This document shows, one piece after another, positions 1 to 64,000 of a stretch of DNA of 64,000 nucleotides; the first letter of the stretch is position 1, and every line of letters starts with the position of its first letter. The notes under the pieces are model-generated. The model ran no database searches. It had not been told where the DNA came from and was given only the letters and a program-made list of their open reading frames with translations. Source of the DNA: Infirmifilum lucidum (lineage in GTDB: Archaea; Thermoproteota; Thermoprotei; Thermofilales; Thermofilaceae); the NCBI RefSeq assembly GCF_014876775.1, contig NZ_CP062310.1, forward strand, positions 1,341,699 to 1,405,698. The letters run 5' to 3'. Made by a program: the position numbers and the translations under genes.

Positions 1-55
1 CCTCACGGGTATAGTGTTTGCAGCGGAAAATAAAATTTTTGTCTAGCAAACAACG

Positions 56-66
56 TAAATTTATCT
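56..66 (+). promoter_or_regulatory. TATA box for the first gene
   Basis: An AT-rich stretch (gtaaatttatc) lies about 29 nt upstream of the GTG start at 90, the spacing expected for an archaeal TATA box feeding a leaderless transcript. The preceding 50 bases end with a T-rich run that may terminate an upstream gene outside the window. Confidence 0.45.
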
Positions 67-89
67 TGAATGTAGTCAAAAGCTAGTAG

Positions 90-986
90 GTGTTACTGTT
101 GCCCAGGCTCGCAAAAGGCGTGTTGCTGGCAGCAGGTCTTGGCACTAGGCTCATCCCGTATAGCAAGGAGATGCCGAAGGAAATGTTACCAGTGTTCGAG
201 GGGGTTAACGGCAAGGTCTTCCTAAAGCCAGTTATACAGGTCATATTCGAGCAACTCTACGAGGCTGGCCTACGGGAGTTCTGCTTCGTGGTGGGTAGGG
301 GTAAGAGAGTTATCGAAGACCACTTCACCCCTGACTGGGGCTTCGTAGACTACCTCGAAAGAACAGGCAAGGAAGAGTACGCGGCTCTTTTGCGAGAGTT
401 CTACAGGAAGATCGAGTCGTCCTACATAGCGTGGGTAAACCAGCCAATCCCACGCGGTACGGGACACGCAGTTTACACTGCCCGGATGTTCGTGGGGGAA
501 GACTTTTTTGTAGTAGCAGCGGCAGATAACGTATTCCTGGGTGAAAACGTTGCCCTAAAGCTAGTCTCTTTCTCCGAGAAACACGGATCCCCCATGCTCG
601 CCGCCAAGCGCGTTAGGGATCCGAGGAAATACGGGGTTATAGTAGGGCGTAGTGTCGGAGAAAGAATATACGAGGTTGAAGGGATCGTTGAGAAGCCTAC
701 AAAGCCGGTCTCCGACCTCGCGAACGCAAGCCTCTACGTCTTCCCCCCAGAAATATTCAAGGCGATCGAGGAGACAAAGCCAAGCCCCCGCGGCGAGATA
801 GAAGTTACGGACTCTATCCAGATACTGCTGAGCCGGGGCTTCAAATTCTACGCGTATGAGTCTACAGCCGACTGGGTCGACGTGGGCACCTGGGAGGCGT
901 TCTTCAGGGCAATGGTGCTCTCGCTCAAGCACAGCGGGGGGTATAACCTTGTTGCCGACGTTCTAGGGATCCTCGGGGACAAGTAG
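90..986 (+). CDS. Sugar-1-phosphate nucleotidylyltransferase (UTP-glucose-1-P type)
   Basis: This 298-residue protein belongs to the GalU/RmlA nucleotidyltransferase superfamily, which makes NDP-sugars from NTP and sugar-1-phosphate. The nucleotide-binding signature GLGTR is at residues 16-20, followed by KEMLP at 30-34. An AADN segment near 148 fills the place of the usual metal-binding GD, and EKP, TDSIQ and DVGTWE occur later as in GalU. Length fits the GalU branch. The GTG start at 90 matches the upstream TATA box; a second GTG at codon 11 is possible. A glycosyltransferase lies 2 kb downstream, so it may supply activated sugar for surface glycans. UTP versus dTTP preference cannot be decided from sequence. 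Confidence 0.85.
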   Translation: MLLLPRLAKGVLLAAGLGTRLIPYSKEMPKEMLPVFEGVNGKVFLKPVIQVIFEQLYEAGLREFCFVVGRGKRVIEDHFTPDWGFVDYLERTGKEEYAALLREFYRKIESSYIAWVNQPIPRGTGHAVYTARMFVGEDFFVVAAADNVFLGENVALKLVSFSEKHGSPMLAAKRVRDPRKYGVIVGRSVGERIYEVEGIVEKPTKPVSDLANASLYVFPPEIFKAIEETKPSPRGEIEVTDSIQILLSRGFKFYAYESTADWVDVGTWEAFFRAMVLSLKHSGGYNLVADVLGILGDK

Positions 987-1032
987 ACTAAAAATTTTTT
1001 ACACGGCGCCCAACGTATGCTCTGGTGCTCTC

Positions 1033-2367
1033 ATGGAGAGGCCGAAGCAGAGGACACTAGCCAAGATCCTCCTAGTAGCGGAGGCTTTCTTCGGAGGCTT
1101 CTACGTCTCCATAACTAGGGGCCTATTCGTACCAATGTTGGCCTATAGTGGATACCGGTTAGACGTGCTATCAGCTGTGTTGGTGCCGACGGGGCTTGGA
1201 GGCATACTCCTGGCCCACGAGCTTTACAGGAAGCCTGGGAGTATTACGAGGAAATTCCGCTCTCTCCTTCTCTCAACACATGTATCTGAGAGAATCCTCT
1301 GGCTCCTGCCGCCCGTCCTCCTGTCAAGTCCCTACCTCCTCTCTCTAGACTACCTAGCGGGGAACGTGGTTTCGGTTCTGGTAAGCATACTGCTCGGCAT
1401 CCTCATATACTCTCTCTTCCCGACAAGGGAAATTATAGAAGTCTCGGTTCACAGGTCGGCTGCGGGCGCGGCGGCGAGCATCCTAGGCTCTCTCTTCATG
1501 ACGTTTGTTACGGCGGTTCAGTCTGCCCCGATGGCATATGTGACTTCCTACGTTACAGCGTTCCTCGCTGGTCTAGTCAGCTCCGCTACGCTAATCCTCA
1601 CGCCCGGTATCCCACAGGCCCTCCCAGAGAGAGAAAGAACTGTTACACCACACGAGGAAGCCAGGATAAGAGGCAATGTCGTGTTTATCGTGCTCGCCTT
1701 CTTCTTCGCGGGTAGCAACCTTGTAGGAATAGCCTGGAGCCCTCTCCTGAGACAGCTCGGAGCCCCTGTATATATTCCGCTCGCCCTCTCTGTTGCGGGC
1801 AACGTTGGGGGCCTCGTGGGAGCCTACTTCTGGAGGTCGTACAGGGGTTACCTGGTCGCCATAGCTCTTAACGCCCTCGTCACAGCACTGATACCCTACG
1901 TCGCGTACCCGCCTGCACATGTCGCTCTCTCCTTCGCGGCCTCACTTACATTTGCAGGCGCAAACCTCCTCGGCATGCAGGTGTTCGCGGAACTGAACGA
2001 GAGGCTCGGGCGTGTCCGCGCGTCAGCTTTCTTGGTCTCTGCCAACTATGCTGGTTTGCTCGTTGCCTCTGCGTTCTCGTCCCTAGGATTCCTCACTCCG
2101 TTTAGCGGGCTCGTACTCGCGGCATTCCTAAAGCTCGTCGGCGTCCTACTGGCCATGTTCGCTATCCCTGAGACAGCCGTTATCCCGGAGAGGAGGGCTT
2201 ACGAGTACAGCCGCATGATATACTCCACGAGCATTCTCGGCTATACATTCACTGTGCAGGCTTCGAGAGAGCTTCTCAAGACCTCGATAGAAGCCCTTGC
2301 CCTCGCGGCGCTACTGACCCTGCTATACATTATATACAGGTTGAGCTGGATAATTGTGGGATTGTAA
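1033..2367 (+). CDS. Polytopic membrane protein, MFS-like
   Basis: A 444-residue, strongly hydrophobic protein with about 12 predicted membrane helices and a charged loop near residues 195-215 (PERERTVTPHEEARIR), as in the central loop of major facilitator permeases. No substrate motif is recognisable and the classical MFS loop 2-3 motif is weak. The ATG at 1033 follows an A/T-rich promoter-like element near 990-1001. The next gene starts 1 nt after its stop codon, so they are co-transcribed. With the sugar nucleotidyltransferase and GT2 genes it may form a small envelope-glycan block; that is inference. Confidence 0.6.
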   Translation: MERPKQRTLAKILLVAEAFFGGFYVSITRGLFVPMLAYSGYRLDVLSAVLVPTGLGGILLAHELYRKPGSITRKFRSLLLSTHVSERILWLLPPVLLSSPYLLSLDYLAGNVVSVLVSILLGILIYSLFPTREIIEVSVHRSAAGAAASILGSLFMTFVTAVQSAPMAYVTSYVTAFLAGLVSSATLILTPGIPQALPERERTVTPHEEARIRGNVVFIVLAFFFAGSNLVGIAWSPLLRQLGAPVYIPLALSVAGNVGGLVGAYFWRSYRGYLVAIALNALVTALIPYVAYPPAHVALSFAASLTFAGANLLGMQVFAELNERLGRVRASAFLVSANYAGLLVASAFSSLGFLTPFSGLVLAAFLKLVGVLLAMFAIPETAVIPERRAYEYSRMIYSTSILGYTFTVQASRELLKTSIEALALAALLTLLYIIYRLSWIIVGL

Positions 2368-2368
2368 A

Positions 2369-3037
2369 ATGCCGCCCGAAGCAGACATAATTTCGCAGGT
2401 TCTCCTCGCTCTCCAGGACGTCGTGTCAGCCCTGCCAAGGGTACTCCTGGCAACCGTGATTATTCTTGCTACATTTATTATACTTAGGCTTGTAAATAGA
2501 GCTGTAAAGTGGCTCGTTTCTGCTGGGAGGCTTGAGGAAGTGATCCGCGGAATAGTTCCAGAAGGGACGAGAATCTCGTTGACAACAATTTTCACGGCTC
2601 TCGCAGACGCTGCGATACTCGTGGCCTCCTCTGCAACGTTGATAAAGCTCTATGTTCCAGAAGGGACGCCGTTCTACCGGGAGTTGGTCGGCTACCTCGC
2701 GAGAGCGGGTAGTGTCGTCGTTCTCGCCCTACTAGCACTAGTCATGGTAGACGCTGTCGTTAAGTCGATGCGCCTCGAGAGAAAGACCGAGAGGTTCTTC
2801 GTAATGCTCACGTCTCTCCTGCTGGTGATCCTGGTCGTCGACTTAGCTGCGCTAAGCAATGAGGTGAAGATAGCCCTAACGGCAGGGCTCGCCTTGGGCG
2901 TCGGGCTCCTCATAGGCGTCTTCTCGTTTTGGGCGCTCTTTGGCGACTACATAGAGGAGGCTGTGGCCTTGCTCAGGAGCCGTAGGCGCGAAACACTATC
3001 GCGAGGGGTGGCAGAGCAGGAGATACCGCCGGAGTAG
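2369..3037 (+). CDS. Small membrane protein with MscS-type conserved TM helices
   Basis: About 222 residues with roughly five hydrophobic helices. The arrangement of Leu/Val-rich helices separated by short basic loops, and the repeated segment around IVPEGTRIS and YVPEGTPFY, resemble the conserved-TM-helix modules found with small mechanosensitive channels, but no MscS beta domain is present. The ATG at 2369 is preferred over the in-frame GTG at 2354 because it sits right after the upstream stop. It ends 11 nt before the glycosyltransferase start. Function is unknown. Confidence 0.6.
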   Translation: MPPEADIISQVLLALQDVVSALPRVLLATVIILATFIILRLVNRAVKWLVSAGRLEEVIRGIVPEGTRISLTTIFTALADAAILVASSATLIKLYVPEGTPFYRELVGYLARAGSVVVLALLALVMVDAVVKSMRLERKTERFFVMLTSLLLVILVVDLAALSNEVKIALTAGLALGVGLLIGVFSFWALFGDYIEEAVALLRSRRRETLSRGVAEQEIPPE

Positions 3038-3048
3038 CGTGATAGGCC

Positions 3049-4443
3049 ATGAACCCGAGCTATGTGGCCCTCCTACTGTTTTTCGCCCCGCTATACCTCC
3101 TCACTGCCTACTACCTCGTAATCCTCTTTAGAGCGTTTAGGGCACGCGAGCGCAGAGGGGTGTCTGACAGTAGTAACTGCAGTGGCTGTGCACTGGAGGT
3201 AGTAGTCCCAATAAAGAACGAGCCCATAGCTGTAGTTAAAGACACTGTCCTCAAGAACCTCCAGGCTTTCAATTCAGCGGGATGCTTGAAGAGAGTTGTC
3301 ATACTTTCGGACGACGACCCGGGCTACGCCGAGAAACTGGAGAGGGGGATAGGCGAAAATGGCTTAGTAAAGGTAGTCAGGAGGGATAACCCACGAGGCG
3401 GCAGGACAGGAGCGCTCGACGAGATTTTCGCTTCCTCCTCCTCGGACTACATACTGGTTCTAGACGTGGACGGTGTTGTTGGAAGCAGGGCGCTCGAGGG
3501 TCTCTGCAGAGAGCTGGGCGAGGCAGACGCATACATTATTCCGTGGAGGGGCTACTTTTACGAGAAGACGAGAGTGGCAGAAGCGGCAGCTTTCTCCGTA
3601 AACCTAGGCTCGTCGTTGCTCTACAGGCTCCGGTGGCTTGCCGGCTTCTACGTATTCCCCCTCGGCTCTGGGACAGCGTACAAGCGCTCTGCAGTTCTTA
3701 GGGTAGGAGGGTGGGGGGACAATGTCATACAGGACGACATATGGATGGGCGTGAAACTCTCCACGTCGGGGCATAGGACGGCCCTACTCGAGGACGGGTC
3801 AATAGAAGTGCTCGTGCCAAGCCGGCTACACACTCTACGTAAGCAGCAGTCGCGCTGGGCGTACGGCACAAGCGAGGTGCTTTCAAAGAGCCTTCCACGG
3901 TTGCTCAAGGCGAGCTTGCCTTGGAGCACCAGACTCGAGATGATAGCCTACATGATGCAGCCGTTGCAAACTCTGCCGGCTTTCATGGCTTTCGTCCTTG
4001 CGCCATTAATTGCGCTAATTCATACTGCAAGTGATCCTGTGAACATCCAGATCGTAAACCTCCTAGTCCTAGTTGCTCCCCTTGTTGCCCTAAATGCGGT
4101 GTACGGGTACATGATGTTCAGACTTGCACCGGAGGTCTACGAGAACGGGTTGAAGCACTACCTGGTAAACCTCGGGAGATTCACGGCCATACTCGCCGTG
4201 CTCTCGCCTCACCTCTCCATAAGCGCCTTGAGGGGGCTCCTCAGGGCTGGCTTCAAGTGGGAGGTTACGCCAAAGGGCGAGAAGGAGAGAGCCCTGCCCA
4301 AGGAGAAGACCCCCCTCCTGATACTCGCGTGGTCGCTCCTCGGAGCAACTCTCTCGATTTTAACAAGGAACATATACACGCTCGTAATCTCAGCATCCTA
4401 CCTGGTTGCAGCAGCATACAGTCTTCTAAGGCTAGAACTCTAA
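3049..4443 (+). CDS. Family 2 glycosyltransferase, membrane-bound
   Basis: A 464-residue processive-type GT2 enzyme. An N-terminal membrane helix is followed by a GT-A domain with VVVPIKNE (about 51-58), the LVLDVDG metal-binding segment (about 140), QDDIWMG (catalytic base region) and the QQSRWAYG form of the QxxRW motif, then at least four C-terminal membrane helices. This layout is typical of cellulose-synthase/ceramide-glucosyltransferase-like enzymes that make or extend surface polysaccharide or glycolipid using NDP-sugar on the cytoplasmic face. It is the last gene of a four-gene + strand run beginning with the sugar nucleotidyltransferase. It converges with sppA, with a 1-nt gap. Confidence 0.85.
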   Translation: MNPSYVALLLFFAPLYLLTAYYLVILFRAFRARERRGVSDSSNCSGCALEVVVPIKNEPIAVVKDTVLKNLQAFNSAGCLKRVVILSDDDPGYAEKLERGIGENGLVKVVRRDNPRGGRTGALDEIFASSSSDYILVLDVDGVVGSRALEGLCRELGEADAYIIPWRGYFYEKTRVAEAAAFSVNLGSSLLYRLRWLAGFYVFPLGSGTAYKRSAVLRVGGWGDNVIQDDIWMGVKLSTSGHRTALLEDGSIEVLVPSRLHTLRKQQSRWAYGTSEVLSKSLPRLLKASLPWSTRLEMIAYMMQPLQTLPAFMAFVLAPLIALIHTASDPVNIQIVNLLVLVAPLVALNAVYGYMMFRLAPEVYENGLKHYLVNLGRFTAILAVLSPHLSISALRGLLRAGFKWEVTPKGEKERALPKEKTPLLILAWSLLGATLSILTRNIYTLVISASYLVAAAYSLLRLEL

Positions 4444-4444
4444 T

Positions 4445-5371
4445 TCACGGCAAGACGATGTACTGAGGCTCTGGCCACATTGCCAGGTACACCACACTCG
4501 GCACGCTCAGCGGCGTCCTAGAACCAAGCGCCCCAAACAGCAGACTGAGTAGCCCCGGCTGTGGTGGCTTGAGCTCGACGACCGGGGCGTAGGGTGGGAG
4601 GCCTGCGAGCTCCCTCGTCTTATTCAAGGCTTCCTCAAATGTGGTAATGCCGTCTATGAGGCCCGCTTTGAGGGCCTCCTGGGGGCCGTACGGCCTCCCC
4701 GTGAAAGCCTCGCTGCTCACGTTCTTCCTCCCCTCGAGGACGATGCTCTTAAAGAGACTGAAGTACTCGTCTACTATCTCCTGCATGACCCTCAAGTCCT
4801 CCGCGGTCATATTCCTGTACGGCGACCCTATATCCTTCAACTCCCCTGTCTTCACCGTGTATACTCTTACTCCAAGCTTGCCTAGAAGCCCCTCTACGCT
4901 CAGAACCGACGCGTAGACGCCGATAGAGCCTATAAGTGACGACGGGCTCGCGTAGATCCTAGCAGACGGGCACGCCGCCATGTAGGCTCCACTCGCCAGC
5001 GTGCCTCTAGCGTACGATACGACGACCTTCTTGCTAGCCAGTTCTTTGACTGCAGTGTAAAGGTCGTATGAGGCCGAGACAGTCCCCCCTGGGCTATCGA
5101 AGACCAGTACTACGGCTTTCACCGTCGGGTCGTCCTCGGCCTGCTTGACCAGTTTAATGTACTCTTCTACGCCCACTGATGCCCCGAATAGCGATGATGT
5201 AGGGTAGGTGATTGGGCCGGTTATTACGATCTTGGCGATGCGTGGGGTTAGGGCCACTTGCTGGGTGGAGTAGAACACGGAGAGCAGTACGCCAGCCACT
5301 ACTGCAGCGGCTATCAGCAATAGGGGGAGCTTTTGCCTGACCCCCTTTCTCGCTATTGGCTGCTGAGACAT
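4445..5371 (-). CDS. sppA: Signal peptide peptidase, S49 family
   Basis: A 308-residue membrane-anchored serine protease that degrades cleaved signal peptides. After a short basic N-terminus there is one membrane helix (LLLIAAAVVAGVLLSVF), then the S49 fold: FDSPGGTV, the nucleophile segment GTLASGAYMAA, and the general-base lysine region TVKTGELKDIGSPYR. Archaeal and short bacterial SppA proteins have this length. I chose the ATG at 5371 rather than the TTG at 5392 because the extra seven codons are not family-like. It is transcribed divergently from the dihydrolipoamide-dehydrogenase-like gene across a 40-nt gap. Confidence 0.88.
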   Translation of the reverse strand: MSQQPIARKGVRQKLPLLLIAAAVVAGVLLSVFYSTQQVALTPRIAKIVITGPITYPTSSLFGASVGVEEYIKLVKQAEDDPTVKAVVLVFDSPGGTVSASYDLYTAVKELASKKVVVSYARGTLASGAYMAACPSARIYASPSSLIGSIGVYASVLSVEGLLGKLGVRVYTVKTGELKDIGSPYRNMTAEDLRVMQEIVDEYFSLFKSIVLEGRKNVSSEAFTGRPYGPQEALKAGLIDGITTFEEALNKTRELAGLPPYAPVVELKPPQPGLLSLLFGALGSRTPLSVPSVVYLAMWPEPQYIVLP

Positions 5372-5411
5372 ACTTAAAATATGCGGCGCCAACTAATATC
5401 CTTTGTAGGTT

Positions 5412-6818
5412 ATGGTGAAGCATTACGACGTGATAGTCTTTGGTACAGGCTCAGCGATGAACATAGTATCTGAGTTGATAAACCGGGGCACGAACCTCCG
5501 CCTCGCAGTTATCGAGAACAACATGGTCGGAGGAATTTGCCTTACAAGAGGCTGTATACCCTCGAAGCTACTGTTAGAGGTAGCTAGGAACATTAGGAGG
5601 ATAAGAGAAGCCGGCAAGTTTGGCGTAAATGCCAGGATCGAGTCCATAGACTTTACCGGCGTCATGGAGAGGGTGTGGAGGAGGATATACCGTGAGAGCA
5701 AGGAGATAGAACACTCGCTGAAGCACCACTCCCTCGTCGACCTGTACCAAGTCGACGGGGTGTTCGTGGGGGACTACACGGTAGATGTAGGGGGGAGGGA
5801 GATCGAGGGAGAAAAAGTCCTGCTTTCTACGGGCTCGAAGCCTAGGATCCCGCAAGTTCCAGGAATCGACCTCGTCGACTACTACACAAACGACAACTTC
5901 TTCCGCGAACTCAGGGAGTTGCCTAAGAGAACAGTGGTCGTTGGCGCCGGCTATGTTGGCCTAGAGCTAGGCTTCTTCTTGGCGATGATGGGGAGCCAGG
6001 TAACAGTCCTTGGTAGAAGGTCTAGAATACTCCCCGAGGAGGAGCCCGAGGTTTCCGAGCTCCTCCAGAGAGACCTCTCGCAATACATGGACATTAGAAC
6101 CAACCACGAAGTCGTAGAGTTCAGGAAGAACGGGGACAGGAAAATTGTCGTGGCGGAGAACAAGCTTACAGGGGACAACGTAGAGTTTGAGGCTGACGCT
6201 ATTTTAATCGCTGCTGGAAGGGCCTCGTACAGCGACGTGACTAGGCCAGAGAAGACAGGAGTGAGGACAGACAAGAAGGGCTGGATAATAGTCGACGAGT
6301 ACCTGCGCACCTCCAAGGAGGACATATGGGCGTTTGGTGACGCTACTGGCAGGATGATGTACAAGCACAAAGCTAATTACGAGAGCATCATAGTGTACTA
6401 CAATGCCTTCCTGGGGGAAGAGGTCAAGGCAGACTACCACGCTGTTCCGCATGCAACATTCACTGAACCGGAGGTCGCAAGCGTGGGGATGAAAGAGGAG
6501 GAGGCGAAAAAGAAGTACGACATACTCGTAGGCTATGCTATGTACGACGAGACTGCTAAAGGCGAGGCAATGATGGTGAAAGACTACTTTGTGAAAGTGA
6601 TCCTAGACAAGGAGACACTTAGGATCCTCGGAGCCCACATAGTCGGGCCTGAGGCCTCTATACTCATACAGGAGATAGTCAACCTAATGTACACTGAAAG
6701 CCAGACCGCAGAACCCATATTCAGAGGTATGCACATACACCCCGCTCTCTCTGAGGTAGTTGAAAGGGCGTTCTTCCACCTCCACGAGCCGGAAGAGTGG
6801 CACAGGCACGAGCACTAA
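5412..6818 (+). CDS. Dihydrolipoamide dehydrogenase-like flavoprotein disulfide reductase
   Basis: A 468-residue class I pyridine nucleotide-disulfide oxidoreductase. It has an FAD-binding N-terminus (VIVFGTGSA), the redox-active disulfide GGICLTRGCIPSK near residues 37-49, a second GAGYVGLELG NAD(P)H-binding motif near 180, the AFGDATG FAD motif, and a C-terminal dimer domain with the catalytic MHIHPALSEV. The tail is His/Glu-rich (EPEEWHRHEH), which could bind metal. No 2-oxoacid dehydrogenase E1/E2 genes are nearby, so the partner disulfide is unknown. Mercuric reductase-like activity is less likely because the N-terminal HMA domain and C-terminal Cys pair are absent. Confidence 0.85.
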   Translation: MVKHYDVIVFGTGSAMNIVSELINRGTNLRLAVIENNMVGGICLTRGCIPSKLLLEVARNIRRIREAGKFGVNARIESIDFTGVMERVWRRIYRESKEIEHSLKHHSLVDLYQVDGVFVGDYTVDVGGREIEGEKVLLSTGSKPRIPQVPGIDLVDYYTNDNFFRELRELPKRTVVVGAGYVGLELGFFLAMMGSQVTVLGRRSRILPEEEPEVSELLQRDLSQYMDIRTNHEVVEFRKNGDRKIVVAENKLTGDNVEFEADAILIAAGRASYSDVTRPEKTGVRTDKKGWIIVDEYLRTSKEDIWAFGDATGRMMYKHKANYESIIVYYNAFLGEEVKADYHAVPHATFTEPEVASVGMKEEEAKKKYDILVGYAMYDETAKGEAMMVKDYFVKVILDKETLRILGAHIVGPEASILIQEIVNLMYTESQTAEPIFRGMHIHPALSEVVERAFFHLHEPEEWHRHEH

Positions 6819-6834
6819 GCCAGAACCTTTAAAA

Positions 6835-6856
6835 CTCCGGCACTTGTTTTCCGGAG
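6835..6856 (+). terminator. Hairpin after the flavoprotein gene
   Basis: CTCCGG at 6835-6840 pairs perfectly with CCGGAG at 6851-6856 around a T-rich 10-nt loop, 17 nt beyond the stop codon. It could act in termination or 3' end protection, though archaeal termination usually needs only T-runs. Confidence 0.35.
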
Positions 6857-6899
6857 CTTTACCGGCCCTACATCGTGTCCACAAGCCATTAAGTGCTAA

Positions 6900-7145
6900 G
6901 AGGCGTGCTTTACGCTGACGTAGCCTCATACTAGCAGTGACCAACACGCCATATCCTCTACGGCGAACCCGTGTGGTTGCGCAGTAGCTGGGGAAACCCC
7001 CTGTACTCTTTGGTAGCGGTGAAGATGAAGACCGTTGCCTACATAGGCGAACCCCGGGGCAGGTGGCGGAAAGCGAGCCGTGATCTCTAGACCTGGTGCA
7101 GGAGAATGCAGGGAGAGTAGCAGAGCCAGGGGTCTGAGAGCCTTT
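6900..7145 (+). ncRNA. Candidate structured RNA, unassigned
   Basis: The 376-base gap 6819-7194 has no plausible ORF but carries strong potential RNA structure. GGCGTG (6902-6907) pairs with CACGCC (6945-6950). GGGG-AAA-CCCC is at 6990-7000. A 9-bp helix 7012-7020/7031-7039 is closed by a GAAGATGAAG loop of kink-loop type. A long helix 7084-7096/7126-7140 is capped by TGCA-GGAGAA-TGCA. A TTTAAAA element at 6827 could be its TATA box. Short stretches recall SRP RNA (GAACCCCGG, CAGG..CGGAAAG) but the order and invariant AGCA do not fit. RNase P signatures are also absent. The MFS gene has its own TATA box at about 7160, so this is not just its leader. Confidence 0.35.
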
Positions 7146-7194
7146 ATGATGAATAAGTTAAAAAATCTTTAACATCTTGAGTAAGCGGTAGCTC

Positions 7195-8388
7195 ATGGAG
7201 AGAAACAGACTGTACTTGGCTCTCGCGACTCTCTACTCGTTGTACTTCCTCGTGTACGTTCACAGGACAATAACTGGCGTCCTGAAGCCAGAGCTAACAG
7301 AGGTAGCCGGGCTATACGGCTTGGACGCTGTCTTTCTTACATCATCTCTTGCATCCACATACTTCTATGCGTACTCTGCGATGCAACTACCAGCTGGCGT
7401 CCTGGCAGACGCTCTAGGCGTCAGAAAGTACGTGTCCATAAGTGCGGGGATAATGTCGGCAGGCGTGTTCCTATTCGCGTCTGCACGGCCTCAACTAATG
7501 CTGCTAGGCCGACTCTTAATAGGAGCTGGGGCGGCCGCCGTGTATGTCTCGATACAACGGGTCATCGGGATTTACGCTTCGCAGGACAGAGGAGGTCTAC
7601 TTACAGGCCTCGCCTTGTCAATAGGGAATATAGGTGCTTTGTTCGCAACCCTTCCTTCAAGAGTCGTTATCGACGCGCTAGGCTTCTCGAACTTCTTCGT
7701 GGTACTAGCGGTGTCCTCGAGCCTGCTAACAATAGCTCCAACGCATACGATCGCGGATGAAGGCCTCGGCAGCAAGGGAGTTGTAGAAGGCCTCAAGAAG
7801 ACTATCTCGCAGCTCAAGATTGCAGCTACCTCTTACCACTCAATAGCTGTAGCATTGGCCTACACTGGAACGTACTCAGCAGTGCTAGCCTTCCAGTCCT
7901 ACTGGGCCTACGAGTACCTGCAGAAGAACTTTGGAATGTCTAAGGAGGAAGTGGCGCAGGCACTCCTCTTACTAGCACTAGCCTTCCTCGCTACAGTTCC
8001 ACTAGTAGGGTATACTAGCGACTCTATTCTCAAGAAGAGGAAGCCAATCCTGGTAGCTGGATGCTTCTTACACTCGGCGGCGTGGTTTACCGCCATCCTG
8101 TTGCCGGCTACCAGCTCTAGAGCCGCGGTAAACGCATACATGCTCGTCCTAGGCCTAGTAGCGTCCACACACATGGTAATCTCGCCAATGGCTAGAGAAG
8201 CCTACCCCCCAGAATTCTCGGGGACAACCTTTGCCTTCGTAAATATGGTGGGCTTCCTGGCCGTAGCAGTCTACCAGAGCCTCGGCCTAGTAGTAAAGGA
8301 TCCAGTACATATACTCGCACTTTTCAGCGTAGCTTCTTTAGTCTCGGGATTGCTTGCTTTGAGGGCAAAAGAAACAATGAACAGTTAA
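7195..8388 (+). CDS. Major facilitator superfamily transporter
   Basis: A 397-residue permease with about 12 membrane helices. The loop 2-3 region contains GVLADALGVRKY, matching the MFS GxLaDrxGrR signature, and a related motif (GYTSDSILKKRKP) occurs at the equivalent place in the second half. The first helix carries YSLYFLVYVHRT, seen in organic-anion/nitrate-type and oxalate-like MFS subfamilies, but substrate is unassigned. The ATG at 7195 lies about 30 nt after TTAAAAAAT, fitting a leaderless mRNA. It converges with the DUF981 gene. Confidence 0.85.
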   Translation: MERNRLYLALATLYSLYFLVYVHRTITGVLKPELTEVAGLYGLDAVFLTSSLASTYFYAYSAMQLPAGVLADALGVRKYVSISAGIMSAGVFLFASARPQLMLLGRLLIGAGAAAVYVSIQRVIGIYASQDRGGLLTGLALSIGNIGALFATLPSRVVIDALGFSNFFVVLAVSSSLLTIAPTHTIADEGLGSKGVVEGLKKTISQLKIAATSYHSIAVALAYTGTYSAVLAFQSYWAYEYLQKNFGMSKEEVAQALLLLALAFLATVPLVGYTSDSILKKRKPILVAGCFLHSAAWFTAILLPATSSRAAVNAYMLVLGLVASTHMVISPMAREAYPPEFSGTTFAFVNMVGFLAVAVYQSLGLVVKDPVHILALFSVASLVSGLLALRAKETMNS

Positions 8389-8404
8389 AAGAAAAAAGAA
8401 TACT

Positions 8405-9013
8405 TTATGGGATTTCTACGGCGCCGTACCAGGGCCTCCACTTAGCCCAGCGAGGTATGTGCTCGAAAGCTGCGCTGTAACCTATGTATAGAGCGATGAG
8501 TCCTGCTACTACTAGGAATACCAAGGCGAGCCACGCGACTTCCCTCCTCTTCTTGTAGAAGAGGAGTGGTGAAAGGAGGACAGAGAGCCCAGTCAAAATA
8601 TACATGAGGCCTGCAACCTCGGGTTGCTTGGTCAAGCGGAAAGCGATTATGGCTGCGCCGTGGACTACCGGCAAAATGCCTATGAATGCGAACGGTATTG
8701 AAGTGAAGGCAAAGTCTAAGCGTAGCAGTAGTGCCAAGCCGAGGACTAGGCACGCAATGCCGAATATAGGCCACTCGTCCATGATGACAATGTTGTAGGG
8801 GCCTGGCATCGGCCAAGTAATTGTGCCCCAGACACCAGTCGCCAGTGCATAGACGCCAACAACAAGGAAGAACACGCCATAGCCTCTGTTTAGGTTCTCG
8901 AGTTCTTTGAAAGGCCTAATGAAGTTAAAGTAGACGAACGTTGCCGCTGCAAGCAGCGTTGCGCCGAGAAGCATCAGCCACGTGTCTAGTGGGTCTGTTA
9001 TTAAGAGCGGCAT
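8405..9013 (-). CDS. DUF981 family membrane protein
   Basis: About 202 residues with six hydrophobic helices. The sequence matches the DUF981 family seen in Crenarchaeota, with the conserved GPYNIVIMDEWPIFGIA segment near residue 70. I use the ATG at 9013 because the longer reading frame upstream is low-complexity AT-rich sequence, and a TATA-like cttatatcatt sits about 27 nt upstream of this ATG on the minus strand. Role unknown; probably an integral membrane protein of unknown transport or sensing function. Confidence 0.7.
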   Translation of the reverse strand: MPLLITDPLDTWLMLLGATLLAAATFVYFNFIRPFKELENLNRGYGVFFLVVGVYALATGVWGTITWPMPGPYNIVIMDEWPIFGIACLVLGLALLLRLDFAFTSIPFAFIGILPVVHGAAIIAFRLTKQPEVAGLMYILTGLSVLLSPLLFYKKRREVAWLALVFLVVAGLIALYIGYSAAFEHIPRWAKWRPWYGAVEIP

Positions 9014-9170
9014 ACATTCACAATCTGTAAAAACAATGATATAAGTACTCTTATTTTCAATCTGAAGCATAATACAGCGATAAGAATAAAAAAGAAAAGT
9101 TATCCTGTGCAAAAATAAAAAAGTCGGGAAAATAACCACCTGAAATTTTTCCAAATATAACAAGTTAAAG

Positions 9171-9193
9171 ATATATATATGACAACGTCATAT
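9171..9193 (+). promoter_or_regulatory. TATA box with overlapping palindromic operator
   Basis: ATATATATAT (9171-9180) runs into a perfect inverted repeat, ATATGAC (9177-9183), AAC, GTCATAT (9187-9193). The start codon of the serine-kinase-like gene is at 9205, about 29 nt from the TATA centre. A dimeric repressor bound here would cover the TATA box and the likely transcription start. Confidence 0.55.
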
Positions 9194-9204
9194 CAGAAGG
9201 TGCC

Positions 9205-9657
9205 ATGCCTGTACAAGGCCCTAGTCTAGTGGCCTCCCTTGTAAAGGGGGTGGTGCTACTCCCTTTACGAGAGCTAAAGCCTCACGAGAGTGTAGACCCA
9301 TTAAACCTGGAGAGTGTCCTCCATAGACTGCGGAGAGACCAAGTCCTGAGAAGGGCGGTGGCAATAGACTCTGAGACGCGTGTTGTCCTAGACGGCCACC
9401 ATAGGCTCAAGGCACTCGAGCTACTGGGGTGCCAGCTCGTACCCTGCACTCTCTTCGACTATCGTAGTGGGCTAATAGAAGTGTGGAGTTACCCGGGGGC
9501 CCCCAGAGTCTCCAAGGAAGACGTCCTCTACGCCGCGCTAAGCGGGAGGCTTCTACCGCCTAAAACCTCACGGCACATGGTCAGAGCTGGTAGTAGGTAT
9601 GTCCATATATCTGAGTTTGAAGTAGAGGTTAACCTGCCAATTAGTAGTCTAAGGTGA
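9205..9657 (+). CDS. SerK-like free L-serine kinase (ParB/Srx fold)
   Basis: A 150-residue ParB/sulfiredoxin-fold protein. It has LRELKPHESVDP near residues 20-31 and VVLDGHHRLKALELLG near residues 55-70. The DGHHR motif and the upstream Glu in the KPHE segment are the signature of archaeal SerK, which phosphorylates free L-serine to O-phosphoserine. No HTH or DNA-binding part of ParB follows. The next gene, 5 nt downstream, is a cysteine synthase, so the pair should make cysteine via O-phosphoserine. It is shorter than I expect for the characterised Thermococcus enzyme. The palindromic operator upstream suggests regulated expression. The kinase assignment is inferred from motif plus neighbour. 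Confidence 0.75.
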   Translation: MPVQGPSLVASLVKGVVLLPLRELKPHESVDPLNLESVLHRLRRDQVLRRAVAIDSETRVVLDGHHRLKALELLGCQLVPCTLFDYRSGLIEVWSYPGAPRVSKEDVLYAALSGRLLPPKTSRHMVRAGSRYVHISEFEVEVNLPISSLR

Positions 9658-9662
9658 TGTAG

Positions 9663-10571
9663 TTGATAGTGGCTAGGAGCGTTATCGATCTAATTGGGCG
9701 CACACCTATGGTCAGGATAAACAAGCTGGTCTCGCCGGAAGACGCAGAGCTCTACGCAAAGCTAGAGTGGTACAACCCGGGTGGCTCCGTCAAGGACAGG
9801 ATGGCGAAGTATCTCATCGAGTATGCCGAGGCGGCTGGGAAGCTGACAAAGGACAAGATAATCCTTGAGGCAACTTCAGGGAACACCGGCATAGCGCTTG
9901 CGATGATAGCCGCTGTAAAGGGGTACAAGTGCACGATAATAATGCCTGAGTCTGTCAGCGTGGAGAGGAGGAAGATCATCAGGGCCTTCGGCGCAGAGCT
10001 AATACTGACACCAGGCCACCTCGGCACAGCGGGCGCAATAGAGCTCAAGAAGAAGCTGTTAAGCGAGAACCCCGACAAGTACGTCGACCTGGATCAGTTC
10101 AGCGACCCGGCAAACATCCTAGCCCACTACCACACGACGGCCAACGAGATATGGGAGCAGACACAGGGGAGGGTAGACGTGGTCGTCGTCGGCATAGGGA
10201 CGGCCGGGACGGGGGTAGGGGTCTCGATGCGTCTCAAAGAGCTGAAGCCATCAGTCAGGGTCGTGGGCGTTACGCCGAAACTCGGGCTGTCGATACAGGG
10301 CCTCAGGCACCCCCGAGAGCCAAACCCCACCAAGCTTTTCAGGCGGGAGGCCTTCGACGAGGTAGTCGAGGTCGACGAGGAGCAGAGAAAAGAGTCGTTC
10401 AAGCTAGCTAGAGAGCTTGCAAGCAAGGAAGGGCTGCTGGTGGGTATGAGTGCCGCGGCAATAATGCTAGTAGCCGTCAGGAAGGCCCGCGAGCTCGGGA
10501 AAGGGAAGGTCGTCGTTGCCGTGCTGCCAGACAGCGGGCTAAAATATCTCTCAACAGAACTATTCGAGTAA
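9663..10571 (+). CDS. Cysteine synthase / O-phosphoserine sulfhydrylase
   Basis: A 302-residue PLP enzyme of fold type II. The PLP lysine is in NPGGSVKDRMA (about residues 38-48), the substrate loop is EATSGNTGIAL, the phosphate-binding loop is GIGTAGTGVG, and a C-terminal LPDSGLKYLST matches cysteine synthases. The TTG at 9663 is taken as start because it follows the SerK-like stop by 5 nt and gives a family-like N-terminus (SVIDLIGRTPMVR); GTG at 9669 is an alternative. Coupling with a serine kinase favours O-phosphoserine over O-acetylserine as substrate, as described for archaeal enzymes. Confidence 0.88.
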   Translation: MIVARSVIDLIGRTPMVRINKLVSPEDAELYAKLEWYNPGGSVKDRMAKYLIEYAEAAGKLTKDKIILEATSGNTGIALAMIAAVKGYKCTIIMPESVSVERRKIIRAFGAELILTPGHLGTAGAIELKKKLLSENPDKYVDLDQFSDPANILAHYHTTANEIWEQTQGRVDVVVVGIGTAGTGVGVSMRLKELKPSVRVVGVTPKLGLSIQGLRHPREPNPTKLFRREAFDEVVEVDEEQRKESFKLARELASKEGLLVGMSAAAIMLVAVRKARELGKGKVVVAVLPDSGLKYLSTELFE

Positions 10572-10739
10572 CAGTATGCTTCCTGAAAAAGTAACCTGAG
10601 GGAGTTAGAAGGACAAGGTAACGATCGTAAAGATCGGGCATTGCAAACCAGGTACAGTCCTCCCTCTCTAATATTTTTCACATAATATTCTTTTACTTTC
10701 ACTAAAAACGATAACTTCACCTAAAACCGTCATAACTTT

Positions 10740-10930
10740 CTAAGTACGAAAAGTTGAGGTGGCTGGAGACTGCAGTTAGTAGCGGAGAAGGGGCCAGGTG
10801 TCATCCGTGAGGATTTCCCGTAGGGAGTTTGCTGCTCTCTGGCCAGATTTGTGATGACAGCGGGGGATTGTAGGGGGTTTACCTATCTTTGCACGAGGTA
10901 AACAGCCGTAGACCACTTAGGCCGCTTCTA
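10740..10930 (+). ncRNA. Candidate structured RNA with pseudoknot potential
   Basis: The gene-free stretch 10572-11009 contains interleaved complementary segments. GGCCAG (10792-10797) pairs with CTGGCC (10839-10844), and TGTCATC (10799-10805) pairs with GATGACA (10853-10859), which is the A-B-A'-B' order of an H-type pseudoknot. GTTTACC (10877-10883) pairs with GGTAAAC (10897-10903) further on. The remainder, 10572-10735, is AT-rich with no feature I can support. It could be a separate small RNA or a regulatory element before tatA; strand is assumed. Confidence 0.25.
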
Positions 10931-11009
10931 CGCGCTACAAGCCGACAAGTATATGTGTAACTTATACACTTCCCTATACGTGGCAATATCCGTCTCACAA
11001 CACATATCC

Positions 11010-11258
11010 GTGTACTCCATAGGGCTTGGCCCCACTGAACTGTTGCTACTCACACTTCTCGCTATAATCCTGTTCGCCCCGAGGAAGCTTCCCGAGCTAG
11101 CTAAAGCCTTGAAGGAGTCTGCAGATATAATCAGGAGGGAGGCTAGTGGTAGCGCGGAAAAGTCTAGCGTAGAGGACAAGGAGAGGGCATTGAAGGAGGT
11201 AGCGGAGAAGTTAGAGGCTAGCGAGAAACAAGAGAAAAAGAAGAGACGCTTCTTCTAG
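11010..11258 (+). CDS. tatA: Twin-arginine translocase subunit TatA/E
   Basis: An 82-residue protein in the typical TatA layout. A short N-terminus reaches GLGPTELLLLTLLAIILF (membrane helix, residues 6-23), then the hinge APRKLPELAKALKES forms the amphipathic helix, and a charged coiled tail ends KKKRRFF. TatA oligomers form the pore for folded, often cofactor-containing, exported proteins. I prefer the GTG at 11010 to the upstream in-frame start at 10953, because TatA proteins begin just before the helix and a TATA-like ttatac lies upstream at about 10971-10977. It converges with, and overlaps by 4 nt, the MoeB-like gene. Confidence 0.85.
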   Translation: MYSIGLGPTELLLLTLLAIILFAPRKLPELAKALKESADIIRREASGSAEKSSVEDKERALKEVAEKLEASEKQEKKKRRFF

Positions 11259-11992
11259 CCTAGCCTGCCGCAAACCGGGCAGTCTTTCCTCCTCTCAACT
11301 CTTAGGACATCGAAGGAGAGCCTGACGCCGTCTACTAGTACTAACTTCCCGACAGCGACTTCTCCGTACCCAGTGAGCAGTTTGAGGACTTCCTGGGCTT
11401 CGAGTGAGCCGAAAACCCCGGGCGTCGGGCCGACTATAGGGAAGGGCCTCTCCTCTCTCGGCTCTGTCGGGAAGACGCAACGCAGGCAGGGGCCTTCACC
11501 CGGCTTCACCACCATGAGCTGGCCGTACAGCCCCCTCACTGCCGCATGGACTAGCGGCTTCCTCAGCGCGACGCACGCCTCGTTGAGGAGGAACCTCGTC
11601 TTCCAGTTGTCGAGGCAGTCTACCACAACGTCAGCTTTACTCGCTATTTCAAGGGCGTCCTCGAGAGTATTTATCCTCTTGGAATATACCTCTAGCTGGA
11701 CATTGGGGTTGAGCTTCCTCAACTTCTCCGCTGCACTTTCGACCTTTAAGCGACCTATATCTGAGGTCCAGTGGAGGAACTGCCTGTTGAGGTTGCTAAG
11801 CTCCACTGGCTCGGAGTCCACGAGAATAAGCCTGCCAACTCCGGCTGCAGCTAGGTAAGTCGCGACAGGCGAACCCAGGCCCCCCAGGCCTACAACGGCT
11901 ACCGTCGCCCCTCTCAGTTTCTCTTGGGCTTCAACCCCCCACATCCTTATTTGCCTGTCATACCTCTCTAGTTCCTCGCTTGTTAGCACCAC
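11255..11992 (-). CDS. ThiF/MoeB/HesA-family E1-like adenylyltransferase
   Basis: About 245 residues. The N-terminus LERYDRQIRMWG is the family hallmark. The nucleotide-binding GLGGLGSPVATYLAAAG is near residue 35, a DxxxxxNxNRQ segment (SNLNRQFLHW) follows, and CVFPTEPR plus CPVCG near the C-terminus supply two Zn-binding Cys pairs. Such proteins activate the C-terminal glycine of ubiquitin-like sulfur carriers (MoaD, ThiS or SAMP), feeding molybdo/tungstopterin, thiamine or tRNA thiolation. Sharing a promoter with MobB favours pterin cofactor synthesis. The GTG at 11992 is chosen over the longer ORF because it lies 30 nt from the shared TATA palindrome. Confidence 0.82.
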   Translation of the reverse strand: MVLTSEELERYDRQIRMWGVEAQEKLRGATVAVVGLGGLGSPVATYLAAAGVGRLILVDSEPVELSNLNRQFLHWTSDIGRLKVESAAEKLRKLNPNVQLEVYSKRINTLEDALEIASKADVVVDCLDNWKTRFLLNEACVALRKPLVHAAVRGLYGQLMVVKPGEGPCLRCVFPTEPREERPFPIVGPTPGVFGSLEAQEVLKLLTGYGEVAVGKLVLVDGVRLSFDVLRVERRKDCPVCGRLG

Positions 11993-12016
11993 AGTTGTAT
12001 ATCTAGTGTTTGACAG

Positions 12017-12027
12017 TAAATAATTTA
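12017..12027. promoter_or_regulatory. Symmetric bidirectional TATA box
   Basis: TAAATAATTTA is a near-palindrome centred on 12022. The GTG start at 11992 (minus strand) and the GTG start at 12052 (plus strand) are each 30 nt from that centre. One element can therefore serve two leaderless divergent genes. Confidence 0.55.
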
Positions 12028-12051
12028 GCTCTGGTAGCGGAGAGGGCATTC

Positions 12052-12795
12052 GTGAAGGCTGTAGCGATCATTGGCTTTAAGAACTCGGGCAAGACAACTG
12101 TAGCAGAGTTTCTCGTTAGGGAGCTCAAAGCACGGGGTCTACGTGTAGCAGCCCTGAAGCACGCGCACGGCGGTATAACCCCATATAACGACGATTCGAG
12201 CAGGCTTTACAAGGCTGGCGCTGACGTGTCAGTGGCCCTATCTGAGGAAGAGGCCGTGGAGTACAAGCGCGGGAAGCCAGCTCTCTGGCAGTACATTTCG
12301 TCGCTCAGGGGCTACGATTTTCTCGTCGTCGAGGGCTTCAAGGATGTTTTCCCAGGATCCAGGATAGTGGTTGCAAGGAACGTAGAAGAAGCCAGGCAAC
12401 TCTCGGACTCACTTGTGATAGCATATACTGGCGGTGTCGCGAGACAGGCTACTGATGCGAGCCTTCCCGCGCCTGTTGTTGACTTTGAAAGGGAGCCGGA
12501 GAGGCTCGTGGAGATTGCTCTGGAAAAGTCGATTGAGCCCCTACCGGCTCTAAATTGCGGCTTCTGCAGGTACGGCTCTTGTCTGGCCCTTGCTGAGGCT
12601 ATAATGCGGGGAGAGGCAACGTATGGAGAGTGCACCGTGCTCGCCAGCCGGGTAAAGCTCACAGTCGACGGGAGGCCCGTCGAGCTAAACCCCTTCGTCC
12701 AAGACGTCTTCAGGAACGTTGTTCTGGGGCTCGTCGCTACGCTAAAGGGTGTTGAGCAAAACCCTAGGAGAGTCGAGCTTAGCGTTTCAATCTAG
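12052..12795 (+). CDS. mobB: Molybdopterin-guanine dinucleotide biosynthesis protein MobB, with Cys-rich C-terminus
   Basis: About 247 residues. The N-terminal P-loop GTPase domain begins immediately (VAIIGFKNSGKTT, residues 4-16) with HGGITPYNDDSSRLYKAGAD and VEGFKD as in MobB. A C-terminal extension has CGFCRYGSC followed by a third cysteine region (YGECTVL), resembling the small Fe-S-type domain attached to some archaeal MobB proteins. It supports attachment of a nucleotide to molybdo- or tungstopterin. The GTG at 12052 fits the shared promoter; the upstream ATG would add 14 unrelated residues. The AOR downstream is a likely cofactor client. Confidence 0.82.
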   Translation: MKAVAIIGFKNSGKTTVAEFLVRELKARGLRVAALKHAHGGITPYNDDSSRLYKAGADVSVALSEEEAVEYKRGKPALWQYISSLRGYDFLVVEGFKDVFPGSRIVVARNVEEARQLSDSLVIAYTGGVARQATDASLPAPVVDFEREPERLVEIALEKSIEPLPALNCGFCRYGSCLALAEAIMRGEATYGECTVLASRVKLTVDGRPVELNPFVQDVFRNVVLGLVATLKGVEQNPRRVELSVSI

Positions 12796-12911
12796 GAGTG
12801 GCCCTACCCCTCCACTTCCAGAGTAGCTTTTCAAATAGCGGAAAAAATAAGAAACAATGAGTAATACTCTACTCGGGAAATTGCAGCGGCAAACCTAGCG
12901 TGATGGGTGTT

Positions 12912-13301
12912 ATGGTTTCGAGGAGTGCTGACTGACTTAGACAGGCGCTGAGAGACCTAGAGCATGCCCAGCGTTCTCTCGATGCGGGAGACTACGAGTG
13001 GGCATGTTTTGCAGCGCAGCAGGCCGGAGAGAAGGCCGTGAGAGCCCTATACCAGAAGCTCGGCGTAGAAGTATGGGGGCATTCAATAACTCGTCTTCTC
13101 GCAAGCCTCCCAGAGGGCATGAGGCCTCCGGAAGACTTGGTAGACAAGGCGAAGGAGCTCGACCGCCACTACATACCAACGCGTTACCCAAACTTTCACC
13201 CCGAGGGCGCGCCAATGGATTACTACTCTAGGGCAGATGCAGAGAGGGCTAATAGGTATGCCAGAGAAATCGTGGAGTTCTGCAGGAGTAAGATTGTATA
13301 G
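12912..13301 (+). pseudogene. HEPN-domain protein with in-frame TGA (toxin half of HEPN/MNT pair)
   Basis: Reading from ATG 12912 gives a typical HEPN N-terminus interrupted by TGA at 12933-12935, then continues in the same frame to 13301. The residues after the stop (LRQALRDLEHAQRSL, then EWACFAAQQAGEKAVRALYQ) match the family, where the stop position is normally the Trp of a DWLRQA motif. The change is TGG to TGA. No ATG, GTG or TTG occurs between the stop and codon 43 (GTG 13038), so a restart would lose the first helix. HEPN proteins are RNases paired with MNT nucleotidyltransferases. It is either inactivated, read through, or a base-calling error. Confidence 0.75.
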
Positions 13302-13677
13302 GCTTGACCGCGAGAAAGTCGTTGCAGAGCTTAGGAGGTATGCCCGAGACGCCTTGAGAAAGGGGGCCCTGCTAGTGGTTCTAGTAGGCTCTCTAGCTAG
13401 AGGCGACTACACAGCCTACTCTGATGCTGATGTAGTAGTGGTGCTCGAATCATCAGACAAGAAGCCACACGAGAGGATCCCTGAGTTCCTCGACCCCACG
13501 CTTACCGTAGACGTCAACCCCTTTGTCTACACCCTCGACGAAATCTTGGACTTTGCCAGGAGTGGTAGGCGCGTAGTCAAGGAAGTCCTCGAGTACGGGG
13601 TTGTGCTGGAAGATGACGAGAGACTGCTCATGCTCATCAGAGAGGCTTATGAGTTATCAAGGAAACTCCCCGAGTAA
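13294..13677 (+). CDS. MNT-type nucleotidyltransferase (antitoxin partner of HEPN)
   Basis: About 127 residues of the minimal nucleotidyltransferase fold. The active-site motif is VGSLARGDYTAYSDADVVVV (GSxxRG then SDxD), and a third acidic residue follows in LTVDVNPF. MNT proteins silence HEPN partners, in known cases by adding AMP to a tyrosine. The TTG at 13294 overlaps the HEPN stop by 8 nt; ATG 13258 is the alternative start. The gene is intact although its HEPN partner carries a nonsense codon. The following 144 nt to the next gene contain only its promoter. Confidence 0.8.
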   Translation: MYRLDREKVVAELRRYARDALRKGALLVVLVGSLARGDYTAYSDADVVVVLESSDKKPHERIPEFLDPTLTVDVNPFVYTLDEILDFARSGRRVVKEVLEYGVVLEDDERLLMLIREAYELSRKLPE

Positions 13678-13821
13678 AGGCTGGACGCTTGACCGGAGGA
13701 GCCCCACGACCTGTTCTTGCCTTGCCGTATTGAGGCTCTTTAAGCGTCTTTTCCACTTTATGAAGCCCAGTAATCTCGGCACGAGGTTTATTTAAAAGGT
13801 GCCCTGGAGTGGAGCGCGGCC

Positions 13822-14793
13822 ATGGTCGCTACAACACTCGTGGGGAGTTTTCCTCTCGAGTACTCCGAGTCTAACATAAGGAGGGCCCTGGAGGATCAGG
13901 CCGAGTTAGGGGTAACTTTCCCCGTCCTCCCCCAGTTAAGGGACTTTGTCTACATGTATGTCGAGCCAATGATCAGAGGAAGAGTTGTTGTGCAGGAGGG
14001 GCCCGGGTTCCGCCTCAAGGGAGACGTAGAGGAGGTAGAGCCAGAGCCCCCTGAGGACATTCTCGTGGCCACTGACATTGCCAGAGAGTTGGGGGTTAGG
14101 TTCCGCGTGCCGATCACAGGCGCTTTCACCATTGCCTCGAAGATAGCGCTGGCTGGCGGGAGGGTGGGTGACATGTCAACCTCCCTGCTCACCGACGCGT
14201 CTGCCCGGGAGGGGGCAGTGGCCTACGTGAAGAGGATGGCCAGGAAACTCCACAGAGAGGTTAGGGGGGACGTCTACTGCGTGGACGAGCCGGTTCTCTC
14301 CGTAATTGTCGGCTCGCGTAGCGTTATGTACGGGATCACGCCCGAAGAGATAAGCTCTGCGCTGGATTCTGTACTGGCAGAGTTAGGCGGAATGTACAGA
14401 GGTGTGCACGTGTGCGGTAAACTGCCACCCCTCCTGAAGGGGATCCTCTTGAAGTTGCAGAACGCTAACTTCCTAGACCACGAGCACAGCGACTTCCCGG
14501 CTAACAGGATCTACTATACAAGGGAAGAGTTAGCAAGCTCTAACAAAAAACTAGCATACGGGATAGTCTCGCCGATAAAGCCTTCCGTGGAGCATGAAGA
14601 GGAGGTTCTAGCGCTGGCTAGGGATGCCGTCGATAGATACGGGGGCACGTTGCTATTCTTCAAGCCTGACTGCGGGTTCGGGGGGCTGAGGGGCTTCCTT
14701 AAGGGGCGCGAGTACGAGGAGATAGTTTTGAAGAAGATAAGAGTCCTAGTGAGTGTAGCCGAGAAGGTAGACTATGGAGCTGTTAAAACTTGA
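13822..14793 (+). CDS. Archaeal MetE-core methionine synthase
   Basis: 323 residues, corresponding to the C-terminal catalytic half of cobalamin-independent methionine synthase. The zinc-ligand regions are visible: HVCGKLP (His and Cys), the Glu-containing segments before it, and the late FFKPDCGFGGLRG (Cys of the DCG motif). The N-terminal GSFPLEYSESNIRRAL is the homocysteine-binding start. Archaeal stand-alone cores take methyl groups from methylated corrinoids or unidentified donors rather than polyglutamyl folate; the donor here is unknown. TATA-like gtttatttaaaag lies about 30 nt upstream. It overlaps the next gene by 20 nt, implying translational coupling. Confidence 0.8.
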   Translation: MVATTLVGSFPLEYSESNIRRALEDQAELGVTFPVLPQLRDFVYMYVEPMIRGRVVVQEGPGFRLKGDVEEVEPEPPEDILVATDIARELGVRFRVPITGAFTIASKIALAGGRVGDMSTSLLTDASAREGAVAYVKRMARKLHREVRGDVYCVDEPVLSVIVGSRSVMYGITPEEISSALDSVLAELGGMYRGVHVCGKLPPLLKGILLKLQNANFLDHEHSDFPANRIYYTREELASSNKKLAYGIVSPIKPSVEHEEEVLALARDAVDRYGGTLLFFKPDCGFGGLRGFLKGREYEEIVLKKIRVLVSVAEKVDYGAVKT

Positions 14794-15466
14794 CAGGCCA
14801 GAGGCCTGCACCATAGTTGAGAGGCTAAACAGGTTTGTCGTAGAGGTTAGAGTAGGAGGCAAGCTCAGCCTGGCACGTATAACTAACACGGGGCGGCTCA
14901 GGGACTACCTCGTAGCGGGCAGAGTCGGTTACTGCCTCCCGAACAGAGGGAAAACTAACTACAGGCTAGTAGCTGTGGAAGACTTAGCAGGTGCGGCGCT
15001 AATAGATACAGACCTCCAGATGAAAAGCTTCGAGGCTGCACTGAGGGCCGGTGCTTTGAGGTGGGCGCCCTGCGAGATTATATCGAGATCCCCCAGGGTT
15101 GGTTCCTCGAGGCTCGACTACTTGCTCAGGTGTAGGGGCACCAATAAGTACGTTGAGCTAAAAAGCGCAGTTCTCAGGGACGGCGACTTCGCAATGTACC
15201 CAGATTGCCCAACCCTGAGGGGTAGGCGGCACATCTCCGAGCTGATAGGCCTAGCAGAGAAAGGGATTAAAGCCATGATAGTCTTCGTTGCGGCACTCCC
15301 CGGTGTGCGCGCCTTCAAGCCCTATAGGGAGGGTGACCCTGAGGTAAGCGTCCTGTTGGGGAAAGCCGTGGAGCTGGGGGTTGAAGTAAGGGCTTTCTCG
15401 ATACACTACGACCCAGACGCCTCTGTAGTGGTGCTTGATAGGGAAGAACTTGAAGTAGTTATCTAG
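14774..15466 (+). CDS. sfsA: SfsA-family DNA/RNA-binding nuclease-like protein
   Basis: A 230-residue SfsA homologue with an N-terminal OB-like part (RFVVEVRVGGKLSLARITNTGRL) and a C-terminal restriction-endonuclease-like part with DYLLRC, YVELKSAVLR and FPDCPTLRGRRH-type sequence (here YPDCPTLRGRRHISEL). The E-x-K motif (VELKS) suggests a nuclease fold. SfsA was first linked to maltose gene expression in E. coli, but the role in archaea is not settled. Start ATG 14774 lies inside the MetE gene. It converges with and overlaps the AOR gene by 4 nt. Confidence 0.85.
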   Translation: MELLKLDRPEACTIVERLNRFVVEVRVGGKLSLARITNTGRLRDYLVAGRVGYCLPNRGKTNYRLVAVEDLAGAALIDTDLQMKSFEAALRAGALRWAPCEIISRSPRVGSSRLDYLLRCRGTNKYVELKSAVLRDGDFAMYPDCPTLRGRRHISELIGLAEKGIKAMIVFVAALPGVRAFKPYREGDPEVSVLLGKAVELGVEVRAFSIHYDPDASVVVLDREELEVVI

Positions 15467-17241
15467 CCCTGCTCAGCAGTCACCCTCTTTATAAGCGCGA
15501 CGTACTCTCTCTTCGCCTTCTCCATGTACTCTGGGCTTAGCAAGCCGTGGGGTGTAGGCGTCTCGAATATCCTCTTGGGGAATGCGACGCCCTCGGGGTT
15601 AAACCCCTCTCTAATTTTGAGCCTGTATTTCTCTCTGAAGATCTTCTTCCCGAGCTTTACGAGGTCGTCTACACTCAAATCAAACCCCACTGGCTTCAGC
15701 GCCTCGGCGACGACTTCAGGCTTGTATATTTCCCGGGCAAAGAAGCAGACGACTAGGCTCGATAGCACCTGGCGCCACGCCTCCTCCTCGTAGAGCCTGT
15801 TAACGACTTCTCCTGGCGGCAGTGACTTGCCTATCGTCCTTTGGTCGAGCGAGTACCCGGCGCTGTCTAGGTGACTGTGCCTTGCCCCAAAGGCGTAGGT
15901 AAGGTACGCGGCAGGTCCTGTGTGGTAGCCCGCCATCTCGTTTCCGGAGAAGCTCAACGCGAAGTCCCTCCCCCCGAAGCGCTCCGAAGCGTACATAACT
16001 CCCCGCGCCATAGCCTTATAGAGTTCTGTTGGCTGCTCGACTATCCTCTTCGCGGCCTCGATGTAAGCCTCGTAGTTGCCCCAGTCCAGTTCCACCCCGC
16101 CTAGATCCTCCCTCGTGATAACTCCCCTCTTGTACGCCTCGGTAGCCCACGCCAGCACTACCCCCGTGGTCATAGCGTCCAAGCCGTATGCCTCCACGAC
16201 GTCAATCAACTTTAGCAGGCCTTCAGGCTCCCGCGCCCCAAGCATGGCTCCAAGAGCGTAGATGGGCTCGTAGTCGTACCCCACGAACGTCGTCTTGTAG
16301 AAGTAAGGCTCCTCCTCGTACGGCTCCCGGAGGACTGCCAGGTGTATGCACGCGACGGGGCAGTGGGCACAGGAGACCCTCCTGCCGAGGTATTTCTCGG
16401 CTAGGTACTCACCCGAAATTCTGCCGGCTGTCTCGAGGCGCGACTGTAGGAGGTTGATGGACGGCAGGGCCCCGAGTTCATTTAAGTGTAGTACGTTCAC
16501 AGGCGTGCCTATGTCGTGGTACTTCTTCATGAGGGGGCTCTCCACTATGAGCTTGAATATCTTGTCATAGGCTTCCCGGTAGGCCTTCCTGTCGGCAACC
16601 GGGATTGACGACCTGCCCGTGACGACGAGTGCCTTGAGCTTCTTACTGCCGAAGACAGCCCCCAGCCCAAGCCTCCCGAAGTGCCTGTAAGTCTCCGTGA
16701 TTACGTTCGCGTAGCTGACCATCCTCTCCCCTGCGCGGCCGATCCTCATTATCGTTCTCAGTCCAGAGCCCGGCTCGACCTCGCGGATAATCCTCCCCAC
16801 AGTGTGGCTACTAGTCATCCCCCAGAGGGCGCGCGCATCCCTGAAGAATACTCTGTCGCCCTGTACGGAGACCCACACGGGGAGGTCACTCGCACCTTTT
16901 ATCACTATTGCGCCGTAGCCGGCCAGGCGTATTGCGATGGCGCTCCTACCCCCGGCGTGGCTTTCCCCGAGATTGCCGGTGTGCGGGCTCTTGAACAGCG
17001 CTACAGTCTTCGAGGCAGTAGGGTACAAGCCGTTGAAGGGGCCTACAGCAAGTACGATGACGTTCTCCGGTTCCAGTGGATCCGCGTTCCGGGGGAGCTC
17101 TTCCTCCAAGAGCTTGACCGCCACGCCGACTCCGCCGAGGTACTCTTCGAAGAGGTCGGATCTGTCTTCAACCCAGTACTTCTTACCCGTTAGGTCGATG
17201 TACAGCACTCTGCTCAGAGACCCCAGCACGGCCACCCCCAT
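15463..17241 (-). CDS. Aldehyde:ferredoxin oxidoreductase family (tungstopterin enzyme)
   Basis: About 592 residues. The N-terminal beta domain includes YLGGVGVAVKLL and the pterin-binding GNLGESHAGGRSAI. The [4Fe-4S] ligands are CAHCPVAC near residue 290 with a distant fourth Cys in LVVCFFARE. Length and motifs place it in the AOR/FOR/WOR family, which oxidises aldehydes to acids and passes electrons to ferredoxin in the cytoplasm. Exact substrate is unknown. Its ATG at 17241 overlaps the stop codon of the upstream polyferredoxin (TGATG), so the two are translationally coupled. MobB and a MoeB-like E1 nearby could provide the pterin cofactor. Confidence 0.88.
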   Translation of the reverse strand: MGVAVLGSLSRVLYIDLTGKKYWVEDRSDLFEEYLGGVGVAVKLLEEELPRNADPLEPENVIVLAVGPFNGLYPTASKTVALFKSPHTGNLGESHAGGRSAIAIRLAGYGAIVIKGASDLPVWVSVQGDRVFFRDARALWGMTSSHTVGRIIREVEPGSGLRTIMRIGRAGERMVSYANVITETYRHFGRLGLGAVFGSKKLKALVVTGRSSIPVADRKAYREAYDKIFKLIVESPLMKKYHDIGTPVNVLHLNELGALPSINLLQSRLETAGRISGEYLAEKYLGRRVSCAHCPVACIHLAVLREPYEEEPYFYKTTFVGYDYEPIYALGAMLGAREPEGLLKLIDVVEAYGLDAMTTGVVLAWATEAYKRGVITREDLGGVELDWGNYEAYIEAAKRIVEQPTELYKAMARGVMYASERFGGRDFALSFSGNEMAGYHTGPAAYLTYAFGARHSHLDSAGYSLDQRTIGKSLPPGEVVNRLYEEEAWRQVLSSLVVCFFAREIYKPEVVAEALKPVGFDLSVDDLVKLGKKIFREKYRLKIREGFNPEGVAFPKRIFETPTPHGLLSPEYMEKAKREYVALIKRVTAEQG

Positions 17242-17657
17242 CACCTTGAAAGTGCTAGGACGTTGTACGGGCAGTAACTCGTGCAGTAGCCGCAGTGCAC
17301 GCAGATTATAGGCTTGTTGCTTTCATAGTCCCACATCACAGCTCCTATAGGGCAGGCCCTGGCACAGTTCCCACAGCCAATACACTTCTGCGCGTTCAGG
17401 ATGACACCTCCCCCTTTGCGTCTCACAAGCGCCCTCGTCGGGCAGACTGCTGCACAAGACGGATCCTCGCAGCCCCTACAGACAACTACTTTAAAGCCTC
17501 TCTCGACTCCCCCGATGCTCGCAACGTGTATGGCGGATTTCGCCAGCCCGCCTTCGCCGAAGCGCCTCGAGCAGGCAAACATGCACGACATGCACCCGAC
17601 GCACTTATTGACGTCCTGTACGACTAGCCTCGACACACTTGTCGAATCCTTCTCCAT
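17241..17657 (-). CDS. Polyferredoxin with four [4Fe-4S] motifs
   Basis: 138 residues with four cysteine clusters: CVGCMSCMFAC, CRGCEDPSCAAVCP, CIGCGNCARACP and CVHCGYCTSYCP. This is the HycB/DmsB-like electron-transfer subunit layout, able to hold four [4Fe-4S] centres as a wire. Being the first gene of the operon with AOR it is the probable electron acceptor or relay for that enzyme. A TATA-like AT-rich element lies 15-25 nt upstream of ATG 17657, and the region up to the CBS gene at 17740 holds both divergent promoters. Confidence 0.88.
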   Translation of the reverse strand: MEKDSTSVSRLVVQDVNKCVGCMSCMFACSRRFGEGGLAKSAIHVASIGGVERGFKVVVCRGCEDPSCAAVCPTRALVRRKGGGVILNAQKCIGCGNCARACPIGAVMWDYESNKPIICVHCGYCTSYCPYNVLALSR

Positions 17658-17739
17658 GTAAAATACTTTCTGATTATATCTGATTACAACTAGTTGAAAA
17701 TGAGGTTTTTATAAGACTCCCGCGATCATCTATAACGCT

Positions 17740-18861
17740 ATGGGCAGTTCTCACCAGAGGGATTTTCTCGTAGAGCTGGAGCCCCTCGGGTTAAACCAGA
17801 CAGTTTCTGTGGCTGCTGAAAGGATGTGGCGCTACGAGGTACCTGTTACCCCAGTAGTCGACGACGAGGGTAAGTACTTTGGTGTTGTCTCTATATTCAC
17901 CATTCTAAAGACTCGAGCTCACGGTGAAGCGAAGCTCAGGAACGTAGCTGAGAGAGCCCCCACACTAACCTATCCGGTTGATCCTGTTCACGCTGCTAGG
18001 CTTCTCACTAAGACAGGCTTACCGGGCCTAGCCGTCCTCGAGGGGGACAGGGTGATAGGTGTTGTCTCGGCTAGGAGGGTGATACTCTCCCTGAATCTCG
18101 CCCCCCGCGTCCCTGCTAAGCACTTCATGTACTCCGTTGAGCCGCTAAAACCAGAAGACAGCGTGGAGAAGGCCAGGAAGGTGATCTCTGAGGTGGGCTT
18201 GAGGCTGGCCCCTGTAGTGCACGGGGACAGGCTTGTAGGCGTCGTGAGAGTATACGACCTGGTAAACTTCGTCTACAACACCCCCCTCAGGAGGGACAGG
18301 CTGGGCGAGGTTCGCGGTGAGGCCGAGTATTTCCTCTCGCAACCCGTCTCGAAGATGATGATCCCAACAAGCAGGGTACTGTCCATAGACCAGGTTCCCA
18401 GCAGAGAGGATCTCGCCGAAGGTGTAGTCGTCTTGGAGAACCAGAGGGTAGCCGGCGTGATATCGCCTTACCTCTTCCTCCGGAGGCTACTACCACAAGT
18501 AGAGGAGGCAAGGCTCCCGGTGAGGATCGAGGGAATAGAGGGGCTCGACTTCATAGAGCAGAACCTCATAATGAAAAAAGCCCTTGAAACAGCAAAGGAC
18601 GTGGCTGAGAGGGCAAGCCTCTTGAGCCTGACTGTCGTGGTCAAGCCACGGGAGAAGGCCGGCGAGAGGCGCAGGTTCGACGTAGCCACCTCCATAAAAC
18701 TGGACAAAGGCATGCACTCAGCTTCCTCCTCGGGGTGGGACGCCGTGCAGGCCGCATACGACGCATTGGAGGCCGTGTACAAGAGCTTTTCAAAGATAAA
18801 AGACAAGAAAAGAGAGCTAAGAATCGGTAAAGCACGTCTCAGGAAGTTCCTTGGTTTATAA
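17740..18861 (+). CDS. Four-CBS protein fused to an HPF/YfiA-like domain
   Basis: 373 residues. Two Bateman pairs can be read: CBS1 about 10-55, CBS2 about 68-112, CBS3 about 128-180, and a degenerate CBS4 about 205-255. The last 95 residues (LSLTVVVKPRE, RFDVATSIKL, then DAVQAAYDALEAVYKSFSKIKDKK) resemble ribosome hibernation promoting factor, in which beta strands lead to an AID-like helix and a basic helix. The tail is highly basic. This suggests adenine-nucleotide-sensing ribosome silencing. CBS domains are clear; the HPF relation is from pattern only. TATA-like ttttataag lies about 30 nt upstream. Confidence 0.65.
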   Translation: MGSSHQRDFLVELEPLGLNQTVSVAAERMWRYEVPVTPVVDDEGKYFGVVSIFTILKTRAHGEAKLRNVAERAPTLTYPVDPVHAARLLTKTGLPGLAVLEGDRVIGVVSARRVILSLNLAPRVPAKHFMYSVEPLKPEDSVEKARKVISEVGLRLAPVVHGDRLVGVVRVYDLVNFVYNTPLRRDRLGEVRGEAEYFLSQPVSKMMIPTSRVLSIDQVPSREDLAEGVVVLENQRVAGVISPYLFLRRLLPQVEEARLPVRIEGIEGLDFIEQNLIMKKALETAKDVAERASLLSLTVVVKPREKAGERRRFDVATSIKLDKGMHSASSSGWDAVQAAYDALEAVYKSFSKIKDKKRELRIGKARLRKFLGL

Positions 18862-18870
18862 TACTCACGC

Positions 18871-19443
18871 TTATTCTTTCGAATTAGATTTTTCTCCTTC
18901 AATACTTTGGAGGTTTAATTCTTCAAGGGAAACTGTTGGACTGGTAGCTCCTTCTCGAATCTGTGTTTCCTCTCTGGCTACAGTTCCTTCACTTATAGTC
19001 TCTTCAACCATGGGAAACGGCCTCTCGTACCTTAAGCGGGTATACCCCACCTCTATCACATCACCTTCTTTCAGAGGGTAAGGCTCGCCAGCTCTTATTT
19101 TGTTACCATTTACTAAGGTAGGGTTAGTCGGGTTTAAATCTTCCCAGAAGCACTCCCCGTCCCGGCATGTAATCTTCGCGTGGCCAAACTTGCCCCTCAA
19201 GGGGGAGTAACGTGTTACGTATGTATCCTTAACTGGAAACTCGAAGACCAGACTACCCCCACCGTCAAAGAGTGCGACTTTATTATTTTCGGGGTTCCTT
19301 CCAATAATCAGGTATCCATTAGAAGGGAGTGTGAATTGTACACCAAAGCCTTCCAGAATGAGAAACCCAGAAGCCGAAAACACTGATGTTTCAGGGTATA
19401 GAAGGCTCAGCTTTTGTTTTTTGAACAGCCTTATGCGAACCAT
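18871..19443 (-). CDS. FHA-domain protein with Thr-rich tail
   Basis: 190 residues, no membrane segment. The FHA fold spans about 40-135 with LIIGRNPENNKV, RYSPLRGKFGHAKI (an imperfect SxxH region), CFWEDLNPTNPTLVNG and LKEGDVIEVG. The C-terminal 45 residues are acidic and rich in Thr-Glu (VEETISEGTVAREETQI), resembling the phosphorylatable tails of small FHA regulators such as GarA. It is the soluble FHA protein of this window, 8 kb from the kinase/phosphatase island, and a candidate substrate or adaptor. Functional link is inference. Confidence 0.75.
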   Translation of the reverse strand: MVRIRLFKKQKLSLLYPETSVFSASGFLILEGFGVQFTLPSNGYLIIGRNPENNKVALFDGGGSLVFEFPVKDTYVTRYSPLRGKFGHAKITCRDGECFWEDLNPTNPTLVNGNKIRAGEPYPLKEGDVIEVGYTRLRYERPFPMVEETISEGTVAREETQIREGATSPTVSLEELNLQSIEGEKSNSKE

Positions 19444-19754
19444 GACAACTACGTGTGAAATGTTAATCAGAGCGTATTAAAGCTTTACTTCTTCTGTTAA
19501 TGATGAAAATCCAAGTCTTCTTCCTAGAGGAGAATCTACACTTGAAAGCTTTGCCCTTCAGGGGGGATGTATGGAAACGGGGTAGAGGGGTAGCAGGCTG
19601 AAGGCCTAGTTCTAGCCTGGACAGAAGGGTTTAGCCCCAAACCCCCACCTAGCGAGAATTCACTAGAGCGGACTACGGCCGTTTTCCAGCATTCGTTTTC
19701 CAGCATTCTCTCAACCTAAAATCTTTTTCTAGGAATTACTGCCTTTCTGATATC
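19444..19754. other. Gene-free stretch with a 14-bp tandem repeat
   Basis: No ORF is supported in these 311 bases. GTTTTCCAGCATTC occurs twice in tandem at 19681-19708. GGGTTT/AAACCC (19627-19632/19639-19644) could form a short hairpin. The sequence ctaaaatctttttc near 19716-19730 probably contains the promoter of the phosphoribosyltransferase gene. Confidence 0.5.
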
Positions 19755-20402
19755 GTGGCTGACATTTTTCGTGACAGGATTCACGCGGGCAGATTGTTGG
19801 CTGAGAAGCTCCTCCAGGCTATAGGTGTCCAGCTGAACATGATGGTTCTCGGAATACCGAGAGGCGGCGTCGTCACCGCTAGGAGCGTCGCCGACCAGGT
19901 AAACGCGCCGCTCAGTGTTATAGTCTCACGCAAGCTACGCGCCCCCTACAACCCGGAGCTCGGTATAGGGGCCGTGAGCGAGCACGACGCGCTCTACGTC
20001 AACTGGGAGCTCGTGCACGAGCTCGGCATTACAGAAGACTACCTTAAGAAGGAGGTAGAGTACCAGAAGAAGAGGGTTCAGGAGTACGTCCTGAAGTTTA
20101 GGGGAGGAGCCCCCCTCTCCCTGAAAGGCTCAACTGCAGTCATCGTAGACGACGGGGTAGCGACAGGCGCCACAGTAATAGCTGCAGCCATAGCCGCCAG
20201 GAACGCTGGCGCATCCAAGGTCGTGGTAGCGACGCCCGTGATAGCTGAAGACGTCGCGGGCCTGGTTGCCAGGTACTGCGACCAGCTCGTCTGGGTTCTG
20301 AGGCCCAGGATACTCTACGCCGTGGGAATGTACTACGAGGACTTCAGCGAAGTCACGGACGAGGAGGTACTGTCGCTACTCAGGAGCTCCACACCACAGT
20401 GA
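19755..20402 (+). CDS. Phosphoribosyltransferase-family protein
   Basis: 215 residues of type I PRTase fold. The PRPP-binding motif is VIVDDGVATGATV near residue 131, and the N-terminal IPRGGVVTARSVAD and SRKLRAPYNPELGIGAVSE are typical of the family often annotated as predicted phosphoribosyltransferase or fused to hydrolases. The base acceptor is unknown. GTG start at 19755. It converges with the secreted-protein gene 4 nt downstream. Confidence 0.8.
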   Translation: MADIFRDRIHAGRLLAEKLLQAIGVQLNMMVLGIPRGGVVTARSVADQVNAPLSVIVSRKLRAPYNPELGIGAVSEHDALYVNWELVHELGITEDYLKKEVEYQKKRVQEYVLKFRGGAPLSLKGSTAVIVDDGVATGATVIAAAIAARNAGASKVVVATPVIAEDVAGLVARYCDQLVWVLRPRILYAVGMYYEDFSEVTDEEVLSLLRSSTPQ

Positions 20403-20406
20403 AGCC

Positions 20407-21762
20407 CTAGCTCCTCCACTGTGGTCTCTCCCATATAGTGCCGTTAGACCAGACGTATACAACGTAAGCTATTGTCGAGCCTGCGTCCAGCTCTACATAT
20501 AGTGACGGGGGAGCCCGACCCTTGGCTTCACTGTAGAAGTAGTGGCCTACGATTAGAGGCTCAACCCCGCCAGGCCTGTCGGGATCCAGGTAAAACACTG
20601 CTGAAGGCTCTACCCACCACGTTACGTTGGGGACGTGTTGACACGGAGCGTGAGTCCACCGGACTATACCCTTTGAAGAATATTTAAGAGTGGTGTAGCT
20701 AACTGCATTCGGGTCATAGGAAGCTGATGTTGACACACCCGCCCTAGTGGGTTTCACACTCACGGTAAACTTTGTACACGATGTATTTATTCCAGGCTCG
20801 TAGCCAAGGAGGATTTGACCCGGGAATATGTCTGTCATCCCGTCTACCTCGGTAACTGCCTTGCTGAACGTCCAGTGTATCGGCCCAGAGCTATACACTG
20901 TAGTTAAATGGGCGACGCGTACTAGGAAATACCTGTATAGCTTGCCGCTGGCGCCCTGCGAGCTGTAGTAATAATACTTGCTTCTCACATGAATTCTACC
21001 CGCCTTCATACCGTAGTACTCAATACTGGATGTTTTCCAGTCAACCCATCCAATCAGGGTGAAACCGGTGATGTTCGTAATGGAGTGTGTAGAACCCGCC
21101 CTCCTGCCCACTACCTCTGTAATCCAGTCTAACCACTCGGCTACAAGCCTTTCTAGGGGGTACATGCCCTCCAAGACGAAGTAGCACGGAATGTATCCCG
21201 TCTTATCCCGCTCAGCATGGACAGCGAATATCGTGACTTCTGGCTTCAACCTGAAGCTGGTGATCCTGTCGGGGCCTCCTGCGCTAGCGACCCAGAGTGT
21301 GAATTGGGAGGCTATTGAGTCCCTGCCTATGGTTCCAGTGAAGGCGTTGCCCGCATCACGTCCTATGACGGCTATTGGTTTTCCCGACGCGAGAGCCTCC
21401 CTGACGGTGTCTCTCAGAGTAGCCCCGTGGCGGCGAGCCCACCCCGTGTCTACGAGTAGCGCTGTAGCCTGCGTGGCGTGGGCGGGCTCCAGTGTAGTCG
21501 AGACTCTCGCAGGTACTCCAAGCCTGCCGAAGACTTTGCGGAACATCTCCACCTTATCTTCTGTGGCCAGGACATAGACATTGAAGCCCTCGGGAAGTCG
21601 GTACGCGGGGGTCTTGGCTTCTTGGGAACCCGTACCTGTATGGGGGGTTGTAGTAGTTGGAGCGATGTAAAGTGCTATTGCGGGGGCGAATACTATCAGG
21701 ACAATCGCCACGAGAGAGCCTAACGCTACTAGTTCCTGGAGCCCCCTTCCCCGGTTCATCAT
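20407..21762 (-). CDS. Secreted or membrane-anchored protein of unknown function
   Basis: About 451 residues from ATG 21762. After MMNRGRGLQ a single hydrophobic helix (ALGSLVAIVLIVFAPAIALYI) anchors it, followed by a Thr/Pro linker and a large ectodomain. The first part (VYVLATEDKVEMF..LLVDTGWA..GKPIAVIGRDAGNAF) looks like a Rossmann-type alpha/beta domain. The rest is Tyr/Ser/Thr-rich beta-type sequence. No catalytic motif is recognised. The longer ORF to 21882 adds 40 unlikely residues. Surface location is inferred from the helix and composition. Confidence 0.6.
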   Translation of the reverse strand: MMNRGRGLQELVALGSLVAIVLIVFAPAIALYIAPTTTTPHTGTGSQEAKTPAYRLPEGFNVYVLATEDKVEMFRKVFGRLGVPARVSTTLEPAHATQATALLVDTGWARRHGATLRDTVREALASGKPIAVIGRDAGNAFTGTIGRDSIASQFTLWVASAGGPDRITSFRLKPEVTIFAVHAERDKTGYIPCYFVLEGMYPLERLVAEWLDWITEVVGRRAGSTHSITNITGFTLIGWVDWKTSSIEYYGMKAGRIHVRSKYYYYSSQGASGKLYRYFLVRVAHLTTVYSSGPIHWTFSKAVTEVDGMTDIFPGQILLGYEPGINTSCTKFTVSVKPTRAGVSTSASYDPNAVSYTTLKYSSKGIVRWTHAPCQHVPNVTWWVEPSAVFYLDPDRPGGVEPLIVGHYFYSEAKGRAPPSLYVELDAGSTIAYVVYVWSNGTIWERPQWRS

Positions 21763-21976
21763 CTTGTTTTTGATAACAGGGCTATATATACCGTTGTAGC
21801 GGCCACGGGAACCCTCCAGCGCCCCTACAGGGTAGTCTTCCAGCCCTAGCCGGCAGGGGGTGGCACGAAGTACGGGCGTCAAGGCGCCCTTGCCAGAGGC
21901 GCTGAATCAATGGCTACTCTTCTCCAAAGGTGTGAGCGCACCCGGGTTAAGGCAGGGCGGGAGCAGTACGCTGTTG

Positions 21977-23050
21977 TCAGGCCGTGACTATTTTGAACCC
22001 TGCGGCCTTCCTGAGCCTATTCATCACTGTTAGGCCTAGCCCCCTCTCCTCGAAGCCCTCAGCCACTATGAAGTCCACGCCCCTCCTGTCGAGCTCCCGC
22101 AGGGCCCCGAAGAGGTTCCTCGCTACCACGAACATGTTGCCGCGGGGGCCCAGGCTTAAGACCTCCTTGAAGCCTTCGTAGTAGTGGAGAGTCTCGTCGC
22201 TACACAGGATGCCGACTCTCAGCCCCCTCGAGGCCTTCTCAACAGCTATTTCCCTGACTTTCTCGGCGAGCCGGGCGAGATCCGAGTAGTTATCGAGCTC
22301 CACCACGACCATCTCCGCTTTAGGGGCGTAGTGGCGGTACTTAGTCCCGGGAGCTATAGCCCTCTCGGCCTCCCCGAGCCCCCTAGCAAAACTGGGAACT
22401 ACTATCTTTTGCCCGACGAGCCTCTCGACATCCTCTACGGGTAGTGCGCCGGGCCGTATAAGGACGGGCGGGTTTTCGGTCAAGTCGATTATCGTCGACT
22501 CTACACCGTGCAACGTCTCCCCCGAGTCTATGACTGCATCGATCTCCCCGTCAAAGTCCTCGAGAACGTGCTCCGCCCGCGTCGGAGACGGCCTACCTGA
22601 CTTGTTAGCACTCGGGGCAGCTATGGGCTCCCCAACCTCCTCGATGAGCCCCAGCGCGACTGGGTGTGAGGGAACCCTGACAGCAACCTTCGGCAGGCCG
22701 GCTGTAACCTCGTCTAGAACCTTCTCCCCCCGGTAGAGGATGAGCGTGAGGGGGCCTGGCCAGAACCTCTCGGCGAGCTTGAACGCCAGCTCGGGTACGT
22801 CGCGCGCCACGCTATGTAGCCAGTCGGGCGAGGCTAGGTGCAGTATAAGGGGGTTGTCAGGGGGCCTGCCCTTAACTTTAAATATCCTCAGTACTGCCTC
22901 GTGAATGCTCGCTACTGCGCCTAAGCCGTAGACTGTCTCTGTCGGGAAGGCTACGAGCCCCCCCATCTTCAGAATACCGGCTACTCTCTCGATAAGCGTC
23001 CTGTCAGGATTTTCAGGGCTTATCTTCACAACGATTGCCTGCTTGTGCAC
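21977..23050 (-). CDS. sua5: Threonylcarbamoyl-AMP synthase Sua5
   Basis: 357 residues. The YrdC domain (1-200) carries FPTETVYGLGA, KGRPPDNPLILH, PSANKSGRPSPT and a VESTIIDL motif. The C-terminal Sua5 domain (about 235-357) has YRHYAPKAEMVVV, the typical linker that covers the active site. The enzyme makes L-threonylcarbamoyl-AMP from threonine, bicarbonate and ATP for t6A37 in tRNAs. GTG start at 23050. Full two-domain length, no oddities. The closely packed upstream gene is on the same strand. Confidence 0.93.
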   Translation of the reverse strand: MHKQAIVVKISPENPDRTLIERVAGILKMGGLVAFPTETVYGLGAVASIHEAVLRIFKVKGRPPDNPLILHLASPDWLHSVARDVPELAFKLAERFWPGPLTLILYRGEKVLDEVTAGLPKVAVRVPSHPVALGLIEEVGEPIAAPSANKSGRPSPTRAEHVLEDFDGEIDAVIDSGETLHGVESTIIDLTENPPVLIRPGALPVEDVERLVGQKIVVPSFARGLGEAERAIAPGTKYRHYAPKAEMVVVELDNYSDLARLAEKVREIAVEKASRGLRVGILCSDETLHYYEGFKEVLSLGPRGNMFVVARNLFGALRELDRRGVDFIVAEGFEERGLGLTVMNRLRKAAGFKIVTA

Positions 23051-23395
23051 GCCGGATGCACCCAGTGGGTAGTCTAGGAGTACTAGGCTCTAAATAAAGC
23101 CCCCCTCCCCAAACACCCCTTTCGGGGTTATACCGGTCATTGGGGGGGCAATGAATACGTCGCTTTAGGCATATTTCTGCTTTTCTAGCGTCCCGGCCCT
23201 CGAACACCTAGAGGGCGTTAGTATCCACTCCTCTCCCAGGTAGGGCCGGAAGGCAGGTGGCACGCTCACTTCGTGTCCCGGATTTGCCTAGCTCGTCAGC
23301 ACTAGGAGTCGGAGTACATCCTTTTCCCTCCTTTCGACAAAAAACGTATTTTTGGAGAGCAATCGTTATATACCTCTTAGAAGAGTAAGGGCTCA
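23051..23395. other. Gene-free stretch with alternative hairpins and a promoter
   Basis: No ORF is supported here. GCCCTC (23196-23201) can pair with GAGGGC (23211-23216), while the overlapping CCGGCCCT (23193-23200) can pair with AGGGCCGG (23242-23249), so the two helices exclude each other. CACG/CGTG around 23260-23275 adds a third hairpin. GTTATATACC (about 23365-23374) is a good TATA box 27 nt before ATG 23396. Confidence 0.4.
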
Positions 23396-24094
23396 ATGAC
23401 CCCCCTGATAAACGAGATAATATACGCTATAGCGCTGATGTTCTGGGTTCTACTCGTGGTCATGGTGATCTCGCGTCTCACCTACGACTACTTTGCCAGG
23501 CGCGAGAGCCACAAGGTAGCGATATACTACGCCAGGAAAGTCATCCACATCCTAGCCGGTGGAGTAGTAGCCCTGCTAATCGCCCTGTACCCCATCTTCC
23601 AAACACCGCTCCTGCCGTTCATCATGGGAATACTCTTCGCAGTATTCACCTACATCCCCCACAAGACTGGGAAGCTCATGTACTGGTTCCAGGATCCCGA
23701 GAACATATACGAGGTCGACTTCTGCATAATGTGGGCTATCTTCATAACACTAGGCTGGTTCGCCGGGAAACAACTGGGCTACAACAGCCCGTTCCTCTTC
23801 GGCGCCCTACCACTCCTATTCATGGCCGTCGGAGACGGAGTCACGGGCATAGTAAGGAACGCCCTCTTCAAGAGGAGAGTCAAGCACTGGAGCGGCAACC
23901 TGGCGATGTTTATCGTCAGCGCGGCTATGGCCCTTGCTCTCGGCTTCGGCGTTCCCGGGGTTCTCTCTGCGCTTGCGGCCAGCGTTGTCGAGCAGTTCGA
24001 GCACGTCGGGAACATAAAGCTAGACGACAACATTACAGTCCCGCTGGTGTCTTTTGCGACGCTATACATGCTCCAGTCTGCAAGTCTACTATAA
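23396..24094 (+). CDS. Dolichol/phytol kinase-like CTP-dependent lipid kinase
   Basis: 232 residues with about seven membrane helices. The segments YYARKVIHILAGGVVAL near 41-58, VGDGVTGIVRN near 144, HWSGNLAMF near 162 and VEQFEHVGNIKLDDNITVPL near 200 match the SEC59/DGK1/VTE5 family, in which RKxxH, GDxxAxxxG and the final DDN are active-site elements. Such enzymes phosphorylate polyprenols, phytol or diacylglycerol with CTP. In an archaeon a geranylgeraniol, archaetidyl or dolichol substrate is plausible. Leaderless start supported by the TATA box at 23365. Confidence 0.75.
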   Translation: MTPLINEIIYAIALMFWVLLVVMVISRLTYDYFARRESHKVAIYYARKVIHILAGGVVALLIALYPIFQTPLLPFIMGILFAVFTYIPHKTGKLMYWFQDPENIYEVDFCIMWAIFITLGWFAGKQLGYNSPFLFGALPLLFMAVGDGVTGIVRNALFKRRVKHWSGNLAMFIVSAAMALALGFGVPGVLSALAASVVEQFEHVGNIKLDDNITVPLVSFATLYMLQSASLL

Positions 24095-24273
24095 ACACAC
24101 GGTGCTTAAGCTCACCTAGAGTGGAGAGTCTATCAAACCGCTCGAACGTGACGACGCGGCGCCACACGAAGCTACCGTAGGTTACAGACCTGGAGAACAC
24201 GTTGTGTAGAGGCTTTTCGCATCTTTCGAAGCAAAGCAATAAATAGTCCTGTATTGTGGGAATTGTGGGAACC

Positions 24274-24552
24274 ATGGTCGAAGTAGTCGTAGTCGACGAT
24301 AGGGGCAGGGTGGTCATCCCCAGGGGGGTTCGAGAGAGGCTGGGCTTGTCCAGAGGTAGCAGGCTGTTACTAGTGGAACTTGGCAGTGACACGATAGTTC
24401 TAAGGAAGCTGGACGTCAGGACAGTTCTGGAGGAGATAGCCAGGGAGGTGAAGGAGAAGGGGGTTCCTCTGGAGAGGATTGAGCACGAAGTAGAGAAAGA
24501 GGCCAGCGAAGTTGCGTCAAAGAGGATCGAGGAAATTCTTGCTGGACACTAA
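24274..24552 (+). CDS. vapB: VapB-type antitoxin, AbrB/SpoVT fold
   Basis: 92 residues. The N-terminal swapped-hairpin DNA-binding domain reads VVVDDRGRVVIPRGVRERLGL with the following GSRLLLVELGSDTIVLRKL. The C-terminal acidic helical tail (ERIEHEVEKEASEVASKRIEEIL) would wrap the toxin. ATG 24274 is used rather than GTG 24256. AATAAATAG near 24238 is a candidate TATA box. The toxin gene starts inside its last codons. Confidence 0.82.
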   Translation: MVEVVVVDDRGRVVIPRGVRERLGLSRGSRLLLVELGSDTIVLRKLDVRTVLEEIAREVKEKGVPLERIEHEVEKEASEVASKRIEEILAGH

Positions 24553-24957
24553 CGTCTTTCTGCCGCATTTAAATCAGGGTGGACTAGAACTACAGAGCTT
24601 TTACTGGAGCTAGTATCTAACCCCGACTACGAGCTTGTAGGCAACTCTGTGTTACTGGAGGAGTACAGAAGATGGGTTTTAAAGCTAAGCCTGGAAGATT
24701 CAGTACTGCGGGAGCCTGCCACAGCCCTCTACTCTCTCCTCAAGAGCAAGATGAGGCCCGTGGAGCCAGACAAGGAGCACCTGGAGGCTTGTAAACCCTA
24801 CTTCCCCGAGAGCGAGAAAGCAGACTTGTACCATGCAACGTGCCTGAAGACCGGTGCAACCCTCATATCTAACGACAAGCACTTTTACGGGATAAGGGCG
24901 ACCGGGCTCATCAGGGTGCTGAAGGCAAGTGAAGCCATAAGGGAAATCCTGAGCTGA
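24539..24957 (+). pseudogene. vapC: VapC PIN-domain toxin split by a -1 frameshift
   Basis: TTG 24539 begins a PIN domain (LLDTNVFLPHLN) overlapping vapB by 14 nt, but this frame ends at a TAG near 24611. The rest of the domain continues in the -1 frame: TTELLLELVSNPDYELVGNS, LLEEYRRW, SEKADLYHA, LISNDKHFYGI. All four acidic PIN positions are present across the two frames, so only the frame is broken. At the junction the zero-frame codons cat tta aat contain T TTA AAT (24568-24574), a canonical X XXY YYZ slippery heptamer. It may be a pseudogene, a sequencing slip, or a recoded gene. Confidence 0.7.
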
Positions 24958-25124
24958 AGCCCCGCCCTACGCACCAGCCCCCAGCCTCTCAGCTCTGGTA
25001 TACACAGGAACACCTCTAGGGTTTGTTTTCCGCGACGCTCCCCCTCTTGCATAGAGATCCTAGAATAAGTCTTCCATAAACGCCTTCTGTTCTAAAGGCT
25101 AAGGCCTTTTTTAGTCGTAGTAAC
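24958..25124. other. Short intergenic stretch
   Basis: Between the convergent vapC and zinc-ribbon membrane protein genes. AAGGCC-TTTTTTAG near 25100-25113 may be a terminator. Nothing else is recognised. Confidence 0.3.
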
Positions 25125-25291
25125 TGGATCAAGTATTCTCTTCACACAACTACTCGCCCTTATGAGCCTACTCAACGTATTTTTTGCAGTTGAAGCAGTA
25201 GAACTTGTTTAGGCTGTTGATGTATGTTGCTGGCAGGCCACAAGTAGGGCAAACCCTCCCTGCTGAGGCTTCACTCACGCCAGAACCAAGT
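25125..25291. repeat. 167-bp direct repeat, copy 1
   Basis: Base-for-base identical by eye to 26512-26678, same orientation, 1387 bp apart. It covers the last 41 codons of the membrane protein (its zinc ribbon) plus 43 bp beyond the stop. Confidence 0.95.
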
Positions 25292-26130
25292 GGTACCTCG
25301 GTGTTATCCGCCGCGTGGCGGGGGGAGACGACACTCTCGCCAGAATCATGTAATACCCCACAGAAGGCCCGGGACTCGCGGTCTAAGAGAAAGGCAATCC
25401 CGACGGCCGGCCCTACTGCGAGCAGGGCGTAGAGCGGGTCGACCAGGAACGCGAACACGATGACGAACGGGAGTGGGAGCGCGAACAGCAACACTGCCGC
25501 GAGCCACGCCCAGTCCTCTCCCTTCTTAAGCTTCCTGGCAACGAAATACGTGGTTACAAGCCCCAGGAGCCCGAGGGCCGTCATCCGGGGATTCACCGCC
25601 AGGGCGTAAAAGAGCAGGACAGAGGCCAGGAATACGAGGAGGTTTGCGGCAAGCCTGACGCGCTCAGGCGCCCCGGCTACCGACGCGGGCCGCGCTGGCA
25701 CCGAGACCCGTACAGGCACCCCGTGCAGCCGCGGCCCACTCGTCTCCTCAACTACCACCTCCACGCGCGGCTCGCGTAGTGGCGTCCTCGTCTTCCACCT
25801 GATAAGCGGGTTCGCCCCGGCCTGGACGGCCCTCGGGAAGACCCTGCCGAGAACCTCTCTCACGTCGTCCCTGAGCCCCTGGAAGTCGCACTTGTCCACG
25901 TCGAAGGGGTCTATCCCGATTTCCTCCAGCCTCGCGATAATCCAGTTGGTGACGTGCCTGACGGCGTCCTCCCTCCCCATCCCGCCCCTGTAGGCCGCGT
26001 CAAGGGCAGCCCGTATGACAACGGCGGCCTTGTTGCAGACCCAGACCCTGTCCTTGTACAGGAAGGGCCTGTTCTTCTCGCACCACGAGCGGAACGCCGC
26101 GAACTCGGCCTCCGGCTCAAGCCACTCCAT
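25168..26130 (-). CDS. Membrane protein with C-terminal zinc ribbon
   Basis: 320 residues. The N-terminal about 120 residues are soluble and helical (KNRPFLYKDRVWVCNKAA, ALDAAYRGGMGREDAVRHV). A basic linker follows, then four to five membrane helices (about 160-265), and a C-terminal zinc ribbon CPTCGLPATYI with FYCFNCKKYVE. No known family is recognised. The zinc-ribbon end is duplicated exactly 1.4 kb downstream. The gene is GC-rich except for that 3' end, which suggests the ribbon-coding tail was acquired separately. Confidence 0.65.
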   Translation of the reverse strand: MEWLEPEAEFAAFRSWCEKNRPFLYKDRVWVCNKAAVVIRAALDAAYRGGMGREDAVRHVTNWIIARLEEIGIDPFDVDKCDFQGLRDDVREVLGRVFPRAVQAGANPLIRWKTRTPLREPRVEVVVEETSGPRLHGVPVRVSVPARPASVAGAPERVRLAANLLVFLASVLLFYALAVNPRMTALGLLGLVTTYFVARKLKKGEDWAWLAAVLLFALPLPFVIVFAFLVDPLYALLAVGPAVGIAFLLDRESRAFCGVLHDSGESVVSPRHAADNTEVPLGSGVSEASAGRVCPTCGLPATYINSLNKFYCFNCKKYVE

Positions 26131-26272
26131 ACAGCCGCCACGACAAATGCCTCTAGACCGCCTAATATCCGTAACTTCTTCAGCAATAAAAGTGAGAAAG
26201 AGCTGTGCGAGGAGCTGTGCTATGACTCTCTATTGTCTCTTGACTTCTTCCTATAAAGAAGGAATTGCGGCT

Positions 26273-26437
26273 GTGAGGAGAAAGGACGTGCACTATGAGG
26301 CCGAGGTGCGGCAGTGCAGGGCGTGCCACAACATATACGCGGGCAACACCCTCTGCCCCAACTGCGGCTCGGCCGAGCACGAAGTCCTCGTGAGGGCCCG
26401 CGGGAGGACGCCGACAAGGCCAAGTAGCTGGCGCTGA
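26273..26437 (+). CDS. Small zinc-ribbon protein
   Basis: 54 residues. Two CxxC knuckles, CRACHNIY and CPNCGSAEH, are spaced as in rubredoxin-like zinc ribbons, followed by a basic tail (VRARGRTPTRPSSWR). GTG 26273 is chosen because CTATAAAG at 26251-26258 could be the TATA box; an ATG at 26222 would give 17 more residues. It is similar in spirit to Spt4/RpoE2-like and other tiny archaeal ribbons, but no specific identity is claimed. T-rich runs after 26450 look like its terminator. Confidence 0.55.
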   Translation: MRRKDVHYEAEVRQCRACHNIYAGNTLCPNCGSAEHEVLVRARGRTPTRPSSWR

Positions 26438-26449
26438 TGTACACGCTCT

Positions 26450-26496
26450 AAAAATCCCATTTTTTACCTTTTTAATATTTCTCCTTCTCTTTTTTC
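26450..26496 (+). terminator. T-rich terminator region
   Basis: Several T runs (cattttttacctttttaat and ctctttttt) follow the small zinc-ribbon gene, as expected for archaeal intrinsic termination. Confidence 0.45.
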
Positions 26497-26511
26497 CGCC
26501 CGCCCGTGCTA

Positions 26512-26678
26512 TGGATCAAGTATTCTCTTCACACAACTACTCGCCCTTATGAGCCTACTCAACGTATTTTTTGCAGTTGAAGCAGTAGAACTTGTTTAGG
26601 CTGTTGATGTATGTTGCTGGCAGGCCACAAGTAGGGCAAACCCTCCCTGCTGAGGCTTCACTCACGCCAGAACCAAGT
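26512..26678. repeat. 167-bp direct repeat, copy 2
   Basis: Identical to 25125-25291. The copied zinc-ribbon codons are fused in frame to a different upstream sequence, giving the short ORF 26555-26740. Confidence 0.95.
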
Positions 26679-26740
26679 ACTTTAACTACGATTTGATGCT
26701 CTTTCACGGCCTGGTCTGTAACTTTTAACACCAGGTTCAC
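26555..26740 (-). CDS. Possible 61-residue zinc-ribbon ORF made by duplication
   Basis: The first 20 residues (MNLVLKVTDQAVKEHQIVVK) are unrelated to the larger gene; the last 40 are the duplicated ribbon with CPTCG and CFNCKK. It could be a new small protein or simply a dead fragment left by the duplication. No convincing promoter is seen directly upstream on the minus strand. Confidence 0.35.
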   Translation of the reverse strand: MNLVLKVTDQAVKEHQIVVKVLGSGVSEASAGRVCPTCGLPATYINSLNKFYCFNCKKYVE

Positions 26741-26780
26741 GGTAATACTAGCTCACAAAATAGGTATAAAACAGTTCTCT

Positions 26781-26820
26781 CACGCCTTTGGCGTGCTCTT
26801 CTTGGAAAAAGTTTATATTA
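26781..26820 (+). promoter_or_regulatory. Palindrome and TATA box before FHA membrane gene
   Basis: CACGCC-TTT-GGCGTG (26781-26795) is a perfect inverted repeat about 20 nt before the TATA-like tttatatta (26812-26820), which is about 29 nt from ATG 26845. The palindrome is placed where an upstream activator or repressor could act. Confidence 0.4.
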
Positions 26821-26844
26821 CATGAGGTAACATAGTTGTTTAGT

Positions 26845-27798
26845 ATGAAGGCATACAAAGTAATACTCCCGCTCATTCTTCTTCTACTCATCCTAAGCCC
26901 AGTGTTTGCCCGTATAAACATACATGGTGTTGACTTCTACCTAACAAAAGGCGCTCTTGCTCCAGAGGAAACAAGGTTCAACAGGGGGGAGACAGTATAT
27001 GTCGTCGCAAGCCCGCCAATCCAGGGCGCAACTATCGAAGTAGAAGTACTGCTTATCTTCCCACCCGGGAGCGGTAGACAACCCTTAACTCTCCTTCCTA
27101 GAATTCAAGTCAACCTCCAATCTGAAAAGATCTTGACACAATGGAACGTGCCTTCGAATGCAATTGAAGGAACATATAGCGTTAGGATTCGTGCATGGCG
27201 TCCAGGCGACCCCCAGCCCACTGAAGGAGAACTACCGTTTGAAGTAGGGTCTGAGTGCTTGATCCTTGGGGTTCCTTGTTGGCTATTTGCGGTTGCAATA
27301 ATTTTAGCTGTTGGAGCAGTTGCTGTCGTCGTCACGAGAAAACCTACACCGCCGACCGGCGGCGCAGGTCTCCCTGAAATCGAAGCTAGGGGGATAGGGG
27401 GCGCCGAAACCGTTATCGTAAGAGAGCCCGGTACAATTGCGATCAAACAGCCTTCAGGTGAAACTATAACGGTCGTAGCTCATCTTGAGGCAGGTGGCAG
27501 GATGATTCCCATCGATAGGCTGCCGAGAGTTTATGGCAGAGAAGACTTCCGAGGACTAGTAACGGGTGAAACTCTCAACGTTATAAGCAGGAGACACTTC
27601 GAGATAGGCTATGACTACACTCAGGGAAGCTTCTACATAATGGATCTCGGGAGTAAAAACGGAACCTATCTAAACGGCGAAGACATAAGGGGCAAAGGCA
27701 GAGTCTCGCTCAAAAACGGAGACACGATATCTGTTGCAGGGGTTCTAAACCTACGCTTTGCAACAGGCCCTGGGAGTAGCCCGCCATCTTTATTTTAA
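26845..27798 (+). CDS. Exported/membrane protein with cytoplasmic FHA domain
   Basis: 317 residues. Signal-anchor at 6-22, a beta-sandwich ectodomain to about 145, one membrane helix (CWLFAVAIILAVGAVAVVV, about 150-168), a Pro/Gly linker, and a canonical FHA domain: YGREDFRG, ISRRHFEIGY, DLGSKNGTYLNGEDI, LKNGDTISVAG. All residues that bind phosphothreonine (Arg, Ser, Arg/His, Asn) are present. It would carry an extracellular sensor or adhesion domain and a phosphopeptide reader inside the cell. It begins the + strand pair with the coiled-coil gene and lies next to the kinase/phosphatase operon. Confidence 0.82.
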   Translation: MKAYKVILPLILLLLILSPVFARINIHGVDFYLTKGALAPEETRFNRGETVYVVASPPIQGATIEVEVLLIFPPGSGRQPLTLLPRIQVNLQSEKILTQWNVPSNAIEGTYSVRIRAWRPGDPQPTEGELPFEVGSECLILGVPCWLFAVAIILAVGAVAVVVTRKPTPPTGGAGLPEIEARGIGGAETVIVREPGTIAIKQPSGETITVVAHLEAGGRMIPIDRLPRVYGREDFRGLVTGETLNVISRRHFEIGYDYTQGSFYIMDLGSKNGTYLNGEDIRGKGRVSLKNGDTISVAGVLNLRFATGPGSSPPSLF

Positions 27799-27825
27799 CC
27801 TCATATTTAAAAGAGCACAATAAAT

Positions 27826-28824
27826 ATGTCTCAGGAAGACTTAGAAAAAGAGCTCCTAAGCATACTCATAGAGAGAAGAGATAAGAAAGGATTAGTCGTC
27901 CTTGAGATCCCACAGTTTCTCAAACAGCTCGCAGAGAAGCATGGAAACCTAACTATAGAAGAATTTGAAGCAGCGATAGTTTCACTGGCACGTAAAGGAA
28001 AGATTCAACTCGTAAGTGTCCCTGGGTCGCTTAAAGGCCTTGTGAACTATGTCCGCGAAGAGTTAGAAAACTTGGATGCCAAGTTTTTAGCAGGAGAAAT
28101 ACCTTCTCAGGAATACCAAGTGAAGTTCACGGAGCTAGCCCAGAGCATCAATGAGAACAAGTTAAAGCCACTTACACAAGTTAATTTTAAACAACTATTA
28201 GCCGATATAGCCAGTAGTATAGAATTCTTGGAAAAAAGTAAGGGATCTCTTTCGAAGGGTGAAATTAGTGACGACGTCTATAAGGAACTTTCAGAGCAGT
28301 ATGCCGGCAACCTTCAAGCTCACATCCAGACACTTGAGAGAATACTGAGGGTAGCAGAGAGAAAACTGACAGCGCTGGTGCGAGAGCTGACAATACTCAA
28401 AGCCGACAGCAGAATCAGGGGTGTTACGCCCACTGAAATAGAAAGTGCTCTCAAAGGCAAAGTAGAGAACATAAAGAAATATCTGTCTATGTCTCCCAGC
28501 CCCCCCTCTGTAGGGCTAGAGGAAAGGGTAAAAACTTTGAAGAAACAGTACCAGGAATATAGAGCTCGGGGGCTTATCGAGTCGAACCAAGAGTTGCTGA
28601 AGAAGGCTGAGCTTATTAAACAGGAGGTAGAGAGGCTAGAGGCACAGATTAAGGCTTACACAACATCGCCCGAGATAGCAACTAGTATAAAGAGCATACA
28701 AGACAAACTCCTCGAGTTAAGCAAAGGTGGCATGGTAACAGAGGATTTCGTACAGGCGTTCGAAAAACTCAGAGAAAAGGCAAGTAATATTCAAAGCTTA
28801 CTGAGAAGCATAGAGGCTAAGTGA
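27826..28824 (+). CDS. Coiled-coil protein with N-terminal winged-helix-like region
   Basis: 332 residues, soluble. Residues 1-65 (LEKELLSILIERRDKKGLVVLEI, then EEFEAAIVSLARKGKIQLV) look like a winged helix. The rest is predicted long coiled coil with a central break at SMSPSPPSVG. The segments LAGEIPSQEYQVKF (about 85) and SKGEISDDVYKELSEQY (about 143) carry the G-E-x4-Y motif also found in the cytoplasmic tails of the neighbouring surface and zinc-ribbon proteins. It is co-oriented with the upstream FHA gene and overlaps the PP2C gene tail-to-tail by 8 nt. Probable scaffold; specific function unknown. Confidence 0.6.
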   Translation: MSQEDLEKELLSILIERRDKKGLVVLEIPQFLKQLAEKHGNLTIEEFEAAIVSLARKGKIQLVSVPGSLKGLVNYVREELENLDAKFLAGEIPSQEYQVKFTELAQSINENKLKPLTQVNFKQLLADIASSIEFLEKSKGSLSKGEISDDVYKELSEQYAGNLQAHIQTLERILRVAERKLTALVRELTILKADSRIRGVTPTEIESALKGKVENIKKYLSMSPSPPSVGLEERVKTLKKQYQEYRARGLIESNQELLKKAELIKQEVERLEAQIKAYTTSPEIATSIKSIQDKLLELSKGGMVTEDFVQAFEKLREKASNIQSLLRSIEAK

Positions 28825-30136
28825 AATAGCCAAAATAGGAAACTGAGATATTATCAGGCCCCCCTCGGCTATTCGCTAGACTGACAAGGCTATTTAGAGC
28901 TATTTCCGGGATACGGTGGGACGAGACCAGTCTGAGTATCTCTTCCTCGAATACAACGTCAGACAATCCATCACTGCAGAGGATAATTTTCCTCGGTGGT
29001 ATAAAAACATCTGGATATGAGTAAGTGTCAATCCTCGGTTTCTCCATTCCAATGGCACTAGTTATGATGTTCCTCTGTGGGTGGGTTCTTGCTTGCTCAG
29101 GCGTCAGAAGCCCTCTCTCGACGAGTTCATCAACGTATTTATGATCTCGAGTCAACTGCTGGATAGTGCGCATGTTAGAGTCGACTATGTATAACCTGCT
29201 GTCACCTACATGGGCATATGTCAACTCCCTACCCTTAATCGTAGCAAGGGTGAGAGTTGAAGCCATGTCTGTTTTCATCCTACGCTTGGCGTCAAGTACC
29301 CTCTGGTTCACAAGCTGGACAATACTCCTAAGATCTGAGGCGCTAACACTAAACCTTGAGACAATCGCGTGCAATGCGTGCTTAAGGCCATCCTCCACTG
29401 CAAGAGCGCTTGCCAGCTCGCCATACCCATGCCCCCCAGCCCCGTCTGCAACTCCTGCAAGCCTAAAGACCTCTCGTCTCCTACTCCTAGAAATCTTAAC
29501 GGTTGAGGTGAAACATGAATCCTCGTTATTCTTCCTCCTCCTACCGACATCAGATGCGCACCCAGAAGTAATGAACATTCTGTGCTTAAACTTCTCTTCT
29601 AGCGGAGCGCGGATCACGAGCACCGATAAATCAACGCCGACCTCAGGTGCCAGTTGGTCAACTAAATCGTCAGGTGGCATTGCCGCAGTCACTTTACCAA
29701 GCTTTGTCTCATAAACCTGGTTGAGCCTCTGAGATGCTAGTAACAACACTCCTGAATCAAGGTTTAGGCTTGTCTTTCCCGCGATTTCTTTAAGCCTACC
29801 GCTGTGTCGCAGGTAAAGATATGGGGAACCGCCACTCTCAAAGTAAATTGACCCCCACTTGGTAAATAAAATGGCTTCTTCCCGTGAAAGCCTAAGTGTG
29901 GGCGGATTAATCTCTCCCTTGTGTAACCCGTCTAGGATACTGCTCATCAAGTTAGCCAGAGTGTTCTCCGCGAGGATAGCCTGAACATACGCTTTTATCC
30001 TCTCTCCCGCAATATATGCGTCGAGCGAAAACGAGAAAAGCAGTAGATCATCCATAGAATAAATTGAAGCACCGCTCACCCTCAGGGAGTGACGCTCACG
30101 CCCTCTTCCTAGAGGAGATTTCACCCTCTTAAACAT
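28817..30136 (-). CDS. PP2C-family Ser/Thr phosphatase
   Basis: 439 residues. An N-terminal extension of about 185 residues without a known fold precedes a complete PP2C domain: SDVGRRRKNNEDS, GVADGAGGHGYGELAS, YAHVGDSRLYI, DHKYVDELVERG with the TPEQARTHPQRNIIT loop, LCSDGLSDVV and GGPDNISV. All metal-binding aspartates are present. It would remove phosphate from Ser/Thr of proteins modified by the kinase encoded two genes upstream. Start ATG 30136 overlaps the FHA gene by 8 nt, so kinase, FHA protein and phosphatase are one translational unit. Confidence 0.9.
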   Translation of the reverse strand: MFKRVKSPLGRGRERHSLRVSGASIYSMDDLLLFSFSLDAYIAGERIKAYVQAILAENTLANLMSSILDGLHKGEINPPTLRLSREEAILFTKWGSIYFESGGSPYLYLRHSGRLKEIAGKTSLNLDSGVLLLASQRLNQVYETKLGKVTAAMPPDDLVDQLAPEVGVDLSVLVIRAPLEEKFKHRMFITSGCASDVGRRRKNNEDSCFTSTVKISRSRRREVFRLAGVADGAGGHGYGELASALAVEDGLKHALHAIVSRFSVSASDLRSIVQLVNQRVLDAKRRMKTDMASTLTLATIKGRELTYAHVGDSRLYIVDSNMRTIQQLTRDHKYVDELVERGLLTPEQARTHPQRNIITSAIGMEKPRIDTYSYPDVFIPPRKIILCSDGLSDVVFEEEILRLVSSHRIPEIALNSLVSLANSRGGPDNISVSYFGYFT

Positions 30137-31103
30137 TAGTTTTCCCCTTCTCGGGAGTTTTTATACCTTGCCTAAAGATTAAGCGTATACTATCGGCTAC
30201 TCGGATTTCAGCGCCGTCACTTAGTTTAACCCAGCCCTTCCCCTTGATGGGGACGCCATTAACAAGCGTGGGATTAGTGCTAAAATCGTCGCGTATATAC
30301 ACACCGTCTCGCAAGACTGCTATCCGGAACTGCCCTCCTCTGCTCCTGCGAGAAAGATACATGGCTTTCATGCCGAGGTACGGGGCGAAGTCTTCACGGC
30401 TAAAAACTCTATCTCGAGCTGAAACCTCGAGTGTAAAGTTTTCGCCTACTAAGAAGTAATAAGCTTTTCTCTCAATCAATCTAGCTCGCAAAGCCACCGC
30501 ACCTATGAGAGCCAAAACAGGAATGATGAGAATAAGAGCATATGGAAGCCAGTTAACTCTGCTTGGTTCAGTAGTTTCAATCTCGGGGAAGACTTGCTCA
30601 GCTTGTTGCTGGATGAAAACCTGTACAACAGCGTTCTTAACAGTTACGTTGAAATCTTGTCCCCCTTTACCAGCAGCCTTAAATAATGTTAAGTTCACGC
30701 TCATGGGTTGTTTGCATGAGCCACTTAAAATTCTGAATTCAATGGATGCTATAGTTGTTGAGGGCATTTTCAGAGGCTGTGCGTAGAACAAGTACTTATT
30801 TCCAGGAACTCTGCTTACCGTCCAGTTCCCGCCAGCTTCAACTCTTGTTAGGTTTATGCATCTACTCGTATACGAGAAGTTAAACTCCCCGGATAATATC
30901 TGGTCTGTCGCACTGAAAATAACTAGGTTTAAGGTGAACACTTGAGATGCTGTTACCCTATCCTTGTGAAAACCTACCACTGCTGCAGGCTGGCTTAAAG
31001 CCGTAAATGCGAGAAGACAGGCGGTCAGCGCGGCCAGTAGAGGCCATAACCCCTCTGCCCTCCGGCTCTCTTCTCCGAATCCTATAAACCTAACCATTCT
31101 CAC
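30129..31103 (-). CDS. Membrane protein with ectodomain and cytoplasmic FHA-like domain
   Basis: 324 residues. Signal helix near 20-40, a beta-rich ectodomain to about 165, a Gln/Glu linker, a membrane helix (LPYALILIIPVLALIGAVAL, about 188-207) and a C-terminal FHA-like domain: VFSREDFAPY, LSRRSRGGQFRI, DDFSTNPTLVNGVPI, LSDGAEIRV. The SRRH serine-arginine pair is kept but the His is replaced, so phosphopeptide binding may be altered. ATG 31103 overlaps the kinase stop (ATGA). Same architecture as the FHA gene at 26845, suggesting paralogous receptors. Confidence 0.8.
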   Translation of the reverse strand: MRMVRFIGFGEESRRAEGLWPLLAALTACLLAFTALSQPAAVVGFHKDRVTASQVFTLNLVIFSATDQILSGEFNFSYTSRCINLTRVEAGGNWTVSRVPGNKYLFYAQPLKMPSTTIASIEFRILSGSCKQPMSVNLTLFKAAGKGGQDFNVTVKNAVVQVFIQQQAEQVFPEIETTEPSRVNWLPYALILIIPVLALIGAVALRARLIERKAYYFLVGENFTLEVSARDRVFSREDFAPYLGMKAMYLSRRSRGGQFRIAVLRDGVYIRDDFSTNPTLVNGVPIKGKGWVKLSDGAEIRVADSIRLIFRQGIKTPEKGKTNV

Positions 31104-32335
31104 CGCCCCAGCCTGAAGGAGAGTGTAATATAAGGTGGGCTGGAGAGAGAGCTACCATAAGCGACATAGATGAGCGCGTTGTCACTAAGCTCAAAGGGCT
31201 TACCCTCGACCTTATAGCCAGCCCATATCTCCTTGACCTCACCTTTCACCCTGATAGCTGTCCTGTTAAGAGATCCAAGATCCCTAATAAACCACTTGCC
31301 TCCCTTCTCGAATATCTCGAAGTGCCTCCTAGAAATCCAGTTATATGGGTCATGCACACGAACCTCTATAACGTCCCCATACTTTTCCACGTGAACCCAC
31401 CCACCCTTCACCCCGTCCTCCTCCCTGTAAACCCCCGTCATCTCACCCCTCTTCTCCAGCCTACCAAACCTGAGGATAGGCCTATCGACTTCAATGACCT
31501 TGCCCATAACTTCTAAAACAGGCCTGCCCGCCTCACGGGCCCGAGGCCTATAAGTACCCTCAACCGCCTCCAGCATCTCGCGCGCCGTCAAGAACCTCTC
31601 AGTAGGATCCCAAGCCATAGCCTTAGCCACAACCCCCCTCATCTCGGGGCTCACATCGCGGTTATAAATAGCGGGGTCAGGGGGTTTAGGGGGCCTAGCA
31701 TCGGGGTACCCAGGCAGCGCTACTAGAGGGTGCTGCCCCGTCAGAAGGAAGAAGAGCGTAGCGCCAGCAGACCATACATCAGACTGCGGTGAAGAAAGGT
31801 AGCGGTATTGCTCAGGCGCCGTGTAGCCCCCAGGAGATATGATGGCCTCCCTACGACCAGCCCTGTTGTAGAAGGTGCACGTGCCTAGGTCGATAAGCTT
31901 AAAGCTGCCACGGCCATCAGAGAGCAGGTTCTTGGGTTTAACATCCCTGTGTACAATGTTCATGGAGTGCAAGTAGTCTAAGCCCAGCAGAGTCTGGGCA
32001 ATTACAGACCTAGCCTTCCCCTCCTCCATAGGTACCCCTCGAATGACGGACTCCAAGTCCCCACCTGGGAGGTACTCTAGAACGAGAAACGGGAGACTAC
32101 CATAAACGCCATCATCCACGTAACGTACAACATGAGGGTGGGCAATACGCTTGACGACGTCGATTTCAAACTTTAGCTTCTCCACAGCTATAGGGTCTTC
32201 CCGGGGAAACTTAACGACATAGTAGTCCCGCGAGTAGTCGCTCGCAGCCAGCCACAAAACACTCATACCCCCGTGGCTTAATAGCCTGAGAAGCCTGTAT
32301 GAGCCACGGGCCCCGTGGAGAACAGCCCCTGACAT
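31100..32335 (-). CDS. Ser/Thr protein kinase with C-terminal FHA domain
   Basis: 411 residues, no membrane helix. The kinase domain (about 13-265) has glycine loop LSHGGMSVLW, VAIK-like YVVKFPRED, catalytic HRDVKPKNLL, LIDLGT (DLG in place of DFG), SPGGYTAPEQ and DVWSAGATLFFLLTG. This is the bacterial Hanks-type (PknB-like) class, unusual beside typical archaeal RIO/piD261 kinases. The FHA domain (about 285-400) shows ILRFGRLEK, WISRRHFEIF and RDLGSLNRTAI. First gene of the kinase-FHA-PP2C operon. A TATA box (CTTATAAG, about 32361-32369) is 26-34 nt before ATG 32335, so the message is probably leaderless. Confidence 0.93.
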   Translation of the reverse strand: MSGAVLHGARGSYRLLRLLSHGGMSVLWLAASDYSRDYYVVKFPREDPIAVEKLKFEIDVVKRIAHPHVVRYVDDGVYGSLPFLVLEYLPGGDLESVIRGVPMEEGKARSVIAQTLLGLDYLHSMNIVHRDVKPKNLLSDGRGSFKLIDLGTCTFYNRAGRREAIISPGGYTAPEQYRYLSSPQSDVWSAGATLFFLLTGQHPLVALPGYPDARPPKPPDPAIYNRDVSPEMRGVVAKAMAWDPTERFLTAREMLEAVEGTYRPRAREAGRPVLEVMGKVIEVDRPILRFGRLEKRGEMTGVYREEDGVKGGWVHVEKYGDVIEVRVHDPYNWISRRHFEIFEKGGKWFIRDLGSLNRTAIRVKGEVKEIWAGYKVEGKPFELSDNALIYVAYGSSLSSPPYITLSFRLGR

Positions 32336-32360
32336 GCCTAGATGTAAAAAAAGAAAAGGA

Positions 32361-32395
32361 ACTTATAAGCTTTGCTTAAGGCCAAAAGTTTTTAT
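32361..32395. promoter_or_regulatory. Divergent promoters of kinase operon and surface gene
   Basis: ACTTATAAGC (32361-32370) is about 30 nt from the kinase ATG at 32335 on the minus strand. AGTTTTTATTAGAC (32385-32399) is about 28 nt from the GTG at 32421 on the plus strand. Confidence 0.45.
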
Positions 32396-32420
32396 TAGAC
32401 AGGATGATCTAAGAAAAAAT

Positions 32421-33881
32421 GTGCAGAGAGTAGCCCTAATTACGTTAATCTGTCTCATAGTCCTACTCCCGCACACCCTCCCAACACTCAAAGCCCAACC
32501 ACAGCAAATAACCCTTCAATTGTTAGAGCCAAGTGAGAATCCCTTGAAAAATGCACAAGTAATCATCATACTCATACCACTGGAGCCTATCATAAAAACA
32601 GGTAACACTAATGAGACGGGACACTTAAACTTAAGCCAAGTGGAATTTAAAAGATTTATCCTTACTATTTACGCCATCCACACCACTGGTATCTACTACA
32701 ACACTACTCGTGTGGATAATTTAAGTGATATAAACAGAAAAAGCTTTACACTTAAAAGATATACTGATAAAACAGAGATCTTATATAATAATAGCCCCAT
32801 TAAAGACTCCACTCCAATAGAAATTACTGGGAAAAATAAAATTATAACACCATCATTTATAGTACGCAATAAGGTATTTGGAATCAAGGAAATCAAAATT
32901 ACTATCAATAATAGTGACATTGCTTGTGAATATAAGAACGCGACTGATTGTATGTTTATGCTTATGCTTAAAGAGGATGGAAATTATACGGTCAAAATAA
33001 ACGTAACCAATTATGCTAACATATCCCATTCTTACACATACAACGTTATACGTGATACAGGAGTAAGTCTACCCAGTAACTGGTTTAGCCCCATAAACGA
33101 TGGTGTAACGATTTCTGCGAACGAGATTGTTAATATCACGTCACTCAGACTTAATGATAAACCTCTAGACAGTCAAATTATAAGCGGTAACGGAACTAAG
33201 AAAATAGTTATCAATGTTACGCGGGCCGGAGCTATACTCTGCCAGCGTAACATCTTGAGCTTCACGCTTAAGGACATATACGGAAATAGCCTAGACGTAA
33301 GTAAAACTATCTATGCATGCCCTAGAGTTAATGTTACTAACGCTGATGTAGCCCTCGTTTGGGTTACGAGCAGGGACGGGATTCTAGCCTGTAGCAGGGG
33401 CTCCTGTCTTTCTAACCTCACAGCTGGGGAGAGAGAGAAAGATGTAACCATTTTATTCACAGTGAAAGGCAAAGATTTTCTTTATAATTATAGCTCTAAA
33501 TTGCTGATAAGGTTCTCGAATAAGTCTATACCTATACATATACCTAAATACACGAAAGAGAGTGTAACAGGGGCTAAAGAGGTTCTTCTAAATGCAAGTG
33601 GGTTCTATTACTGGGCGAAGCCCCAGGAGATTAACAGTCCCTGGATTCTTTTACGCGAGGCCTTCAATCCTGGCCTTGGACTCGTAGAAGTCAGGCTAGT
33701 AGCGGCGAAGACGAGTGAAGGTATTCTTCCTTGTGACGGCTCTATCAGGGCCTTGAGGGGGGTTGGGTTTGTGCTTATACTTGCTGCAGTGACCCTGTTG
33801 ATGGGCCTGGAGTACGTTGTTCTCACGAGGCGTAGAGCCCCACTGCCGTACTACGGTGAAGTCAACCTAGAGATAAGCTAG
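32421..33881 (+). CDS. Exported Ig-like surface protein with C-terminal membrane helix
   Basis: 486 residues from GTG 32421, which opens a clean signal peptide (VALITLICLIVLLPHTLP). The ectodomain is Asn/Thr/Ile-rich with many N-glycosylation sequons. It reads like serial beta-sandwich domains: QITLQLLEPSENPLKNAQV resembles a carboxypeptidase-regulatory or PEGA-like module. A C-terminal helix (GVGFVLILAAVTLLMGLEYVV) is followed by a short cytoplasmic tail. Its coding sequence is markedly more AT-rich than its neighbours, suggesting foreign origin or fast evolution. It is divergent from the kinase operon, hence a possible partner. Confidence 0.6.
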   Translation: MQRVALITLICLIVLLPHTLPTLKAQPQQITLQLLEPSENPLKNAQVIIILIPLEPIIKTGNTNETGHLNLSQVEFKRFILTIYAIHTTGIYYNTTRVDNLSDINRKSFTLKRYTDKTEILYNNSPIKDSTPIEITGKNKIITPSFIVRNKVFGIKEIKITINNSDIACEYKNATDCMFMLMLKEDGNYTVKINVTNYANISHSYTYNVIRDTGVSLPSNWFSPINDGVTISANEIVNITSLRLNDKPLDSQIISGNGTKKIVINVTRAGAILCQRNILSFTLKDIYGNSLDVSKTIYACPRVNVTNADVALVWVTSRDGILACSRGSCLSNLTAGEREKDVTILFTVKGKDFLYNYSSKLLIRFSNKSIPIHIPKYTKESVTGAKEVLLNASGFYYWAKPQEINSPWILLREAFNPGLGLVEVRLVAAKTSEGILPCDGSIRALRGVGFVLILAAVTLLMGLEYVVLTRRRAPLPYYGEVNLEIS

Positions 33882-33920
33882 AAAAAAATTTAAATAAACC
33901 GTCCTAGTAATAAAAAACGT

Positions 33921-34535
33921 ATGACTACCATTTTCAAAGCTTCAAGCCTCATTATCGGAATAATTGTCCTCCTCCTAGGTCTGATTACTACAGTAGGGGG
34001 TCTCATCTTTCTCGCCTCCGGGCCTCCCTGGAGTGCCGCGGGAGTTTTACCTCTCGTTCTCGGCTTGATCCTTCTCGCTGCCGGATTTATGCTTGCTTAC
34101 AACGCGATGAAAACTCCAACGCCACCGCCTCCACCGCCACCAACCCCTCCTCTACCCCCTCCTCCTCCGTCTTATCCGACTAGGATACTCTCCCCTACTC
34201 CTTCTCCCGCCCCTCCCACAACTAAAGTAGTTTTGGCTAGGCTCGAGGCTCCGGGCGGGTCTCTCTTTGTGACAGAGCCTACCCAGGAGTTCCGGAGGAG
34301 CGACTTCCAGGGCATTGCCCCGCCGGGCTTGCTCGATGCAATTAGCCAGAGCAAGCCGCAGTTTATCATATACTTTCGCGGTGGGCAGTTCTTCATAGAG
34401 GACTCTATGAGTACTAACGGGACGCTGTTGAATGGCAGGCAGATTAAAGGCACGGGGCTGCAGCCTCTTAAAGATGGCGACGTCATAAGCCCTGCTGGCG
34501 TGATAAACTTGACGTTTAGGACAGGAGGGGCCTGA
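33921..34535 (+). CDS. Membrane-anchored FHA-like protein with polyproline linker
   Basis: 204 residues. Two N-terminal membrane helices (about 8-30 and 35-55), a striking Pro-rich linker (TPPPPPPPTPPLPPPP type, about 66-95), then an FHA-like domain: EFRRSDFQGI, IIYFRGGQFFIED, SMSTNGTLLNGRQI, LKDGDVISPAG. The SxxH recognition loop is missing (SQSKPQFIIYF), although the NGTLLNG loop is kept. It may have lost phosphopeptide binding or bind differently. It is followed 12 nt later by the zinc-ribbon membrane gene and shares its strand. Confidence 0.75.
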   Translation: MTTIFKASSLIIGIIVLLLGLITTVGGLIFLASGPPWSAAGVLPLVLGLILLAAGFMLAYNAMKTPTPPPPPPPTPPLPPPPPSYPTRILSPTPSPAPPTTKVVLARLEAPGGSLFVTEPTQEFRRSDFQGIAPPGLLDAISQSKPQFIIYFRGGQFFIEDSMSTNGTLLNGRQIKGTGLQPLKDGDVISPAGVINLTFRTGGA

Positions 34536-34547
34536 GGAAGCTGGGGC

Positions 34548-35564
34548 ATGTCCCGGGGGAGCACGCGCACCGAGTACTTATCCCCGGCTTTTATCACCGC
34601 GTACACGGTTGCGTTTATCCTCTCTGTTCTAGCACGGCTTCAACCCTTCATCTACCTTTTCATTTTCCTCGTAGGTTTGCTAGTGGTGTTGCTCGTAGAG
34701 TTTGATTCAGTGGAGAGGTTTGTTCTCGGGGTTACAGTTTTATTTGCGATGTTTTTCTGCTATCTCCTACCTGCAGAGGTAGCATTCATCCCTCTAGCCT
34801 CACATATGGGTGAAAAATACAGGAGAAGCCTGCTCGTCTCAAGCCTTCTAGTATACCTTGTAGTACCTTTTCTATTATTTAAATCTCCTATAAAGGTACT
34901 ACAAGTTTCCGCTTCACTCCCTATCTTGTTTGCGACGTGGGCAAGCAGTTATGTATCGATTCACGGTACAGGCAGGAGATTCCTCCTCAATCTTTTCTCA
35001 CAATTTACTGTATTTTCACTGGTCTATTCTCTTCTCTTCTTCCTTCTTTTTTCCATCAATTTGTTGTATTTTCACTGGTTTATTTCTTCCTTCGTTACAT
35101 ATGCCGGCTCGCTTCTTGCTGGTGGCTTGGTTGTCTACTTTTACCGCTTACACGTGGAAGGGGCTCGTAGAGCATCACTCGTGTCTGATTTTTTCGAAAC
35201 TCTCTCCTGGATATCTAGACGTTACCTAGATTTCTTCCACGAGCGTGTAAGCGGGGCTCCTGGTACGGGTTTAGCTTTTGAAGACGAGCTCAGAGTGCTT
35301 GATGGTCTTCTAAGGGCTGAGGTTGAGAAGTACTCGGGGTACCTTGCAAGACTTGAAGACCTTCACTCGAGGGGAGAAGTGGATACGGAGACCTATAGTA
35401 GGCTCAAGAAGGAGTATGAGGAATCTCTCGCTGAGTTGAGTGCCTCTCTGAGTGGCCTCAAAAAGAGGCTTGTTGAAAGCGGTTGGTGGGTTTGTGCTGA
35501 GTGCGGGGAGGTCAACCCTCCCGTACTCACGAAGTGTAGGAAGTGCGGGAGAGGCTCCCCCTAG
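34548..35564 (+). CDS. Polytopic membrane protein with coiled coil and C-terminal zinc ribbon
   Basis: 338 residues. About seven to eight membrane helices (residues 15-220), a cytoplasmic coiled coil (about 240-310) with the motif SRGEVDTETYSRLKKEYEES, and a zinc ribbon CAECGEVNPPVLTKCRKCG. A 56-bp imperfect tandem duplication at 35001-35112 lies inside a membrane segment; 56 is not a multiple of 3, so the second unit is read in another frame. Its 3' 450 bp are duplicated in inverted orientation at 54271-54722. It ends overlapping the surface-protein gene by 4 nt, tail to tail. Function unknown. Confidence 0.6.
   Translation: MSRGSTRTEYLSPAFITAYTVAFILSVLARLQPFIYLFIFLVGLLVVLLVEFDSVERFVLGVTVLFAMFFCYLLPAEVAFIPLASHMGEKYRRSLLVSSLLVYLVVPFLLFKSPIKVLQVSASLPILFATWASSYVSIHGTGRRFLLNLFSQFTVFSLVYSLLFFLLFSINLLYFHWFISSFVTYAGSLLAGGLVVYFYRLHVEGARRASLVSDFFETLSWISRRYLDFFHERVSGAPGTGLAFEDELRVLDGLLRAEVEKYSGYLARLEDLHSRGEVDTETYSRLKKEYEESLAELSASLSGLKKRLVESGWWVCAECGEVNPPVLTKCRKCGRGSP
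35001..35112 (+). repeat. 56-bp imperfect tandem duplication inside a membrane gene
   Basis: caattt..tgtattttcactggt.tatt begins at 35001 and again at 35057, each followed by a pyrimidine-rich stretch. The duplication changes frame between units, yet the ORF stays open. Confidence 0.6.
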
Positions 35565-36380
35565 GAGTAGGGGCACTCTTTCCTTATTTTCTCAAGCTCG
35601 TCGAGGTATTCCTGCCTGAGCTTGCCGTAGACTTCTGGGTCTAGCTCCCCCTTCATCTCTTCGAGCTTTTTGAGCTTACCCTCTGCTTCATGGATCCTCT
35701 CGAGGCAGTAGTCCCTAACGCGCGTACCCTCTACTCCCCTTCCCTTAACTGTAGTCTTCTTCAATGCCTGGAGGAGAGGCACGCGTGCAACGTAACCTTT
35801 AGCGGCGAGGAATACAGACAGGGCACCGAGCAGTGAGATGACAGCTAGTATGGTTGCGAGCGGCGTATAGTCCTTCCTCCACTCAGCCTCTAGCTCTTTG
35901 GGGGCGTCGACCCTTATGTAGGCAACACCCCTGCTAACTTCTTCAGAGTCGTAGGGGCCCAGCCCTCTCCAGCCAGCAAAGACGTCCCGTACGGGAAAGC
36001 CTATTGAAGTCTCTTTTACACCAACTTCGATGCTACTGCCCTCAGGGTGCCAGCCCGAGTAGCTCTTACCTAGGTTTCTCATGCAGGTTCCGTCCCCCCT
36101 ACAGACGTATATTTCCCCTACAGGAGAATATACAGAGACTTTGTACTCTTTAGCCCACTTTGCCACAGCTACCTTCGGGGAGTTCATGACTATAGGCTCA
36201 GACCTCTGCCCCTGCCCCCTGGCATCGCCGCTCCACCCTTGGAAGGCCCACCTACTCTTATCATCAATAGGTATAATTGTTGTGTTGATGGAGGCATAAG
36301 CTGTCGCCCCCTCGTCGTACCAGCCTGAGCCTGTTGCACTGCCCTGCTCGCTGACAACTTCAAGGTAGTATTGTTTAGCC
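35111..36380 (+). repeat. Long inverted repeat, left arm (about 1.27 kb)
   Basis: Nearly identical to the reverse complement of 53455-54722. It contains the 3' end of the zinc-ribbon membrane gene and the 3' two fifths of the convergent surface-protein gene. Differences seen are scattered substitutions and a 3-nt indel (ctt near 35307). Confidence 0.92.
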
Positions 36381-37660
36381 CAGATGGCCTCAAGCCTTAC
36401 TGGCCTGTCTGCCGTAAAGGTCACCTCCGGTGAATTAGAGGAAATATCGCCGCTCCAGCCCTTAAAGACGTACCTCTCGCCTCTGCCCCCCTGGACGACT
36501 TTATCCACAACCTTTACTTTCACTGTTGAGCCAAGAGGGTACCAGCCGCCCCCCTCGACTACACCCACTTGCGACCTCACGTCTACGAGAACCTCGGTCT
36601 TCTCAGCGTATATGGCTTCCAGCTTAGCAGGGTTTTGCAGGGCTATAATCCTCGGGTTATCTTTCACCCCGTCACTCCAGTGCGAGAAAACTAGGCTCTT
36701 CCTGTAGGTAGGAGTAGCATCAAGAGGAATTGAAGCTTGGGCAGACAACCTATATGTCGTACCACTAGTTAGCCAGAATGTTGCAGGAGTTCTCGACCTA
36801 ATGTTGTCCAGGTATACTTCTACAGGTATCCCTGAAACAATATCCAGCCTGACTTCAAGCGTGTAGGTGAAAGTCAGCGTCTGAGCCGATGCCAGGTATA
36901 TACTCTGGACATTGTTGCTGCAGGTAAACCTTGTGTAATCATCCTTGTATACAGTCTTTTCAACCTCTATGAGGTAGTTACCTTCGTCGAGGTATAGCGT
37001 GAGCCCTGAAGACGAAGTGGATCCCTTCGGGTAGCCGTTGACCTTGACTGTCGCGGTGAGGCCAGGAGGAAGCCCCGAAGCTATAATTGTGACCCTAGGT
37101 TTTAACTCGATAGTGTACTTGGATGGAGCCGCTTCGTAGCTCGGGTTTTCCCACAGGACATAACTTGGTGAAGAAACTTTAGGGGAGGGGCTTGCCGAGT
37201 AGATTTTTACTCCTCGTTCAGCATATACTTCTACTTTGTCAAACCACCCCCTACCCTCCACCTTGAACGGGTCTATAAAAACGACGACGCCGTCTTGGGG
37301 GTTTGAGTACCGCGCGTTACGTAAGTCCACTTCGACGATGCTGTAGACTATGTGGTTGGCGTCATCAGCACCCGTTCCCAAAAGTTTTACGTCGCTGGCA
37401 CCGAACATGAGAATTACCCTATTTGTTAAGCCTATTGCATATTCCTGCTCGTGCCCAACGTAGTATTGCTGTTTCCACGTCTCCCAATCCACGCCTATGG
37501 GCGAGATGTAAGCTATGACAACGACGCTTTGCAAACTTTTTATTATAACCTGGTTCCCCACATAGTAGCTAGGCTGGGCACGCAGCTTGCCAGGAAGGAC
37601 TAGGAGGAGAAGCAGTGCAACTATAATAACTACTTTTTTAACGAATGTCTGCAACTCCAT
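35561..37660 (-). CDS. Large surface protein with InlB-like beta repeats
   Basis: 699 residues. Signal peptide (VVIIVALLLLLVLPGKLRA), N-terminal domain of unknown fold, a PEGA-like region (ATVKVNGYPKG, YLDEGNYLIEVEK), then at least four repeats of the divergent InlB B-repeat type, each centred on a GWSGD-like core (FSHWSDG, FKGWSGD, FQGWSGD, FAGWRGL) and ending in an LEAIWA or VAVAKWA strand. A membrane helix (LATILAVISLLGALSVFLAA) and a cytoplasmic coil with KGELDPEVYGKLRQEY close it. The last two repeats, helix and tail are shared almost identically with the protein at 50921. Likely adhesin or S-layer-associated receptor. Confidence 0.7.
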   Translation of the reverse strand: MELQTFVKKVVIIVALLLLLVLPGKLRAQPSYYVGNQVIIKSLQSVVVIAYISPIGVDWETWKQQYYVGHEQEYAIGLTNRVILMFGASDVKLLGTGADDANHIVYSIVEVDLRNARYSNPQDGVVVFIDPFKVEGRGWFDKVEVYAERGVKIYSASPSPKVSSPSYVLWENPSYEAAPSKYTIELKPRVTIIASGLPPGLTATVKVNGYPKGSTSSSGLTLYLDEGNYLIEVEKTVYKDDYTRFTCSNNVQSIYLASAQTLTFTYTLEVRLDIVSGIPVEVYLDNIRSRTPATFWLTSGTTYRLSAQASIPLDATPTYRKSLVFSHWSDGVKDNPRIIALQNPAKLEAIYAEKTEVLVDVRSQVGVVEGGGWYPLGSTVKVKVVDKVVQGGRGERYVFKGWSGDISSNSPEVTFTADRPVRLEAIWAKQYYLEVVSEQGSATGSGWYDEGATAYASINTTIIPIDDKSRWAFQGWSGDARGQGQRSEPIVMNSPKVAVAKWAKEYKVSVYSPVGEIYVCRGDGTCMRNLGKSYSGWHPEGSSIEVGVKETSIGFPVRDVFAGWRGLGPYDSEEVSRGVAYIRVDAPKELEAEWRKDYTPLATILAVISLLGALSVFLAAKGYVARVPLLQALKKTTVKGRGVEGTRVRDYCLERIHEAEGKLKKLEEMKGELDPEVYGKLRQEYLDELEKIRKECPYS

Positions 37661-37689
37661 ACTATGGTTAAAGGTTGTTAGAGGTTTAA

Positions 37690-38469
37690 TTAAATTTCCT
37701 TAAGGGGGTTCTTGGAGATCTGGTTCAGCGATACTCTAATTACGTAGCCTTTCCTCGCGCCCTCTACTAGTACTGCTAAAACACTATCCCTGCCAACATC
37801 TAGTATGCGGGCTAGTAGGGGGAGGGTAGTACTGTCTAAGCTGACGAGTATAAAATCACCCCTAGTTGCAGAGTAGACATCCCCTTTGGAGACAAGCCGA
37901 AAATAAGTCATCCTGTTAACCGTGTCGACTATATCCTGGTATTCCCTTGTTTTAACTCCTGCTGCAAGGACGAGCTGTGGCCTCCTCCTCTCAATATCAT
38001 CTAGAATTTCCTCCACGTTCGTCTTGGGGGAGAATGCCGACGAGTACCGGATTGTCACGGCCTTCGTTTTCCCTAGGAAGGGTTCAGGGATAATTCTACT
38101 GGGTATAATCCCCCTCGCGCTCAAGTGGTCAAATGCGGACTCTGCACCTACGTGTTCAACGTACGAGTCTACCAGGTACACTATTAGAGGAACTACTTCC
38201 GAGGAATGCTCATCCACGTATATTGTTACAAACTTCCAGAACTGGTGGTCTAGGCCCGTGAAACTAGCAAAGCTTTTCTCTGTCACGACCTTTGCACCAA
38301 CCCTATAGCCCAAGTCCATATACCTCTTCGCGACTCTTAGGCAGAAACTCCCGACGGAGTGGAGGTCTCTTGGAGACACTCTTACGTGAAGCTTCCACCC
38401 CCTGCCGTTACGTATTAGGTGAGCCCCTACGTAGACAAAGGTATCGCCTCCACTACTGTGGGCGTTCAC
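37690..38469 (-). CDS. Stand-alone protein resembling the phospho-Ser/Thr lyase domain of class III lanthipeptide synthetases
   Basis: 259 residues, soluble. Residues 24-30 (GWKLHVR), 76-85 (QFWKFVTIYV) and 139-146 (TIRYSSAF) match the order and spacing of the N-terminal lyase domain of LanKC/RamC-type synthetases (GWKLHVSA, GKFITVYP, YYRYGSF). That domain uses a Lys-x-His pair and a second Lys to remove phosphate from pSer/pThr by beta-elimination. Here the equivalents are Lys26, His28 and Lys79. No kinase or cyclase domain is fused. It sits between two surface-protein genes beside the kinase/PP2C operon. The relation is by recalled motif only and needs a profile search; otherwise it is a hypothetical protein. 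Confidence 0.4.
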   Translation of the reverse strand: MNAHSSGGDTFVYVGAHLIRNGRGWKLHVRVSPRDLHSVGSFCLRVAKRYMDLGYRVGAKVVTEKSFASFTGLDHQFWKFVTIYVDEHSSEVVPLIVYLVDSYVEHVGAESAFDHLSARGIIPSRIIPEPFLGKTKAVTIRYSSAFSPKTNVEEILDDIERRRPQLVLAAGVKTREYQDIVDTVNRMTYFRLVSKGDVYSATRGDFILVSLDSTTLPLLARILDVGRDSVLAVLVEGARKGYVIRVSLNQISKNPLKEI

Positions 38470-38522
38470 ACCATACTCAATACGCGGGGGGTATAAAACA
38501 GTGGTTCACGCAGTCTAAAAGG

Positions 38523-38534
38523 CTTAAATATAAG
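38523..38534 (+). promoter_or_regulatory. TATA box of the VWA-dockerin gene
   Basis: cttaaatataag lies about 28 nt upstream of ATG 38557, fitting a leaderless message. Confidence 0.5.
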
Positions 38535-38556
38535 CTTTCTAATTTAAACGAAATTG

Positions 38557-41500
38557 ATGGTAAAGAAAGCCATCACATCATTCCTTCTAATTTCCCTATT
38601 AGTCTCAACGGTTTTCCTCAAAACAATAAAAACTCAGACAATACCTGACGATGTGTACTCGCATTTACTAAAAGGGGAAAGCGTTACAGGTTGGGTAGAG
38701 GTAAAATATGGTAATACAACGCTTATAAACTACACGCTCTCAAGCGGAGAATACCTCCTATACAGCGTTGGCACAGGCTCTGTAGTCCTCGGAAAGAAAT
38801 GGTTTATGCCTGAAAGCGAAAGCCTAGACGTTTTCGCCATAGCATTCTACGACTCCCGGAAACCCCTCAAAGATCTCAGTGCCTACGACTACTGGGTGAG
38901 AGGGTCACATTGGAAAAGAGGAGTCGAAAAAGGGGAAGAATACCTGAATAAACGCCAGATTCAAGGAGCACTGGCTACACTAGCCGTAGTAGCTGTTCTC
39001 TTTGCCCTCTTTCCCCCTTCTTCAGCAATAGCTCTCTGTCTCTTCGCGCTATCTGCTACCACTGATTTTATCACTACGCTATCTAAAATAGAAGAGAACT
39101 TTAAACTGGGCCCTGAGACTTCTCCAAAGCTATATTTCGTGTTGGCCTTTATTGCGAGTAATATGGATGAAAAAGCGAGGGAAGCCTCGGACGAGTTTGA
39201 ATCCTTACTAAATAAAATTTCGGATGAGGAATTCAAAGAGACAGTCAAAAGTCTTAAAGATTTCAACATGTTCGTGGAGGGCTCTCGCGAATTAGCGAAA
39301 TACTATACTCTTCTCTCCACTATAGTCGCATACAAGGCTCTAAGCGGGACGATGCAACCCGAAACTGTGGAGAAAGTAATTTCTTTCTACGTCTTCGATG
39401 AAGGTCATAATAAAGCACGGGAGTTCTTGAATACGCTGGAGAATTGGTATGCCGGCAATATTAATCCAGGTGAACTTGGAGACAAGCTTTTAAACATTAT
39501 AGCCGCCGACGCCGTCAGAATAGGAGTTTCAGCGGCACTAAAGTTCGCGAAAGATTACTTTATAATCGAAGCTTTTAAAGGTAGCGACAAGATTATGGGC
39601 TTCCACTACATCCACTCCTCTCTACTGTCTTCTCTCTATGGTACCATGGCTAATTTGAAAAGTAAGATAGACAAGGGCGGGGTTGAGCCGAGCCTCTCGT
39701 TAGTGTCTAAGTTGTTGTTCTATGATTACCTAACCTATGAGCTTGAACTTGAATACTGGGAAGGGCTGAGTAAGCTGGATTGTAGCGATATATATGATCT
39801 TCCAGGCGAGCTACGTGATTTCCTAGGGCTCAAGCCTCCTAGCTGGACTCCAGGGACACAAACTGAGAGGTACTGCGCTCAGGTCAAAAGTCTATTTGAT
39901 CTCTCTCGCATTCTTGTTTCATCATCTAGCGCTGGGGCCTTGAAGAGGCAGCTCGAGTACTATGAGAGTCTTCGCGACGCGTATGAGAGGTACAGGAGTA
40001 TTATGGCTAAGAGGCGAGGAGATCTTGTCCCGGGTAGTGGTGTAAATGTTATGCTGGTTGTAGATGTTTCGGGGAGTATGGATGATAGCTTCAGGGGTGC
40101 TAGGAAGATTGACGCCGCTATTGACGCTGCTAAGACTTTCATCTCGCTGCTATCTCCAAGCGACAGAGCCGGTATTGTAAAGTTTTCGGACTCAGCGTCG
40201 CTGGTGGCCCCCCTCACCGGCGATAAAACCGCCCTGTACCAGTTGCTCGGTACTCTAACCCCCGAGGGCATGACTGCGATCGGCGATGGATTGAAGCTGG
40301 CTTTGAGCGAGCTCGACAAAGTTAGTGGCGTCAGAGCAGTAGTGCTACTTACGGATGGCAAAAACAATGCAGGACAATATAATCCCGTTGACGTGGCTCA
40401 CGAAGCGTCGGCGAAAAATATCCCCGTATTCACTCTCGGCTTCGGTGAGAAGGGAGACATTGATGAAGACCTGCTCAAGAGGATAGCGTTGATTACCAAC
40501 GCGCTGTACTTTTACGCGCCCTCCCCCGAGGATCTCAAGAAGATATATTCCATGCTTGCCATTAGAACTGTAGGTGGCGTCCCGATATACCACCTTGTGT
40601 CTACAGTTAAGCAGGGGGAGGAGAAGAAGGTAGAAATTGAAGTTACGCGCGACATGGACTTCGTAGGGGCCCGGCTCTCATACGTGGGGAGTCTCATAAA
40701 CCTAACCCTGATTAGCCCGAGTGGAAGGGTAATTAGAGGCGTCGAATCATACGTAGCTAGGACAAGCATGCCTGGATACGAGTCAGTAATCGTGTACAAC
40801 CCAGAGCCCGGCCTCTGGAGAGTCGTCGTAAGAGGAGTCCAAGTCCCACAGGGAGGCGAGAGCTTTACACTAGTGGTGTATAGGCCCAGTATAGTCGTAG
40901 ACCGGAGGGTCGTGTCGGCGAGTGCGAGGCCCGGGGAGAGAGTTACAGGCACTATCACGATCAGAGCTCTCCAGCCAGTTACAAACCTGGGAGTCGAAGT
41001 CCGGGGCGAGTTAGCAGGTCTTATGCGCGTATCGCCCTCTAGCGTTCCTCGGGTTGAGCAGGGAGGCGTTGCAACCATAAGTTACGATATAACCGCTCCC
41101 ACCGACGCCGCGAGGCCCGTGCTTACAGGTACTATTGTTATAAGAGTTGGCGTTTTAAACACGTTCATTCCAGTGACGCTAGCTCTCAAGTCGCTCATTC
41201 TCAACGTGATGGTGAACGAAACGAAGTTCATAGAGGGCGAAAAACTAGCTGTCACTGCCCTGGTAAGCAACTTGACGGGAGCTAGACTCGCTGGAGCGAG
41301 AGTAGAGATGAAGTACCTGGGAACAGCCGTGTTATTAAACGAGACTAGTGAAAGCGCCTACACGGCTACTATACCTCTAAAGGCTAGGGGCTCGGTGAAG
41401 ATAGAGTTCACAGCTACTTACGCCGACTACCCACCATCAAGGTACTCCCTGACCGTCCAAGTATTCCCACGCGGCGATGTAAACACTGATGGCGTAGTTG

Positions 41501-41640
41501 ACTACAGGGACGTCGCACTAGTAATAGCGAACTACGGCAACACCACCATTAACCGTTTCATAGATCTAAATAGAGACTCCATAGTCGACTACAGAGACCT
41601 AGCCATAATACTGGGAAACTACGGGCAAACCTCCCATTGA
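38557..41640 (+). CDS. Secreted VWA-domain protein with C-terminal dockerin
   Basis: About 1027 residues. A signal peptide (1-27) precedes a helical region with a hydrophobic stretch near 130-170. A complete VWA domain follows at about 496-675, whose MIDAS is DVSGSMDD (from Asp503), TPEGMTAIGDG and LLTDGKNN. Then come beta-sandwich domains (SARPGERVTGTITIRALQP, FIEGEKLAVTALVSNLTGA), and a C-terminal type I dockerin pair (GDVNTDGVVDYRDVALVI and IDLNRDSIVDYRDLAIIL, about 974-1024) with two Ca2+-binding loops. It should be an exported, metal-dependent adhesion protein that can dock onto a cohesin. No cohesin is recognised in the window. Start ATG 38557 is chosen over TTG 38554. Confidence 0.85.
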   Translation: MVKKAITSFLLISLLVSTVFLKTIKTQTIPDDVYSHLLKGESVTGWVEVKYGNTTLINYTLSSGEYLLYSVGTGSVVLGKKWFMPESESLDVFAIAFYDSRKPLKDLSAYDYWVRGSHWKRGVEKGEEYLNKRQIQGALATLAVVAVLFALFPPSSAIALCLFALSATTDFITTLSKIEENFKLGPETSPKLYFVLAFIASNMDEKAREASDEFESLLNKISDEEFKETVKSLKDFNMFVEGSRELAKYYTLLSTIVAYKALSGTMQPETVEKVISFYVFDEGHNKAREFLNTLENWYAGNINPGELGDKLLNIIAADAVRIGVSAALKFAKDYFIIEAFKGSDKIMGFHYIHSSLLSSLYGTMANLKSKIDKGGVEPSLSLVSKLLFYDYLTYELELEYWEGLSKLDCSDIYDLPGELRDFLGLKPPSWTPGTQTERYCAQVKSLFDLSRILVSSSSAGALKRQLEYYESLRDAYERYRSIMAKRRGDLVPGSGVNVMLVVDVSGSMDDSFRGARKIDAAIDAAKTFISLLSPSDRAGIVKFSDSASLVAPLTGDKTALYQLLGTLTPEGMTAIGDGLKLALSELDKVSGVRAVVLLTDGKNNAGQYNPVDVAHEASAKNIPVFTLGFGEKGDIDEDLLKRIALITNALYFYAPSPEDLKKIYSMLAIRTVGGVPIYHLVSTVKQGEEKKVEIEVTRDMDFVGARLSYVGSLINLTLISPSGRVIRGVESYVARTSMPGYESVIVYNPEPGLWRVVVRGVQVPQGGESFTLVVYRPSIVVDRRVVSASARPGERVTGTITIRALQPVTNLGVEVRGELAGLMRVSPSSVPRVEQGGVATISYDITAPTDAARPVLTGTIVIRVGVLNTFIPVTLALKSLILNVMVNETKFIEGEKLAVTALVSNLTGARLAGARVEMKYLGTAVLLNETSESAYTATIPLKARGSVKIEFTATYADYPPSRYSLTVQVFPRGDVNTDGVVDYRDVALVIANYGNTTINRFIDLNRDSIVDYRDLAIILGNYGQTSH

Positions 41641-41912
41641 CACCCCTACACTTACGAGAAACACACCCCCGGTCAGGGTTGTTTGACAGGACTAATAATC
41701 TCCTCCATAAGAGGAACTGGGGGCCTCCTCAACTTTACTGACAGACAGTGCTGCCAGTAGTATACAAAGCCCTCAAATAGTTTAGAACTTTTCTCTCAGC
41801 TGGAGCCTCCAAGAGTCAAAAATTAGAACAACTCTAGTAAATGGTTAGATATTCAAACTAAATGTTTATTAAACTCTAAGATTCAGTTGGATTTGTAAAA
41901 AAGGTGGAAGGC
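41641..41912. other. Intergenic stretch before peroxiredoxin
   Basis: No ORF is supported. An AT-rich segment (41810-41890) probably contains the peroxiredoxin promoter, and AAAGGTGG at 41900-41907 is a good ribosome binding site 5 nt before ATG 41913. Confidence 0.5.
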
Positions 41913-42572
41913 ATGGCTGAAGGGAGAATACCCCTGTTGGGCGAAAAGATCCCAACAATGGAGGTCAAGACTACTCACGGTGTCTTGAAGATACCCGACG
42001 ACTTCAAGGGCAAGTGGGTCGTCCTGTTCTCGCACCCGGCTGACTTTACTCCAGTGTGCACAACAGAGTTCTTCGCGTTCCAGAGAAGGTGGGACGAGTT
42101 CCAGAAGCTGAACGTCCAGTTAATCGGGCTTAGCATAGACCAGGTGTTCAGCCACATCAAGTGGGTCGAGTGGATCAGGGAGAAACTGGGCGTCGAGATT
42201 AAGTTCCCGATAATCGCGGACGACACGGGTGAAGTTGCGAGAAAGCTCGGCATGATCCACCCCGGCAAGGGCACGAACACCGTGCGGGCAGTCTTTATCA
42301 TTGACCCGAACGGGGTTCTGAGGGCGGTGCTGTACTACCCGCAGGAGCTCGGAAGGAACATAGACGAGATCCTGAGAATGATTAGAGGGCTACAGGTGTC
42401 CGACAAACACGGTGTAGCTATACCCGCGAACTGGCCGAACAACGAGCTCGTAGGCGACCACGTCATAATACCCCCGGCCTCTGACGAGAAAACAGCGAAG
42501 GAGAGGCTGGAGAGAGCCGCCAAGAAGGAGATAGAGTGCTACGACTGGTGGTTCTGCCACAAGAAAATCTAA
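41913..42572 (+). CDS. Peroxiredoxin, Prx6/archaeal AhpC type
   Basis: 219 residues. The peroxidatic cysteine is in [10 protein letters not shown] near residue 47 and the supporting Arg occurs in the [11 protein letters not shown] region. A C-terminal extension carries the resolving-type cysteines in [11 protein letters not shown]. This matches the decameric thiol peroxidases of hyperthermophilic archaea, which reduce H2O2 and alkyl peroxides. A leadered message is likely, given the strong ribosome binding site, in contrast to most genes here. A T7 run at 42583-42589 follows the stop and is a likely terminator. Confidence 0.93.
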
Positions 42573-42575
42573 AAA

Positions 42576-42590
42576 ACTATTTTTTTACTA
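42576..42590 (+). terminator. T-run terminator after peroxiredoxin
   Basis: AAAACTATTTTTTTA directly follows the stop codon; seven consecutive T are typical of archaeal termination. Confidence 0.5.
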
Positions 42591-42653
42591 ACTGTTTTAA
42601 CTTTCAGTTTTACCTGCCAGATGGTTATATACCTCGGAGCGTAGTTATAGCGT

Positions 42654-43982
42654 GTGCCTGAGTTTTCAGATCTGCTCGTAGAGCAGGTTAGGCTTAACCG
42701 GGCGTGGATCGAGAAGGTTTTAGGGGCTACTGCTGGCCTAGCCGAGTGGTACAGGGGGCTCGTACTGGGTAAGTGGAACAGTCTTCCCCGGGGAGACGCC
42801 AGAGTAGAGGCTGTGTACGCCGTTGACAGCAGTAGTGGCCTGATAGAAGTGTCCGGCGGGGGTGTCTTGCTGGTAACCCGTGCTCTCTCGCTCAGCGTGG
42901 GCGGGAAGCAGAAGAGGCGGCTGGCTGTTGACGCTCTCTACCCGCGAAACCTAATGGACTTCGAGCACTATGTCCGCCTCACGCGGGAACACCTCGAGCA
43001 TCTAGTAGCTCTGGATTCCTTAGATGAGGATCCGAGGTTCGTCCTAGTAGACGGGTCGCTGTACGGGAGGATGATTCACGTCCTAAAGGATCTAGACCTC
43101 GAGGACAGGGAGGACTTCATGTTCACGTACGTCGAGACGTACAGCAGTTTCCTAAGGGAGGCGTTGAACAGAGGGGTTACGGTTGTGGGCGTCAGCAAGG
43201 ACTCGAGATCAACTCTGTTCAAGGAGGAGGTGCTTAAGGAAGAAGTGGTGAGGGTTGCCCGCGAGAACGGTGTCGACGTTTCAGAACTCCTCGCTCTCTG
43301 GGCTTGGTTGAAGCGTAGACCCCGGGAGGTCTTGAAGGAGGTGAGGAAGAGAGCTAGCTCTGGTCTTTACCCGGCTAGGATATACGAGCTATTCGAGGAG
43401 GCGAGGTCTTCTACTCCGGACTCAAAGATACTCCTCTACGCCAGGCCCGGTGAAGGCTACACGACACCTCTGCTCCTGAAGATTTCCAAGGTTCAAGCTG
43501 GGCAGATAGAGGTGGCTCTGGACGAGAGTGTAGGCGACCAGGTTGAGAAATTGGGGAGGTTTTTCTCAAAGAGTAGGGATAAGATGGGCGAAGAGTTTGA
43601 GGAGAAGGTGAAGGCCCTTGTCTCTATGCTGAAAGAGTATCCTCCCGTGGCGACGTTCTATGCTATTCTCGGCCACGGAGACGACCCCATACGCGTCGAC
43701 GTTGTCTCGAGGGAACTGCAGGAGTTAGGAGTGGCTAAGAATAGCCTTGCTCTAGACTCGAGCAAGTTTATAAGTAGTGACGTTAAGGGCATAACCGGGG
43801 TTATTTCACTTCTAAGGAGCATGTATGCTGGGGTTAAGGACTATAATATTCTTCTGATGGAGGCTGACCGCAGGGTTAAAATCACCGAGAGGAGTCTTGA
43901 GATATACCGTGGTATCCTCATGAAAGAGCTCGGCGCGTACTTCCTCCCCTCGAGAGGTGAGAGGCGTGTCCACTACCCTTAG
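42654..43982 (+). CDS. nurA: NurA 5'-3' nuclease
   Basis: 442 residues. The NurA active-site start is AVYAVDSSSGLIEV near residue 57 and the second metal site VLVDGSLYGR near 127; VVGVSKDSRS and the C-terminal YNILLMEADRRVKI also fit the family. NurA forms a toroidal nuclease that works with HerA to resect DNA ends for homologous recombination. GTG start at 42654. First gene of a four-gene block with 26-nt overlap into herA, so translationally coupled. Confidence 0.88.
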   Translation: MPEFSDLLVEQVRLNRAWIEKVLGATAGLAEWYRGLVLGKWNSLPRGDARVEAVYAVDSSSGLIEVSGGGVLLVTRALSLSVGGKQKRRLAVDALYPRNLMDFEHYVRLTREHLEHLVALDSLDEDPRFVLVDGSLYGRMIHVLKDLDLEDREDFMFTYVETYSSFLREALNRGVTVVGVSKDSRSTLFKEEVLKEEVVRVARENGVDVSELLALWAWLKRRPREVLKEVRKRASSGLYPARIYELFEEARSSTPDSKILLYARPGEGYTTPLLLKISKVQAGQIEVALDESVGDQVEKLGRFFSKSRDKMGEEFEEKVKALVSMLKEYPPVATFYAILGHGDDPIRVDVVSRELQELGVAKNSLALDSSKFISSDVKGITGVISLLRSMYAGVKDYNILLMEADRRVKITERSLEIYRGILMKELGAYFLPSRGERRVHYP

Positions 43983-45582
43983 GCTTGTGGGGAGGATTGT
44001 AGAGGAGGCGACGCCCGAGAGCTTCATATTCGTCACCTCAAAGGAGGAACACCCCCCGAAGTTCGAGTACGTGGCCGTGAAGTCTAGGGAACGAGTTTCG
44101 GGGCGCCTAGAGGAAGTCTACGTGCTCGCGCAAGTCGTCGGAGTGGTGTCCAGAAGTAGCGCCTTTACGTCGAGGCTCGATCTGGAAACGCTCGAGAGAG
44201 TCTACAGTGCAGGTATAGATGACTCGAACATACTCTGCATGGCTAGAACCCTCGGTTTTCTGGCGAATGAGGATGGGAGGAAAGCCGTCCTCATGCCGAG
44301 AAGGGCCCTCTTCCCGGGTAACCCCGTCTACCTCGCCCCAGACGAGCTGGTAAGAGAGTTCTTCTCTTATAGCCCTGACGAGGGGCTCCATATCGGGAGC
44401 CTCGTCTCGAGACCCTCTATTCCAGTCTACCTCAGCTTGAACGGATTTAGGCGGCACGTAGCCGTGATAGCCCAGACCGGTGCAGGGAAATCCTACACTG
44501 TAGGAGTGATGCTTGAAGAGCTTCTAAGGCTAGGAGGCACAGCTATAGTCATCGACCCACACGCAGACTACGTTTTCCTGAGCAGGACGCGCGACATGAG
44601 GAGGCACGAGTTCTCAGACAGGATACTGATCTTCAGGAACCCTAACAGCACGGGCAGGTACTCGCCGGAGCAGCTCGACAATGTCCATGAGCTCGTCTTC
44701 AAGTTCTCAGAGCTCGACGGAGACGAGGTAGCTGAGATTGCAGGCATACCAGAAGGTTGGGCTAACGTTAGGAGCGCTATAAGAGAGGCCGTTAAGGCTC
44801 TTAGAGAGGAGAAGAAGGCAGGCTACACGGTAAGAGACCTTCTAGAAAAGCTCGAAAGAATGAGCAGGACGCTAGATGAGAGGAAGAAGCGGGAAGCGGC
44901 ATCAAGAGCATATGCCCACTTGAGGGGTCTAGCCAAGTTCACCGTGTTCGGCGACAGGACTACACCGGTAAAAGACGAGATACTGCGTCCGGGCCATGTC
45001 TCCATACTAGACCTCTCGGGGTTAAACGACGCGAGCCAGGACTACATCGTCAGCAGGGTACTCGAAGAAGTATTCGCTCTGAGGTCAACGGGCCAGTTCC
45101 CGTCGCCGGTCTTCGTAGTGATAGAGGAGGCCCACAGGTTTGTCCCGAGTAAGGCCGCTAAGAGGAAGACTATGTCTGCCCAGATAATCAATACGATCGC
45201 GGCCGAAGGGAGGAAATTCGGTGTCTTCCTGATACTCGTGACCCAGAGGCCGAGCAAGATTGACGCCGACACTTTAAGCCAGTGCAACAGCCAGATAATC
45301 CTGAGGATAACGAACCCGCTTGACCAGAGGGCTGTAGCAGAGTCCAGCGAGAGACTGGGAGAAGAACTCATGAAGGATCTCCCGGGGCTCAACGTTGGAG
45401 AGGCGATAATCGTCGGCGAATTAACACGTATACCCGTCATAGTCAAGGTTCGCGAGAGGGTGACGAGAGAGGGCGGTGCAGATATAGACCTCGTAGAGGA
45501 GCTTAGGAAGACTAGGGAGGAGCTCGGCCTCGCAACGCCTAGAGCCCCTCCGCCTCCTAGCGGCAGCTTCTCGGAGGTGTAA
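43957..45582 (+). CDS. herA: HerA bipolar DNA translocase/helicase
   Basis: 541 residues. An N-terminal HAS barrel (about 1-130) is followed by a FtsK/HerA-type RecA core: Walker A AQTGAGKSYTVGVML, VIDPHADYVF, Walker B VFVVIEEAHRF, the sensor-like LVTQRPSKID and an arginine-finger region near IILRITNPLDQRAVAESS. It forms a hexamer that pumps DNA into NurA. GTG start at 43957 overlapping nurA. Ends 5 nt before the mre11 start. Confidence 0.93.
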   Translation: MRGVSTTLRLVGRIVEEATPESFIFVTSKEEHPPKFEYVAVKSRERVSGRLEEVYVLAQVVGVVSRSSAFTSRLDLETLERVYSAGIDDSNILCMARTLGFLANEDGRKAVLMPRRALFPGNPVYLAPDELVREFFSYSPDEGLHIGSLVSRPSIPVYLSLNGFRRHVAVIAQTGAGKSYTVGVMLEELLRLGGTAIVIDPHADYVFLSRTRDMRRHEFSDRILIFRNPNSTGRYSPEQLDNVHELVFKFSELDGDEVAEIAGIPEGWANVRSAIREAVKALREEKKAGYTVRDLLEKLERMSRTLDERKKREAASRAYAHLRGLAKFTVFGDRTTPVKDEILRPGHVSILDLSGLNDASQDYIVSRVLEEVFALRSTGQFPSPVFVVIEEAHRFVPSKAAKRKTMSAQIINTIAAEGRKFGVFLILVTQRPSKIDADTLSQCNSQIILRITNPLDQRAVAESSERLGEELMKDLPGLNVGEAIIVGELTRIPVIVKVRERVTREGGADIDLVEELRKTREELGLATPRAPPPPSGSFSEV

Positions 45583-45587
45583 AGGAG

Positions 45588-46751
45588 ATGATAAGAGTCG
45601 TGCACACCGCCGATAACCACCTTGACCCCAAATTGGGCTTTATGGGCGCCAAGGCCCAGGAGAGGCGCCTGGACTTCTACAAGTCATTCCTAAAGGTTGT
45701 CGAGTTCTCGCTAGAGACCAGGCCCCACATACTCTTGGTCTCCGGGGACTTGTTCGACTCGGTAAACCCGAGGAACCCTATACGGACGAGGGTCTTGCAG
45801 GCATTCAGGAGACTTAGCTCAGAGGGCGTCAGGATTTTCGCCATAGGCGGCAACCACGACATGCCGCGCTCGCAGGAGGAGGGGATGTCGCCGCTAAGCG
45901 AACTCGAAGCCGCAGGGTACGTAACCTTCTTCTCAGAGCTCAACCAGTTTAGAGTAGAGCACATAAACGTTGAAGGCTACGATGTGGCCGTTACTGGGCT
46001 GTCTTACGACCACACGCTGGAGGCCTCTTCTAACCCGCTCCGGTACTACAACCTCAAGATACCGCTAGAGGGCGACGTGAACATAGCCATGCTACACTAC
46101 AATTTTGCGGGCTTCAACATCCCCAGGAACTGGGCTGCCCCAACTATAACGCCAGAGGACGTACCCGAGGGCCTCGACTACCTCGCGCTGGGCCACCTAC
46201 ACGCGCACTCTCACGCTGTCATCAAGAACGCATACGTAGTCTACCCCGGGAGCACTGAGAGGAGGAGCTTCAACGAGGAGTCGGACGAGAAGAAAGGCTT
46301 CGTCTACACAGAGATCAATCCCTCAAGGGGCGTCGTGCTACGCTTCAACGAGGTTCCTACTAGGCGCCTGAGGACTGTTGAAGTCCAGGTCGACGAGAGC
46401 GTCGAGAACCCCACCGCGCGCGTCCTGGCCTCTGTGCCGGCCCCAGACCCCCAGATGATCCTGAGGATCGTGGTTTCCGGGAGAGTTGCGCTAGAGAGGC
46501 TCTCGAAGTACAGCAGGGCCGAGATCCTGAAGAGGCTTAGCGACCGCTTCTTCTACACAGTGATTGACGACTCGGAGCTCAAGTGCATCATCAAGGAGAT
46601 CCGGGTCTCGCTCGACACAGCCTCTCCGATAGAGTCCTACAAGCAGTACGTCGAAGAGGCGATGAAAAACGCTAGCGCAGACGAGCTGAGTGTTTGGAAG
46701 AGGGCCCTCAATGTTGGGCTACGAGTCCTACAAGAGGTGGGGGCATGGTAG
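45588..46751 (+). CDS. mre11: Mre11/SbcD-family nuclease
   Basis: 387 residues of the calcineurin-like phosphoesterase fold. It has HTADNHLDPKLG, VSGDLFDSVNPRNP, IGGNHDMPRS, IAMLHYNFAG and YLALGHLHAHSH, giving all metal ligands of Mre11. A capping domain follows, then a helical C-terminus (IKEIRVSLDTASPIESYKQY) that should bind the coiled coil of the Rad50 partner. Start ATG 45588 has GGAG (45584-45587) directly before it. It overlaps the Rad50-like gene by 7 nt. Confidence 0.9.
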   Translation: MIRVVHTADNHLDPKLGFMGAKAQERRLDFYKSFLKVVEFSLETRPHILLVSGDLFDSVNPRNPIRTRVLQAFRRLSSEGVRIFAIGGNHDMPRSQEEGMSPLSELEAAGYVTFFSELNQFRVEHINVEGYDVAVTGLSYDHTLEASSNPLRYYNLKIPLEGDVNIAMLHYNFAGFNIPRNWAAPTITPEDVPEGLDYLALGHLHAHSHAVIKNAYVVYPGSTERRSFNEESDEKKGFVYTEINPSRGVVLRFNEVPTRRLRTVEVQVDESVENPTARVLASVPAPDPQMILRIVVSGRVALERLSKYSRAEILKRLSDRFFYTVIDDSELKCIIKEIRVSLDTASPIESYKQYVEEAMKNASADELSVWKRALNVGLRVLQEVGAW

Positions 46752-49273
46752 TCATAAGGAGCCTAAGGGCGATCAACTTCAGGAGACTGAATATCCCAGA
46801 GCCGCTACAGCTGGACAGGGGCTTTATAATAATCAAGGGGCGCAACGAGGCCGGCAAGTCTACACTAATAGAGGCTACACTCTTCGGCATATACGGCGAC
46901 CACCAGGCTATTGGAGCCATAAGGGGCAACCCGCAGAGGGGGTATGCAGAAGTCGTTAACCACAGGTCGCGGCGCGCCCTCGTAGAAGTAGAATTTGAGG
47001 TCGAGGGGAGGAGATACAGAGTTGTACGGGAGCTGGAGAGGGAGGGAGACTCCATCAAGCAGACTAGTGCTAGGCTTATTGAAGTGACGAGTAGTGAGAG
47101 GCTTATCGCGACGGGAGTCAAGGCCGTTAACGAGGAAGTCCAGAGAATCCTCCGCGTCTCGTGGCGGGAAATGCTGACTACGAATATCGTGGCGCAGAAG
47201 GATCTCGAGAGGATAATTGAGATGAGTAAGGGGGACAGGGAGAGGATTATAAACCTCATGATGGGTCTCGAGAGCTACAACAAGGCTATCTCCATTCTAG
47301 ACGAGGAGAGGCGTGAGAAGGAGAGGAGGAAGAGCGAGCTCGAGAAGAGCATTAGGGAGCTCGAGGGGAAAATTGGAGAGCTCGAGAAGCTCAAGGAGGC
47401 GATCGTGGAGTGGAGAAATGCTCTCAGGAACATCCAAGACGAGCTCCCCAAGCTCCTGGAGAGGGAGAAGACCCTAAAGCTGGCCAGAGACTACCTGGAA
47501 GAGCTCTACAAAGCCCTGATGGCGAGGTCGAAGATAGAGAGCGAAATTAAGGTCCTAGAGGGGCAGGCAAAAACCCTACGCCAGGCCATAGAGGACGCTG
47601 AGAGGCGACTGAGAGAATACGAGAGTGAGTTGAAAGCTATCAGCGAGAAGAGGCCTCTCGTCGCCCAGGAGCTCGACAAGATAGGTAGCGAGCTCAAACA
47701 GGTGCAGGAGATGCTGCGCAAGAGCTCAGAGCTTCTCTTGGAGATGAAGAGGTACTACAATGAACGGGAAGAAATTGTGAGCAGGATTAATCGGCTTGCC
47801 GAGCGGATCTCAAGCTCCGAGCTCGAGGTAAAGCGCTTGGAGGCAGCCCGTGCTGAAATCGAAGAGCTTAGGGCACAGAAGAGCAGGCTGGAAGAGAGGC
47901 TTTCTCACCTCTCTACACCCCTCTGGGTTAAGGTAGGAGCTGTAGTATCACTGTCCGTTGCGGTTCTATCCCTGCTTCTGCTAAACCCACTGGTCTCGGC
48001 TTTAGTGTCCCTACCCGGCATTGCCCTGGCACTAATTGCTGCCTGGAGGGTGAAACTCCAGCACTCCCTGAGAGATCAGGTTGTGAAGCTGGAGTCAGAG
48101 CTGAAGGCCAGGGAGGCCCTTATCCCGAGCTTCGAAAGAGAGAGAAGCGTGCTCGAAGAACTGCTCAAGGAGAAAAGTGCCCTTGAGGCGCGAGTCAAAG
48201 AACTCGAGGAACTGGTGTCTAGAGTTGTCGGCGAATATGGGCTTGGCAGAGAGTCACTTGCAGACGCCATAGATGCTCTGGAGGGAGAGGTTGAAAGGCT
48301 CAAGTCCCGGGAAGAGGAGCTCAGGAGGGGCCTGGCAGAACTAGAGGCCGAGGAGAAGGCCCTGGAGGATGTCGAGAAGAGAAGGAGGAACGATGTCGAA
48401 GACCTCCAGAGGCAGCTCGAGGAGCTAAGGTCAGGGCTTGGCCGTGTGGAGGAAGAGAGGAGGCGCTTAGAGGAAGAGTACAGAGGTATAGCGCTACCAC
48501 ACCCCCCTCAGGAATTGGCAAGTCTAGCCGAAAGCGGAGCACTCACGCCACAAACCCCTACACTTGACACGGTTAAAGCCGCGATAGGCCGTGTGGTAGA
48601 CGAGCTGAATAAGATTGCGCAGACTCGCGCCACGTGGGAGACGCGCATGCTAGACCTCAGGGAGAGGATTAGAGAGGCCGAAGAGAAGGTATCCCAGCTG
48701 GACAAGCTGAGAGGCGACGCGGAAGCTCTCCGTAGCGAGTTACAGCAAGCCGAAGAAGACATTGCAGTCGCGCTAAAGGCAATCGAGGCCATGAGGGAGA
48801 TCTCTAAGAAGAGGCGCGAGGCTTTCGCGCCAAGCGTTGAGAACTACATGAGCTGGGTTATCTCGTACTTTACAGATGGGAGGTACAGGGCTGTCAAGCT
48901 AAACCCGGAGAACTACGACATAGAGGTATACGACTCTGAGGCTGGGAGGTGGATGCGCAGGGACATATACTCCGGGGGCACAAACGACCAGTTCCTGCTC
49001 GCCATGAGGATAGCCTTCACACTAACTCTGCTACCGGGCGCTAAGGGCTCCTACCCGAGGTTCCTGGTGCTCGACGAGCCCCTGGGGTCTTCAGACGTCG
49101 AGAGGAGAGAGCGTATAATGAAGTTCTTCACGGGTGAGCTCACAAGGTACTTCGACCAGATATTCCTCATAACTCACGTCGACGTAGACGAGCCCCCAAA
49201 CTCGACGGTTGTTTACATAGAGGATGGGCGCATAGCAAGGGTTAGCAGGGTGGAGCAACCCGAGGAACAGTAA
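46745..49273 (+). CDS. Rad50/SbcC-like ATPase with a transmembrane hairpin instead of a zinc hook
   Basis: 842 residues. Walker A GRNEAGKST is near residue 31, a long coiled coil follows, then ABC signature YSGGTNDQFLLAMR, Walker B FLVLDEPLGSSD and ITHVDVDEP. Rad50 normally has a CxxC zinc hook at the coiled-coil apex. This protein contains no cysteine at all. At the exact middle (about 394-437) two hydrophobic helices occur instead (VKVGAVVSLSVAVLSLLLL and LVSLPGIALALIAAW). A membrane hairpin at this place is known from the bacterial YhaN-type SbcC relatives. ATG 46745 overlaps mre11 (ATGGTAG). The genetic context says double-strand break end processing; the hairpin says membrane anchoring. 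Confidence 0.85.
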   Translation: MVVIRSLRAINFRRLNIPEPLQLDRGFIIIKGRNEAGKSTLIEATLFGIYGDHQAIGAIRGNPQRGYAEVVNHRSRRALVEVEFEVEGRRYRVVRELEREGDSIKQTSARLIEVTSSERLIATGVKAVNEEVQRILRVSWREMLTTNIVAQKDLERIIEMSKGDRERIINLMMGLESYNKAISILDEERREKERRKSELEKSIRELEGKIGELEKLKEAIVEWRNALRNIQDELPKLLEREKTLKLARDYLEELYKALMARSKIESEIKVLEGQAKTLRQAIEDAERRLREYESELKAISEKRPLVAQELDKIGSELKQVQEMLRKSSELLLEMKRYYNEREEIVSRINRLAERISSSELEVKRLEAARAEIEELRAQKSRLEERLSHLSTPLWVKVGAVVSLSVAVLSLLLLNPLVSALVSLPGIALALIAAWRVKLQHSLRDQVVKLESELKAREALIPSFERERSVLEELLKEKSALEARVKELEELVSRVVGEYGLGRESLADAIDALEGEVERLKSREEELRRGLAELEAEEKALEDVEKRRRNDVEDLQRQLEELRSGLGRVEEERRRLEEEYRGIALPHPPQELASLAESGALTPQTPTLDTVKAAIGRVVDELNKIAQTRATWETRMLDLRERIREAEEKVSQLDKLRGDAEALRSELQQAEEDIAVALKAIEAMREISKKRREAFAPSVENYMSWVISYFTDGRYRAVKLNPENYDIEVYDSEAGRWMRRDIYSGGTNDQFLLAMRIAFTLTLLPGAKGSYPRFLVLDEPLGSSDVERRERIMKFFTGELTRYFDQIFLITHVDVDEPPNSTVVYIEDGRIARVSRVEQPEEQ

Positions 49274-49307
49274 AGATTAATTCCCAAACTCCCAGTAAGG
49301 TTATTGT

Positions 49308-49751
49308 ATGAGAGTCGCCGTCGGCTCAGACGACGTCTACAACATTGCTCTCTTCGTGGCTCAGGAGCTTGAGAGAAGAGGCTTCGAGGTCGTGAAGATG
49401 GGTGCTCTTGCAACCGGGAAACCATACCCCTGGCCTAAGGTTGGCCTAGAAGTCGCCCAGCTAGTGGCAGAGGGCAAGGTGAATACAGGCATAGTTATAT
49501 GCTACACGGGAACTGGTGTGAGTATAGCCGCGAACAAGGTTAGGGGCGTGCGCGCCGCTCTCTGCTTTGACGCAAAGACAGCTAGAGGGGCTAGGCTCTG
49601 GAACGACGCAAACGTTCTAGCGCTAAGTGCTAGGCTTCTCTCTGAGGAAGTAGCGAAGGAAATCCTGGACGAGTGGTTCTCCACGAGGGAAATCGACCCA
49701 TCAGAGAAGGAGAACATAGAGTTCGTTAAGAGGATTGACTCCGAGAGGTGA
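49308..49751 (+). CDS. RpiB/LacAB-family sugar-phosphate isomerase
   Basis: 147 residues. The N-terminal GSDDVYNIALFVAQEL, the middle VICYTGTGVSIAANKVRGVRAALCFD and ARLWNDANVLALSARLL match ribose-5-phosphate isomerase B, with the catalytic-region Cys in ALCFD. It interconverts ribose-5-P and ribulose-5-P or a related aldose/ketose phosphate. ATG 49308 is 34 nt after the Rad50-like stop, so it may be the tail of the same transcript. Its last codons (gagaggtga) double as the ribosome binding site of the next gene. Confidence 0.85.
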   Translation: MRVAVGSDDVYNIALFVAQELERRGFEVVKMGALATGKPYPWPKVGLEVAQLVAEGKVNTGIVICYTGTGVSIAANKVRGVRAALCFDAKTARGARLWNDANVLALSARLLSEEVAKEILDEWFSTREIDPSEKENIEFVKRIDSER

Positions 49752-49752
49752 T
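49745..49752 (+). promoter_or_regulatory. Strong Shine-Dalgarno deciding a CTG start
   Basis: GAGGTGAT is fully complementary to the archaeal 16S rRNA 3' end (AUCACCUC) and ends 5 nt before CTG 49758. It overlaps the rpiB stop codon. Confidence 0.6.
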
Positions 49753-49757
49753 GCGCT

Positions 49758-50498
49758 CTGGCTAAGGGGTTTATTAGGGACGAGAAGACACTATTCGACG
49801 ACTTCGAGGAGAAAACCCCCTACTGGGACTACAGGACGGACAACTATGCGTCCATAACTATCCGTGACAGTAAAGCAGTCCTCTGTAGTGGCCCCACGGA
49901 AGCACTATACTACTCGAATGCCGAAATATCCGACGGCAGGTTCGACGACCTACCCTGGGAGGAGAAAACCTTCGAGGCCAGGATAAGGATGTCTGGCCTG
50001 CACTACGGCTCTGCAGGATGGGGTTTCTGGAATCACTCAATGGTCTTCGACATAAGCATGCCTATATGGTTCATACACCTCCAGAGCAGGGGCCCGTACC
50101 TGTTCCAGGGCTTCTTCGTACAGGCGGGGGTAGGCTTCACGCCAGTAAAAGTCTACAGGGGCTCTCTTCTACTGCCGAGTGCAGTCTCACGAGCAACGGG
50201 CGGGGCGATAGGAGTCATAATATACTCCCACAAGCCAGCCCTCCAGGACTTAGACCTCACAGAGTGGCACGTCTACAGGGTAGAGTGGAGGCGCGGGATA
50301 GCAAACTTCTACATTGACGATAGACTGGTGGCGAGCCTCCCCGTCAAGAAAGCCGGTTTTAAGGCGAGAGCAGACGTGTGGATAGACAACGCCGTGTTCG
50401 GCTACAACAGGCGTGACGCGGGGCAAGTTTACAGGCACTTGACTCAGGAGAACAGGCAGCGGACATGCCTCGAAGTAGACTACGTTAAAGTGTACTAG
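49758..50498 (+). CDS. GH16/concanavalin-like domain protein, probable CTG start
   Basis: 246 residues if started at CTG 49758 (MAKGFIRDEKTLFDDFEEK). The frame has no ATG, GTG or TTG between the rpiB stop and codon 78, yet the residues before that are clearly coding: FDDLPWEEKTFEARIRMS is a typical jelly-roll strand pair. Later WGFWNHSMVFDISM, WFIHLQSRGPY and EWHVYRVEWRRGIANFYIDDR fit glycoside hydrolase family 16-like sandwiches. The GH16 catalytic ExDxxE is not present, so it may be lectin-like or use other residues. No signal peptide is seen. An ATG at 49751 is out of frame and stops after four codons. Confidence 0.6.
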   Translation: MAKGFIRDEKTLFDDFEEKTPYWDYRTDNYASITIRDSKAVLCSGPTEALYYSNAEISDGRFDDLPWEEKTFEARIRMSGLHYGSAGWGFWNHSMVFDISMPIWFIHLQSRGPYLFQGFFVQAGVGFTPVKVYRGSLLLPSAVSRATGGAIGVIIYSHKPALQDLDLTEWHVYRVEWRRGIANFYIDDRLVASLPVKKAGFKARADVWIDNAVFGYNRRDAGQVYRHLTQENRQRTCLEVDYVKVY

Positions 50499-50851
50499 TA
50501 GGGCAGGAACAGCGGGATTATAGACGCGAAGATTAGGGCCGGCAACCCGTCTCCGACCTTGATCTTCTTTACCCCTATGAGGTTAACACCAACGCCTAGG
50601 AGCAGCACGCCCCAGCGCTGAGCGCTGGGGGGCTGGTAGCCTGTTAATAGGAGGGAGAGCGCCAGGGCGTAGGACTGCAGGCTCCCAGAGATTACTCTGA
50701 AGACGAAGACTCCAACCACTAAGTAAAGTGCCAGGCTCACGAAAGAGCGGAGGTTGTCAAAGACCATGAAGCCAACAACTGCCACGTACTTAGGTATGCC
50801 GGCGGCTGCAAAGGCGGTTAGGGAGATCTTTTCATCAAAATCCAACATCAA
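50495..50851 (-). pseudogene. DUF554 membrane protein, C-terminal fragment
   Basis: The last about 118 residues contain membrane helices ending VLLLGVGVNLIGVKKIKVGDGLPALIF, which is the characteristic C-terminus of DUF554 proteins. The matching N-terminus lies 3.9 kb away on the same strand at 54718-54865. The two are separated by inserted sequence and a central part is missing. Its 5' end lies beside the AT-rich promoter of the surface gene at 50921. Confidence 0.7.
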
Positions 50852-50920
50852 GAGTCAACATTCCTATTTAACAGAACTTCCATAGAAAAATATTTAAATT
50901 TCTTCCTCGAGAAAGAAAAT

Positions 50921-53900
50921 ATGAAAATATGTACTTCTTACCCATTGAAGATCCTCTTCATAATACTAATGCTCTTATTGATCTTTAGTACTGATCTGAG
51001 TATTGTACAAAGCATAAATGAAAAGTCAAGTGAGGCGCTACGATACCCTACAGAAGACCAGGGTCTCGGCATAAATAAAAAGTCAAGTGAGGAGAGGATT
51101 GATTACATTATCATAACAACCTCGAAATTTATTGATCCAGCAATGAAATTAGCCTCATATAAAAATAAAACCGGTACGATTACTAAAGTTATCACTATGG
51201 AAACAATGAGTGAGATAGAAATAAGGAATTTGATAAAGAAATATTATGATATCTATGGAATAAGATATGCTTTACTAATCGGTGATATTAATATAATACC
51301 TACAGCATACATCTTTAATCCTGCTCCTCTTTCTCCTGAAGAAGAATGGTACGGTTTCAATATTGGCTACACTGCAAGTGACTACTACTATGCTGCATTT
51401 GATGAAATTCAAGTTGAAGTACCTACTAGATTCGATTATTTTCCAGAAGTTTTCATTGGTAGATTTCCTGCAAGGAATGTGGAAGAAGCTCACATAATGG
51501 TTTCAAAAACAATTCGCTGGCTCGAAAATATAAAGAAAGAAGACAAGATTACTTTCCTCATTGCTGCACTAGGGCAAAACCCACATATCCCATATATTAA
51601 AGGCTTCATCCCCCCGTCTGTTAAGGTAGAAACCCTTATTGAGGAGTCCTTAAATAAAGAGACATTTATAAAGACGATAAATGAGCTTAAACCTCATCTA
51701 GTGGTATATGTAGGACATGGATACATAGATTCTCTTTCAAATGCCATCTCCATAAGAGATCTTGATAAATTGAGCGTCAAACCTTTTATATTCTTTGCTG
51801 ATGCATATTTATCGGCGGCCTTTGATACGGAGAATTCACTCAACGAGCAAATCCGGAGAATGGAATCACTTGGAGAAGCATTATTGAGGCATGAAAATGG
51901 TGCTGTTGCATACATAGGAGCTACGAGGCTTGTATGGACTAATGGACAAATGGCAAAGTACTTCATGGCATCGCTTCTATTATCTAGAAATCATACTATT
52001 GGTGAAGCGTTATATCAGTCAAAGCTACATTTAATACACCACGACTTCGGTCCTTACGATTTTTGGGTTGCAGGTAGGAGGGGAGATAGAATTTTTGAGA
52101 TGTATTTGAGAGACTTCCTTGCCTACAATTTGTTGGGGGATCCTCAAATTTTTGTTCCATATAAGGAGGAAGCCAGGTTTTTAGAGCAGGGATTAAAACT
52201 ATCCAAACATGAGAGAGTTGTTATTAATAATACGATTCTTTATGTTGGATATAAATTTGGTTATAAACATGATAAGTATATCCAGGAGATATTCACGAAT
52301 ATAGTAATTGACGGTGGAGAGTTAGTAATAGAAAATTCCATTGTCATATTACCTGAATTTAAGCCCTTTGCTCTCTACCATACTGGTCCCCTGGTTCCCG
52401 GTATGCACAGAGCAATTTACGAGGCATATTCAAAGATTATTTTAACATCACAAGATTCTAAATTACTCATTAAAAACTCAAAAATCGTAAATCTGCTCAC
52501 TCCGTATGGGGAAGAGCATGGACTATTTGGAGCTACCATAAAAGTATTTAAGGGAATTGTAGACATTACTGATAGTTTTCTCATTACTGGCATCACCGTA
52601 ATACTTAAGGAAACGGAATCAATGAATATTAAGCTAACACATTATACAGCTAGTTTCTCATGCAATGATATTAAAATCTCTAATGTTAATAGTTTTATCT
52701 TGACATGGAATATTGTAGCAGACAAGCTAAATAATGTTAAATTGGAGGGTAAATTCAATCATATTGTTTTAACAAATTCTAAAGGTGTATTTATTGAGAA
52801 ATCGGAGCTTGAAATGCTAGATTCATATAGCTCGGAGGTTACAATAGTTAGTTCTAGTATTAAAGGTAGTAGTGATGGTTACAATAGTACAATGTACTTT
52901 ATTAATAGCTGGATGCTCATGTGGGGTGGTTCCAGTAAAAGCGTGATATATTTTATCAATTCTTCAAATACTTGCAGTGCTGGCTTATGGAATTCAATCG
53001 GCATAGTTATTAATTCACGCGTGAGTGCTATGAACTTATATAATGCGTCAAGTTTAATTATACATAACTCAGAAGTAGAGCCCTTACGTAAGGATCCAAA
53101 CTCCATCGCTTACAAGTTATCTGATATATTCGTTCTTAAAATAAGACCTTCATGGATTATTAGGAACTTATCTTATGTTCCTACCACTTATTATCCTATA
53201 GTTTTTGACTCTCTACTATTCATGGTACGTAATGCATCTTATACTTTAAAACTACCACTTTACGTACATGTAAGTGATGTTGAGAGGTATAAATTTGATG
53301 GTTGGTATGTAAATGGAACCCTCGTCAGTAATGAAACGAGCATCGATTTACATGGTTCGCTGATTAACAAGCTCATTAAAACGTTATCTATACCCATTCC
53401 TGCCCTTAAGGAGCCTTTAATTCTTCCATGTATTACTATCGACGTCAAGTTGACGGCTAAACAATACTACCTTGAAGTTGTCAGCGAGCAGGGCAGTGCA
53501 ACAGGCTCAGGCTGGTACGACGAGGGGGCGACAGCTTATGCCTCCATCAGCACAACAATTATACCTATTGATGATAAGAGTAGGTGGGCCTTCCAAGGGT
53601 GGAGCGGCGATGCCAGGGGGCAGGGGCAGAGGTCTGAGCCTATAGTCATGAACTCCCCGAAGGTAGCTGTGGCAAAGTGGGCTAAAGAGTACAAAGTCTC
53701 TGCATATTCTCCTGTAGGGGAAATATACGTCTGTAGAGAGGACGGAACCTGCATGAGAAACCTAGGTAAGAGCTACTCGGGCTGGCACCCTGAGGGCAGT
53801 AGCATCGAAGTTGGTGTAAAAGAGACTTCAATAGGCTTTCCCGTACGGGACGTCTTTGCTGGCTGGAGAGGGCTGGGCCCCTATGACTCTGAAGAAGTTA

Positions 53901-54274
53901 GCAGGGGTGTTGCCTACGTAAGGGTCGACGCCCCCAAAGAGCTAGAGGCTGAGTGGAGGAAGGACTATACGCCGCTCGCAACCATACTAGCTGTCGTCTC
54001 ACTGCTCGGTGCCCTGTCTGTATTCCTCGCCGCTAAAGGTTACGTTGCACGCGTGCCTCTCCTCCAGGCATTGAGGAAGACTACAGTTAAGGGAGAGGGA
54101 GTAGAGGGTACGCGCGTTAGGGACTACTGCCTCGAGAGGATCCATGAAGCAGAGGGTAAGCTCAAAAAACTCGAAGAGATGAAGGGAGAGCTAGACCCAG
54201 AAGTCTACGGCAAGCTCAGGAAGGAATACCTCGACGAGCTTGAGAAAGTAAGGAAAGAGTGCCCCTACTCCTAG
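50921..54274 (+). CDS. C25 (gingipain-like) peptidase-fold surface protein with shared C-terminal cassette
   Basis: 1117 residues. Signal helix (10-30); a caspase-like C25 domain (about 60-420) with YALLIGDINIIPTAYI, YFPEVFIGRFPARNVEEA, VVYVGHGY (His266) and GAVAYIGATR. The usual nucleophile Cys position in this family (AC..aaFD) is Tyr296 here (DAYLSAAFD), so proteolysis is probably lost. A beta-helix-like Asn/Ile/Ser region follows (about 430-780). From KQYYLEVVSEQG (about 846) to the end it is almost identical to the protein at 35561: two InlB-like repeats, membrane helix and cytoplasmic coil KGELDPEVYGKLRKEY. The first 2.5 kb are very AT-rich, unlike the cassette. Confidence 0.75.
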   Translation: MKICTSYPLKILFIILMLLLIFSTDLSIVQSINEKSSEALRYPTEDQGLGINKKSSEERIDYIIITTSKFIDPAMKLASYKNKTGTITKVITMETMSEIEIRNLIKKYYDIYGIRYALLIGDINIIPTAYIFNPAPLSPEEEWYGFNIGYTASDYYYAAFDEIQVEVPTRFDYFPEVFIGRFPARNVEEAHIMVSKTIRWLENIKKEDKITFLIAALGQNPHIPYIKGFIPPSVKVETLIEESLNKETFIKTINELKPHLVVYVGHGYIDSLSNAISIRDLDKLSVKPFIFFADAYLSAAFDTENSLNEQIRRMESLGEALLRHENGAVAYIGATRLVWTNGQMAKYFMASLLLSRNHTIGEALYQSKLHLIHHDFGPYDFWVAGRRGDRIFEMYLRDFLAYNLLGDPQIFVPYKEEARFLEQGLKLSKHERVVINNTILYVGYKFGYKHDKYIQEIFTNIVIDGGELVIENSIVILPEFKPFALYHTGPLVPGMHRAIYEAYSKIILTSQDSKLLIKNSKIVNLLTPYGEEHGLFGATIKVFKGIVDITDSFLITGITVILKETESMNIKLTHYTASFSCNDIKISNVNSFILTWNIVADKLNNVKLEGKFNHIVLTNSKGVFIEKSELEMLDSYSSEVTIVSSSIKGSSDGYNSTMYFINSWMLMWGGSSKSVIYFINSSNTCSAGLWNSIGIVINSRVSAMNLYNASSLIIHNSEVEPLRKDPNSIAYKLSDIFVLKIRPSWIIRNLSYVPTTYYPIVFDSLLFMVRNASYTLKLPLYVHVSDVERYKFDGWYVNGTLVSNETSIDLHGSLINKLIKTLSIPIPALKEPLILPCITIDVKLTAKQYYLEVVSEQGSATGSGWYDEGATAYASISTTIIPIDDKSRWAFQGWSGDARGQGQRSEPIVMNSPKVAVAKWAKEYKVSAYSPVGEIYVCREDGTCMRNLGKSYSGWHPEGSSIEVGVKETSIGFPVRDVFAGWRGLGPYDSEEVSRGVAYVRVDAPKELEAEWRKDYTPLATILAVVSLLGALSVFLAAKGYVARVPLLQALRKTTVKGEGVEGTRVRDYCLERIHEAEGKLKKLEEMKGELDPEVYGKLRKEYLDELEKVRKECPYS

Positions 54275-54722
54275 GGGGAGCCTCTCCCGCACTTCCTACA
54301 CTTCGTGAGTACGGGAGGGTTGACCTCCCCGCACTTAGCACAAACCCACCAACCGCTTTCAACAAGCCTCTTTTTGAGGCCACTCAGAGAGGCATTCAAC
54401 TCGGCGAGAGATTCCTCATACTCCTTCTTGAGCCTACTATAGGTCTCCGTATCCACTTCTCCCCTCGAGTGAAGGTCTTCAAGTCTTGCAAGGTACCCCG
54501 AGTACTTCTCAACCTCAGCCCTTAGACCATCAAGTACTCTGAGCTCGTCTTCAAAAGCTAAACCCGTACCAGGAGCCCCGCTTACACGCTCGTGGAAGAA
54601 ACCTAGGTAACGTCCAGATATCCAGGAGAGAGCTTCGAAAAAATCAGACACGAATAGTGCTCTACGAGCCCCTTCCACGTGTGAGCGGTAGAAGTAGACA
54701 ACCAAGCCACCAGCAAGAAGCC
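53455..54722 (-). repeat. Long inverted repeat, right arm (about 1.27 kb)
   Basis: Reverse complement of 35111-36380 with few differences. It includes the C-terminal cassette of the C25-like gene and the truncated zinc-ribbon gene. The outer boundary at about 54722 is the break point inside the DUF554 gene; the inner boundary at ggctaaacaatac (53455) is the fusion point to the new N-terminal domains. Confidence 0.92.
54271..54705 (-). pseudogene. Truncated copy of the coiled-coil/zinc-ribbon membrane protein
   Basis: 144 residues corresponding to the C-terminal part of the 34548 gene: coiled coil with SRGEVDTETYSRLKKEYEES and zinc ribbon CAKCGEVNPPVLTKCRKCG. All membrane helices except the last segment are missing. 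The GTG at its start is only the first codon available after the fusion to DUF554 sequence; whether it is expressed is unclear. It overlaps the C25-like gene by 4 nt tail to tail, as in the parent arrangement. Confidence 0.7.
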
Positions 54723-54865
54723 ATCGAGATGCCGGGCGATACCGTGAATAGCCCGATGACCTCCGGGAGGAAGCTCACAACTCTACTCGGAATCCTCTTC
54801 CCGGCTAAAACACCCAGAGTAGACCCCACTAGCACCGCAACAGTGTTGACTAGCGTCCCGAGCAT
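54718..54865 (-). pseudogene. DUF554 membrane protein, N-terminal fragment
   Basis: ATG 54865 opens MLGTLVNTVAVLVG, GVLAGKRIPSR, GLFTVSPGISMA, the standard DUF554 N-terminus with a first membrane helix. After about residue 49 the reading runs into the inverted-repeat arm, in a frame different from the zinc-ribbon gene. Together with 50495-50851 it marks a once-intact gene. Confidence 0.75.
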
Positions 54866-54956
54866 CGACTTTTCCTCTTCGGTGTGTCTCAAATATACTT
54901 CACTGTAAAGACCTGGAAAGGTTTTCAAAGCAAAATTATTTGGAGCCTACTCACAT

Positions 54957-55309
54957 TCATACATACAACATGTAGAGCTCTGTTCTCTCTATTTTTCCCG
55001 TGATAGGATTTACTTTTAGCCCGAGCGTCTCCAGCGTGTCAACCCCCACCACTGGGACAGCTCCGGGGAAAGCGAGCGCCCTTACTGGCCCCCTTCTCCC
55101 TTCTATTTCAGCTTCTGCCACAAAAACTCTCGCTTTAATACTTCTCCCGTCGCCGAGTTTTAGGTCTACACTGAAAGGAGTCTCTATGAGGTGTTTTTCG
55201 GCGGCCTCGAGTGGTAAGACCGTGAAACTCGCCCCGTAGCGACCAGGATACTGTCGAAGGATAACGTCTCCTTCCCGCGAAAGACTGCCCGGACAGTCAC
55301 ATGGCCCAT
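54957..55309 (-). pseudogene. Clan AA (retropepsin-like) aspartic protease, frameshifted at the active site
   Basis: From ATG 55309 the frame reads MGHVTVRAVFRGKETLSFDS then ILVATG, the expected N-terminus of archaeal clan AA proteases. It goes out of frame inside a GGGG run and resumes in the next frame as ASFTVLPLEAAE and ends VGVDTLETLGLKVNPITGKI, the family C-terminus. One missing G restores the frame. In addition the catalytic Asp of the V-D-T-G motif is Ala (GCT for GAT). A TATA-like cctatatgg about 26 nt upstream of 55309 supports this start over the longer ORF at 55334. Confidence 0.75.
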
Positions 55310-55643
55310 ACCCACGTAACCACAATCTCACCATATAGGGGTTTAATACTTTATGGGCTTTTCGTACAGTCTAGCTGATCGCCTCTCCGCAGTTCTCGCT
55401 AGCAACCCGCTCTAAAGGCTCTCGGCACCCAACATACTTTGCTGCACGAGCTTTGGCGAGCTTTCTAGGCGAAACTTGGTTGGCAAAAGTTATCGCACCA
55501 CTACTCGTCTATTCTAATTAAACATTCCAGAGTTTAATTCCCACATTTACCTATCACCACCTTGCTATTTTTCTACTTTCCCGTGCAGACCAACCTTAAA
55601 ACCGAGGCTGGTTTTGGACTTAAAGCGAAGGTGAAAGGTCGAG
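55310..55643. other. Gene-free stretch
   Basis: About 330 bases between divergent genes. CTTAAAACCG near 55590 and GACTTAAAGCG near 55617 are weak promoter-like elements for the + strand operon, and AGGTGAAAGGTCGAGGTG before 55644 offers a ribosome binding site. No ORF or RNA gene is recognised. Confidence 0.4.
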
Positions 55644-56630
55644 GTGGAAGACGACTCGTCTAGTAAACGCCCCGTAGTTAAACTGCTGGGGCTCCAGACA
55701 CCCCTCCTCCGCCTCCGCTCTCTCGGCAAGGTTCTCGGGTTTGATGGTATCCCGGTCTACCTGAAGTATGAGGGTGTAAACCCGACGGGAACGCACAAGG
55801 ACAGGGCTGCCAGGGCGCATGTTGCTAGAGCCGTAGAGCTAGGCATGGACACAATCACTGTTGGCACGTGCGGCAACTACGGCGTCGCTATCTCTTACTT
55901 TGCCAGGCAGGCGGGCCTGCGCTCTGTAGTTTTTGTCCCCAAGTCGTACGAGAACAGCAGAGTCGAGGAAATGAAGAGGTACGGCGCACGCGTCGTCTTC
56001 GTCGATGGGTCTTACGAGGAGGCCGTAGAGCTCAGCTCTAGAGCGGCCAGGGCCAACGGATGGTACGACGCAAACCCTGGGACTCCTTCGGATGAAGTGA
56101 GCTTCGAAGCATACAGCGCTATAGCCGGTGAGATAGTGAGCGAGCTCGGGGATGCCCCCTATGCTGTAGCAGTTCCTGTCGGCAACGGGACAACACTCGC
56201 TGGCATATACCTCGGCTTCCTCAGGGCATATCGCGAGGGCGAGGCAACGAGGATCCCAAGACTTATAGCCGGGACTACAGCCCTGGGAAACCAGATCGCG
56301 GCGAGCTGGAGGAGGGGCTCGGTGGAGCCTGTAACGATGTCATGGTCTAAAGTCAAGGAGACGCCTGTCAACGAGCCTCTAGTGGCCTACAAGTCTCTTA
56401 GCGCCGCCGAGGCCCTCGAGGCGCTGGTTGCGACAAAAGGGAGAGTTTACGAGTTTAGCGATGAGGAGCTCGTTGAAATGGCTATGCTCTTGAGGGTCTT
56501 CGAGAGAGTGAGCTCCCTGCCGGCTTCAGCTTCTTCCGTGCTCGCCCTGAAGAGTTTCCTGTCCCTGGAGGAAGTCGACGGCCCCCTGGTGGCGGTGATT
56601 ACGGGGAGATGGAGACGGATAAAGCACTGA
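55644..56630 (+). CDS. Threonine synthase-like PLP enzyme
   Basis: 328 residues of fold type II PLP enzymes. QTPLLRLRSLGK, NPTGTHKDRAARAH (PLP lysine, about residue 53), GTCGNYGVAISYFAR and AVPVGNGTTLAGI are the substrate, cofactor and phosphate loops. THKDR and GTHKDR are typical of threonine synthase, but the protein is shorter than the usual form and lacks the N-terminal part. It may act on O-phosphohomoserine or a related phospho-amino acid. GTG start 55644. It overlaps the DUF1611 gene by 22 nt and heads a three-gene operon with it and the MurL-like protein. Confidence 0.7.
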   Translation: MEDDSSSKRPVVKLLGLQTPLLRLRSLGKVLGFDGIPVYLKYEGVNPTGTHKDRAARAHVARAVELGMDTITVGTCGNYGVAISYFARQAGLRSVVFVPKSYENSRVEEMKRYGARVVFVDGSYEEAVELSSRAARANGWYDANPGTPSDEVSFEAYSAIAGEIVSELGDAPYAVAVPVGNGTTLAGIYLGFLRAYREGEATRIPRLIAGTTALGNQIAASWRRGSVEPVTMSWSKVKETPVNEPLVAYKSLSAAEALEALVATKGRVYEFSDEELVEMAMLLRVFERVSSLPASASSVLALKSFLSLEEVDGPLVAVITGRWRRIKH

Positions 56631-57703
56631 TTCTCGCCGAGGGCCTCTACAACTCAACAGACGGGAAGACTGCTCACGGCCTCGTGAGAAAGAGCCTGCG
56701 CTACAAGATAGCAGGCGTGATCGACAGCACGCTAGCCGGGCACGACGCAGGCGAAGTCCTCGACGGCAGGCCGCGGGGGATAAAGATATACGCGAGCCTC
56801 GAGGAAGCCCTAGAGGAACACCCGGACACAAAGTGCTTAATAATCGGCGTCGCGACACCTGGCGGCAAGCTTCCAGACCTATACCGGGAGATCGTCAAGA
56901 GAGCTATTCTCCGAGGCCTCAACATCGTGAACGGCCTCCACGAGTTCCTGAGCGACGACCCCGAGTTAAGCTCCCTGGCCAGGCAAGTAGGAGTCGAGAT
57001 CATTGACGTCAGGAAGATATACTACAACATGAGGATCTTCTACACGGGCAGGATAAAGGAGGTGAAGGCGCTTAAAGTGGTTGTAATCGGCACAGACTCT
57101 GCTATTGGGAAGCGTACAGTAGCCCACATGGTAACGGACGAGCTCAACGCGAGGGGCGTAAAAGCGGTCTTCGTGGGGACAGGCCAGACGGCATGGATGC
57201 AGGGTGCAAAGTACGTCTTCGTCCTCGACTCTGTAATAAACGACTTTGTGCCAGGCGTACTGGAGGACGTTGTCTGGAGAGCCTATGTAGAGGAGAAGCC
57301 TAAAGTCATAGTCGTACCCGGGCAAGGCTCGCTACTTCACCCCGTCTTTCCGGGGAGCTACGAGATACTGAACTTACTAAAGCCCGAAGTTGTCATACTA
57401 CAGCACGCTCCAGGCAGGAAGACGCTAGACGGCTTCCCCGAGTACCCCGTGCCACCCCTGGAAAAGTACCTCAAACTAATCGAGATAATAACTGATAGAC
57501 GCGTCTTCGCGATAACAATCAATACTGAAAACTTATCGCCCGACGAGGCTAGAGAGGCTGCGAGAGAGCTTGAGGCAGAGTACGGCATCCCCGTAGTCAT
57601 ACCACTACTCGAGAGCGTGGGGCGAATAGTCGACCTCATGCTTGAGAGCTTCCCGGAACTGGGTGGCGGCCGACGAAAAGCCTTAAGTGTTTTGACAAGA
57701 TAG
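56609..57703 (+). CDS. DUF1611 (DgcN-type) P-loop protein
   Basis: 364 residues. The N-terminal domain has a Rossmann-like start (ALILAEGLYNSTDGKTAHGL) and the C-terminal P-loop domain a nucleotide motif VVIGTDSAIGKRT near residue 158, followed by FVGTGQTAWMQG and VVPGQGSLLHP. This is the DUF1611 family. Bacterial DgcN members N-acetylate D-glutamate in D-Glu degradation, and others are linked to amino-acid kinases or N-acyl amino acids. The archaeal substrate is unknown. The neighbour is a MurL-like PP-loop protein, also tied to D-Glu chemistry in bacteria. Its stop codon overlaps the probable ATA start of the next gene. Confidence 0.7.
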   Translation: METDKALILAEGLYNSTDGKTAHGLVRKSLRYKIAGVIDSTLAGHDAGEVLDGRPRGIKIYASLEEALEEHPDTKCLIIGVATPGGKLPDLYREIVKRAILRGLNIVNGLHEFLSDDPELSSLARQVGVEIIDVRKIYYNMRIFYTGRIKEVKALKVVVIGTDSAIGKRTVAHMVTDELNARGVKAVFVGTGQTAWMQGAKYVFVLDSVINDFVPGVLEDVVWRAYVEEKPKVIVVPGQGSLLHPVFPGSYEILNLLKPEVVILQHAPGRKTLDGFPEYPVPPLEKYLKLIEIITDRRVFAITINTENLSPDEAREAARELEAEYGIPVVIPLLESVGRIVDLMLESFPELGGGRRKALSVLTR

Positions 57704-59136
57704 TCGTCGGCCCCGTCACGGTTAAACAGCGCTCGGCGAAGATAAAGTACGAGCTCTTCTTCGAGGGGGTCAGGAAGGAGTACGTGCTCATACAGTCGTA
57801 CCCCGAGGACGTGAGCGTCAAGGGATTTGACGAGATCTCAACTCTAGCCGGGATAACGCCGGCCGTGAACTATGGGCTATTTACAGACACCATCGAGATC
57901 AGAGCCCCCCTCCACGAGCTCGACTACAGGTACTTTCTCAACATGATGGACGTCACTGCGCGCGACATCTTCGTAAACCGGATCGTGAACAGGACTGGGC
58001 TGATTAAGGAGGAGTACATACCCCGTGAAGACGAGATCACGCCGGACATGGCGAGGCCGAGAGCCGAGGTACAGGTGAGCGAGACCTTCCAGGGGAGTAG
58101 CCTAGACGTCGAGCCCGACTACTCGAAGTGCGCAGTCATGTCCTCTGGGGGCAAGGAGAGCCTGCTGACGTACGGCCTGCTTCGCGAAGCCGGGTGCGAG
58201 GCATACCCGTACTTTGTAAACGAGTCAGGAAGGCACTGGTATACTGCCCTCACGGCTTACAGGGAGCTAGTGGCGAGAGACCCGAAAACCAGGAAGGTCT
58301 GGACGAACGTCGACAGGCTCTTCGCTTTCATTGAGAAGAACATGAGGATAGTAGTCCCATATTACTGGAGAAAGAACCGCGAAATATACCCCATCCGGCT
58401 CTTCTGGTACGCCCACTACATCTTCTCCGTCTTGCCGCTAGCCCTCAAGAACAGCGTCGGGAACATCACAATGGGCAACGAGTTCGACGACCCCTCGGGA
58501 CTAACCTTCGAGTACAAGGGGATAAGACACTACTACGCAACCTACGACCAGTCTCTCGACTTCGACACCTACATGACAGGGTGGTTCCAGAGGCGTGGAG
58601 TAGGGGTAAAACAGTGGTCACCCCTCAGGCCTATTAGCCCCATAATAGTCCTCAGGATACTGTTCAACAGGTACCCAGACCTGGCAGTACTTCAGACAAG
58701 TTGCCACTCAACACACATCGAAAACGGCGCAGTGGTGCCGTGCGGGACGTGCTTCAAGTGCAACGGCGTCCTGCTAATGATGCTCGCAGAGGGCTTGGAT
58801 CCGACGCTCATAAGGTATAAGAAAGAACACGTGGAAACTCTACCCGAGAGGATAGAGAAGGGCTTAGTAAGGCTCGAGGAGTCCCTCGTCAAACACTCTC
58901 TGTACCTTATAGCCCAGCGCGGGCTGTGGAAACTGCCACGGACAGAGCCTGTGTGGCACGTTGAGATGATACACTTCGACAACGTAAATGCGAGGTACGA
59001 CTTCATACCCCACAGAGAGATTCGCTGGAGGGTTCTGGACATCTTCGAGAAATACACCCGTGGCTACGTGAAGCTCCTGGACTCAAAATGGGTGCCCATG
59101 GCCGAGGAGGAGGTCGAGCGGGCCAAGAACCTCTAG
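57700..59136 (+). CDS. PP-loop ATPase resembling MurL glutamate epimerase
   Basis: About 478 residues if read from ATA 57700 (ATAG overlap with the upstream stop); the first conventional start, GTG 57784, would remove 28 residues that look coding (VVGPVTVKQRSAKIKYELFF). A beta-rich N-terminal domain precedes a PP-loop domain: CAVMSSGGKESLLTYGLL, YFVNESGRHW, MGNEFDDPSG, CHSTHIENG, CGTCFKCNGVLLMMLAEGLDP. The Ser-Gly-Gly-Lys-x-Ser loop binds ATP. The NE-rich GNEFDDPSG and final CxxCxxC-like region recall MurL, the ATP-dependent enzyme epimerising the terminal L-Glu of UDP-MurNAc-L-Ala-L-Glu. Substrate in an archaeon without murein is unknown. Fold confident, MurL link tentative. Confidence 0.55.
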   Translation: MVVGPVTVKQRSAKIKYELFFEGVRKEYVLIQSYPEDVSVKGFDEISTLAGITPAVNYGLFTDTIEIRAPLHELDYRYFLNMMDVTARDIFVNRIVNRTGLIKEEYIPREDEITPDMARPRAEVQVSETFQGSSLDVEPDYSKCAVMSSGGKESLLTYGLLREAGCEAYPYFVNESGRHWYTALTAYRELVARDPKTRKVWTNVDRLFAFIEKNMRIVVPYYWRKNREIYPIRLFWYAHYIFSVLPLALKNSVGNITMGNEFDDPSGLTFEYKGIRHYYATYDQSLDFDTYMTGWFQRRGVGVKQWSPLRPISPIIVLRILFNRYPDLAVLQTSCHSTHIENGAVVPCGTCFKCNGVLLMMLAEGLDPTLIRYKKEHVETLPERIEKGLVRLEESLVKHSLYLIAQRGLWKLPRTEPVWHVEMIHFDNVNARYDFIPHREIRWRVLDIFEKYTRGYVKLLDSKWVPMAEEEVERAKNL

Positions 59137-59164
59137 CCCACTCCTACTCTCCCTACTCAGCCCT

Positions 59165-59899
59165 CTAGAGGTTGACCCGGAAACCGGCGTCTTCCTTCGT
59201 CATTAGAACCCTCACGTTCTTTATGCCCAGCTTTGACATGCTCTCGACCCACTTATTTGAAAGCGCTACTGCCGCTACAGCTCCCACGAGGTGCGCTTTA
59301 GCCTGTTCTACAATAGAGGCCAGAGCGGAGAGAGACTGGAAGTCGTTCACGACGCTCTTTACGACAAGCACCTTGCTGTCCTTCTCGATGCTGTCCTTCG
59401 GCACGTGTAGGTATATGATCTCCCCCCTCTCCCCAGACGTGTAGGACGCTGTTAGGAGCTTCCCCCAGTTCCCGTATGCTCTCTCAGAGGCGACTGCGAC
59501 ATCCGCAAGGAGCCACTCCGCCACCACCACTGCCAGGCCGGCGTTGCGCTCGGGATACGTCAGCACTATGTCGACCTCGAGGCCCGAGTAAAACTTCCAC
59601 ACTACGTAGCCTATCAGGTTTAGTATCCGCGGGTTGAAAAGTATCCTCCACTCCTCTACGACTCTGTCCTCCTTTACGAGACTCTCCCTGAGCGCTCTCT
59701 CAACGAGCCTCTTCTCTCGTATAGCGTCCAGGATCTTCTTAGCAGTCTGTCTCTCCGGGAAATGGGAATAGCTTGTATACCTCCACAAGACCTGTGCCGG
59801 GACGCCTAGAAGCTCCTCAAGCTCCTTGAACGTGTAAACCTCTTTCAAGCCACTAAGCAACCTGGCAACTATATACGAGCTCTCCTCCCCCTCGCTCGA
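59165..59899 (-). CDS. HTH plus PRTase-like regulator (GfcR-like)
   Basis: About 244 residues. Residues 5-60 form a helix-turn-helix (YTFKELEELLGVPAQVLWRYT, SHFPERQTAKKILDAI). The rest resembles an orotate-PRTase-type domain, with NWGKLLTASYTSGERGEIIYL in place of the acceptor loop and KVLVVKSVVNDFQSLSAL where the PRPP loop should be. The PRPP signature is degenerate (VKSVVNDFQS), suggesting a ligand-sensing regulator rather than an enzyme, as in haloarchaeal GfcR. ATG 59899 gives MSSEGEESS; earlier in-frame starts exist at 59917 and 59935. Confidence 0.65.
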   Translation of the reverse strand, partial: SSEGEESSYIVARLLSGLKEVYTFKELEELLGVPAQVLWRYTSYSHFPERQTAKKILDAIREKRLVERALRESLVKEDRVVEEWRILFNPRILNLIGYVVWKFYSGLEVDIVLTYPERNAGLAVVVAEWLLADVAVASERAYGNWGKLLTASYTSGERGEIIYLHVPKDSIEKDSKVLVVKSVVNDFQSLSALASIVEQAKAHLVGAVAAVALSNKWVESMSKLGIKNVRVLMTKEDAGFRVNL

Positions 59900-59943
59900 C
59901 ATTAGCAATTCCAGCATTAAGAAAGAGAATAACATATTTATGT

Positions 59944-60753
59944 CTAAAGTTTCTGCCGGCTCCCCTCTCCATCCTCTTCTTTAATCCCCTCCTCCTGTCC
60001 GCCCAGTATGCCTTCAAGCTCCTTTCGAGTCTCCTCCTGGAGCCGGTGGATCTCCTCAACCTTGCTCCGGACTTTTTCAAGCCAGTCACGGCTACACTCA
60101 ATACCCTTGTGAACGAAGAACGCTATCCCCTCATTTCTACTCTTGAATATCCCGGCTTCGACCAGCAAGTCGATCACGCTCAAGTCGGCCTGAGGTAGCC
60201 TGACGGAGGAAATTATGGTAGAGGGGGCTCTGAGCCACGAACCAGATAGAGCCTCTCTTATAATGCGGTCAATTTCCCTCAGGGCCTCGTCGAGAACCCT
60301 GAAGTCCCCCTTGACTACCTTGACTCCACCGGGAACTTCTACTGCTACCACCGGGAACCTCCTGCGGCCCCTCCTACCCCTGAGACTATCCTTTATGGAG
60401 TCGATAACGTCGTCAAGCCTGTCCTCTAGCTCGTCAAACATCCCCTCATCCACTACGTCCTCGATGTAGTCCTTTAGGTCGGAGTACACGGGGCTCCCAG
60501 GGCTATAGCGCGATGCGGCGCGGAGCAGGAGCTCTCTGGCCTTAGTCTTTGCCGCAAATTTCAGATTCTTTAGTTCTGACTCGAGTTTTCTAGCCTCGAC
60601 TAGAAGGGCTAGAAGGTCGGCCTCTGAAGCTGCGTTCCTGTAGCTCGCCTCTATCGAGGAGAGTTTTTCTCCAAGCTCTGCTAGCTTGGCTAGTGTCTCT
60701 TCTCTAATTTTCTTGGCTTCTTCAAGAATATGCTTTAAGTCCTCGCTTTCCAT
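59944..60753 (-). CDS. Coiled-coil protein with internal ribbon-helix-helix-like domain
   Basis: About 269 residues. N-terminal coiled coil (ILEEAKKIREETLAKLAELGEKL), a middle region with basic RGRRGRRRF, then SSVRLPQADLSVIDLLVEAGIF with SRNEGIAFFVHKGIECS (about 190-225), which has the beta-strand/two-helix pattern of RHH regulators, and an acidic coiled C-terminus. ATG 60753 is preferred because it is 20-30 nt downstream of the TATA element and just after a GTAAC palindrome that could be its own operator. The protein is probably a DNA-binding autoregulator. Confidence 0.6.
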   Translation of the reverse strand: MESEDLKHILEEAKKIREETLAKLAELGEKLSSIEASYRNAASEADLLALLVEARKLESELKNLKFAAKTKARELLLRAASRYSPGSPVYSDLKDYIEDVVDEGMFDELEDRLDDVIDSIKDSLRGRRGRRRFPVVAVEVPGGVKVVKGDFRVLDEALREIDRIIREALSGSWLRAPSTIISSVRLPQADLSVIDLLVEAGIFKSRNEGIAFFVHKGIECSRDWLEKVRSKVEEIHRLQEETRKELEGILGGQEEGIKEEDGEGSRQKL

Positions 60754-60755
60754 GT

Positions 60756-60784
60756 GTAACGTAACGTTACATAAATATATAAAG
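60756..60784. promoter_or_regulatory. Bidirectional promoter with GTAAC operator
   Basis: GTAACGTAACGTTAC (60756-60770) contains the perfect palindrome GTAACGTTAC (60761-60770) and abuts ATAAATATATAAAG (60771-60784). The TATA element lies about 22-28 nt from ATG 60753 on the minus strand and about 28 nt from ATG 60806 on the plus strand. The palindrome covers the likely minus-strand transcription start. Confidence 0.55.
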
Positions 60785-60805
60785 TTTTCCTGGTAGTGCT
60801 CTTGT

Positions 60806-61351
60806 ATGAGAAAAGTTGAGAACATCTACCTCATTCTTCACCCCCGGCCAGCCTACGTCATAGGGAGTGGAGCTGTAGGCGAGAAAGTAAACTTCATGGC
60901 GGCGAGCTGGGTGTCGCCCATTGCCGAGGAGCCACCGCTCGTCGGCGTAGCGATTGATGTCACCAGCTACACTCACGAACTGCTAGAGAGCTACGGTGAA
61001 TATACGGTGAATGTATTGCCGGTAGATAGAGTCGAGGACATTTATTTCTATGGTAGCAGGAGCGGTCGGGGCGTAGATAAGTCGCAGAGGCTGAGCTACA
61101 GAAGGGGCGTGAAGGTGAGGGCTCCCGTCCTAGAAGCCTCGATAGGCGTGCTAGAGTGCAGGGTTTTCGAGAAGGTCAGGGCAAAGGACGTTACGTTCTT
61201 TATCGGCGAAGTACTCCACGCGGAGGCCGACGAGAACTTGTTCGACGAGAAGAGAGGCTGGAACCTTAAGAAGGTGAACCTGCCTCTACACAACTGGGGG
61301 AGAGGCTTCTACGACGTCGGGAAGTTCTACCTCGTGGGCTCGAGTGATTAG
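60806..61351 (+). CDS. Flavin reductase-like FMN-binding split-barrel protein
   Basis: 181 residues. N-terminal LHPRPAYVIGSGAVGEKVNFMAASWVSPIAEEPPLVGVAI is the usual flavin reductase (DIM6/NTAB) pattern, with YTVNVLP and CRVFEKVRAKDVTFFIGEV following. It binds FMN and may transfer electrons from NAD(P)H to flavin. ATG 60806 fits the shared TATA element, so the message is leaderless. It overlaps the alba gene by 4 nt tail to tail. Confidence 0.85.
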   Translation: MRKVENIYLILHPRPAYVIGSGAVGEKVNFMAASWVSPIAEEPPLVGVAIDVTSYTHELLESYGEYTVNVLPVDRVEDIYFYGSRSGRGVDKSQRLSYRRGVKVRAPVLEASIGVLECRVFEKVRAKDVTFFIGEVLHAEADENLFDEKRGWNLKKVNLPLHNWGRGFYDVGKFYLVGSSD

Positions 61352-61623
61352 AGGAGAGAAGTGATCTCTATTTCTATAACTGGGACGGATTTTTCCTCTG
61401 TTTCCTCTCCAACTTCCTCGCTGTATATCTTTATCTGCCCGTATGCTATCTTACCGCCCGTCATGCGCTTTACAGACTCTGTCACTTGGGCTGCCTTCGA
61501 GATGTTGTGCCCCCTGGCTTTAATGACGAGTTTTCTCGTACCTTTCTTCAAGAGCGTGAGGACTTCCAGGATATAAGTGCTTGCGGGCTTCTCCCCAACG
61601 TATATTACCTCTTGTTGCGACAT
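61348..61623 (-). CDS. albA: Alba chromatin protein
   Basis: 91 residues. VIYVGEKPASTYILEVL and KKGTRKLVIKARGHNISKAAQVTESVKRM with the IKARG loop (Lys of the Sir2-acetylated region is replaced in the N-terminus) define Alba, an abundant dimeric DNA/RNA-binding protein of archaea. The ATG at 61623 is preferred to 61635 because it gives the family N-terminus MSQQEVIYVG. A slightly acidic insert (SEEVGEETEEKS) enlarges the final hairpin. Confidence 0.93.
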   Translation of the reverse strand: MSQQEVIYVGEKPASTYILEVLTLLKKGTRKLVIKARGHNISKAAQVTESVKRMTGGKIAYGQIKIYSEEVGEETEEKSVPVIEIEITSLL

Positions 61624-61675
61624 ACAATTCAACAATTGGATTTGAAGAGATGTTAATTTATCTTGTGCAAGAGTG

Positions 61676-62512
61676 CTACGTGCTTAGGACGACTAAGAGT
61701 CCTTCTGGAGTTTTGTCGGTCTTCACAAGTCCCTTCTCTTCCAGCTTCCTGACACGCCTGAGCGCCGTTGTTGAGGGTAGCTCTAGGCCTTCGCGTATCT
61801 CCCTGAGGTATGCCCTGCCACCACGGCTCTTCAGGAACTCGATTATAGCCCTGTCCTCCTCGCCGAGCAAATCGGCTCCGCGCTTACCCCGCCTAAGAGT
61901 AATGTAGCCCAGGACTACCGCGGCAATAGCGGCAATTGTGAAGAGAAACACGTCCTGCCATTGCTTGGCTAAGCCCGGCTGGGTAGGTGTCGTCTGCTGT
62001 GGCTGAGCACCAGAAGGTACTTCAGCGATACTCACCGAAAGATCCCCGTTAAGCCTGCTGTAGCGGAGAACAAGGTATTCGCCTGCTCTCTGGATGCTGT
62101 CGGGGATGGGCTCCACGCCTAGCAACGCGTAGTTGCTGTGAATGTATAGCTCAAGGCTCTGGTTCCAGGACTCGATGACCAGCTGGGCGGGGTCGCCCGC
62201 CGGGAGCCTCGACACGAACGTGATATTCACGGCCTCGCCTTCCCGGGCCATGAACGTCAGAGTGTTGCCAGTAAAGTTGTACAATGGGGCAACTCCCAGG
62301 CTACTTGAGACGCTAATGGCTTGAACCTGGCCCGGAAGCATCAAGGTGAATATGCCGTCGCGTGGAGCCGTTGCAGTAATGCTGCCCTCAATGCTCCCTC
62401 CTGGGAGTATATACAGTCTTTCGGCCCCTTGTAGCCCCTGGGATAGCACGCTGACGGTACAGAGCAAGAAGCAAAGAGTGAATCCAAGAAGAGCCTTTTC
62501 CTTTACGGTCAC
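61676..62512 (-). CDS. Membrane-anchored winged-helix regulator with ectodomain
   Basis: 278 residues. Signal peptide (ALLGFTLCFLLCTVSVLS), a beta-sandwich ectodomain to about 170, a Pro/Gln linker, one membrane helix (FLFTIAAIAAVVLGYI, about 190-206), and a cytoplasmic winged helix (LGEEDRAIIEFLKSRGGRAYLREI, then TTALRRVRKLEEKGLV) of the ArsR/MarR kind. The layout is a one-component transmembrane regulator that reads an external signal and binds DNA. GTG start at 62512. Downstream target genes are not evident. Confidence 0.75.
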   Translation of the reverse strand: MTVKEKALLGFTLCFLLCTVSVLSQGLQGAERLYILPGGSIEGSITATAPRDGIFTLMLPGQVQAISVSSSLGVAPLYNFTGNTLTFMAREGEAVNITFVSRLPAGDPAQLVIESWNQSLELYIHSNYALLGVEPIPDSIQRAGEYLVLRYSRLNGDLSVSIAEVPSGAQPQQTTPTQPGLAKQWQDVFLFTIAAIAAVVLGYITLRRGKRGADLLGEEDRAIIEFLKSRGGRAYLREIREGLELPSTTALRRVRKLEEKGLVKTDKTPEGLLVVLST

Positions 62513-62566
62513 AAAATATCAGCACCGCCCAAGGCTTATAAACATTGAGCTGTTTTACGCGCGAGG

Positions 62567-64000
62567 CTACCGGCCGAAGAGGCCCTTCAAGAATTTTACT
62601 AGACCCTCTAGTGCCAGGGCTACCCGCATGTACAAATCGCGTAGCCACTCAGCGATGGTGTCCCATATGCTCTTCGCAGGCTGAGGCTGTGTCGGCTGAG
62701 GCGATGGCTGGGGCTGCTGTCCCGGCTGTTGTACCTGGGGCTGCTGAACCGCAACGCTGGACGACTTTGCGAGGTCTAGCACTAGGCTCCCAAGCTCCGA
62801 CGCCAGCTTTAGATAGGCCAGTCTATCTGCATCCGACGAGGCGAGCAGGCTCTGGTTGTAGAAGTATATTGCCACGAGGAAGTCTTGCGTTGCAGACGCT
62901 ATCTCGAGGGCCCTCCTAGACGAAATATCCAGGTACACTCTAGAGCCACTAGCCCTCTCCTGGAAGTCGAGCATCGCCGCCTCGGCCAGGGCAATACTCC
63001 TCGTAGCTGCTACAGAGGCTAGGAAGTACCTGTTTGAGCTGTAGAGGGAAGTTGCCGCAGTGTAGTACGTTCTTGCATAGTCCAGCAGCACCGAGGGTGA
63101 GCCCGCCTCCGAGAGCACTGAGTACACGTAGGGCCACGTCGACCTCGCTATCGCAACGTAAGTGCTTGCCTGCTGGTAGGCGCTCGCCGGCTTACCCTGG
63201 GGCAGGCCCTCTATCCAGAGCTTTGCCTCCTCGAGGAGCGCGGAGGCATATGCAAGGCTCTGGAGAGCACCTTGAGGATCCGACGACCACATGGAGGCCG
63301 AAGAGTTGAAGAGCCTGGAAGCCCTTATTACGAGATCCCCCGCGATTACCTTGTAGTTCAGTTCCGCGAAGCTTCGGGCTTCCAAGTTCTCTACGAGGGA
63401 CATGTACCTTGAAATATCCTCCCGTATGTTATCAACTTCTGTTTCAAGTTTTCTCCCAGTGGAGTAGTCCACGATGAACTTGATCCACCTCGACGTTGCG
63501 ATACTCGAAGTCAGTAGGAGTATGCTCCCGGCGTTGTTCCTGTACCTTCTCGCCGTATCGAGGTACGAACCAGCATAGGTGTTCAGGTAGTTGAGAAGAG
63601 CGTTCTTGGTGAACGAAGTGAGGGGGGAGCTGTTCACATATGACCTGGCACTGCTCAGCTCGGCGACGGCAATCCTTTCAAGGGTGCTCCAGATGTCGCT
63701 AACTTTCCTCACTACTGCGTCGCTGACAGCAGGGTTGGCGTACGCGCGCGGCTTAAACTGCACGTTGAAGAAATAACGCAGGGCTTCCTCGATCGTCGAA
63801 ACCTCTACGACACGAAGGCCCCAGTTCTTCATAGCGTACTCCGTTAGGTTTACGGTGACAGGCTGAGTCGAATATATCTCGAATGGGCCTATCCTCCGCA
63901 CGACAACCCTGTAGGTTGTCACGATACCCTGTCCCGGCGGGACTAAGAACAGCCTAGCGCCACGAGAAGCCATGGCCTCGGCCTTCTCGTAGACCCCTCC
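62567..64000 (-). CDS. Secreted Lon-type (S16) protease, C-terminal part, runs off the window
   Basis: The frame is open to the window end. The first residues read GGVYEKAEAMASRGARLFLVPPGQG, which matches the end of the Lon proteolytic domain (VGGVxEKxxAA..G...lvP), including its catalytic lysine, so the Ser lies outside the window. About 440 further residues follow: helical repeats rich in Ala/Ser/Tyr, a Pro/Gln linker (QQPQVQQPGQQPQPSPQPTQ) and an amphipathic helix at the C-terminus (LYMRVALALEGLVKFLKGLF). This resembles archaeal exported S16 proteins with a long helical tail. Partial: true start not visible; the ATG at 63973 is internal. Confidence 0.7.
   Translation of the reverse strand, partial: GGVYEKAEAMASRGARLFLVPPGQGIVTTYRVVVRRIGPFEIYSTQPVTVNLTEYAMKNWGLRVVEVSTIEEALRYFFNVQFKPRAYANPAVSDAVVRKVSDIWSTLERIAVAELSSARSYVNSSPLTSFTKNALLNYLNTYAGSYLDTARRYRNNAGSILLLTSSIATSRWIKFIVDYSTGRKLETEVDNIREDISRYMSLVENLEARSFAELNYKVIAGDLVIRASRLFNSSASMWSSDPQGALQSLAYASALLEEAKLWIEGLPQGKPASAYQQASTYVAIARSTWPYVYSVLSEAGSPSVLLDYARTYYTAATSLYSSNRYFLASVAATRSIALAEAAMLDFQERASGSRVYLDISSRRALEIASATQDFLVAIYFYNQSLLASSDADRLAYLKLASELGSLVLDLAKSSSVAVQQPQVQQPGQQPQPSPQPTQPQPAKSIWDTIAEWLRDLYMRVALALEGLVKFLKGLFGR

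What the first reader, a model, noticed from the sequence alone, without database searches (positions are those of the whole stretch)
26845..41640. Archaeal phospho-signalling and surface-protein island: kinase-FHA, PP2C, three membrane FHA proteins, phospholyase-like protein, VWA-dockerin
Seen: a Hanks-type kinase fused to FHA, a membrane FHA protein and a PP2C phosphatase form one overlapping operon (28817-32335). Within 10 kb on either side are two further membrane FHA proteins, a coiled-coil protein, InlB-repeat and Ig-like surface proteins, a protein resembling a pSer/pThr lyase, and a secreted VWA protein with a dockerin. Known: bacterial kinase-PP2C-FHA sets and TerY-type VWA-PP2C-kinase triads control secretion or stress responses. 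Inference: this is a membrane-spanning system in which ectodomains sense or adhere, FHA domains read phosphothreonine inside, and kinase/phosphatase/lyase write and erase it. I know of no described archaeal system with this combination.
Basis: partly seen in the sequence, partly recalled or inferred. Interest (0 to 1): 0.85.

Follow-up and report, generated by a model that had tools for sequence, protein, structure and literature searches.

The report
Archaeal phosphothreonine signalling–surface protein island
A heat-loving archaeon has acquired an 18-kb gene island that joins a protein kinase, its phosphatase and several membrane proteins that read phosphothreonine to adhesin-like surface proteins, and the same core recurs in at least eleven other archaeal genomes, so it looks like a real but undescribed signalling system rather than a chance cluster.

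Summary
Kinase-FHA, membrane-FHA and PP2C genes overlap in one operon; two more membrane FHA proteins, an InlB-repeat protein and a secreted VWA-dockerin lie beside it. The cluster is a genomic island: its flanking genes (DolK, peroxiredoxin) are adjacent in three same-genus relatives. The kinase-FHA recurs (near) full-length in 12 of 81 class genomes; PP2C is present in 10 of these 12 and in 1 of the other 69 (p=4e-10). A membrane FHA protein and an InlB-type surface protein also recur, in G063 and G064 co-directional with PP2C. In two genomes the island carries VWA-FHA proteins and a type IV pilus machine whose motor ATPase ends in FHA. The VWA-dockerin, Ig, coiled-coil and lyase-like proteins are NOT part of the recurring core. 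The lyase-like protein has no relative in 398 Thermoproteota genomes but keeps the ordered catalytic blocks of lanthipeptide-synthetase phospho-lyases (z=8.4); structure prediction did not confirm this. Best reading: an archaeal kinase-PP2C-FHA pathway controlling surface adhesion or pilus machinery, with a locally added candidate phospho-lyase.

The parts
26836..27798 (+). Membrane FHA protein 1: signal/TM, ~110-aa ectodomain, TM 148-166, cytoplasmic FHA with intact GR / SRRH / NG motifs; E-T-x-V motif (Thr192) before the FHA
   Evidence: (FHA 55 bits); ortholog in G019 (L050, 104 bits)
27826..28824 (+). Coiled-coil protein, no recurring homolog found
28817..30136 (-). PP2C phosphatase (Stp1-type, metal-binding motifs intact) with a 190-aa N-terminal extension of unknown type
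   Evidence: (193 bits); extension has no Pfam hit
30129..31103 (-). Membrane FHA protein 2; FHA lacks the conserved His of SxxH (degenerate)
31100..32335 (-). Hanks-type Ser/Thr kinase with C-terminal FHA; catalytic residues intact
32334..33881 (+). Surface protein with N- and C-terminal TM, weak Ig-like matches; not recurring
33921..34535 (+). Membrane FHA protein 3: two TM, proline-rich linker, FHA lacking the conserved His
34548..35564 (+). Five-TM protein with cytoplasmic helical hairpin and zinc ribbon
35561..37660 (-). InlB-repeat surface protein, signal peptide, C-terminal TM and cytoplasmic helical tail
37690..38469 (-). Candidate phosphothreonine/phosphoserine lyase: K26-x-H28, K60 (or R56), K79, E129, R141 in LanL/LanKC order; C-terminal domain unknown
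   Evidence: no homolog in 398 Thermoproteota genomes
38554..41640 (+). Secreted VWA protein with dockerin-like C terminus; not recurring
18871..19443 (-). Fifth FHA protein of the genome, no predicted TM, inserted between CBS and phosphoribosyltransferase genes that are neighbours in G005
24095..41903 (.). Extent of the genomic island between DolK (ends 24094) and peroxiredoxin (starts 41904); GC about 0.41-0.53 over most of it against 0.53-0.59 in the flanks

Best explanation
This is an acquired genomic island encoding a threonine-phosphorylation pathway that controls cell-surface adhesion or appendage proteins. The kinase-FHA writes phosphothreonine on cytoplasmic Thr motifs (candidates: acidic E-E/A-T-x-V/I sites just before FHA domains). 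FHA domains on membrane proteins, whose ectodomains face outside, bind these marks and assemble or gate surface complexes that include the InlB-repeat protein. PP2C resets the mark. In related islands the same pathway is wired to a type IV pilus motor whose ATPase carries its own FHA. In this genome a locally added lyase-like protein may remove the phosphate irreversibly by beta-elimination. Shown: gene content, recurrence, operon overlap, intact catalytic motifs, island insertion. Inferred: phosphorylation targets, topology, regulation of the surface proteins, and the lyase activity.
For: Kinase-FHA full-length or nearly so (269-623 bits) in 12 of 81 class genomes, absent from all other genomes of its own family. 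PP2C in 10 of these 12 and in 1 of the other 69, p=3.8e-10. Kinase and PP2C overlap start-to-stop in G028, G047, G057 and G059. Membrane FHA, InlB and PP2C co-directional beside the kinase in G063 and G064. InlB-profile hits only in loci of genomes that have the kinase. VWA-FHA fusions and, in G028 and G047, a T2SSE ATPase with C-terminal FHA, T2SSF and rows of pilin-like genes in the same islands. Three tandem EETxV/L motifs before the ATPase FHA in both genomes; EETxV enriched in island proteins 3-fold, p=0.002. Empty site in G001, G005, G006.
Against: No expression, phosphoproteomic or genetic data. Two of the five FHA domains lack the conserved His. In this genome no pilus ATPase lies near the island. 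Surface proteins other than the InlB protein are unique to this genome. The EETxV enrichment was a post hoc choice. InlB-type repeats are common on archaeal surfaces in general.
Confidence: 0.6

Rival explanations
1. Only the kinase-FHA, membrane-FHA and PP2C genes form a system; the surface, VWA and lyase-like genes are unrelated passengers of a variable genomic island (hotspot).
For: VWA-dockerin, Ig-like, coiled-coil and lyase-like genes recur nowhere. G003 carries an unrelated ~10-kb insertion between DolK and NurA. A 1270-bp inverted duplication at 97.7% shows recent reshuffling here.
Against: InlB protein lies between membrane FHA and PP2C in G063 and G064 and beside the module in G028, G047, G057, G060, so at least that surface protein belongs.
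Confidence: 0.25
2. An anti-phage defence module built on a Ser/Thr kinase.
For: Kinase domain matches PADLOC kinase models (PD-T4-6, mad6); patchy distribution and island location are typical of defence.
Against: Matches are to the generic kinase domain; apart from a weak PP2C hit (PDC-M21C, 26 bits) and a weak coiled-coil hit (LmuB, 20 bits) no other component of those systems is present; secreted and membrane surface proteins and pilus genes do not fit; lyase, VWA and TM-FHA proteins have no PADLOC hit.
Confidence: 0.07
3. The kinase plus lyase-like protein make dehydroamino acids for thioether cross-links (lanthipeptide-like chemistry) in a secreted product.
For: Lyase-like blocks resemble LanL/LanKC; PMC4159009 proposed such chemistry for other archaeal lyases.
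Against: No LanC-like cyclase in the genome, no obvious small Cys/Ser/Thr-rich precursor gene noted, and PP2C plus FHA point to signalling. Spontaneous cyclisation is not excluded.
Confidence: 0.05

Closest known systems
Sulfolobus archaellum regulatory network ArnA (FHA) / ArnB (VWA) / ArnC-ArnD kinases / PP2A (PMC6509490, PMC5300886, PMC7472852)
   Same: FHA, VWA, Hanks-type kinase and phosphatase acting together on a type IV pilus-like surface structure in Thermoproteota
   Different: Arn uses PP2A, acts on archaellum expression, and ArnA/ArnB are never found in pilus or archaellum loci (PMC4858521); here PP2C, membrane FHA proteins, a kinase-FHA fusion and surface proteins lie in one island, in two genomes with an ATPase-FHA fusion
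Myxococcus Kil (Tad-like) contact-dependent killing apparatus (PMC8460266)
   Same: Tad/type IV-like motor ATPase fused to FHA, several FHA proteins in the locus
   Different: Kil ATPase has an N-terminal FHA and is bacterial; the archaeal fusion is C-terminal and sits with kinase, PP2C, VWA-FHA and InlB proteins
Bacterial T6SS threonine phosphorylation pathway PpkA-PppA-Fha and mycobacterial PknB-PstP-FhaA/B (own knowledge)
   Same: Kinase, PP2C and FHA scaffold encoded together, controlling an envelope machine
   Different: Kinases with other sensor domains; no archaeal surface proteins; unrelated effector machinery
TerY-type VWA-PP2C-kinase triads (own knowledge for the name)
   Same: Kinase, PP2C and VWA genes adjacent; present in other Thermoproteota (L107, L108, L109, L110, L111)
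   Different: Those kinases and PP2Cs score only 22-42 bits against this island's profiles versus 270-370 for island members; no FHA hit in those loci
LanL/LanKC N-terminal phospho-lyase domain and OspF-family phosphothreonine lyases (PMC10604976, PMC4159009)
   Same: Ordered KxH, K, K(F), acidic residue, R motif positions in the candidate lyase
   Different: Free-standing in an archaeon, not fused to kinase and cyclase, with a different C-terminal domain; no significant full-length similarity

Membership tests
Kinase-PP2C-FHA threonine phosphorylation module | Catalytically intact Hanks-type kinase | tested here: met
   Invariant GGM, K42, E57, HRD, N136, D149, PE in the seven-member alignment
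Kinase-PP2C-FHA threonine phosphorylation module | PP2C phosphatase with metal-binding motifs, genetically linked | tested here: met
   NED, DGAGG, GDSR, SDG, PDN visible in the sequence; Stp1 193 bits; linkage in other genomes
Kinase-PP2C-FHA threonine phosphorylation module | FHA domains with phosphothreonine-binding residues | tested here: met
   GR, SxxH and NG-type residues intact in FHA 1; GR and SRRH with N-R-T in the kinase FHA; degenerate in membrane FHA 2 and 3 (sequences)
Kinase-PP2C-FHA threonine phosphorylation module | Actual phosphorylation and dephosphorylation of partners | not testable with these tools
   Needs biochemistry
TerY-type VWA-PP2C-kinase triad | Cytoplasmic TerY-like VWA next to PP2C and kinase of that family | tested here: not met
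   Island kinase and PP2C belong to a separate family (scores 22-42 versus 270-370 bits); the VWA here is secreted
Archaeal type IV pilus locus | T2SSE ATPase and T2SSF platform genes in the locus | tested here: not met
   Met in G028 and G047 but not in this genome's island
Phosphothreonine lyase (LanL/LanKC/OspF superfamily) | Catalytic Lys-x-His, Lys base, phosphate-binding Lys/Arg, acid, Arg in order | tested here: met
   K26, H28, K79, E129, R141 at near-family spacing (53 versus 52; 12 versus 11-12) with K60 5 residues off and a 16-residue insertion; block score z=8.4 against shuffles, next best of 1105 ORFs far lower
Phosphothreonine lyase (LanL/LanKC/OspF superfamily) | Lyase fold | tested here: inconclusive
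   Single-sequence AlphaFold pLDDT 43-61; no lyase among the top 50 Foldseek hits
Phosphothreonine lyase (LanL/LanKC/OspF superfamily) | Significant sequence membership of a curated family | tested here: not met
   Only hit of 18950 NCBIfam models is LanL lyase part, E 0.0086, far below cut-off; no Pfam hit
Class III/IV lanthipeptide synthetase system | LanC-like cyclase | tested here: not met
   No PF05147 match in the genome

The most novel reading that the evidence does not exclude
An archaeal signalling island in which a kinase, a reversible eraser (PP2C) and an irreversible eraser (a free-standing phosphothreonine lyase) act on the same FHA-read marks of surface proteins: a phospho-lyase of the lanthipeptide-synthetase type used for signalling in Archaea, within a pathway that elsewhere drives a pilus motor through an FHA-fused ATPase.
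Probability: 0.3. Interest if true: 0.85.

Novelty: new variant of a known kind. Interest (0 to 1): 0.62.

Why it matters
Ser/Thr phospho-signalling in Archaea is known mainly from the Sulfolobus archaellum network. A separate, horizontally spreading kinase-PP2C-FHA pathway tied to adhesin-like proteins and, in two genomes, to a pilus motor with its own FHA domain would show that Archaea control surface machines post-translationally in the way bacterial T6SS and Kil systems are thought to be controlled, and it names the proteins and candidate Thr sites for testing. If the lyase is real, it would be a LanL/SpvC-type phospho-lyase in an archaeon, a type reported as exclusively bacterial (PMC4159009).

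Tried and rejected
Lyase homolog searches in 61, 81 and 398 genomes, plasmids, viral and genome contigs gave only chance matches (those looked at matched other protein types). Local HMMER of a LanKC/LanL core profile was not significant by itself (rank 1 but E 1.7), and whole-profile alignment gave z=4.6 with close real-protein rivals. The three-block test, using blocks conserved within LanKC/LanL, separated it clearly. hhalign on a single sequence gave no usable alignment. AlphaFold without homologs was weak and Foldseek found no lyase. The idea that the PP2C N-terminal extension is a second, dead PP2C was not supported (score about 0 bits). Defence assignment rejected.
Full report
OBSERVATION. 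The genes described are there. On the minus strand, kinase-FHA (31100-32335), a membrane FHA protein (30129-31103) and a PP2C (28817-30136) overlap by 4 and 8 bases, order kinase, FHA, phosphatase. Pfam and NCBIfam confirm kinase (131 bits), FHA and PP2C (Stp1 model 193 bits), InlB repeats, VWA (79 bits) and a dockerin at 22.8 bits against a cut-off of 22.9. The 'Ig-like' protein has only weak matches. Kinase and PP2C catalytic residues are intact; FHA 1 keeps GR, SxxH and NG and the kinase FHA keeps GR and SRRH, but membrane FHA 2 and 3 have lost the His.

ISLAND. In three same-genus genomes (G001, G005, G006) the flanking genes DolK and peroxiredoxin are neighbours, followed by NurA and HerA as here; in this genome 17.8 kb lies between them. 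GC falls to about 0.41-0.53 over most of the island against 0.53-0.59 in the flanks. The fifth FHA gene is inserted separately between two genes that are adjacent in G005. G003 has another, unrelated insertion between DolK and NurA, so the site is a hotspot. None of the other genomes of the same family has the kinase-FHA.

RECURRENCE. A profile of the kinase-FHA finds 12 of 81 class genomes with full-length or near-complete members (623 down to 269 bits, then a gap to 187 and below). PP2C is present in 10 of these 12 and in 1 of the 69 others (Fisher p 3.8e-10); one further kinase genome, G064, has a PP2C next to the kinase that my local profile detects and which the Pfam-based count did not include. 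In G028, G047, G057 and G059 kinase and PP2C overlap start to stop. G063 and G064 have kinase, membrane FHA, InlB-type surface protein and PP2C in under 6 kb, the last three on one strand. InlB-profile matches occur in loci of nine of the twelve kinase genomes and in no fetched locus of genomes lacking the kinase; the three without are G059 and two genomes (G019, G076) where the kinase lies on a 4-6 kb contig. Further from the class, G338, G160 and G145 show related arrangements. It succeeds for the rest: the VWA-dockerin, Ig-like, coiled-coil and lyase-like proteins match nothing in the related islands except FHA or VWA domains themselves.

PILUS LINK. In G028 and G047 the island continues into a type IV pilus locus: a T2SSE ATPase with a C-terminal FHA domain, a T2SSF platform protein, six or seven consecutive small genes with pilin-like N termini, and large secreted proteins. 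The fusion was found only in those two of 81 class genomes. Just before the ATPase FHA both have three tandem EETxV/L motifs; single E-E/A-T-x-V/L/I motifs precede the FHA of membrane FHA 1 here and of its relatives in G019 and G063, and one follows the FHA of the fifth FHA protein; EETxV is enriched three-fold in island proteins (12 versus about 4 expected, p 0.002, post hoc). By analogy with the ETT sites ahead of FHA domains in bacterial GarA/OdhI (own knowledge) these are the best candidate phosphosites. In this genome no pilus ATPase lies near the island.

CANDIDATE LYASE. The 259-aa protein at 37690-38469 has no homolog in 398 Thermoproteota genomes, plasmids or scanned contigs. Its N-terminal 150 residues hit one NCBIfam model of 18950, LanL, in the lyase part, E 0.0086, positions 20-95 to 19-92. 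ThurKC lyase needs Lys65, His67, Lys94, Asp152 and Arg163 for full activity, with Lys117 contributing (PMC10604976). The window protein has K26, H28, K79 (53 after K26; 52 in the family), E129 and R141 (12 after E129; 11-12 in the family), with K60 five residues off the Lys94 position and a 16-residue insertion. Scoring the conserved blocks with family spacing gives 24.6 against shuffles -17.8 +/- 5.1 (4000 shuffles, maximum 6.2) and a next-best real ORF of 6.1 among 1105. Most of that score comes from the first two blocks. Single-sequence AlphaFold models were poor (pLDDT 43 and 61) and Foldseek listed no lyase among its top 50. I put homology to the lyase domain at about 0.6 and a phospho-lyase role in this pathway at about 0.3. 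There is no LanC cyclase in the genome, which argues against lanthipeptide synthesis.

MECHANISM. Most likely the kinase phosphorylates Thr in cytoplasmic tails and linkers of island membrane proteins; FHA domains on membrane proteins bind them and assemble or gate surface complexes; PP2C, and perhaps the lyase, end the signal. Topology (outside ectodomain, inside FHA) is inferred from signal and TM positions only.

NOVELTY. Full-text searches found no description of such an archaeal island (open-licence papers only). Closest are the Arn network, whose FHA and VWA genes are reported never to lie in pilus loci (PMC4858521), and the bacterial Kil apparatus with FHA on its ATPase (PMC8460266). 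It is a new archaeal variant of the kinase-PP2C-FHA theme.

Noticed in passing
window 35111-36380 and 53455-54721: Inverted 1270-bp duplication at 97.7% identity carrying the C-terminal ends of the InlB protein and of the convergent five-TM zinc-ribbon gene; in the second copy the InlB repeats, TM and tail are fused to a C25 (gingipain-family) peptidase ectodomain (50921-54274), suggesting recent ectodomain swapping on a constant C-terminal cassette.
   Followed up: partly
L045:3410-7371 and L047:76-3980: Archaeal T2SSE ATPase with C-terminal FHA and three tandem EETxV/L motifs, followed by T2SSF, next to rows of pilin-like genes and the kinase-PP2C island; only these two of 81 class genomes have the fusion.
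   Followed up: partly
window 24094-41904; L131:7148-17861: The DolK-peroxiredoxin/NurA junction carries different insertions in two genomes of the genus (17.8 kb here, about 10 kb in G003): an integration hotspot without a tRNA in the window.
   Followed up: partly
window 24256-24957: AbrB-like protein and a short second ORF that reads like a PIN-type toxin fragment at the left edge of the island, a possible toxin-antitoxin remnant (by eye, no family search).
   Followed up: no
L107, L108, L109, L110, L111: A separate VWA-PP2C-kinase triad without FHA, only distantly similar, occurs in other Thermoproteota genomes.
   Followed up: no
window 28817-30136, residues 1-190: PP2C carries a 190-aa N-terminal extension without Pfam match; the G019 PP2C (L052:9365-10522) has an extension too.
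   Followed up: partly

Follow-up and report, generated by a model that had tools for sequence, protein, structure and literature searches.

The fourth gene of a nurA-herA-mre11-rad50 operon in Infirmifilum lucidum encodes a Rad50-like protein with a predicted two-helix membrane hairpin at the tip of its coiled coil. Judged from sequence properties and structural models, this operon probably encodes a membrane-anchored DNA-end processing machine whose hairpin lies in the cytoplasmic membrane. The zinc hook of Rad50 is regarded as joining Rad50 molecules and tethering DNA ends. Carriers of the hairpin type of Rad50 are some members of one archaeal order, other archaea here and there, and certain Chloroflexota bacteria. 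The whole stretch of DNA analyzed, 64,000 nucleotides in length, is referred to as the window.

The operon and its Rad50-like protein

The operon comprises the following genes:

42654..43982, + strand: nurA, 442 aa nuclease (Pfam NurA 1.1e-14)
43957..45582, + strand: herA, 541 aa DNA translocase (Pfam DUF87/HerA central domain 6.7e-42)
45588..46751, + strand: mre11, 387 aa (Pfam Metallophos 9.4e-11)
46745..49273, + strand: rad50-like gene of the membrane-hairpin type, 842 aa, ATG start, no cysteine

The rad50-like gene overlaps mre11 by 7 nt, and herA overlaps nurA by 26 nt. A motif scan of Mre11 found DNH, GD, GNHD, HY and GHLH; HerA reached 227 bits with NCBIfam helicase_HerA, which is under the cut-off of 970 bits. 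The codon TTG at 46694 was ruled out as start of the rad50-like gene, as homologues start at ATG 46745. An anti-phage identity of the operon was likewise rejected, since PADLOC gave general matches only (LmuB 123 bits, HerA 186 bits).

The Rad50-like protein matched a PDB Rad50 head at 1.5e-19, and the top Foldseek match of its model was 7zr1_D, a Mre11-Rad50-Nbs1 structure. Motifs, PDB heads, model and Foldseek together indicate a split ABC-ATPase head around a long antiparallel coiled coil. The head motifs were read as follows:

46838..46864, + strand: Walker A GRNEAGKST, residues 32-40
48971..48991, + strand: ABC signature SGGTNDQ of the GTxDQ kind, residues 743-749
49064..49081, + strand: Walker B LVLDEP, residues 774-779

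The first-pass annotation had described a cysteine-free protein of 842 residues with intact Walker A, signature and Walker B motifs and with Mre11 encoded directly upstream with overlap; all of these readings held. The signature, YSGGTNDQ in its wider context, is of the kind seen in bacterial YhaN-like rows, as opposed to SGGE in hook rows.

A central hydrophobic hairpin

Two hydrophobic helices had been claimed for the centre of the protein, at the position of the hook, and hydropathy, the distribution of charges and AlphaFold2 all agree with this:

47924..48055, + strand: central hydrophobic hairpin with boundary residues, residues 394-437 (hydropathy, flanks, AlphaFold2)
47921..47980, + strand: first hairpin helix, residues 393-412 (AlphaFold2)
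47987..48046, + strand: second hairpin helix, hydrophobic part, residues 415-434 (AlphaFold2, flank analysis)

The two top 19-residue Kyte-Doolittle windows, at residues 395 and 416, scored 2.36 and 2.15. The longest stretch free of D, E, K and R is 38 residues long (397-434) and lies 0.49 of the way along the protein, and the positive flank RVK follows directly after residues 415-434. Within one protein the hydropathy window alone is weak evidence, because 484 of 20,000 composition shuffles reached the best window. A charge-free stretch of this length arises far less often by chance: such stretches in 20,000 composition shuffles had a mean of 13.5 and a maximum of 39 residues; none of a separate 20,000 shuffles reached 38. 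AlphaFold2 predicted a helix at residues 176-388, a break, a helix at 393-412, a two-residue turn and a helix at 415-457. The full-length model had a pLDDT of 81 with only 51-57 at residues 391-430, and the tip modelled alone had 87 with 73-82 in the hairpin blocks; this low to moderate confidence across the hairpin counts against the membrane-anchor reading.

The decisive evidence for the hairpin is its recurrence across relatives. A hydrophobic window of at least 1.6 was located at 0.47-0.52 of the length in all 21 relatives of the hairpin type, as two separate windows in 14 of them and as one in seven. A tip hydrophobic segment was found in none of 13 hook-set rows, six arcadin-type rows and five SbcC rows, a control set which contains some fragments, two arcadin-type rows duplicating others and two arcadin-like rows among the 13 hook rows. 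The hairpin is thus a trait of a lineage.

Distribution and the question of a second Rad50

In the window's order, 15 of 27 genomes carry the hairpin type and eight the zinc-hook type; furthermore, the hairpin type occurs in nine genomes of other classes. Both nurA and herA adjoin in 13 of the 15 order genomes, the other two loci being cut by contig ends. HerA-NurA is not an obligatory neighbour, because the flanks fetched lack it beside the hairpin-type mre11-rad50 pair of G344, G369 and G396, three genomes that share a family code, and at 12 of 14 Chloroflexota loci. Genomes sharing one family code with hairpin carriers have a hook operon with a different HerA.

Strict mutual exclusion of the two types was ruled out by G006 and G089, which combine the hairpin operon with a CPLC hook operon, and by G076 and G161, where the second operon is both hookless and hairpin-less. 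Weaker Rad50-like matches in G002, G006, G017 and G025 all contain CPVC and have no mre11 alongside in the stretch fetched; three show the arcadin-like signature SDGQ, and in G002 the signature is cut. Further weak matches fall in open frames whose lengths are roughly 590-680 and 1,130-1,250 aa.

The complete 1.63 Mb genome of I. lucidum was searched for a second, CxxC-containing Rad50 that might pair with this Mre11, as the first-pass annotation had proposed. A single Rad50 relative with CxxC turned up, an arcadin-4-like protein whose gene adjoins that of crenactin. The Mre11_Sulfo model gave a single match, the mre11 of the operon. The Rad50 search showed this operon and the arcadin-4-like protein, its other matches, taken as a group, being to segments of the coil or to short pieces; on this basis a second pair of canonical Rad50 and Mre11 was rejected.

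These data bear on the idea that a membrane-inserted hairpin serves mainly DNA entering or leaving at the envelope, by Ced/Ted-type exchange or as invading DNA, and not general repair; Rad50 would then be held in place there. HerA is reported to adjoin archaeal Ted DNA-transfer genes, in Pyrobaculum and Vulcanisaeta together with rad50, and a link to NurA-HerA was proposed (PMC9905601). Moreover, ordinary repair would be handled by the second, non-hairpin operon in four of the 24 genomes with the hairpin type. However, no second Mre11-Rad50 operon was found in the remaining 20 of 24 genomes, several of which are incomplete, and general repair would therefore lack Mre11-Rad50 there. Ten neighbouring genes in the window were also compared with Pfam; the six that matched were nothing Ced/Ted-like, and four had no match. 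We regard a main function in DNA traffic as unlikely.

Membrane insertion or a soluble bundle

The 12 residues before the hairpin contain on average 3.33 K/R versus 1.43 D/E and the 12 residues after it 3.48 versus 0.90, compared to 2.44 K/R and 2.69 D/E in the coil background (Wilcoxon 9e-5 and 6e-5, for rows that are related and hence not independent). Positive charge to either side fits a membrane hairpin of inside-inside topology better than a soluble bundle. Octanol transfer energies of the best tip window ranged from -6.5 to -15 kcal/mol in ten hairpin-type rows versus -1.2 to +4.3 in four controls, of which two were archaeal hook rows and the others an arcadin and an SbcC row.

Alternatively, two hydrophobic tips could form a four-helix bundle outside the membrane and join two Rad50 molecules without zinc. 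The tip takes the hook's place, the region shows no further element for dimerisation, and a cysteine-free protein would suit heat. This arrangement is nevertheless quite improbable: the helices resemble membrane segments in transfer energy and are bordered by positive charge at either end, and a soluble bundle is expected to expose polar or charged outer faces, whereas the charge-free stretch runs to 38-48 residues in 19 of 21 rows (only 22-23 in L114 and L174). Pairing of two hairpins might still keep end tethering.

Phylogeny and origin

In a rooted tree of Rad50 heads, with archaeal sampling from this phylum only and no euryarchaeal rows, the hairpin type came out as sister to the bacterial YhaN-like group (96/90) and apart from the hook Rad50 of archaea. 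The Mre11 tree, a quick one, joined Thermoproteota hairpin-type rows with Chloroflexota (97), the archaeal rows' own unity being weak (59); in it the window Mre11 fell outside the clade of 28 bacterial YhaN-like partner rows (97). HerA of hairpin-type rows also grouped with Chloroflexota, and HerA from hook operons of the order formed part of a different clade. Hence, head, Mre11 and HerA trees concur in joining the Thermoproteota hairpin type to Chloroflexota.

Seven rows without found motifs were lost on extraction of the heads (T_L171 and T_L172 included), and seven fragments or repeats were skipped. The Mre11 tree omitted five further rows and a further tree six; the rooted head tree left out those again, together with seven rows that were near-copies or had long branches. 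The SMC row L235 was dropped by the motif filter, and an extra hook Rad50 set was kept outside the trees.

The relationship to bacterial YhaN raised by the first-pass annotation is thus borne out, as that of a sister group, and so is the setting in an archaeal end-resection operon; a canonical Rad50 modified by exchange of its hook is contradicted by all three trees. The hairpin protein does not look like such a canonical Rad50. A swap local to the window's order is accordingly very improbable, although the operon order equals that of hook-type neighbours and most order genomes have one type each, given the head tree (96/90 with YhaN-like rows), the Mre11 tree (97 with Chloroflexota) and the separate HerA clade. 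The agreement of the trees, together with two four-gene Chloroflexota loci, defines a distinct Mre11-Rad50-HerA-NurA module of the hairpin type, which has probably been exchanged between domains.

Comparison with known systems

The bacterial rows with Pfam AAA_27 and an Mre11-like partner, which we take to be SbcE/YhaN-like, resemble the window protein as the first-pass annotation had stated: 32 of 37 rows measured are hookless with a central hydrophobic hairpin. Most extracted rows show a GTx[DE]Q-like signature, mostly LS[RKS]GTx[DE]Q, a motif derived from the rows of this analysis and not curated, and an Mre11-like gene was found in 35 of 42 bacterial loci. The five rows without hairpin are L117 (incomplete), L130, L140, L142 and L115, which has only an alanine-rich stretch off centre; the flank analysis counted L115 among its 33 bacterial rows. 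The five loci outside the 37-row table are L133 (no hairpin), L139 and L156 (incomplete, with a hydrophobic stretch), L143 (long frame without a hydrophobic stretch) and L149 (short or wrong frame). In contrast to the window, the 42 bacterial loci gave no herA or nurA match. The window protein scored 18.1 bits with AAA_27 at a cut-off of 22 and two other hairpin-type proteins 21.3 and 28.8 bits, whereas all four bacterial YhaN-like rows given to Pfam exceeded it. The window head is only sister to the YhaN-like clade and not inside it, and the window Mre11 does not join the clade formed by the partners.

The archaeal zinc-hook operon shares the four-gene order, the overlaps and the nuclease and ATPase motifs; the window Rad50 differs by lacking CxxC, by the hairpin at its tip and by its separate place in three kinds of trees. 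Its best score with the NCBIfam Rad50 models was 124 bits at a cut-off of 700, a cut-off that none of 14 control genomes passes. Mre11/Rad50-like pairs of Chloroflexota are the nearest group in the head, Mre11 and HerA trees and carry the hairpin in 12 of 14 loci (missing in L264 and L269); in two, L257 and L262, the order is nurA-herA-mre11-hairpin rad50. They differ by their mostly greater length, 1027-1326 aa in 12 of 14, and by the lack of herA-nurA from the stretch fetched in 12 of 14.

The arcadin-4-like protein is a Rad50-like coiled-coil ATPase of the same genome related to Arcadin-4 (Rkd4; 260.6 bits, E 2.7e-77, short of the 860-bit cut-off for Rkd4). It differs by keeping CxxC, by the signature SDGQ, by adjoining crenactin, with no mre11 found alongside, and by a clade apart from the hairpin type; the window Rad50-like protein has neither this signature nor this neighbourhood. 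In a literature search, the titles and opening lines of abstracts among the matches listed, most subscription papers lying outside, named no membrane-spanning Rad50 or SbcC, and for archaeal proteins of the hairpin type the search returned no phenotype and no data on localisation or membrane fractionation.

Proposed mechanism and significance

By homology, two Rad50-like subunits would dimerise via their ATPase heads and hold Mre11 at a DNA end, as Mre11-Rad50 complexes do in general. Each coiled-coil arm, of about 210 residues and roughly 30 nm, would be tipped by the two-helix hairpin instead of a zinc hook, and sequence statistics and prediction suggest that the hairpin enters the cytoplasmic membrane from within the cell and returns to the same side. 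Mre11-Rad50 may then open the end and HerA-NurA of the same operon resect it, presumably near the membrane. The module forms a lineage of its own in scattered Thermoproteota and in Chloroflexota, and some members of the window's order carry it in place of an operon with the hook. Predicted membrane-spanning helices in place of the zinc clasp therefore suggest that break processing is anchored to the cell membrane, and membrane tethering of end resection appears to be the best explanation of the sequence and model data. More tentatively, archaea and Chloroflexota may share a mobile four-gene membrane-bound resection machine at the envelope in which membrane anchoring replaces hook bridging; with processing at the envelope, such bridging would therefore be dispensable for archaeal resection.

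The predicted anchor would put archaeal DNA-end processing at the envelope. In a natural lineage that combines such an anchor with the usual nuclease, translocase and resection partners, the roles of head and hook would come apart; relatives of the same family code with hook operons provide a ready natural comparison.

The hairpin operon and its Rad50-like protein

The source genome consists of a single contig of 1,625,846 bases and is 99.95 % complete; the window covers positions 1,341,699-1,405,698 of it. Four genes form a compact operon in the window, with nurA and herA overlapping by 26 nt, herA and mre11 separated by 5 nt, and mre11 and the rad50-like gene overlapping by 7 nt.

38554-41640 (+): VWA-domain protein; C-terminal stretch dockerin-like (22.8 bits vs. 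cut-off 22.9)
42654-49273, head to tail: nurA, herA, mre11 and the rad50-like gene
50921-54274 (+), just 3' of the operon: large protein, one domain of which is a C25 peptidase (Pfam Peptidase_C25, 8e-45)

The first-pass annotation had described a cysteine-free Rad50-like protein with two hydrophobic helices at its center. Indeed, the 842-residue protein encoded directly after mre11 contains no cysteine, residues 397-434 carry no charge, and two Kyte-Doolittle windows exceed 2.1. Solved Rad50 heads match its head; the predicted model finds a Mre11-Rad50-Nbs1 chain as first PDB match with SMC proteins close behind, rmsd values being meaningless for such long coils. In the AlphaFold2 model, the coil tip consists of two helices that run antiparallel and are joined by a turn of two residues; the flanks are positive on both sides. 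Apparently, this is a membrane hairpin with both ends predicted to be cytoplasmic.

The hydrophobic tip was located at 0.47-0.52 of the protein length in 21/21 hairpin-type rows, including one with masked residues (L161), two that start late (L171, L172) and one ending at a contig edge (L186). A central hydrophobic window occurred in none of the 13 hook-type comparison rows, which include two arcadin-like in appearance (L060, L182) and two without a hook (L209, L210); in L180 and L211 a hydrophobic window is located in the C-terminal head.

A search of the same genome for a CxxC-containing Rad50, as the annotation had recommended, yielded only a protein resembling arcadin-4, a coiled-coil ATPase linked with crenactin (L041, 6603-8999, minus strand). 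It has a central CQVC motif and an SDGQ signature, and its gene adjoins crenactin (L002, 4028-4615, minus strand).

Distribution in archaea

Among 27 genomes of the Thermofilales, 15 encode the hairpin type, eight the full hook type (>390 bits to the hook profile) and four, with completeness of 52-85 %, neither clearly. The family of the window organism (f1) contains both types. In the phylum sample, 23 of 398 genomes match the hairpin type at 1e-40; nine of these fall outside the class, spread over six family codes. All ten loci hand-picked from search matches in other families of the class carry a CPxC hook with adjoining herA and mre11; therefore, a hook seems to be the norm in those families.

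Four of the 24 hairpin-type genomes encode a second, non-hairpin operon; searches of the remaining 20, some of them incomplete, found none. In a genome of the window organism's genus, an 11.5 kb contig (L180, 4741-11244, G006:C14) carries, in an order differing from the hairpin operon's, mre11, rad50 with a CPLC hook, nurA and herA, possibly an accessory copy. Second nurA-herA-mre11-rad50 operons at L209 (6488-12250, G076) and L210 (6062-11838, G161) encode a third, hookless kind of Rad50 (758-759 aa) lacking both CxxC and hydrophobic tip.

Bacterial relatives and descent

A scan of named genomes with motifs favoring the hairpin-type head, hence no census, listed at least 44 loci (2 archaeal, 42 bacterial). 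As anticipated for bacterial YhaN-like proteins, the hairpin was clear and near the middle in 32 of 37 bacterial rows measured among the matches listed, and a Mre11-like gene was present at 35 of 42 bacterial loci, likewise among the matches listed. Within the Chloroflexota, defined here as the phylum of Thermogemmatispora tikiterensis (G402), matches to the archaeal hairpin type at 1e-30 occurred in 26 of 201 genomes. Examination of 14 of the matching loci revealed the hairpin in 12, mre11 in 12, and nurA plus herA in two; L257 (588-7845) and L262 (1-8070) are bacterial nurA-herA-mre11-hairpin rad50 operons. The hairpin is absent from one Chloroflexota branch, whose members L264 (3483-7166) and L269 (2751-6434) encode 1227-aa relatives with neither hydrophobic tip nor CxxC.

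In a Rad50-head tree rooted on SMC (careful method), the hairpin type grouped with two Chloroflexota rows (support 99/97) as sister of 20 bacterial YhaN-like rows (96/90). SbcC, represented by two rows only, joined both (96/90), with arcadin-4 and archaeal hook Rad50, sampled solely from the window's phylum, outside; deep branches are long. Two unrooted trees made by the quick method, one of heads and one of Mre11, likewise recover the link to Chloroflexota, each with support of 97. On the rooted topology, the simplest reading is that hairpin and GTxDQ signature are traits common to two sister groups, the hairpin type and the YhaN-like proteins.

In the HerA tree, the hairpin type formed a clade (100/99) with two sequences from Chloroflexota and, from a hook operon, the HerA of L211, apart from HerA of the order's hook operons, with a long-branch warning on the deep split. 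Head, Mre11 and HerA trees thus all separate the hairpin operon as a whole from the hook operon by descent. The annotation had placed the hairpin in the canonical archaeal end-resection operon; the gene set bears this out, but the descent differs. The hairpin operon appears to have moved between domains.

Locus L211 (1935-8566, G089:C45) joins hook-type rad50 and mre11 to herA of the hairpin-type lineage, suggesting that operon halves can be reshuffled; its nurA scores better to hairpin-type than to hook-type nurA.

Proposed function

Among the titles and abstract openings listed by searches of open-access literature, none describes a membrane-spanning Rad50 or SbcC. The YhaN hairpin may already be recorded in databases or other papers; novelty is therefore claimed for the HerA-NurA-containing module of archaea and Chloroflexota rather than for the hairpin by itself.

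As a rival use, hairpin Rad50 might serve sites of DNA import or exchange. This possibility draws on a cited report on YhaN, on an SOS-regulon listing of Bacillus pumilus that includes yhaO and yhaN (PMC3896406), and on a description of archaeal Ted loci (PMC9905601).

For end resection, homology suggests that Mre11-Rad50 would open DNA ends and HerA-NurA would then resect them; both complexes have been studied in other archaea.

The new element of this proposed mechanism is the predicted membrane-hairpin anchor. In the AlphaFold2 model, the coiled-coil arm comprises 213 helical residues (176-388); a helix rises 0.15 nm per residue, and such an arm would span about 30 nm. Loss of hook-mediated DNA tethering had been proposed; paired hairpins could still bridge DNA ends.
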